Of a DNA stretch of 22,731 nucleotides, positions 1 to 22,731 are shown one piece after another. This DNA comes from a virus. The stretch is from positions 1 to 22,731 of the IMG/VR virus record IMGVR_UViG_3300050821_003770. One strand, 5' to 3'. How positions within the stretch are numbered: the first letter of the stretch is position 1; each line of letters starts with the position of its first letter. Both the position numbers and the translations under genes were made by a program. The notes below the pieces were generated by a model that had not been told where the DNA came from, made no database searches, and worked only from the letters and a program-made list of their open reading frames with translations.

Positions 1-1
1 C

Positions 2-136
2 GTAGGTGAGAAACTGGCCAAAGCTGTCCGTCAACGGATAATCAAGCTAATTCATGAGCGAGAAGCGATGGCGGCGCTACGTCAACAGGCATACATGGAT
101 CGTAAGCGCCTGGCGGCTGTAGAGGAGAAGAAATGA
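2..136 (+). CDS. 3' end of a small basic helical protein (partial)
   Basis: The frame is open from the left edge to a TGA at 134-136, so only the last 44 residues are visible. They are highly charged, Lys/Arg/Glu/Ala-rich and look fully helical (for example KAVRQRIIKLIHERE and DRKRLAAVEEKK), possibly a coiled coil. The stop overlaps the next start in an ATGA arrangement, and an AGGAG lies just inside its 3' end, so it belongs to the same tightly coupled operon as the genes that follow. No family is recognised and the function is unknown. Confidence 0.6.
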   Translation, partial: VGEKLAKAVRQRIIKLIHEREAMAALRQQAYMDRKRLAAVEEKK

Positions 137-357
137 GCACTGTAACCGTCAAAATGTGCGACATTGCTTACTGCCGGAGGGAGGCTAGGGAACATCTCGA
201 CACCATGCTCGTATGCCGTCAGGATGGAGAAAATGGTGATGGCAGCTACAAAATCTTCACCGAAGAAAACGTTGATTTATGTTTCATTCATGAACTTCAA
301 TATAGCAGAGCACTTCCAGATATGACGATTGAACGTAAGGTGACGGCGACAGTATGA
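133..357 (+). CDS. Small Cys-containing protein, possible zinc binder
   Basis: A 74-residue protein with an ATG at 133 that overlaps the upstream stop (ATGA), with an AGGAG five bases before it. Cysteines occur at about residues 9, 14, 28 and 50, the last in the segment VDLCFIHE. A pattern of CxxxxC near the N-terminus followed by a DLCxxH near the C-terminus is common in small phage and actinobacterial zinc-binding proteins, so a metal-bound fold is plausible, but this is inference. Its stop overlaps the next start. Function unknown. Confidence 0.7.
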   Translation: MSTVTVKMCDIAYCRREAREHLDTMLVCRQDGENGDGSYKIFTEENVDLCFIHELQYSRALPDMTIERKVTATV

Positions 358-605
358 CCGATCACACTCACGACTGGCGCGTTCACTCAGAACCAGACAA
401 GCTCCGGTGCATCCGTCGTGGCTGCAACACAGTCAGCCCTATCGACATCGCAATAGCCAACGCGGAAGCCACTGCGGCTCACCAGATGAAGGTCACAATC
501 CTAAACAACCAGCTCTTCAAGCGGGAGTTAAAGAAGCCGGCACATGACGCGGCCTACGCCTGGTTGATTGCACATAGTGAGACGCAGCAGGAAGCGTTGC
601 TGTGA
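354..605 (+). CDS. Small protein with HxW...LRCxxxxC motif
   Basis: An 83-residue protein starting at ATG 354, overlapping the upstream TGA by 4 nt. It has no strong SD of its own, so translation is probably coupled. The N-terminus has His/Trp followed by two cysteines (HDW at about residues 7-9, then LRCIRRGC at about 17-24), a zinc-ribbon-like half site. The rest is Ala-rich and helical. A similar HxW...LRCxxC arrangement occurs in the protein at 7075-7311, suggesting two related small metal-binding folds in this phage. Function unknown. Confidence 0.65.
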   Translation: MTDHTHDWRVHSEPDKLRCIRRGCNTVSPIDIAIANAEATAAHQMKVTILNNQLFKRELKKPAHDAAYAWLIAHSETQQEALL

Positions 606-676
606 GTGATAAAACCAAGCAAGTAATAGTTATATGTTTGATAGTGATACTTTTCACCATAGGAGTGTTTATATGA
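602..676 (+). CDS. 24-residue single-pass membrane peptide
   Basis: The frame runs from GTG 602 to TGA 674-676. The GTG overlaps the upstream stop (GTGA), and the stop overlaps the next ATG (ATGA), so the ORF fits exactly between two coupled genes. An AGGAAG at 589-594 is a well-placed SD, 7 nt upstream. The peptide has about seven hydrophilic residues (VSDKTKQ) followed by an uninterrupted hydrophobic stretch (VIVICLIVILFTIGVFI) long enough to cross a membrane. Perfect packing, SD and composition argue for a real microprotein; nothing shows its function. Candidates include a small toxin-like, holin-modulating or exclusion peptide. Confidence 0.6.
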   Translation: MSDKTKQVIVICLIVILFTIGVFI

Positions 677-945
677 CCACTCCCACAGACAAAGACTGGC
701 TGGATGAGGAGTACGAGGTAGATGTCGTACAAGCTCATGGCAAGCGTATATATGCAACTTTGAGCATTAGCGCCAAAGCCGCCATCCTCAAAGAGATTGA
801 CCGAATCATTGGTGAGGATAACCCACAGACAGGACGACCTGATTTAGACCAAATTGGTTACATACAAAACAAGTTACGAGCCATTCAGCGTCAACGTGCT
901 AGCCTAACAGAAGATTCAGACAATCACAAAACCGCCTCATCATAA
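673..945 (+). CDS. Small hypothetical protein, last gene of the left operon
   Basis: A 90-residue acidic, helical protein. ATG 673 is chosen over the in-frame ATG at 634 because AGGAG lies at 661-665 (7 nt spacing) and the start overlaps the stop of the 24-residue membrane peptide. The N-terminus is MTTPTDKDWLDEEYEVDVV; the C-terminal half (residues about 45-80) carries a helical segment with IGYIQNKLRAIQRQR. The stop codon lies inside the loop side of the intrinsic terminator at 928-954, so this is clearly the operon's last gene. No family recognised. Confidence 0.65.
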   Translation: MTTPTDKDWLDEEYEVDVVQAHGKRIYATLSISAKAAILKEIDRIIGEDNPQTGRPDLDQIGYIQNKLRAIQRQRASLTEDSDNHKTASS

Positions 946-954
946 GGCGGTTTT
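928..954. terminator. Bidirectional intrinsic terminator
   Basis: Arms AAAACCGCCT (928-937) and AGGCGGTTTT (945-954) are perfectly complementary with a 7-nt loop. The A-run on the left and T-run on the right make it usable in both directions. It ends the plus-strand operon (the 943-945 stop lies within it) and the minus-strand pair at 1048-1325. Confidence 0.85.
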
Positions 955-1047
955 ATAAATCCATAAATCTCTCAATCTGGATCGGGCAGTTTAAAGACCC
1001 CCGCGCGGAACGGTTTTAATACCCAGGTCCCTTATCTAAAGACTCTG
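955..1047. other. Gene-free spacer between converging operons
   Basis: No credible ORF is seen on either strand. A GC-rich patch (CCCGCGCGG near 1000-1009) interrupts AT-rich flanks, but I found no convincing stem with a T-run other than the terminator next to it. Confidence 0.4.
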
Positions 1048-1173
1048 TCAACGCTCCACGTAAAGACTTCGGCCCGTTTTACGCTCTCGGTCTGATTTTC
1101 TCATACAATCAACGACGAGCCAAGACAGCAGCGCAGCAGTTAAGCCGCTAAGGTAAATGAAGTCTGGTGTCAT
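1048..1173 (-). CDS. 41-residue single-pass membrane protein
   Basis: A minus-strand ORF with ATG at 1173-1171 and stop at 1050-1048. It begins two bases after the stop of the upstream minus-strand gene, with GAGGT as a possible SD. The sequence starts MTPDFIYLSGLTAALLSWLV, giving a hydrophobic segment at about residues 5-21, followed by a strongly basic tail (MRKSDRERKTGR). That is a typical N-out, C-in small membrane protein by the positive-inside rule. Function unknown; its separation from the late genes and its own promoter upstream suggest an early or lysogenic role. Confidence 0.55.
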   Translation of the reverse strand: MTPDFIYLSGLTAALLSWLVVDCMRKSDRERKTGRSLYVER

Positions 1174-1175
1174 AC

Positions 1176-1325
1176 CTAGACCTCGTAGACCTCTGCGTTT
1201 ACATGTTGTTCGACCAACTCATTGACGTAGGCGATGGCGTCTTCCATGTCGGGAAAAGTCCCGAGCAGTTTGTCGTCAAAGACGCGCCGTACTTGATATT
1301 TGATAGTTGTATAGGTAATGGTCAT
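1176..1325 (-). CDS. 49-residue small hypothetical protein, minus strand
   Basis: The ORF starts with ATG at 1325-1323 and ends with TAG at 1178-1176. The protein looks genuine: an N-terminal beta-like segment (YTTIKYQVRRVFDDK), then LGTFPDMEDAIAYVNELVEQ as a helix and a short Val/Glu-rich end. AAAGGA lies upstream at somewhat long spacing (about 13 nt). A good promoter (TTGTTT, 17 bp, TATATT) sits about 40 bp upstream on the same strand, and the next minus gene follows after 2 nt. No family recognised. Confidence 0.6.
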   Translation of the reverse strand: MTITYTTIKYQVRRVFDDKLLGTFPDMEDAIAYVNELVEQHVNAEVYEV

Positions 1326-1366
1326 AGCTTTTTTAAGATCCTTTCGCTATTAACGTTTACATTACT

Positions 1367-1395
1367 AATATAGCTCGTATTGGTAATATAAACAA
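1367..1395 (-). promoter_or_regulatory. Minus-strand promoter for the 1325-1048 gene pair
   Basis: Read on the minus strand: -35 TTGTTT (1395-1390), 17-bp spacer, -10 TATATT (1372-1367). The start point would be near 1360, about 35 nt before the first ATG. The same TTGTTT/17 bp layout recurs at 19217-19245. Confidence 0.6.
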
Positions 1396-1445
1396 GACTA
1401 TAGCGTAGCGGAATAGACAACATGCCTATATTTTTCACTGCAATT

Positions 1446-1468
1446 GATTCATTATTGTGATATGAATC
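1446..1468. promoter_or_regulatory. Operator-like inverted repeat before the packaging operon
   Basis: GATTCAT (1446-1452) and ATGAATC (1462-1468) form a perfect 7-bp inverted repeat with a 9-bp AT-rich centre. It lies immediately upstream of the SD (GGGAGAA, about 1471-1478) of the gene at 1486, in the divergent region shared with the minus promoter. Symmetric half-sites one helical turn or so apart suggest a dimeric repressor site. No clear -35/-10 pair for the plus strand was found beside it, only a TATATT near 1427. Confidence 0.4.
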
Positions 1469-1485
1469 GCCGGGAGAAATAATCT

Positions 1486-1728
1486 ATGGAACGTGAGCTG
1501 TTCACCTTTGCGGATGAGCGCTCATGGTCCGACCAGCGTGTCATCGATCACTTCAACCATCTCCGCGCTCATCTAGAGACATCACCACTCACCGATGAAC
1601 GCAAGCGGACTATAAACCGCGAGATCACTCACATCGCCTTTGAAGGACTGCAACGCGAGCAACTGAAAAGGAACCGCGAACTAGAGATCGCGTGGATGGA
1701 AGAGTCCTACGTCGGTGAGGCTGCATGA
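1486..1728 (+). CDS. Small charged helical protein upstream of terminase
   Basis: An 80-residue protein; ATG 1486 is preceded by GGGAGAA at good spacing. It is rich in Arg, Glu and His and predicted helical throughout (ERKRTINREITHIAFEGLQR). It is the first gene of the packaging operon and its stop overlaps the next start (ATGA). No motif ties it to a known family. Position before TerS would suit a packaging accessory or regulator, but that is only context. Confidence 0.65.
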   Translation: MERELFTFADERSWSDQRVIDHFNHLRAHLETSPLTDERKRTINREITHIAFEGLQREQLKRNRELEIAWMEESYVGEAA

Positions 1729-1895
1729 GCAATGAAGTCGAGCCAGATCTACGCGGCGAGCGTGACTACTGGCTAGGCGAAGCGGCCCAGGCCGAGATCA
1801 CCATCGAAGACTTACAGGCGCAGATAGAACTACAGACTTCTCGTCGCAAGTATTGCTTGCAGAAGCTCGGCATGTTTGCGATACGTAATTCATAG
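1725..1895 (+). CDS. 56-residue small hypothetical protein
   Basis: ATG 1725 overlaps the previous TGA by 4 nt; the stop is TAG 1893-1895. The acidic N-terminal part (MSNEVEPDLRGERDYWLGEA) runs into a helical segment (about residues 22-48) that looks like a short coiled coil (ITIEDLQAQIELQTSRRKY). This resembles the short coiled-coil proteins often found before phage terminases, though no family is assigned. The stop is closely followed by AGAGGT and the uncertain start region of TerS. Confidence 0.55.
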   Translation: MSNEVEPDLRGERDYWLGEAAQAEITIEDLQAQIELQTSRRKYCLQKLGMFAIRNS

Positions 1896-1941
1896 AGGTA
1901 ACCATTGGCAATTTATATCAGTTGTGCTATTTGTAGTACAT

Positions 1942-2487
1942 ATGGTAGATACTCTTACAGTTGAATCGGAAGACAAAGACAAACGCGGTCGGCCGCTTAA
2001 ATTTGAAACTGTCGCTGAGATGAAGCAAAAGATTAACGACTACTTCAACGCGTGTGATCCACACACAAAGATGACTCGAATAATCAGCGGCCACAATGAT
2101 TCAGGCAAAGCTATTTGGGCAGACGCTGAGATCATGACTGAACAAATTCCTTATACAATCACTGGGCTTGCCCGCGCACTCAAAACAACTCGTGAAACTC
2201 TCCTCGACTATGAGTCTGGAAAGTACGACAATAAGGATGATACTGATGCTGCTGGCGAGCATTTTTCTGACACTATAAAAGACGCCAAGCTCCGCGTCCA
2301 AGACAATGTTGAAATTATGTCGCTCAATGGCGCCGGTGCTGGCACTATTTTCTGGCTCAAGAACAACGCCGGTTGGCGTGATCGCCAGGAAGTCGACCAC
2401 ACCACGAACGGTAAAGACTTACCAACTCCAATACTCGGTGGATTAACCAAGAAGCCGGATGTACGAAGCGACAACAGCAACCCATAA
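1942..2487 (+). CDS. terS: Terminase small subunit (gp3-like DNA-packaging protein)
   Basis: A 181-residue protein when started at ATG 1942. The segment YTITGLARALKTTRETLLDYESG (split here: residues about 68-90) is the HTH-like DNA-binding core seen in gp3-type phage packaging proteins, followed by EHFSDTIKDAKLRVQDN and then FWLKNNAGWRD, a combination typical of that family. The role is recognition of phage DNA and its delivery to the large terminase. The open frame extends upstream to a TTG at 1876, but that adds a hydrophobic stretch foreign to the family. ATG 1942 has no SD, so the exact start is uncertain. It overlaps TerL by 29 nt. Confidence 0.75.
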   Translation: MVDTLTVESEDKDKRGRPLKFETVAEMKQKINDYFNACDPHTKMTRIISGHNDSGKAIWADAEIMTEQIPYTITGLARALKTTRETLLDYESGKYDNKDDTDAAGEHFSDTIKDAKLRVQDNVEIMSLNGAGAGTIFWLKNNAGWRDRQEVDHTTNGKDLPTPILGGLTKKPDVRSDNSNP

Positions 2488-3643
2488 ACTCCTCGCGCTT
2501 ACCAAGCGAATCAAAGGGGTAGCAGGCGGCACATCGGCCGGCAAGACTATTAGCACGATTCAAATCTTGATCGACAAGGCTCAGAGTGACCCCAAACCAA
2601 CCCTGACCAGCATCGTCAGCGAATCATTCCCACATCTGCGCAAAGGTGCCATGCGTGACTTCCTCAACATCATGCAGTCGCACAACTACTACGACGACGA
2701 TCGCTGGGAAAAAACAATCTTCACCTACACGTTCGAAACCGGTAGCAAGATCGAGTTCTTTTCCGCCGATCAGCCAAGCAAGGTGCGCGGTCCACGCCGC
2801 GACCGGCTCTACATCAACGAGGCCAACAACATTCCGTTCGAAGCCTACGACCAGCTCGAAGTCCGTACGAAAGATGAAGTCTGGCTCGACTGGAACCCAA
2901 CCAACGAGTTCTGGTGGTACGACGAAGTAGCACCGCATCGTGACCACGATTTTGTCACACTGACGTATCTCGACAATGAAGCGCTCGACCCGCAGATCGT
3001 TGAGTCCATCGAATCGCACAAGCACAACAAACTCTGGTGGAATGTCTACGGCCTGGGGCAGCTCGGTGAAGTCGAAGGCAAGATATTCACCGGCTGGAAG
3101 ATTATTGACGAGATCCCTCACGAAGCCCGTCTGGTACGTCGCGGCCTGGACTTCGGCTATACCAACGATCCCACAGTCCTAGTCGACGTCTACGAGTACA
3201 ACGGTGGCTATATACTGGACGAGCAGTTGTATCAAAAAGGTCTACAGAATAAACCAATCGCCGACTTCATCAAGAACTTACCCAATCCACAAACGCTCAT
3301 CATCGCTGACAGTTCTGCCCCGAAAGACATTGATGAATTGAAACTTTATGGCATCAACATATTGCCAGCTAATAAAGGCCAAGGATCAGTCAATCACGGT
3401 ATTCAGAAGTTGCAAGACCAACAGATCAGCATCACCAAACGATCAGTCAATGCCATCAAGGAATACCGCAACTACATGTGGATGACTGACAAACAAGGTA
3501 AAATAATCAACACTCCCATCGACATGTGGAATCATTTCATGGACGCCACCAGATATGCCATGGAATCACTCAGGCCAAAAGTAAATATTACAAACTTTCA
3601 AACCACAGAAAACATATTTGATGACGACGGTTTCATGGTATAA
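2459..3643 (+). CDS. terL: Terminase large subunit, packaging ATPase-nuclease
   Basis: A 394-residue motor of the PBSX/Terminase_3-like group. The ATPase domain has Walker A GGTSAGKT (residues 23-30) and a Walker B-like segment LYINEANN (about 117-124), with Glu121 as likely catalytic carboxylate; Asn in place of Asp before it is common in this group. The C-terminal RNase H-fold nuclease shows three well-placed aspartates: D231 in RRGLDFGYTNDP, D284 in IIADSSAPKD and D362 in NHFMDATRYAME. It translocates DNA into the prohead and cuts it. The start lies inside terS (29-nt overlap), with only a weak AAGAAG upstream, so coupling is likely. Confidence 0.9.
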   Translation: MYEATTATHKLLALTKRIKGVAGGTSAGKTISTIQILIDKAQSDPKPTLTSIVSESFPHLRKGAMRDFLNIMQSHNYYDDDRWEKTIFTYTFETGSKIEFFSADQPSKVRGPRRDRLYINEANNIPFEAYDQLEVRTKDEVWLDWNPTNEFWWYDEVAPHRDHDFVTLTYLDNEALDPQIVESIESHKHNKLWWNVYGLGQLGEVEGKIFTGWKIIDEIPHEARLVRRGLDFGYTNDPTVLVDVYEYNGGYILDEQLYQKGLQNKPIADFIKNLPNPQTLIIADSSAPKDIDELKLYGINILPANKGQGSVNHGIQKLQDQQISITKRSVNAIKEYRNYMWMTDKQGKIINTPIDMWNHFMDATRYAMESLRPKVNITNFQTTENIFDDDGFMV

Positions 3644-3655
3644 CTGGAAGACAAC

Positions 3656-3952
3656 ATGATAGATCTTAATCAGCTGGTACTCGACCAAATCAAAGGGATG
3701 GATTTCGGCTCAATCCAACTCACTCTCAAAGTCCACAAAGGGCTTCTTTTCAAGGTCGACGTTAGTAGATCAAGTAGTGTGAAGGTCGATAGGCAAGCGC
3801 CTGACTCTGACGCGGCCGGCATCATTATCTCTGCACTCAAGAAAAATCAGAACCGTAACGCTAAAGGTAGCCTTGGTTTCGCCGTGCTCTACGACGCTGC
3901 AGGCAAGCCACTCAACGTCCAAATCCATGAGTTCGTGGAGGAGCAACAATGA
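3656..3952 (+). CDS. Small hypothetical protein between terminase and AP2-like gene
   Basis: A 98-residue protein; ATG 3656 has GGAAG at short spacing. The N-terminal part, DFGSIQLTLKVHKGLLFKVDV, reads as two beta strands and weakly recalls the small DUF2292-type proteins (G-S-I/V-strand, turn, K/G, strand), a resemblance I hold with low confidence. The C-terminal part GFAVLYDAAGKPLNVQIHEF is also beta-like. The stop overlaps the next ATG (ATGA). Function unknown. Confidence 0.65.
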   Translation: MIDLNQLVLDQIKGMDFGSIQLTLKVHKGLLFKVDVSRSSSVKVDRQAPDSDAAGIIISALKKNQNRNAKGSLGFAVLYDAAGKPLNVQIHEFVEEQQ

Positions 3953-4110
3953 CTGAGCTATCCACTAAGGGCGTTACCTTTGACAAGCAGTATAACAAGT
4001 TCCACGCCAGGGTTTATCGAAAAGGTAAGCGTTACCATGTTGGACGTTTTCAAACACAAGAAGAGGCTATTACTGCACGCCAGCAGTTCATTAAACGCTA
4101 CCTCGCCTAA
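3949..4110 (+). CDS. Stand-alone AP2-like DNA-binding domain protein
   Basis: A 53-residue protein from ATG 3949 (overlapping the upstream TGA) to TAA 4108-4110. Almost the whole protein fits the AP2 pattern: KGVTFDKQYNKFHARVYRKG (a three-stranded sheet), then KRYHVGRFQTQEEAITAR, ending in a helix. In phages this domain usually sits inside HNH homing endonucleases, where it binds DNA; here no nuclease is attached and none is encoded next door. It may be a small DNA-binding regulator or a packaging accessory, or the remnant of a homing endonuclease. It is strongly basic, consistent with DNA binding. Confidence 0.6.
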   Translation: MTELSTKGVTFDKQYNKFHARVYRKGKRYHVGRFQTQEEAITARQQFIKRYLA

Positions 4111-4130
4111 GTAAAAATAAGGAGAATCAC

Positions 4131-4409
4131 ATGACCCAAACCATCGAACCACTCAACAACCAACTCTTCTGTGAACCAGTTGAGGAAGCCAAGAAAACAG
4201 CCGCAGGTATCCTCCTGGCCAACGATAACAGGAAGATCACCGCCCAAGCTAAAGTTATTAACACCGGCCCAGATGTTAAAAGTTTTAAGGCTCACGATCA
4301 CATCTTCTACAAGGACTACGCCGCAACTGAACTGCTATTAAACGGCCAGACCTACATCATCGTGGGCGCCGAAGATGTACTGGGTCGTATTGTCGAGGTA
4401 GAAGAGTAA
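4131..4409 (+). CDS. Phage GroES-like co-chaperonin
   Basis: A 92-residue GroES homologue with GGAG 7 nt before ATG 4131. The N-terminal IEPLNNQLFCEPV strand, the mobile loop (about residues 17-30, ending in AAGILLAND) that would bind the GroEL apical domain, and the C-terminal DHIFYKDYAATELLLNGQTY and GAEDVLGRIVEVEE strands align with GroES. The roof hairpin between NTGPD and VKSFKAHD is shorter than in bacterial GroES. In T4, gp31 replaces GroES and lacks the roof, enlarging the cage for capsid protein folding; by analogy this protein may help the host GroEL fold the capsid or another large late protein. It sits between TerL and portal. Confidence 0.85.
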   Translation: MTQTIEPLNNQLFCEPVEEAKKTAAGILLANDNRKITAQAKVINTGPDVKSFKAHDHIFYKDYAATELLLNGQTYIIVGAEDVLGRIVEVEE

Positions 4410-4622
4410 GTGAAGTACCGCGATCTTACCGTCGTATTTAAAGAAACAAAGATGACTCTCGGTGTCCTTATCCAATTCAAGATCGTCGCACCCGATGCTC
4501 AGTACTACGATCTCAAAGTAGTTGACGAGAAGAATCTCGCCGTTGAACGTATTAGAGCACGCAAAGTTGTCAAAGGTTTCATTGATGACTTTTTAGCGCA
4601 ATTACCAGTTGACAAATCATAG
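4410..4622 (+). CDS. Small hypothetical protein after the co-chaperonin
   Basis: A 70-residue protein with GTG at 4410 immediately after the co-chaperonin stop; GAAGAG inside the upstream 3' end can serve as SD. The composition is mixed alpha/beta: KYRDLTVVFKETKMTLGVLI, then a strand DLKVVDEKNLAVERI and a C-terminal helix. It is one of four small proteins packed between TerL and portal. No family recognised. Confidence 0.6.
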   Translation: MKYRDLTVVFKETKMTLGVLIQFKIVAPDAQYYDLKVVDEKNLAVERIRARKVVKGFIDDFLAQLPVDKS

Positions 4623-4662
4623 TCCATACCGCATATTCTTAACTAACGGATAGTGCCAAGGC

Positions 4663-6744
4663 TTGGAGTATCACTACCGAACTTCGGGAATTATTGCCTT
4701 GGCCAAAAAAGCAGCAGACGCAACCGATGATAACTCACTGGACTCAGCAGTGTCCGTACTTAGTAGTGACCACGAAGCTGGTTGGGACGCACTCGCCACC
4801 ATCAGATCCACCTGGTATGACAAAGAACGTTTGTTAGTCGGCCGCCTTGCTGACCAGTACAGCCAGAAATCTGCTCGCTCACACGTCACGGACGCACACC
4901 TCTCAACACTCGCTTGGGAGCGCCAGATGCGTGTTTGTTCACAACTTCCTAGCGGCCAGGTCTATAACGTCAGCAAGAAAGACGAAAAAGCCGCCGCACT
5001 CATGAACCTTGTACTGAGCAAGTACATCATGCCCGGTGCCAACAGCCAGTTCGATCTCCTGACCAAACTCCGCATGACTGGTGTCTACGCTTCAACCTAT
5101 GGCGCTCAGTTCGTCCTCTATGCCTACCGCATTGATGATGAGTACATCGGCCCCGACTTCTGGTTAATCCCGGCTCGTAACATTGTCTTCCAACCAGGCC
5201 GCAACAACGTCCAGGATTGTGCATGGGTTGATGTCATTACCGAAGAGAACAAGAGTTACTTTGTCGACATCTCCAAACGAACCACCACTCAGTGGAGCAA
5301 ACCCAACATCAAGAAACTCCTCGCCGCTGTCAAAACAGGCGCTGTTCCAGCCTCAAACAACAAGGAAGACACCAAATCGGCTGTTGAACGCTCCCGCAAC
5401 CAAGTTGGTCAACCTGGTGGCAAGACTCCAAAGATCGAGTTGGTTACTCGCTACGAAAAGGGTAAGAATGGTCACTGGAAAACCTGGGCCAAAGACTACC
5501 CAGATGCCGGCGTTCTGCGTGACATCGAGAATCCATTCAAGTCAGGCAAGATTCCGATTGTTGGCCGCTACTGTTTCCCACTGCTCGATTCTATCTGGGG
5601 ACTGGGTGACTTCGAACGTGGTATCACCATGCAAAAGGCCAAAGACAGCCTGATTAACCTCTACCTCGAAGCCGTCAAGATGTCGATCTTCCCACCACTC
5701 ATGATCGACGTCGATCAAGTCACGCCATCAACCATCAAGATGGAAGCTGGCGCCCGTTGGTTCATGCAGTCCATGGACGCCGTTCAATCATTCGAAACCA
5801 GTCCGATGGGTGTCCAAGAGTTCACCTCAACCTATCAGTTCATGACGACCGCGCTGCTGAACCAGTTCGGTACCACAGACACATCCTCAAACGCTCACCA
5901 GTCTGGCAATGCCGCCTTTGGTAAAACACCCGAAGCACTCCAACAACTGCAGCAGCGTGAGTCAGCTCGTGACGCCTGGGATCGCTACATGCTCGAGAAA
6001 TTCATCCAAGAACTATTTGAAGGCATGATTAACCTGCTCGCGACCAAGCAAGAGAAGCCAATCAACTTCCACGTCTTTGATAAAGATATGGAAGAAATCT
6101 GTGAGCAGTTCTGTGTTGACGATGATGATGACAAAGAGAACGACGGCGCACCAACCAACCCTACGATGCCCGTTAAGAAGAAAACCAAGCCAGATCCAAA
6201 GCTCATCACCACCTACGACAACCGCACTGCCAAAGTCACCGTCAATAAGTCCGATCTCGTACCAGACAACAAATTCGTGGTTGATCCAAGCTCAACCCAA
6301 AAAGAAGATGAAGAAGCCCAGAATGAAAGTTTGACCCAGATCCTCAATCTCTACATGACAGCACCACAAGTCTGGGATCAACTCCTCAGCCAAGGCAGCA
6401 TGAAGTTCGACGCTGCTCAAGCCTTTAAGCAGTTCGTCCAAAACTCAGGTGTTCAAGACCCAGACAAGATCATTGTCACGACCGAGGACGAAGACCAACC
6501 GCAACTTGGCCCAGACGGTCAACCACTGCAACCCGCTCAACCAGGTGTTCCTGGCCAACCAACTCAGCCGGCCGCTGGCCAACCACCAAGCACACCAGCT
6601 ATGGCAAACCAAGTCCTGCAATCCGTCCAGCAAGGTGGTGATCCAACAGAAGCCATGAACAACCTGCAGCAAGCTGCCATGTATCGCGATCCACAATCAA
6701 TGCAAGCAGCAGCACAACTATTTCCACAAGGAGCACAACGATGA
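4663..6744 (+). CDS. Portal protein
   Basis: A 693-residue portal that would form the dodecameric DNA channel at the capsid vertex. Supporting features are its length, its place after terminase and before scaffold, a central region with YASTYGAQFVLYAYRIDDEY and WLIPARNIVFQPG, the conserved-looking helical core around residues 400-440 (TALLNQFGTT), and the crown/barrel-like helix LEKFIQELFEGMINLL. An acidic patch VDDDDDKEND lies near residues 484-493. The C-terminal 80 residues are Gln/Pro-rich, then helical. The only usable start is TTG 4663 (stop in frame at 4651-4653), with AAGG just upstream. The next gene overlaps by 4 nt. Confidence 0.85.
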   Translation: MEYHYRTSGIIALAKKAADATDDNSLDSAVSVLSSDHEAGWDALATIRSTWYDKERLLVGRLADQYSQKSARSHVTDAHLSTLAWERQMRVCSQLPSGQVYNVSKKDEKAAALMNLVLSKYIMPGANSQFDLLTKLRMTGVYASTYGAQFVLYAYRIDDEYIGPDFWLIPARNIVFQPGRNNVQDCAWVDVITEENKSYFVDISKRTTTQWSKPNIKKLLAAVKTGAVPASNNKEDTKSAVERSRNQVGQPGGKTPKIELVTRYEKGKNGHWKTWAKDYPDAGVLRDIENPFKSGKIPIVGRYCFPLLDSIWGLGDFERGITMQKAKDSLINLYLEAVKMSIFPPLMIDVDQVTPSTIKMEAGARWFMQSMDAVQSFETSPMGVQEFTSTYQFMTTALLNQFGTTDTSSNAHQSGNAAFGKTPEALQQLQQRESARDAWDRYMLEKFIQELFEGMINLLATKQEKPINFHVFDKDMEEICEQFCVDDDDDKENDGAPTNPTMPVKKKTKPDPKLITTYDNRTAKVTVNKSDLVPDNKFVVDPSSTQKEDEEAQNESLTQILNLYMTAPQVWDQLLSQGSMKFDAAQAFKQFVQNSGVQDPDKIIVTTEDEDQPQLGPDGQPLQPAQPGVPGQPTQPAAGQPPSTPAMANQVLQSVQQGGDPTEAMNNLQQAAMYRDPQSMQAAAQLFPQGAQR

Positions 6745-7103
6745 ACGACGACGGCGCATTAGTCCCATCACTCGACCCACTTATGCCAGAAGACGTTCAG
6801 CAGACGTTTGAGAGCCAGCAGGCGCCACTTGAACAGGCAGACGCTGAACTTGCCGTGTTGTCGAGCGTGCCTGGCTTCATTCGCGTCCAGGCGAAGATGC
6901 AGAAGTACATCGATGACTTCCACTCGGGTGCAGCGATTGGCATCACACCTCAAATGACCGTCCATGATGTTGGTGAGAAGTATCTTGTCGCCAGTGGAGT
7001 CGCCACAGTGTTGCAAGACATTCTCGGTGATGTGACGCGCGCCCAGCAATCCATCGCGGCAAGGGAGGAAGCAAATGCAGCCAGACAGCAAGGAACAACC
7101 TAA
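6741..7103 (+). CDS. Hypothetical protein following portal
   Basis: A 120-residue acidic, helical protein. ATG 6741 overlaps the portal TGA and has AAGGAG 7 nt before it (inside the portal 3' end). Middle segment: AELAVLSSVPGFIRVQAKMQKY; C-terminal half: GEKYLVASGVATVLQDILGDV and an Arg/Glu/Ala-rich helix. In this position podoviruses often carry small head-completion or scaffold-like genes, but no family is recognised. Confidence 0.65.
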   Translation: MNDDGALVPSLDPLMPEDVQQTFESQQAPLEQADAELAVLSSVPGFIRVQAKMQKYIDDFHSGAAIGITPQMTVHDVGEKYLVASGVATVLQDILGDVTRAQQSIAAREEANAARQQGTT

Positions 7104-7311
7104 TGCGCCACCCGATCTCTACACCCATGAGTTTAACCTGGATGCCTTACCGGAAATCCAACTCACGGGACACCAGTGGATACAGATGGGTAATGAGTTA
7201 CGTTGCACTTCATGCGCTTTCACTCATGGCACGTACATCGATTCAGACCACCAACTCTACGGCATTGATGAGGAGGGTAAGCCGATGATCCGCAAAATAA
7301 CTGTGACATGA
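7075..7311 (+). CDS. Small zinc-ribbon-like protein
   Basis: A 78-residue protein overlapping the previous gene by 29 nt, with a strong SD (GGGAGG at 7063-7068, 6 nt before ATG 7075). The core GHQWIQMGNELRCTSCAFTH gives His33, Cys44, Cys47 and His51, a likely zinc site. The layout HxW-x8-C-xx-C matches the small Cys protein at 354-605. It is the last gene before the structured 262-nt leader of the head genes. Function unknown; such proteins in phages are often small DNA- or protein-binding accessories. Confidence 0.65.
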   Translation: MQPDSKEQPNAPPDLYTHEFNLDALPEIQLTGHQWIQMGNELRCTSCAFTHGTYIDSDHQLYGIDEEGKPMIRKITVT

Positions 7312-7320
7312 CTTGACCTT

Positions 7321-7361
7321 TCACTACTGGGTGGTTTCTCAAATCGACTACCCGGTAGTGA
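7321..7361 (+). other. 14-bp RNA hairpin with two compensating G.U pairs
   Basis: Positions 7321-7334 pair with 7348-7361 over 14 consecutive base pairs, twelve Watson-Crick and two G.U, with a 13-nt loop. It begins 10 nt after the stop of the zinc-ribbon-like gene. No T-run follows, so it is not a standard intrinsic terminator; a processing or stability hairpin is more likely. Confidence 0.6.
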
Positions 7362-7413
7362 GCGATCAAACGTTCAGGCGCGAGCAGCCTCAGAGCCGTA
7401 GAGAACCTTAAAA

Positions 7414-7556
7414 ATTCACATCTCATAACCACGGCTAACGTGGGCCGGTTTCAAAAACAAGGTTTCGTCATAAAGAGGGGTTCAGTGTTTGTTTTGTACT
7501 AAATAGGCATGTAAAAAGATTGCGACCGTTATTAGTCGTGGTTATGAGATGTGAAT
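7414..7556. repeat. 20-bp perfect inverted repeat before head operon
   Basis: ATTCACATCTCATAACCACG (7414-7433) and its exact reverse complement (7537-7556) flank a 103-bp centre. In RNA the stem would extend inwards to 25 pairs (7414-7438 with 7532-7556), with one G.U. The right arm ends 6 nt before the SD of the scaffold gene. No flanking target duplication is seen, so a transposon origin is not supported. A long RNA duplex for RNase III processing, or a regulatory site for the head genes, are the leading ideas. Confidence 0.8.
7489..7517 (+). promoter_or_regulatory. Possible promoter inside the inverted repeat
   Basis: TTGTTT (7489-7494), 17-bp spacer, TAAAAA (7512-7517). The -35 and spacing match the other promoters in the window, but the -10 is only 4/6. 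A transcript starting near 7524 would contain only the right arm of the inverted repeat. Confidence 0.3.
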
Positions 7557-7573
7557 GAAAAGAAAGGATGTGT

Positions 7574-8404
7574 ATGGATCCACAAGACCCAACACCCCCG
7601 GCGGAAAACACTGTCGCTGTAGAAGACAACAGCGCCCCTGCTTCGCCAGCAGCGGAACCAACAACTTCAGTAGAAACTCCTGTCGAGACGCCAGCAGAAG
7701 GTGAGCCAACGCCCACCGCAGAGCCAGCGCCAACAACACCAGTGGAACCTGAACACCAGCCCGCACGACCAGCCGAACGGCGGATACGTGACCTGGCGAG
7801 TGATAACAAGCGATTGGTCGAAGAGAATGCCAACCTCCTCGCTCAAGTGCCTGCAACGTCACCACAAACACCAACCTTATCCTCAATGGTTGCCGGTAGA
7901 GATTCTATCGACCCTAGCGAGTTAGATAAGATTGGTGAGCAATTTGTGGCTCAGACTGGACAAGCCGCGGCAACACTCGAAGTCAGCAAGTTGCGTTTTG
8001 AAATGCAACAAAAAGAAGCTGCCAGCCAGTTCCAATCAGACGTCCGGAAGGTAGAGAAACTCTATCCTGAACTCAACGAGGACTCACCGGAATATAACCC
8101 CGTGATAGCCGAGAAGGTTCAAAAGAACTGGGAAGCGCGTGCTATCCAAGTCAATCCCCTCAACCCAAAGATCAAAACGATCAATCCGCAAGTAAGGCTA
8201 GCGGATGTGGCGAAGGATTTCATGGAGGTTGCGAAAGCAGCCGGTGCCCACGGCCAACAGACCGCGAGTGCCGCCCTGGCCGCGAGTGAAGATACAGCTG
8301 CGTTAACGCCTAGTGCGTCCGCTCCTGCACCCGAAGTTGCGTTTGAAGATATGACGCTTAAACAACAAGAAGCGGAACTCCGAAAAAAGGGTCACAAGTT
8401 TTAG
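7574..8404 (+). CDS. Capsid scaffold protein
   Basis: A 276-residue protein directly before the major capsid gene. ATG 7574 is preferred to ATG 7568 because the SD (AAAGGA, 7563-7568) overlaps the latter. The N-terminal 75 residues are Pro/Glu/Thr/Ala-rich and disordered, followed by an Arg-rich start to a coiled coil (RIRDLASDNKRLVEENANLL) and a long helical region (LEVSKLRFEMQQKEAASQFQ). The C-terminus, MTLKQQEAELRKKGHKF, is a short basic helix such as scaffolds use to contact the coat protein. An acidic, helical protein in this position is the usual scaffold signature; direct similarity is weak. Confidence 0.75.
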   Translation: MDPQDPTPPAENTVAVEDNSAPASPAAEPTTSVETPVETPAEGEPTPTAEPAPTTPVEPEHQPARPAERRIRDLASDNKRLVEENANLLAQVPATSPQTPTLSSMVAGRDSIDPSELDKIGEQFVAQTGQAAATLEVSKLRFEMQQKEAASQFQSDVRKVEKLYPELNEDSPEYNPVIAEKVQKNWEARAIQVNPLNPKIKTINPQVRLADVAKDFMEVAKAAGAHGQQTASAALAASEDTAALTPSASAPAPEVAFEDMTLKQQEAELRKKGHKF

Positions 8405-8456
8405 TCAACTGGTCGTGGTTCTATCAACACATAAGTTTCCATAAGGAACCATAACC

Positions 8457-9383
8457 ATGTCAAACCTCACAACTAGCACGTTGTCGACGGACTTTATCGT
8501 CTATATCCAAAAACGATTCCTCGAGCGTGCGAAGAACAACATCATGTTCAAAGAGGGTGCTTCTCAGCAAGCTATCCCTGCTAACAGTGGTGTATCAATG
8601 ACGTTCAACCGTTACACTCCACTAGCCAACACGCCATCAGGCCAAGTACTAACAGAAGCGACCGTACCAACTGCTCAAGCCGTTACGAACTCACAAGTCG
8701 TTGCGACACTCGTTCAGTATGGTGGTGTGCTGACCGTATCTGACGTATTGAGTTCAGTATCTATCGACTCTCAATCAGTCGAAAAAACTGACCTGCTTTC
8801 TACGCAAATGGCTGAAACAATCGACAACAAGATTCGTGACGAATTGTTTAGTGGCTTCACTGTCCTCTACGCAAACGGCCGCGCAAACTTGAACGCGATC
8901 ACTGCAACAGACGCATTGACCGCTAAAGATGTCCTCCGTGTCCGACGTAACCTGTTCAAGAACGGTACGCAGGCATACGACGACGGTCGCTACATCGGTA
9001 AAGTCGGTGCTGATACCACCTTCGACCTGATGCAAGACAGCACCTGGGTCAACGCGCACACCTACAAAGATGGTGACAACCTCTACAACGCCGAACTCGG
9101 TCGTTTGTGGAATGTTCGCTTCCTTGAGGCTAACCAGAACCAGAAGAATGAAGCTAACGCGACTCCGGTCACTTGTTACTCTAACTTCTTCCACGGTAAA
9201 GGTGCGTTTGCAACTGTCGACCTGGACAACATGACCAGCGGCTTGTACGTTCACCAAGGTGGCAAGCAAGACACAAGCAACCCGTTGGAACAGTTCATCA
9301 CTATTGGTTGGAAAACTATCTTCGCAGTCAAGACATTGAACGCGAACTTTGGTATCAACCTAAAGACCGCTGCGAACTCTTAA
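8457..9383 (+). CDS. Major capsid protein, N4 gp56 family
   Basis: A 308-residue coat protein, with AAGGAA upstream of ATG 8457. The N-terminal IQKRFLERAKNNIMFKEGAS, then IPANSGVSMTFNRYTPLAN, LTEATVPTAQ, VVATLVQYGGVLTVSDVLS and ETIDNKIRDELFSG match the order of blocks in the N4 gp56-type major capsid family, an HK97-fold group. Several hundred copies would form the capsid shell around the portal. It is preceded by the scaffold and followed by a strong hairpin at 9407-9431, so it probably gets high expression from a short transcript. Confidence 0.9.
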   Translation: MSNLTTSTLSTDFIVYIQKRFLERAKNNIMFKEGASQQAIPANSGVSMTFNRYTPLANTPSGQVLTEATVPTAQAVTNSQVVATLVQYGGVLTVSDVLSSVSIDSQSVEKTDLLSTQMAETIDNKIRDELFSGFTVLYANGRANLNAITATDALTAKDVLRVRRNLFKNGTQAYDDGRYIGKVGADTTFDLMQDSTWVNAHTYKDGDNLYNAELGRLWNVRFLEANQNQKNEANATPVTCYSNFFHGKGAFATVDLDNMTSGLYVHQGGKQDTSNPLEQFITIGWKTIFAVKTLNANFGINLKTAANS

Positions 9384-9406
9384 TCAGAGTTAGTAACAGT
9401 TTAGAC

Positions 9407-9431
9407 GGTGGCCTAGTTGAACTAGGCCACC
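9407..9431 (+). terminator. Hairpin after the capsid gene
   Basis: GGTGGCCTAG (9407-9416) and CTAGGCCACC (9422-9431) form a perfect 10-bp stem with a 5-nt loop; the CCACCACC after it permits a shifted register. Only a moderately T-rich stretch follows (TGTTATTTTA), so it may terminate partially or protect the capsid mRNA 3' end. Confidence 0.6.
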
Positions 9432-9476
9432 ACCGTGTGTTATTTTAGAAATATATAGTAAACAAGGAAATATATC

Positions 9477-9749
9477 ATGACAGTAGTATTATCACGTGAT
9501 TCTAGCGAAGCAGACATCTTACAAGCATATAACGAAGGTGCGCATCCTGCCCTGATTGCTGAATCAACGCAACGATCAGAGGAAAATGTTCTTACTCTGC
9601 TTGCAGAGAACGAGGGCAAATTGCCTGTTGTTGATGCCGCTCCTGTAGCAGCACCTGTTGTTGAAGCACCAGTAGCGGCTCCAGTCGAAGAAGCTCCTGC
9701 AGCTGAACCCGAAGTTCCCGAAGAAACCGAAGCACCAGAGGCTGAATAA
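9477..9749 (+). CDS. HTH-like N-terminus with acidic Pro/Ala tail
   Basis: A 90-residue protein, with AAGGAAA upstream of ATG 9477. Residues about 10-42 (ADILQAYNEGAHPALIAEST, then QRSEENVLTLLAEN) have the spacing of a helix-turn-helix: a first helix, an ALIAEST turn and a second helix. From residue 50 the protein is an Ala/Pro/Val/Glu low-complexity tail (APVAAPVVEAPVAAPVEEAP and onwards), very acidic. Its position directly after the capsid gene is where head decoration or minor head proteins often sit. It could be a small head-associated protein or a regulator; the sequence does not decide. Confidence 0.6.
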   Translation: MTVVLSRDSSEADILQAYNEGAHPALIAESTQRSEENVLTLLAENEGKLPVVDAAPVAAPVVEAPVAAPVEEAPAAEPEVPEETEAPEAE

Positions 9750-9994
9750 TGATTGGCCGCGAGGCCGACATAGCCTATCTTAACCACCGTTTACAGACGT
9801 CAACGACTATTCGGGATCGTAATCGAACCCGCGATAAACTACGACAGATCCATAAGCAGGTAAAAGATAGGCGGCTGCAAGAGCTTCGTATGTATCTACT
9901 CCACGCCGAACGTATCGACAACTCAGTACAGGCAGAACATGCTCGTAATGCTATCCGAATTTATTCGGAGAAGCATTACGAGACATTGCACTAA
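9749..9994 (+). CDS. Small basic helical protein
   Basis: An 81-residue protein whose ATG overlaps the previous stop (TAATG), with AGAGG 7 nt before it. It is Arg/Lys-rich and helical (TIRDRNRTRDKLRQIHKQVK, RLQELRMYLLHAERI). Being highly basic in a head-gene region suggests nucleic-acid contact inside the virion, but this is inference. It is the last gene of the head operon and faces the minus-strand gene at 10001-10303 with only 6 nt between the two stops and no terminator between them. Confidence 0.6.
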   Translation: MIGREADIAYLNHRLQTSTTIRDRNRTRDKLRQIHKQVKDRRLQELRMYLLHAERIDNSVQAEHARNAIRIYSEKHYETLH

Positions 9995-10000
9995 TATGAC

Positions 10001-10303
10001 CTATCCTCTTTGCACAGCTACTCCACCAGGCGCACCAGCCTGTGGGTTAACTGTTTGTGGTTGAGGATCTACTGTCCCCGTTTGTGGATTGATTCCTCGA
10101 CTCTGCGGGTTATACGTGCTTGTTAAGGGTCCATTTCCCTGACTACTATCACCTTTTGGTGATGTATTGGCGACGTTAGCAGTCGTGGTGTATGAGTCCT
10201 GCAACCAAATTGTTACGACCGCACCCGCGACGACTAGTACGATAACTGCCAGCGCCGTCATTAAAGTTACTGTATAGGTGTTGGGTGTACGTGATATTTC
10301 CAT
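10001..10303 (-). CDS. Minus-strand single-pass membrane protein with 7-residue repeats
   Basis: A 100-residue protein read against the late genes. A short N-terminal segment (MEISRTPNTYTVT) leads to a transmembrane stretch (LMTALAVIVLVVAGAVVTIW, residues about 14-33). The rest is polar, Gln/Pro/Gly-rich, with four tandem 7-residue units of the form xNPQxxx (YNPQSRG, INPQTGT, VDPQPQT, VNPQAGA). AAAGG lies before the ATG at the right distance for an SD, and a TATAAT -10 lies upstream on the minus strand. A lone antisense gene with its own signals within a late module is the classic look of a moron, for example a superinfection-exclusion or cell-surface gene. Confidence 0.65.
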   Translation of the reverse strand: MEISRTPNTYTVTLMTALAVIVLVVAGAVVTIWLQDSYTTTANVANTSPKGDSSQGNGPLTSTYNPQSRGINPQTGTVDPQPQTVNPQAGAPGGVAVQRG

Positions 10304-10359
10304 TGTGGTATAACCTTTCTACTTTCCGAAGGGTCACGACCATGCTATTGTTAGACATG

Positions 10360-10384
10360 GCCCGAACTACAACTTCGGGCTTTT
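10360..10384 (+). terminator. Intrinsic terminator for plus-strand read-through
   Basis: GCCCGAA (10360-10366) and TTCGGGC (10374-10380) with a 7-nt loop are followed by TTTT. It would stop transcripts from the head operon after they cross the antisense gene at 10001-10303. Read on the minus strand the same hairpin falls in the 5' leader of that gene. Confidence 0.65.
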
Positions 10385-10396
10385 ATGATTTGTACT

Positions 10397-10402
10397 ATTA
10401 TA
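10397..10402 (-). promoter_or_regulatory. Possible -10 box for the minus-strand membrane gene
   Basis: A perfect TATAAT on the minus strand, with no good -35 at 16-18 bp. The start point would be near 10390, just before the hairpin at 10360-10380 and about 87 nt before the ATG at 10303. Confidence 0.35.
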
Positions 10403-10436
10403 TTAGCACAAAGGCCTTTAATTTACTATGTTGGTA

Positions 10437-10445
10437 TGATATTAT
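10437..10445 (+). promoter_or_regulatory. Extended -10 promoter for the internal-protein operon (copy C)
   Basis: TGATATTAT (10437-10445) is an extended -10, with TTTAAT 17 bp upstream of TATTAT as a weak -35. It lies upstream of the third copy of the conserved late leader. Confidence 0.4.
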
Positions 10446-10479
10446 TCTGGTAACCGAGCGATCAATCGCAAGGATCACG

Positions 10480-10530
10480 CCTACCTACGAATTAATAGAT
10501 GGCACGCCCTTCTGGGTGATGTCTATTTTT
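10480..10530 (+). promoter_or_regulatory. Conserved late leader, copy C: motif plus terminator-like hairpin
   Basis: The motif starts at 10480 (CTACCTACGAATTAATAG and three more bases) and matches copies A and B at 15 of 21 positions without gaps. Then GGCACGCCC (10501-10509) pairs with GGGTGaTGTC (10514-10523), one bulged A and two G.U pairs, around a TTCT loop, followed by TATTTTT. No complete plus-strand gene lies between here and the terminator at 10360-10384, so this hairpin does not simply end an upstream gene. Confidence 0.55.
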
Positions 10531-10590
10531 ATAGCAGGGGTTATCCTAATCTTCTCAGAAGCCAGCGCGCCGAGAGGAGATATATCACTA

Positions 10591-11661
10591 ATGGATTTAG
10601 GCCCAAACAACCCAACTGTAGTCGGTAATTTAGGTGTCGCTGGCGCTCTGGGGTCATCGACCGGTAGTGCTCAGGCATACCAACCAACAGTCGCACCCGC
10701 TGGTGGTGGAACCGTGGTGCCATTGGTGGGGGATGGTGGCACTCCTCAAACTCAACCACAACCACAGCAGCAACCACAGACCTACGCCGGATATGGCGGT
10801 TCATACTCGAGCCCTGACACCGCATCACTCGCCAATGCCTACGGTGCTCAGTTCGACGCTCAAACCCAAGCTATTCAAAACGCCATGAACCTCGCGCAAC
10901 AGGTTGCCAACTCAGGCCAGAGTCGCGTCGATCAGAGTTACGGCGTCCAACAAGGTGGTTTGCAACAACAACTGCAGATGGGTAACGCCAATCTCGACCA
11001 GTCGCAGAACCAGCTCGATCTCGCCAAGTCCAACAGTCTTCGTGACCTCGGAAACAACCTACGTCTCGCTTCCCAGAGTTACGCCAACCAAGCCGGGACG
11101 ATGGGCGCTGGTGACTCGTCTGCCATGGACGTTTTGAACTACGCACTCAGTAACCAGGGCAACCGCCAACGAAACGACGTCCTTCAAAACGCCGGCCAAC
11201 AGCAGACAGGGCTCAACCTTCAACGCTCCCAATTACAAGGCACGTACGACCAGAACCAAAAGATGCTCGACGACTGGCACGCCAACGAGATGCAAGCCAT
11301 CGTCAACCAGTACGCCACCCAAGAACAACAGTTCCAACAGGCCTTGGCGAACGCTCAAGGACAGAAAGCCATCGACCTTGCCTACATCGGTAAGGGTCAA
11401 GCTGCTAACAGCGCCATCCAACAGCTTCAAAACCTCCAAGCAACCTACAACGCCAACACCAACCAACTCCAAAACGCCTACAGCAATATCCAAGCACCCG
11501 ATGCTTCCCTCGGAGCTGGCTTAACGAACGCCTACAACGTTCAACCGATTAGTGCTGGCCAACTGACGACACAGAATCTGAGCAACAACCAAGCATCGTT
11601 TAGTCCTACCGACATCAACGCCAACCTAAAGAAGACAGATCAATTCGGTAATCCGGTTTAG
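10591..11661 (+). CDS. Q/N-rich coiled-coil internal virion protein
   Basis: A 356-residue protein. The in-frame ATG at 10285 is rejected because it would translate through the promoter and leader; ATG 10591 has AGGAG at about 12 nt. The N-terminal 75 residues are Gly/Pro/Gln-rich and disordered (PQTQPQPQQQPQTYAGYGG). Residues about 85-330 are almost entirely Gln/Asn/Ala-rich helix (ANAYGAQFDAQTQAIQNAMN, GLQQQLQMGNANLDQSQNQL), likely a long coiled coil. Such composition next to a giant protein, between head and tail genes, is typical of podovirus ejection (internal core) proteins. No direct family match is claimed. Confidence 0.65.
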   Translation: MDLGPNNPTVVGNLGVAGALGSSTGSAQAYQPTVAPAGGGTVVPLVGDGGTPQTQPQPQQQPQTYAGYGGSYSSPDTASLANAYGAQFDAQTQAIQNAMNLAQQVANSGQSRVDQSYGVQQGGLQQQLQMGNANLDQSQNQLDLAKSNSLRDLGNNLRLASQSYANQAGTMGAGDSSAMDVLNYALSNQGNRQRNDVLQNAGQQQTGLNLQRSQLQGTYDQNQKMLDDWHANEMQAIVNQYATQEQQFQQALANAQGQKAIDLAYIGKGQAANSAIQQLQNLQATYNANTNQLQNAYSNIQAPDASLGAGLTNAYNVQPISAGQLTTQNLSNNQASFSPTDINANLKKTDQFGNPV

Positions 11662-11670
11662 GAGCACCTA

Positions 11671-14600
11671 ATGTCTTTTCTAGATGACTTAGGTAACTGG
11701 CTCCACAAGACAGTCGATGATTCATCGAACGCCATTTTCGGTGGAGGACAAACATCTCCTGGGCCATCACCGGGTCCGTCACAAGGTCCACCACTGCGCG
11801 TGTCGATGGCTCAACCTGGTCAGATCCAAGCACCGAACGTCACATTACCGAGAATCCAACCCGCACAACCGGTTCAGCCGCCACAACCGGTTGTGCAACA
11901 AACGCAACAACACCCGATCCAAATCACTGCTAATCCGCAATTACTAAAGATGCCAAACCAACCACTTCAAGTCGTTGGCCCACATCAACCGGCGGTTCAG
12001 CAGCCGGATAATCCGCTGCAAGACTTAGCTAATAACGTCATCCACTTTGGACAGGGTGTTGTTGGTGATGTTGCTCAAGACGCTACGAAAACCTTTAACA
12101 CCGCGGCACTACCAATCGCAGCGGGCGCAGCCGCTGTGACTGGTCAAGCGAATAACCCTCAGACACAACAGAACTTAAACCAGATGCTCAACAATTCCTT
12201 CGTACCAAGGGATGTTGCTGGTGGTCAGGCAACGCCAGGACAGTTCGCCGGAGACTTTACGAAAACAGCCCTACACCTTGCGCCGTATGCAGTCGGCGGC
12301 GCTGACGGCAAACTCATTGACGAGTTCGGCAACGTGATAGGAAACAGGGTTGGTGACGGCGTGGCCGGCACAGTTGCCAACAAGGCTGCTCAGTACGGCG
12401 CACAAGCATCTGTAGCAGCTCCTACGTTTGCCGCACTCAATGCTGCCCAACAACTATCCGAGACAGGCCATTTCGATCCAATACAAGCCCTCCAGGCTGG
12501 CGGACAGGCCGCCGCCATGACACTCGGCGGTTCAGCAGTGGGAGATCTCGCACACGGCGCAGTCAGCGGTGTCAAGAACACGAACTTTGGTGACGAACGC
12601 GGTTCAATCCAGTTGCCCGGCAAGCCATCTGACGTGCCAGATGCCTACAAACCGCTGATCCCAATCGCAAAAGCTGCGAAGTCTGCTGACGATTTCGACC
12701 AGCAGCTCGCACTCCTGAACGTTAAACGGGATACATCACCAGCCGTAAAGAACGCCATCAATCTCGTTCCGAGCTCCAACTACGCCCAGGAGCTCTACGG
12801 CCGTCTAAACGGTCAGCAGTACGAGTACGGCGAACCTATTGGTGACATCGCCTCCCGAGTCGTCCAGCAGAAGCAAATCGACACTGCCAAGGTCGACCAG
12901 ATTCCGTATGACCTGCAACCGCTGGCTGGTATGGCGAAGAACTATCCGTCACCGGAACAGTTTGAAAAGAGTTACAACGCAATGATTACCAACGCCCAGG
13001 AGCGCGGCGACATGGCTGGCGTCGAGCAACTGCAGAACCAAAAGACACTAGCTGGTGACCTGCAAGGCTTCTACAAAAAAGTCCAAGATGTCTCAGACGT
13101 CAAGCGCATCAAACTTGAAGCGCAGCAAGCGAAGGTGCCGAAACCAGAGCAACTAGCCTTCCCAGATGAAGTCATGGAGTACGCCAACACCTTTGGCATC
13201 ACACCACACCAGGCTATGACCGACCTGCGCGAGATGAAGAACCCATCAACGCGCAATATCCAGGTCCCAGATCACCCAGAAGAGCTGACACCCGAAGATC
13301 GCCGCAAGATCATTGCCAGTGAGCCAGAACGCCAAGGGACGACAAACAAGGTCGACCTGGACGTTGAAAAGGGCAATATCAAGGGTGCGATTGCCAAGGC
13401 TATGTCGAGCGTCGAGCAGCGCAACGAACGTCTGGGACTGGCAGCGAAACTGGTCAACAAGCTGTCCAACAACGATAAAGAGTTGTTTTACCAGTGGGAT
13501 GACGGCTCAGACCCCGAGCAGTTAGCTCAACATGCCGACAACCCAACCGCGTTCAAGAAAGCCATCGCAACCGACGCCGATGCCTTCGACTACCACCTGG
13601 CAACCGACCGTGCAGCAGGTGGCACGACCTTGAAGCAGCGCAACTACGCCCTTCCGAAGATCTACAAACTCAGCCCAGAACAGATGGACGCCGAAGGTAT
13701 CCCAGAAACCCAACGCTTCAAGCAGGGCAAGTACACCGGCTTCCGTGACACCAGCTCCAAGTACCGGTCCTACATTGATGCCTACCAGCAAAAGGGTTTG
13801 GAACCGTTCTACGACAACCCTGCGGCTGCCATCGAGGACTACCTTCACAGCGGCTCAACTGGACTGCGTAACCAACTCCTGTACACGACGCTCGCAAAAG
13901 CGGCGCCAGAACACGTTGCTGACCTCGCGACGGTGGCAGACAGCCAAGGCCGCCACTTTACCCAAGCCGCGGGCCACCTACCGTTCGCTGCCTCGGATGA
14001 GTTGCAGCCCTACCTCAAGAACTTCAAGGAACCCTACAAAGCCGATAACAGAGCCATTCAACTCGGTATCAAGCAAGCAGCTAAAGCCAACTCTGCTGCC
14101 AAAGCGCTGTTGTTCTTTGGTTCACCATTCCACTACCACAACATGCTCAGCCGCTTCCTAGGCCTGACAGTGGGATCGGGTCACGGAATAACGGCTGGAA
14201 AAGGAACGATAGACAGTTTGGCTGGAAGTCTCATCCCTACTGTTTATCGCCGCAACGAAGCCAAAGCGATTAAAGACGGTTACCGCCAGTATGCCATCGA
14301 ACAGGGGGCAATGTACCACGATGTAAACAGTCCAATGAAAATCGGTCAGAACTCTCTGAAACTAAAAGCCCAGAACGCTGTTAGTAGGGTAAACCCGTTT
14401 GGACTTCAACAACGAAACATGGGTATGTTCTCTAACACCTTAATGGACACACTAGCTCACGCAGCTATGAAAGCCGGTGTTAAGAGTGGTAGTACCGAAG
14501 CAACCTCACTCTTTCACGAATACAACCAGACAATGGGTCTTATCAACGCAGCCGTCGAAGGACATGATCCAACGATAGACCGCATCATTAGTGGTGAAGC

Positions 14601-16425
14601 GTTAGCGCCTCAGTGGACACGCTCACAACTGGGACTCGTTAAAGACGCCGTGGTTAAGTCGACGATACCGGGCAAGATAGATGGTAAGAATGGTCTCGGT
14701 ATGTTTAACGCTGGTGATGTTGCTCGAACAACAGTTATCGGTACTCGTCTAACTCAAGCAGCTTTCGCTATCATTGCCTCGGCGGTTGCCACAGGCGCGA
14801 TGCCAACGCTCGAATCCATCATTAACAGAGGTGGTTTTAATCCAAATAACCCGCAACCCAACGTCGACCTCGGTCAAAAGAAGAAGAATGGTGAACACCA
14901 AGTCACCGACCTGCCAACTGATCCACTCGGCATGGCACTTGGCGCGGTGAGCGACCCGATTCACTTCCTCAACTCACGCACAAGTCCTGCCATAAGCTTC
15001 GCTACCCGAGAGTTATCAAACCAAGACTGGAACGGTGCGCAACTTGCTGATCCAAACAAACCCAACTTCCAGCTACTCAAACTACTCGGTGCAGCCAAAG
15101 GTGACCTACCGATTGGACTACAGAACTTCACTAACCCGAATCTGACGATCAACCAAGGTGTCCAGCAAGAGTTTGGTGGCCGCGTTAAAACTGATCCAAA
15201 CGATCCACAAGCCCAGCAGACGAATCAATACTTCCAGGCGACTGATGCTGCCAAGGCAGGCCTTACTCAGAACGACCTCGCGGTTTACAATGCTATCCAC
15301 CCCACGACTAAAGATGCGAACGGTAACTACATCGTTCAGCCGTCAGTATGGGATACCTCAGCCAAAGCCGAACTCTATATGCGAAACCCCAACGTCTTCG
15401 CGGCCGATCAGAAAGTTAACCAAACTCTCGCGGCCGAAGGCCAATCAGTTGATCCGTTCTGGACTAAATTGAACTCGCAGCAACAACAGGCACTCTTGTC
15501 ATACCAGACGATGCCTCCTGGTGGTAGCGATAAGGCGAAGTGGGTACAACAGAATGGCAGTTGGTACACACCGTTTAACCAGGAACGTTCAGCGTGGTTC
15601 AATACCTTGCCACCGGCTGATCCAAACAAACCGCAGCAAGAGATTCAACCACCACAACAGTCAGCACAACTGAGTAATCTGCTTAACCAGTACGACAACC
15701 TGACTGACTCACAAGCACGAGCACAGTTTATTTCTGCCAACCCGCAAATCGGCACTTACTTCAATCAAATGGCCGACTACAACAACCAGATGCGTACAGC
15801 GAAGGGTTATGACCCACTCCGAACCTCCCCGCAACCAGACGCAAATACCGAAAACTTCATGAACCAGTACTTTGCCGCCAGCACCGGTGATCGGAAAGGG
15901 CTACGCAACGCCTACCCAGAGGCGTACCTCGCCATGCAAAACTACATGGCCAACAACGATAGATACCAGCTCGACAAACAAGCCGGCCTCGACCAGTTGA
16001 TCGGTCCCGGTCAAAACAACCTCACCGCGCCAGCCCAGGCATACGATAAGTCAGCCTTCAACCTCGGGCAGTACGACATCGCTAAAGGTACAGACGCCAA
16101 CGGCAATCCTGCCTATCAGTGGTTCCCATCAACTAACACCGCCGCGGGCAGTACAGCCAACACCAGTCCTATCACCTCGATCACGGCAGGTGGCTATGGC
16201 TTCAAAGGTATTGATGGCTATAGCGGTAGTAGCAGTGGCGGCGGCTCATCAAAGAAGAAACCGAAAAAAGCTCGCATTTTCATCAAGCGTCAGAAAGTCC
16301 GTTACGTCAAGATCCGCAAGAACAAACATATTGGTGTCGGCGTACCAAAAGCCAATACAAGTTACGTCAACCTCGACGACCATAAGAAAATAACGCTATC
16401 GTCGAAATTAAAAGAAGTGGTATAA
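11671..16425 (+). CDS. Giant internal virion (ejection) protein with LPD-like region
   Basis: A 1584-residue protein with AGGAG before ATG 11671. An N-terminal Pro/Gln-rich linker (residues about 26-120) precedes an Ala/Gly-rich segment that may insert in membranes (about 133-160). The central-to-C-terminal part resembles the large polyvalent-protein-associated modules of phage giant proteins: ALLFFGSPFHYHNMLSRF (about 812-830), LAPQWTRSQLGLVKDAV (about 979-995), a hydrophobic segment AAFAIIASAVATGAMP (about 1030-1045) and SRTSPAISFATRELSN (about 1103-1118). The last 60 residues are strongly basic (KKKPKKARIFIKRQKVRYVK). It is probably packed in the capsid and injected with the DNA. Its TAA stop lies inside the -10 box of copy A. 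Confidence 0.7.
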   Translation: MSFLDDLGNWLHKTVDDSSNAIFGGGQTSPGPSPGPSQGPPLRVSMAQPGQIQAPNVTLPRIQPAQPVQPPQPVVQQTQQHPIQITANPQLLKMPNQPLQVVGPHQPAVQQPDNPLQDLANNVIHFGQGVVGDVAQDATKTFNTAALPIAAGAAAVTGQANNPQTQQNLNQMLNNSFVPRDVAGGQATPGQFAGDFTKTALHLAPYAVGGADGKLIDEFGNVIGNRVGDGVAGTVANKAAQYGAQASVAAPTFAALNAAQQLSETGHFDPIQALQAGGQAAAMTLGGSAVGDLAHGAVSGVKNTNFGDERGSIQLPGKPSDVPDAYKPLIPIAKAAKSADDFDQQLALLNVKRDTSPAVKNAINLVPSSNYAQELYGRLNGQQYEYGEPIGDIASRVVQQKQIDTAKVDQIPYDLQPLAGMAKNYPSPEQFEKSYNAMITNAQERGDMAGVEQLQNQKTLAGDLQGFYKKVQDVSDVKRIKLEAQQAKVPKPEQLAFPDEVMEYANTFGITPHQAMTDLREMKNPSTRNIQVPDHPEELTPEDRRKIIASEPERQGTTNKVDLDVEKGNIKGAIAKAMSSVEQRNERLGLAAKLVNKLSNNDKELFYQWDDGSDPEQLAQHADNPTAFKKAIATDADAFDYHLATDRAAGGTTLKQRNYALPKIYKLSPEQMDAEGIPETQRFKQGKYTGFRDTSSKYRSYIDAYQQKGLEPFYDNPAAAIEDYLHSGSTGLRNQLLYTTLAKAAPEHVADLATVADSQGRHFTQAAGHLPFAASDELQPYLKNFKEPYKADNRAIQLGIKQAAKANSAAKALLFFGSPFHYHNMLSRFLGLTVGSGHGITAGKGTIDSLAGSLIPTVYRRNEAKAIKDGYRQYAIEQGAMYHDVNSPMKIGQNSLKLKAQNAVSRVNPFGLQQRNMGMFSNTLMDTLAHAAMKAGVKSGSTEATSLFHEYNQTMGLINAAVEGHDPTIDRIISGEALAPQWTRSQLGLVKDAVVKSTIPGKIDGKNGLGMFNAGDVARTTVIGTRLTQAAFAIIASAVATGAMPTLESIINRGGFNPNNPQPNVDLGQKKKNGEHQVTDLPTDPLGMALGAVSDPIHFLNSRTSPAISFATRELSNQDWNGAQLADPNKPNFQLLKLLGAAKGDLPIGLQNFTNPNLTINQGVQQEFGGRVKTDPNDPQAQQTNQYFQATDAAKAGLTQNDLAVYNAIHPTTKDANGNYIVQPSVWDTSAKAELYMRNPNVFAADQKVNQTLAAEGQSVDPFWTKLNSQQQQALLSYQTMPPGGSDKAKWVQQNGSWYTPFNQERSAWFNTLPPADPNKPQQEIQPPQQSAQLSNLLNQYDNLTDSQARAQFISANPQIGTYFNQMADYNNQMRTAKGYDPLRTSPQPDANTENFMNQYFAASTGDRKGLRNAYPEAYLAMQNYMANNDRYQLDKQAGLDQLIGPGQNNLTAPAQAYDKSAFNLGQYDIAKGTDANGNPAYQWFPSTNTAAGSTANTSPITSITAGGYGFKGIDGYSGSSSGGGSSKKKPKKARIFIKRQKVRYVKIRKNKHIGVGVPKANTSYVNLDDHKKITLSSKLKEVV

Positions 16426-16426
16426 T
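16418..16426 (+). promoter_or_regulatory. Extended -10 promoter for tail adaptor/nozzle operon (copy A)
   Basis: TGGTATAAT (16418-16426) is a perfect extended -10. No -35 resembling TTGACA is present at 17 bp (ATCGTC). The predicted start is A16433, twelve bases from the hexamer start. The -10 contains the stop codon of the giant upstream gene. Confidence 0.6.
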
Positions 16427-16432
16427 CAAAGC

Positions 16433-16490
16433 ACAGCCACCTAGTAACAAATAGACGCTGCCCTTATTAACGGGGCGGCGTATTTTTATT
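16433..16490 (+). promoter_or_regulatory. Conserved late leader, copy A: motif plus terminator-like hairpin
   Basis: From the predicted start A16433 the RNA reads ACAGCCACCTAGTAACAAAT, then AGACG. Next ACGCTGCCC (16455-16463) pairs with GGGCGGCGT (16473-16481), nine pairs including one G.U, followed by TATTTTTATT. SD GGAAAG (16491-16496) and ATG 16503 follow. The hairpin thus stands between promoter and gene and could act as an attenuator; it could also end transcripts of the giant upstream gene. Confidence 0.7.
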
Positions 16491-16502
16491 GGAAAGAATA
16501 AT

Positions 16503-17213
16503 ATGGCCACATTACTACCAGCAACGCTCCAAGATATACAAGACGAGATTCACACCCTAACAACGGGTGATGATGTCACGCCCGATCCAACTGACGATCA
16601 GTGGATTTCACGACTCCGTTATATTAACCTGGCAATCCGCATCTGGTTATCCCAAGACGTCGAGTGGAAAGAACTTTCCGGCACCTACTCTGGCTCTGTG
16701 ATTGCAGCCAATACTACTGTTTATGACCTTGGCAATGCTGACTCATTTAATGTTCTCAACTCACTGATCCAGCTCAAAGACGCGACCGGTAATCTCACCT
16801 TCATTGATGTGATTAAACCAGAAGACCGGATAAAATACCCAAACAATACCGGGCAATACGCCTATGTCACAGGCAATGCTGCTGACGGCTATTCGTTGGT
16901 TATCGGTTGGGTACCAAAGACAGGTGACAATCTGATTGGTACCACCATCCAGTTCGACTACCAAAAGACCGCCAATCGTTTAAGTAAGACCACAGACAAA
17001 CCGATCATGCGCGACCCAAGTTACATTTCGTTCTGGTCAGCCGCGCAAGAGTTGCAGTTTAACGGCAGTACCAACCTTGCTCAGACGTACCTCGATCAAG
17101 CGGACGATGCAATGCGCTTGATGAAGATTCGCAACGAGATGGCACCAGCCTATGCTTCCAACGCTCTTGTCGATGTTGAAGTCACTCGTAATAACGACGC
17201 CTTTGGGGACTAA
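16503..17213 (+). CDS. Tail adaptor / head-tail connector protein
   Basis: A 236-residue protein. The N-terminal part has a helical segment (TLQDIQDEIHTLTTGDD), SRLRYINLAIRIWLSQ and a beta-rich middle (SGTYSGSVIAANTTVYDLGN). The C-terminal part DPSYISFWSAAQELQFNG followed by LAQTYLDQADDAMRLMKIRN has the shape of podovirus adaptor (gp4/gp11-like) proteins that join portal to nozzle. It is immediately followed (2 nt) by the nozzle gene, which strengthens the call. Homology is by pattern, not a clear motif. Confidence 0.65.
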   Translation: MATLLPATLQDIQDEIHTLTTGDDVTPDPTDDQWISRLRYINLAIRIWLSQDVEWKELSGTYSGSVIAANTTVYDLGNADSFNVLNSLIQLKDATGNLTFIDVIKPEDRIKYPNNTGQYAYVTGNAADGYSLVIGWVPKTGDNLIGTTIQFDYQKTANRLSKTTDKPIMRDPSYISFWSAAQELQFNGSTNLAQTYLDQADDAMRLMKIRNEMAPAYASNALVDVEVTRNNDAFGD

Positions 17214-17215
17214 AC

Positions 17216-19213
17216 ATGGCGACCAAGCGAACCAAACTCAAAGGTGACAATGTTAAACCTTTTGAAATAATCATGAACGAGTTTAACGGTGGCACGATGA
17301 CGCTGCCCGATGAGTCACGTATCCCGCCAAAGGCCATGTCCGTCACGACAAACCACATTCTTGATGAAGATGGCATCTGGCGCCCACGTCCTGGCTCACA
17401 AAACTACGGCCACTCACTGACAGGTCCGATTGATGGCATAGGCACTGCGACGGTCTATGGCGCTGGCACTAGCCGCACGACCTATCTGCTCGTGGTCGAT
17501 AACGGTTCACTCAAGTACTCGACCGATGGGGGAGCCTGGACAACTGTCAGCGGTAAGACCTACACCACCGGAAAACGAGCTGACATGCTGCAGATGAAAA
17601 GCCGCGTCTATATTGCTAACGGCTACGACAACCTCAGCTACCTTGACCTGAACACTCTGATGATAACCACCTATACGGCGCTCACTGCGCCCACCCTCCC
17701 CGGTACACCACTTGCTCGAACAACCCTGACATCGGGCAGCTTTAACGTCTACTACCAAGTGTCAGCCGTCAGTGATATTGGTGAGACGATTGCCAGTACC
17801 GAAGCAACCATCACGGTCAACAAGGTCCGCAACAACTGGTCGCTCACCGCCAATGAAAACATCACTTTCACCTGGAACACGGTGACTGGTGCCAAGCGCT
17901 ACAACATCTACTACACCGATCAGACAGGCCAAGAAGTCTTCCTGGACTCCACTACCGCCCTCAGTTACGTCGATACCGGTGTGGCGACACCAAATCCCTA
18001 CCAAGCTGCGCCGGCCTTTGATGGCACAGCCGGTCCCGCAGTCTCGAAGCTCTGTATGTCAGGCAACCGGCTATGGGGGACTGGTGATCCAAACAACCGC
18101 TACCGCATCTCATTTACTGGTGTTGGCGCCAGCCTCGGTTCGTTCAACCCGTACGTCGGGGGTGGCTATATCGACCTCAACCTCGGCTCAGAAGAGATTC
18201 CGATTGACCTGCAGCACTTCCGTAACGGTAAGGGCGACCAAATGCTCTTGGTTCTTACCTCAGGCCCGACTGGTGGCGGCTCAACCTGGTTTATTACGCT
18301 CAGCACACTCACCGTGGATGTGGTGAACGTTGTTGTGCCTCAAGCTGTCTCACAAGGCTCGATTGGTTCAGACGCGCCGTACGGGAACGTCCAGGCCATG
18401 AATAACATCTACTACCCAAGCATTAAAGGCTTCCAGCAGGTTGGTTCGAGCCAGGCCATCTTCAACGTCATCGTCACCACCGAAGTTAGTGCCAACATCC
18501 GGCCAAATGTCCGGTCCATTACCAGTACGGCCGCCAGTCAGATATGCGGTATCTATTCGTACGGCAAGATCTATTGGTCCGTTCCGTATGCCTCAAGCGT
18601 CAATAATCAGATATGGGTGCTCGACCTCGAGCGACAGTGTTGGGAAATCGCCTTCACGATTGGTGTGGAGCAGTTCATCGAGTATTCCGACAGTGCGGGT
18701 GTGGTACATCTTCTGGCGTTGCCAGTTACCGGTACGAACTTGATTGAGTTTAATCAGACATTCCAGGGCGACCAAGGCACACCATTCGATCTTGACCTAA
18801 CCACTGGTTTGATTTATATCAATGATAATCACTTCCAGCAGGGTAAAGTCCGAAAGGTCTATGCCGAACTCGGCCGTTTTAAAGGTACCCTCGATTTTAA
18901 CGTCTACGGCACCGTAGGCAATAAACCGCTGGCGCTGCTAAAAACACTGCACATTAGCGATACTTCGTCGCTTGGTGCATCTGGGCTCGGTAACGATCTA
19001 ATGGGTGATGTTGAGATGGGCGATAGTAACTACGTACCAACAGTGGCTGCGACTCAATCAAGCATCAAGAAATCTATCCTGCTAAACAAGGTCGTCAACA
19101 ACCTAAAATTGCAACTGCAATCAAGTGACATCAATACAGACTATAAACTCCTCGAGTTCGGTGTCGCCGGTCAAATCACACCAGTTGCCGACCCGTCCTC
19201 ATGGCGAAAATAA
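17216..19213 (+). CDS. Tail nozzle protein (T7 gp12 / P22 gp10-like) with a FnIII-like insert
   Basis: A 665-residue protein, ATG 17216 with GGGGA upstream. The N-terminus FNGGTMTLPDESRIPPKAMS, then ILDEDGIWRPRPGSQNYG, is the usual opening of podovirus nozzle/tail-tube proteins that list gene products along the DNA exit path. A FnIII-like region at residues about 155-257 contains YYQVSAVSDIGETIAS and TWNTVTGAKRYNIYYTD. The remainder is beta-rich with propeller-like repeats (GNRLWGTGDPNNRYRISF, YGNVQAMNNIYYPSIKG, ICGIYSYGKIYWSVPYA). It would form the tail tip channel under the adaptor and carry the fibres. Confidence 0.7.
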   Translation: MATKRTKLKGDNVKPFEIIMNEFNGGTMTLPDESRIPPKAMSVTTNHILDEDGIWRPRPGSQNYGHSLTGPIDGIGTATVYGAGTSRTTYLLVVDNGSLKYSTDGGAWTTVSGKTYTTGKRADMLQMKSRVYIANGYDNLSYLDLNTLMITTYTALTAPTLPGTPLARTTLTSGSFNVYYQVSAVSDIGETIASTEATITVNKVRNNWSLTANENITFTWNTVTGAKRYNIYYTDQTGQEVFLDSTTALSYVDTGVATPNPYQAAPAFDGTAGPAVSKLCMSGNRLWGTGDPNNRYRISFTGVGASLGSFNPYVGGGYIDLNLGSEEIPIDLQHFRNGKGDQMLLVLTSGPTGGGSTWFITLSTLTVDVVNVVVPQAVSQGSIGSDAPYGNVQAMNNIYYPSIKGFQQVGSSQAIFNVIVTTEVSANIRPNVRSITSTAASQICGIYSYGKIYWSVPYASSVNNQIWVLDLERQCWEIAFTIGVEQFIEYSDSAGVVHLLALPVTGTNLIEFNQTFQGDQGTPFDLDLTTGLIYINDNHFQQGKVRKVYAELGRFKGTLDFNVYGTVGNKPLALLKTLHISDTSSLGASGLGNDLMGDVEMGDSNYVPTVAATQSSIKKSILLNKVVNNLKLQLQSSDINTDYKLLEFGVAGQITPVADPSSWRK

Positions 19214-19216
19214 CTA

Positions 19217-19245
19217 TTGTTTATTTAGCCTAAGCGTCGTATTAT
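19217..19245 (+). promoter_or_regulatory. Promoter for the fibre/lysis operon (copy B)
   Basis: TTGTTT (19217-19222), 17-bp spacer, TATTAT (19240-19245). The predicted start is A19252. The -35 begins 3 nt after the nozzle stop codon. Confidence 0.65.
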
Positions 19246-19251
19246 TGTGGT

Positions 19252-19308
19252 ACAGCTACCTAGCAACGAATAGCCGCTGTCCTGAGTTTTCTTGGGGCAG
19301 CGTTTTTT
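19252..19308 (+). promoter_or_regulatory. Conserved late leader, copy B: motif plus terminator-like hairpin
   Basis: From A19252 the RNA reads ACAGCTACCTAGCAACGAAT, then AGCCG. CGCTGTCC (19275-19282) pairs with GGGCAGCG (19295-19302), eight pairs with one G.U, followed by six T. SD GGAAAAA and ATG 19323 follow at once. It matches copy A across the motif, the stem and the SD region, while the loops differ. Confidence 0.7.
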
Positions 19309-19322
19309 AATGGAAAAAGTAT

Positions 19323-20297
19323 ATGACAGCAGCCAATACGGACAAAATTAGAAAGTCAACCAACAACTTCAATACGACACTTTCGAGTTCGATCAATAAC
19401 ACTGATACGACGATGACCTTAGCTACTGTTACGGGATTAGACACGGCGAACGCAATCGACCTCGTTATCGACCGAGTAGATGCGAACGGCAACCGGACGC
19501 CGGCCAAACGTGAGTACATCGTCGGGGTTGTGGCTGGCTCAACTATCACATCCATGATTCGAGCTAAAGGTGGTTCAACCGCTCTCACCCACGCTTCTGG
19601 CGCCATTGTCGAAGCCGTTGCCAACGCCCAGGTGCAGAACGACCTCGCTGATGCCCTTACCACCACCCTTAATCAAGACGGCTCACTCAAGTCGTCTCTG
19701 TCGATCACGGCACCCTCAATTACCACCCCTACACTAACAACACCTAAAGTCGTTACTTCAATCAACGACACGAGCGGCAATGAGCTAATCTCCGTCACTT
19801 CGACGGCCTCGGCTGTCAACCAGGTCAACGTTACTAACTCAGCCACAGGTACCGGCCCAACTATCTCGGCTGTTGGTGGTGATACGAATATTGACTTAAA
19901 GTTGAACTCAAAGGGTACCGGCAAAATCGACTTTGGAACAACAGGACTATCTAACGGCATACAAACTCAGGCTAATGCTGGCAGCGCAGGCGGTACTATT
20001 TACTACATCAACCTTGGTGGCATTAAAATGGCATGGGGTACAACAGGTTCTCTTAGTATCTCGGGTGCGGCGCCAGCTTCTTCTGCAGCCTATGTAATAA
20101 CTTGGCCGACCAGTTTCTTCTCAACTATTCAATCAGCTACCGTTTCAGCCGTATCTGGTACATCGAGTAGTACGCAGTATGTTTATGCAGCGCCAGATAC
20201 AGTCGTTACAGCAACAAGCTGGACGTTCTTTCTGGTTGAAAGTAATGGAACTAATGGCGTAACCTCTCAGGCGTCATTTTTCGCGATAGGTACATAA
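19323..20297 (+). CDS. Tail fibre / receptor-binding protein
   Basis: A 324-residue protein. The N-terminal 100 residues are Thr/Ser-rich beta (TTMTLATVTGLDTANAIDLV; GSTITSMIRAKGGSTALTHA). Residues about 178-205 contain PTISAVGGDTNIDLKLNSKG, the repeat type found in fibre shafts of tailed phages. The C-terminal tip (about 233-324) starts GGIKMAWGTTGSLSISGA and continues as a compact beta domain like gp53-type fibre tips. It is first in the lysis/fibre operon and probably binds the host surface; as usual the tip would set host range. The stop overlaps the next start (TAATG). Confidence 0.65.
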   Translation: MTAANTDKIRKSTNNFNTTLSSSINNTDTTMTLATVTGLDTANAIDLVIDRVDANGNRTPAKREYIVGVVAGSTITSMIRAKGGSTALTHASGAIVEAVANAQVQNDLADALTTTLNQDGSLKSSLSITAPSITTPTLTTPKVVTSINDTSGNELISVTSTASAVNQVNVTNSATGTGPTISAVGGDTNIDLKLNSKGTGKIDFGTTGLSNGIQTQANAGSAGGTIYYINLGGIKMAWGTTGSLSISGAAPASSAAYVITWPTSFFSTIQSATVSAVSGTSSSTQYVYAAPDTVVTATSWTFFLVESNGTNGVTSQASFFAIGT

Positions 20298-20614
20298 TGA
20301 CAACCAGACAACAACCCTCTCCAACAGACTTCTCCAACCTACAAACAGACGTAGCACTCCTCAAACAGTTTAACGAGAAGGTCGCCGAGCCAACATTCAA
20401 AGACATTCAGACAACCCAGAAAGAAATTAAAGACGCCCTCGTTAATCTTGACCATGTTTCCCATGGTGATTTCGATCAATACAAGGTTGAGATTGATAAA
20501 CGGTTTAGAGATCTTAATCGCCGTACCTGGCTACAAAACACGATGTCTGCTGCTGCCGGAGCATTACTGAGTGGTCTTATTACCTACATCATTATTAGTT
20601 GGATAAGTAAATAA
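20297..20614 (+). CDS. Coiled-coil membrane protein, XhlA/holin-like
   Basis: A 105-residue protein. Residues about 12-78 are a charged coiled coil (SNLQTDVALLKQFNEKVAEP; DFDQYKVEIDKRFRDLNR). Residues about 81-103 are a C-terminal transmembrane segment (TMSAAAGALLSGLITYIIIS). This N-out or N-in coiled-coil plus C-terminal TM layout is that of XhlA-type proteins, which assist lysis together with a holin. It directly precedes the endolysin. Confidence 0.65.
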   Translation: MTTRQQPSPTDFSNLQTDVALLKQFNEKVAEPTFKDIQTTQKEIKDALVNLDHVSHGDFDQYKVEIDKRFRDLNRRTWLQNTMSAAAGALLSGLITYIIISWISK

Positions 20615-20628
20615 GGAGGACACATGAT

Positions 20629-21417
20629 ATGTCATACAATTACGATACAACACACAACTCACCAAACTATACGCCAGAAGGCCAAGCGCCGGCTGTCTTT
20701 GGTCAACCACGCGTTATTAAAGGTATTACCATCCACTGGTGGGGCGATCCATCAACTAACCCATCATTCGAAGGTGTAAGAGATTACCTCTGCCGCGCCA
20801 ACGGTGATACCTCTGCACATATTGTCGCTAGCGGTACCAATCGCCAAGTTGCCTGTATCGTCAACTATAACGACGTGGCATGGGCATGTGGTAATGCAAC
20901 AGGTAACGCCACCACTATCAGTATTGAATGTGATCCACGCTGTCGTGACGAAGACTACGACGTTGTTGCCGAAGTCGTTGCAGACATTCGTTCAGCTTTT
21001 GGCGACGTGCCGATCTACTCACACAAGATGTGGTTCAACACGACCTGTCCTGGTAACTACGACATCGACCGTATCGACAAATTAAGCTATACAAAACAAA
21101 GTAACGCTCAATGGGGCCAAGTCACAGACAAGAACCCTCCAGTAGTCCCACCAACGATTGCGCGGCCTGTAGCGGTTACGCCAGTTGCCCCTGCTCATCA
21201 AGCAGCCCCGGTCCCCGTCTCAAACGTTCCAGCACCTGTTGTAGCACCGACGCCAGTTGTATCACCAGCGATACAAGATCCAACACTGGTACCAGAAACT
21301 CCGGTTACTGATACACCCCTTCCCACTACATCTGTCGCCGTTCATAACCCGAGCATATTTGAAAAAGTAATTTTAGCTGTCTTTGAATTCATTAAAGCAG
21401 TAATAGGAGTAAAATAA
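20629..21417 (+). CDS. N-acetylmuramoyl-L-alanine amidase endolysin (Amidase_2 type)
   Basis: A 262-residue endolysin with a perfect SD (AAGGAGGA, 20613-20620) before ATG 20629. The amidase domain (residues about 20-150) has the zinc ligands of the T7-lysozyme fold: His36 in GITIHWWGD, His132 in IYSHKMW and Cys140 in TTCPG, with SAHIVASG and TISIEC in between. It cleaves the amide bond between muramic acid and L-alanine. A Pro/Val-rich linker (about 165-238) leads to a C-terminal hydrophobic, amphipathic segment (FEKVILAVFEFIKAVIGV) instead of a normal wall-binding domain. There is no signal peptide, so release needs a holin. The next gene overlaps (TAATG). Confidence 0.85.
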   Translation: MSYNYDTTHNSPNYTPEGQAPAVFGQPRVIKGITIHWWGDPSTNPSFEGVRDYLCRANGDTSAHIVASGTNRQVACIVNYNDVAWACGNATGNATTISIECDPRCRDEDYDVVAEVVADIRSAFGDVPIYSHKMWFNTTCPGNYDIDRIDKLSYTKQSNAQWGQVTDKNPPVVPPTIARPVAVTPVAPAHQAAPVPVSNVPAPVVAPTPVVSPAIQDPTLVPETPVTDTPLPTTSVAVHNPSIFEKVILAVFEFIKAVIGVK

Positions 21418-21695
21418 TGGCACCCGAAGTCAACTCAACACCACAAACCCTTACGTCGCAAAATGATACGGCAGTCGTCCGTGGCGTCCGTACTGGATTC
21501 CAAACAGTCATTGGTACCTCATTCCTCTTCGTCGTCGGCCTGTGGCTGGTGATCTGGAATGTCCCAGGAGTACCGGTCGCGGTTATTGCGTACGTCTACA
21601 ACAACCTTCCAGCGACTCTATTGGGTATCGGTCTACCAACAGCGGTCGTCAGCTTCATTTGGAACGTTCTGCGATCCGATGTGAGGAACTGGTAG
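21417..21695 (+). CDS. Holin-like two-TM protein
   Basis: A 92-residue protein with TAGGAGT upstream; the ATG overlaps the endolysin stop. Hydrophobic segments at about residues 30-49 (TVIGTSFLFVVGLWLVIW) and 63-85 (NLPATLLGIGLPTAVVSFIW) are joined by a short loop, with a basic C-terminus (RSDVRNW). This is the layout of small two-helix holins. It follows the endolysin rather than preceding it, and the coiled-coil membrane protein precedes it, so the three probably form one lysis unit. Confidence 0.65.
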   Translation: MAPEVNSTPQTLTSQNDTAVVRGVRTGFQTVIGTSFLFVVGLWLVIWNVPGVPVAVIAYVYNNLPATLLGIGLPTAVVSFIWNVLRSDVRNW

Positions 21696-21699
21696 CACT

Positions 21700-22050
21700 A
21701 TGACTGTCCGAATGAAGACACTGATTCGAGGTAATACGCGGGCGATAAACGTCACTTTCTCGAATGCCGACGGTACACCCGTAGACCTAACCAGTGCATC
21801 AGTCTTCTTCGCGGCTACTACTGACGCCGCACCTTCAAGTGATTCTGACGCCGCAATTAATGTCGGTCCAATCACTAGTCATACTGCGCCCACATTAGGC
21901 CAGACTCGCATAGTTCTCTCAGCAGCCCAAACCCGAGTAACACCAGCAACATACAACGTAGGTGTTCAGGCGGTCCTGGCCGACGGGACTGTCATAGAAG
22001 ATACCGGCGAGCTAGAGATAGATCCCGATTATAAAGTAGCGACAAGCTAG
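21700..22050 (+). CDS. BppU-like / immunoglobulin-like tail protein
   Basis: A 116-residue beta-rich protein, starting at ATG 21700 with GAGGA about 12 nt before it. The N-terminal MTVRMKTLIRGNTRAINVTF, then NADGTPVDLTSASVFFAAT, has the pattern of the N-terminal domain of baseplate upper proteins (BppU) and of similar domains that attach receptor-binding parts to a tail. The C-terminal ADGTVIEDTGELEIDPDY closes the beta sandwich. It lies after the lysis genes and before two more tail-type genes. Confidence 0.6.
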   Translation: MTVRMKTLIRGNTRAINVTFSNADGTPVDLTSASVFFAATTDAAPSSDSDAAINVGPITSHTAPTLGQTRIVLSAAQTRVTPATYNVGVQAVLADGTVIEDTGELEIDPDYKVATS

Positions 22051-22061
22051 AAAGGACATAT

Positions 22062-22568
22062 ATGGCATCAACCCAAACATGGTCAGAAGGGAATGGCGCA
22101 AACGCTGCTACCGAGACAACCTCACGAGCTGAGGCGAACTGGAAGCGTATCGACGACAGCACGACCGCCTACACCTCAAGCCCGATTAACTCAACCAACA
22201 ATGAAAACTCGATGACGAAGTATCAACTGCTCAAGTTCGCTGGTACTTGGAACTCGCTATCAGCACTGACATACAAGATCGATAACAACGCGCCGGCCAC
22301 TGGCCTGAGCATCGTCGGTTCAGTCGTGTCATCTGGTACGACACCAGCAACAACCGCATCAGGCGACAGTGCCATGAGTACAACTGGTCTATCTGCCAAC
22401 TTTGTGAGCTCGTCTTTCGGATATGGCGCAGGAACTTCCAGCTCGACAGCTAGCGGCACGATGTACGCCCAGGCGCTTCGTACGCAGTTACAGACGACAT
22501 CAAGCTATGCCGGTGGCCCTGGCGACATCACAAGCCGCACGATCACCGCGAGCTGGACAGAAAGCTAA
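22062..22568 (+). CDS. Putative tail/virion surface protein
   Basis: A 168-residue protein with AAAGGA 5 nt before ATG 22062. It is Ser/Thr/Ala/Gly-rich and poor in Lys, typical of beta-rich virion surface proteins. TSRAEANWKRIDDSTTAY, TKYQLLKFAGTWNSLSALTY and TITASW recall minor tail proteins of phages of Gram-positive hosts in which a W-K-I and a Y-Q-x3-F pattern recur. No family is assigned with certainty. Confidence 0.55.
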   Translation: MASTQTWSEGNGANAATETTSRAEANWKRIDDSTTAYTSSPINSTNNENSMTKYQLLKFAGTWNSLSALTYKIDNNAPATGLSIVGSVVSSGTTPATTASGDSAMSTTGLSANFVSSSFGYGAGTSSSTASGTMYAQALRTQLQTTSSYAGGPGDITSRTITASWTES

Positions 22569-22585
22569 ATATGGCGGTGCAATTC

Positions 22586-22731
22586 AATGCAACCCTTTAT
22601 CGAAGCTGAGTACGTAGACGGTTACGTTCACCGCGAGGATGACCAAGATCACTCACCGTATGTTTCCGGCAAAAATATCTTCAATGACATTCTAGAGAAG
22701 CGCCCCGAAGCCGCTCACGGCAAGATGGTGC
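22586..22731 (+). CDS. Partial gene, N-terminus of a conserved-looking phage protein
   Basis: ATG 22586 opens a frame that stays open to the window edge (48 residues visible): MQPFIEAEYVDGYVHREDDQ, then DHSPY, KNIFNDILEKRPEAAHGKMV. A block with Y-x-DG-x2-HxEDxxDxSPY and N-x-F-x-D-I-x-EKxPxxxHG recurs in phage proteins of unknown function near tail genes; I recall it only as a pattern. A competing ATG at 22571 opens only 12 codons. The SD is weak (GGCGG). Confidence 0.55.

Follow-up and report, generated by a model that had tools for sequence, protein, structure and literature searches.

Gene content of the window and its probable host

The window analysed here is the whole 22.7 kb stretch of virus record IMGVR_UViG_3300050821_003770, which is an incomplete record. 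Family matches in the window are limited to the terminase, portal, capsid, GroES and amidase genes (Table 1). We searched for family matches of the two genes behind leader copy C, encoding proteins of 356 and 1584 residues, and found none; the 1584-residue product of the giant gene is presumed to be an internal virion protein on the basis of gene position and synteny with prophages. The closest relative found is a prophage in the Saccharibacteria MAG UBA6039, whose portal and capsid proteins are 66% and 71% identical to those of the window phage. This relative is integrated, with an integrase beside the terminase end and a leucyl-tRNA synthetase on the same contig. The window phage thus probably infects a saccharibacterium, one of a group of ultrasmall episymbiotic bacteria. 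Closer relatives were sought among viral contigs with the giant and tail proteins, and none was found.

Several smaller features accompany this gene map. The window phage carries GroES (Cpn10), and GroEL is encoded in the related prophage (L034:9783-11456, minus strand). Directly 5' of the presumed scaffold gene, positions 7414-7556 contain an inverted repeat of 25 nt (96%) with arms 93 nt apart; its element TCGTGGTT is seen again near 8410, before the capsid gene, and tRNA and Rfam searches with the repeat gave no match. In the late region, a minus-strand ORF (10001-10303), divergent from the operon behind C, encodes a product of 100 aa that has a single apparent transmembrane segment and a tail rich in proline.

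Table 1. Coordinates of genes, leader elements and related hairpins. Positions refer to the window unless another sequence is named.
Feature	Position	Strand	Basis or remark
Terminase	2459-3643		family match
GroES-like (Cpn10)	4131-4409		family match
Portal	4663-6744		family match
Presumed scaffold	7568-8404		without family match
Capsid (major capsid gene)	8457-9383		family match
D, terminator after major capsid gene, related upstream TAGTAACAGTTTAGACGG	9388-9447	+	without H1 outer helix
C, extended -10-like TGATATTAT	10437-10445	+	sequence; expected +1 ~10452; ~35 nt 5' of core
C, extra small hairpin GCGA-TCAA-TCGC (GCGAUCAAUCGC)	10458-10469	+	sequence, fold; not in A or B
C, alternative imperfect rod, 80 nt, U-run paired	10469-10548	+	-27.1 kcal/mol, z -3.28, 0/200 shuffles
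C, H1 GCC / UAC / CUA / CGAAUUAA / UAG / AU / GGC	10479-10503	+	RNAalifold, pair counts, descriptor, MFE of isolated 5' part, blind model R2
C, terminator-like hairpin (loop UUCU) and U-run	10497-10531	+	5' arm includes H1 3' arm
First gene behind copy C	10591-11661	+	356 aa, Q-rich; AGGAG 10575-10579; ORF list
Giant gene, second behind copy C	11671-16425	+	1584 aa; presumed internal virion protein
A, -10-like TATAAT within TGGTATAAT	16421-16426	+	
A, H1 CAGC / CAC / CUA / GUAACAAA / UAG / AC / GCUG	16434-16460	+	descriptor, pair counts, RNAalifold, MFE
A, terminator hairpin and U-run	16455-16487	+	-18.9 kcal/mol, z -2.87
Presumed adaptor	16503-17213		without family match
Presumed tail protein	17216-19213		without family match
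B, -10-like TATTAT	19240-19245	+	
B, H1 ACAGC / UAC / CUA / GCAACGAA / UAG / CC / GCUGU	19252-19280	+	descriptor, pair counts, RNAalifold, MFE
B, terminator hairpin and U-run	19275-19308	+	-21.2 kcal/mol, z -3.46
Presumed fibre	19323-20297		without family match
Amidase	20629-21417		family match
Bulged-A hairpins, L042	L042:14360-14461	-	
Bulged-A hairpins, L043	L043:18960-18992; 6032-6063	-	
Bulged-A hairpins, L044	L044:17342-17418	-	

Copy C is a diverged copy of the A/B leader

Copy C spans positions 10474-10533, and the ATG at 10591 follows ~60 nt downstream of its U-run. Copies A and B lie at 16430 and 19249, and copy U, found in the related Saccharibacteria prophage (L028), is the homologue of B at the same gene junction; the four copies thus come from two phages. 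The core of C is the 18-mer CTACCTACGAATTAATAG at 10481-10498, which has no second occurrence in the window even when three mismatches are allowed and is identical to B at 14 and to A at 13 of its 18 ungapped positions. B is the top plus-strand match to this core; A shares second place with a site at 18412. The first-pass annotation had located C, including core, stem, loop, U-run and -10-like box, to within one base. Its 9-pair stem with a TTCT loop is present (9 pairs with one bulged A), and the minimum free energy fold of a 56-nt segment gives a stem of 13 pairs with two bulges, again with loop TTCT, then TATTTTTAT. The identity of 15/21 that it had reported to each of A and B stands for B, and amounts to 14 for A.

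The relationship of C to the other copies was assessed with covariance model R2, built from A, B and U with C left out. Blind to C, this model recovered it with 20.5 bits (E = 4e-4), and the only match comparable to C was the antisense of the palindromic copy A. C also resembles A and B better than shuffled AT-rich leaders do: its joint similarity to A and B was reached in 0.07% of 3000 dinucleotide shuffles of the leader, its joint similarity to A, B and U in 0% of 3000, and none of 283 real 155-nt segments of the window matched its similarity to A and B. Sites combining the core score of C with three or more outer pairs and with a U-run occurred at 0.007 per shuffled strand, with the helix arms excluded from the sequence score. 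In a 22-column sequence profile of A, B and U, C ranked third in the window behind A and B with 12.3 bits, a value within the range of shuffled windows (median maximum 11.0); the significance of C therefore derives from context and structure, not from whole-window primary sequence alone. Like A and B, C carries the core CYACCTA..AA..AATAG followed by a hairpin and U-run that characterises this leader family. C is a genuine diverged third copy of the A/B leader. A tandem duplication inside C (C1-C2) was considered and found not to be significant (88/1000).

The frame of the 356-aa gene is open for 102 codons 5' of its ATG (10285-10591) and runs through leader C, probably by chance; a longer product starting near 10520 (MSIFIAGVILIF...) is possible.

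A hairpin sharing one arm with the terminator

All four copies can form the same hairpin, denoted H1. It consists of an outer helix of 3-5 bp, a 3x2 internal loop (YAC opposite two nucleotides), CUA:UAG and an 8-nt loop, and was returned unprompted by RNAalifold from a plain MAFFT alignment of A, B, U and C. The outer helices read CAGC/GCUG in A, ACAGC/GCUGU in B, CGGU/GCCG in U and GCC/GGC in C. Of the H1 cells, 96.4% are paired, compared with 11-57% when the partners were slid, and two outer pairs show compensatory changes among the four copies. In letter-shuffle controls the covariation score was reached in 21/500 and the compensated-pair count in 95/500 cases; the covariation is thin because there are four copies only, two of them recent duplicates. 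H1 is the minimum free energy structure of the isolated 5' part in 4/4 copies (-2.7 to -6.0 kcal/mol). It is weakest in C, where three outer pairs form, the fourth being C-A (-2.7 kcal/mol).

In 4/4 copies the 5' arm of the terminator-like hairpin is predicted to include the 3' arm of H1, so that H1 and the terminator are mutually exclusive. H1 is weaker than the hairpin that follows: the full terminator folds range from -13.2 (C) to -21.2 kcal/mol (B). Termination would thus be expected by default, with read-through needing help. Between B and U, the terminator hairpin has kept its shape and changed its sequence. A search of the plus strand with the H1 descriptor followed by TTTT gave five sites (A, B, C, E and the terminator stem of D), against 0.16 in shuffles. 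In these fold predictions the unit looks like a hairpin mutually exclusive with a terminator, with the antiterminator/terminator logic of ribonucleic antiterminators (RAT).

Promoter spacing and late operons

Every copy has a -10-like box just 5' of it, and the -35 boxes are poor (3/6 matches in C). Counting 7 nt past the -10 puts the expected start of A and B exactly on the first base of ACAGC, and promoter and hairpin are therefore inseparable there. As had been noted at first pass, the core of C is not at the +1; it lies ~28 nt beyond the expected start. The distance from start to H1 is 0 in A and B, ~9 nt in U and ~27 nt in C, so that U departs as well as C from an H1 directly at the transcript start, while the overlap of H1 with the terminator is constant. 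The -10 region of C aligns locally with B (TATTATTnTGGTA at 10440; 0/1000 shuffles), which points to conservation of the promoter half as well, with extra sequence at 10452-10478 before the hairpin. The proposal that C is the regulatory unit of A and B with an altered start-point distance is supported.

The three copies of the window precede three late operons, as originally proposed: internal virion proteins (10591-16425), adaptor and tail (16503-19213), and fibre and lysis (from 19323). Models R1 and R2 found no copy before the scaffold gene, the capsid gene or the gene after the capsid. Between C and the terminator at 10359-10381 the plus strand carries no gene, which bears out the first-pass annotation; the sole ORF nearby is the minus-strand one described above.

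Two further sites resemble the leaders. D aligns locally with A at a level reached in 0/400 shuffles, and the D hairpin has a z score of -4.63; D may be the unswitched relative. Site E (10340-10384) has a hairpin CCAUG-CUA-UUGU-UAG-a-CAUGG that immediately precedes the terminator at 10359-10381; TGGTATAAC lies 5' of it, as it does in A, and the site may be a further, more diverged unit ahead of C. Neither D nor E was found by R1 or R2. A D-like arrangement is seen at L017:15330-15395, in a phage with a 39% identical capsid protein, where the capsid gene is followed by CTAGCTAACTAA with several stop codons and a GC hairpin.

A probable conditional terminator

Taken as a whole, the data are best explained, we think probably correctly, by C being the third copy of a leader that acts as a conditional terminator. 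Within this account we infer promoter use, a switch, a factor and a timing, as follows. A transcript from the promoter just 5' would first form H1, a weak hairpin of 25-29 nt with an asymmetric internal loop. On further transcription the stronger terminator hairpin would capture the 3' arm of H1, the U-run would come next, and RNA polymerase would then halt ahead of the late operon (default off). An RNA-binding factor holding H1, for which the candidates are a late regulator of the phage and a protein of the host, would block the terminator and allow the operon to be read. Internal proteins, tail genes and fibre/lysis genes would in this way share one signal that leaves out the head genes.

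The copies might instead be ordinary intrinsic terminators at operon junctions, duplicated together with their upstream flank and devoid of switching, partial read-through setting gene dosage. A and B do lie directly after genes and have strong terminators, and the related terminator D, behind the capsid gene, has no H1. However, C ends no plus-strand gene, a terminator being already present at 10359; H1 has been retained in four copies despite changed stem sequences; and a -10-like box stands just 5' of each copy. We regard this account as a minority possibility. D also prompted us to consider a pure terminator-associated motif, or a stop-codon cluster before terminators, which was rejected as a complete explanation, since no gene ends at C and H1 covaries.

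Rather unlikely, in our judgement, is antitermination of the Q or AlpA type, in which the conserved block would be a promoter-adjacent DNA or pause element that loads a factor onto RNA polymerase, and the RNA hairpin would be irrelevant. The start of A and B exactly at the conserved block, with the terminator directly downstream, would suit such a system, and comparable arrangements have been described for Q and AlpA (PMC6606751, PMC9371919). Such a DNA element should keep a constant distance to the promoter; here the block lies 0-27 nt past the +1, being displaced from the -10 in C (~27 nt) and U (~9 nt) and never from the terminator, and compensatory changes in the outer helix are unexpected for a DNA site. 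Because the promoter distance is free and the junction with the terminator fixed, the requirements of an antiterminator fit and those of a promoter-bound DNA element do not; the displaced H1 of C, which makes this the informative copy, favours an RNA switch. Very little probability, finally, is left for the hairpin of C as an RNA-processing or translational element acting through stability or sequestration of the ribosome-binding site, with no terminator switch: the 80-nt rod fold (z -3.28) and the gene start only 60 nt downstream would agree with it, but no such rod is predicted for A, B and U, and the conserved hairpins do not contain the ribosome-binding sites.

If the conditional terminator is real, repeating it ahead of three late operons would offer a simple means of linking the tail, internal-protein and lysis genes to a single signal, and H1 would provide an RNA target for fishing out the factor. 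Literature searches on late-gene control in Saccharibacteria phages found nothing, and a RAT-like switch on phage late genes would have no precedent in the literature searched.

Comparison with known antitermination systems

LicT-family RAT leaders are mutually exclusive with their own terminators and are stabilised by protein (PMC3369936; PMC9981650); the RAT stem has two asymmetric internal loops (PMC3369936). The RATs of the BglG/LicT/SacY group and H1 are alike in being hairpins of about 25-30 nt with an asymmetric internal loop, weak alone and exclusive with a following intrinsic terminator. They differ in that H1 has a single 3x2 internal loop and an 8-nt loop in place of two asymmetric loops, and in that RATs control sugar operons whereas the leaders described here precede phage late genes. 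To our knowledge, H1 contains no recognisable RAT consensus. No leader copy had a match in Rfam, no CAT/PRD protein was found among the window proteins (from an incomplete record) and the related-prophage ORFs scanned, and no CAT, PRD or ANTAR domain was present in those early ORFs of the related prophage that were tested. As the internal-loop pattern differs, Rfam gives no match and the scanned set contains no CAT/PRD protein, H1 can be said to share the logic of RATs, not membership.

The two-hairpin leaders of ANTAR proteins (NasR, EutV) likewise have a hairpin that overlaps the terminator; they have P1 and P2 loops with A1 and G4, whereas a single hairpin with an 8-nt loop is present here. 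The put RNAs of HK022 and nut/boxB of lambda are phage leader-RNA hairpins too; they govern termination at distant terminators and share no arm with them, unlike H1, and the leader copies have no sequence or Rfam match to either. In lambda Q and AlpA, the terminator also lies 3' of the promoter and is bypassed once the factor is loaded, and Q serves phage late genes; the DNA element of those systems keeps its place relative to the promoter, whereas the element described here keeps its place relative to the terminator.

Distribution of the leader and hairpins in distant prophages

Across 394 family genomes, model R1 found a copy in the known prophage and in none of the 393 others, so that the evidence for conservation comes from one prophage. 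The next R1 match (L050) lies inside a coding gene and was rejected; matches with lower scores were judged by alignment only. Among the IMG/VR viral contigs, a strict DNA pattern gave no further copy, and the single match to a relaxed pattern falls inside a coding gene. In the UBA6039 prophage the locus corresponding to C falls in an assembly gap, the capsid and tail protein running off separate contig ends.

H1 is absent from three prophages that are more distantly related and encode a similar tail protein (L042, L043 and L044); at matching positions they have another hairpin. Their leaders were considered as homologues and rejected: R1 matched none of them, in L043 also with filters off, and they are therefore parallels only, not members. 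We propose, tentatively and with more doubt than confidence, that H1 represents a new class of antiterminator hairpin that coordinates the late operons of a Saccharibacteria phage through a phage or host RNA-binding factor, and that in the distant Saccharibacteria prophages a bulged-A hairpin, distinct from H1 and placed at the corresponding operon positions, may serve this purpose too.

Six such hairpins of one architecture occur in the three Saccharibacteria prophages, each with 4-5 bp, a single bulged A, 2-3 bp and a loop UAAAGAC or UAAAGAGUAC-like; Rfam gave no match for them. They are located in the leader of the gene preceding the giant gene; L043 has this architecture ahead of the adaptor as well. 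In the four units of L042 and L044, five of seven pairs show compensatory changes, and the covariation score was reached in 0/500 shuffles. The first unit lies exactly 25 nt past a -10-like box in all three prophages.
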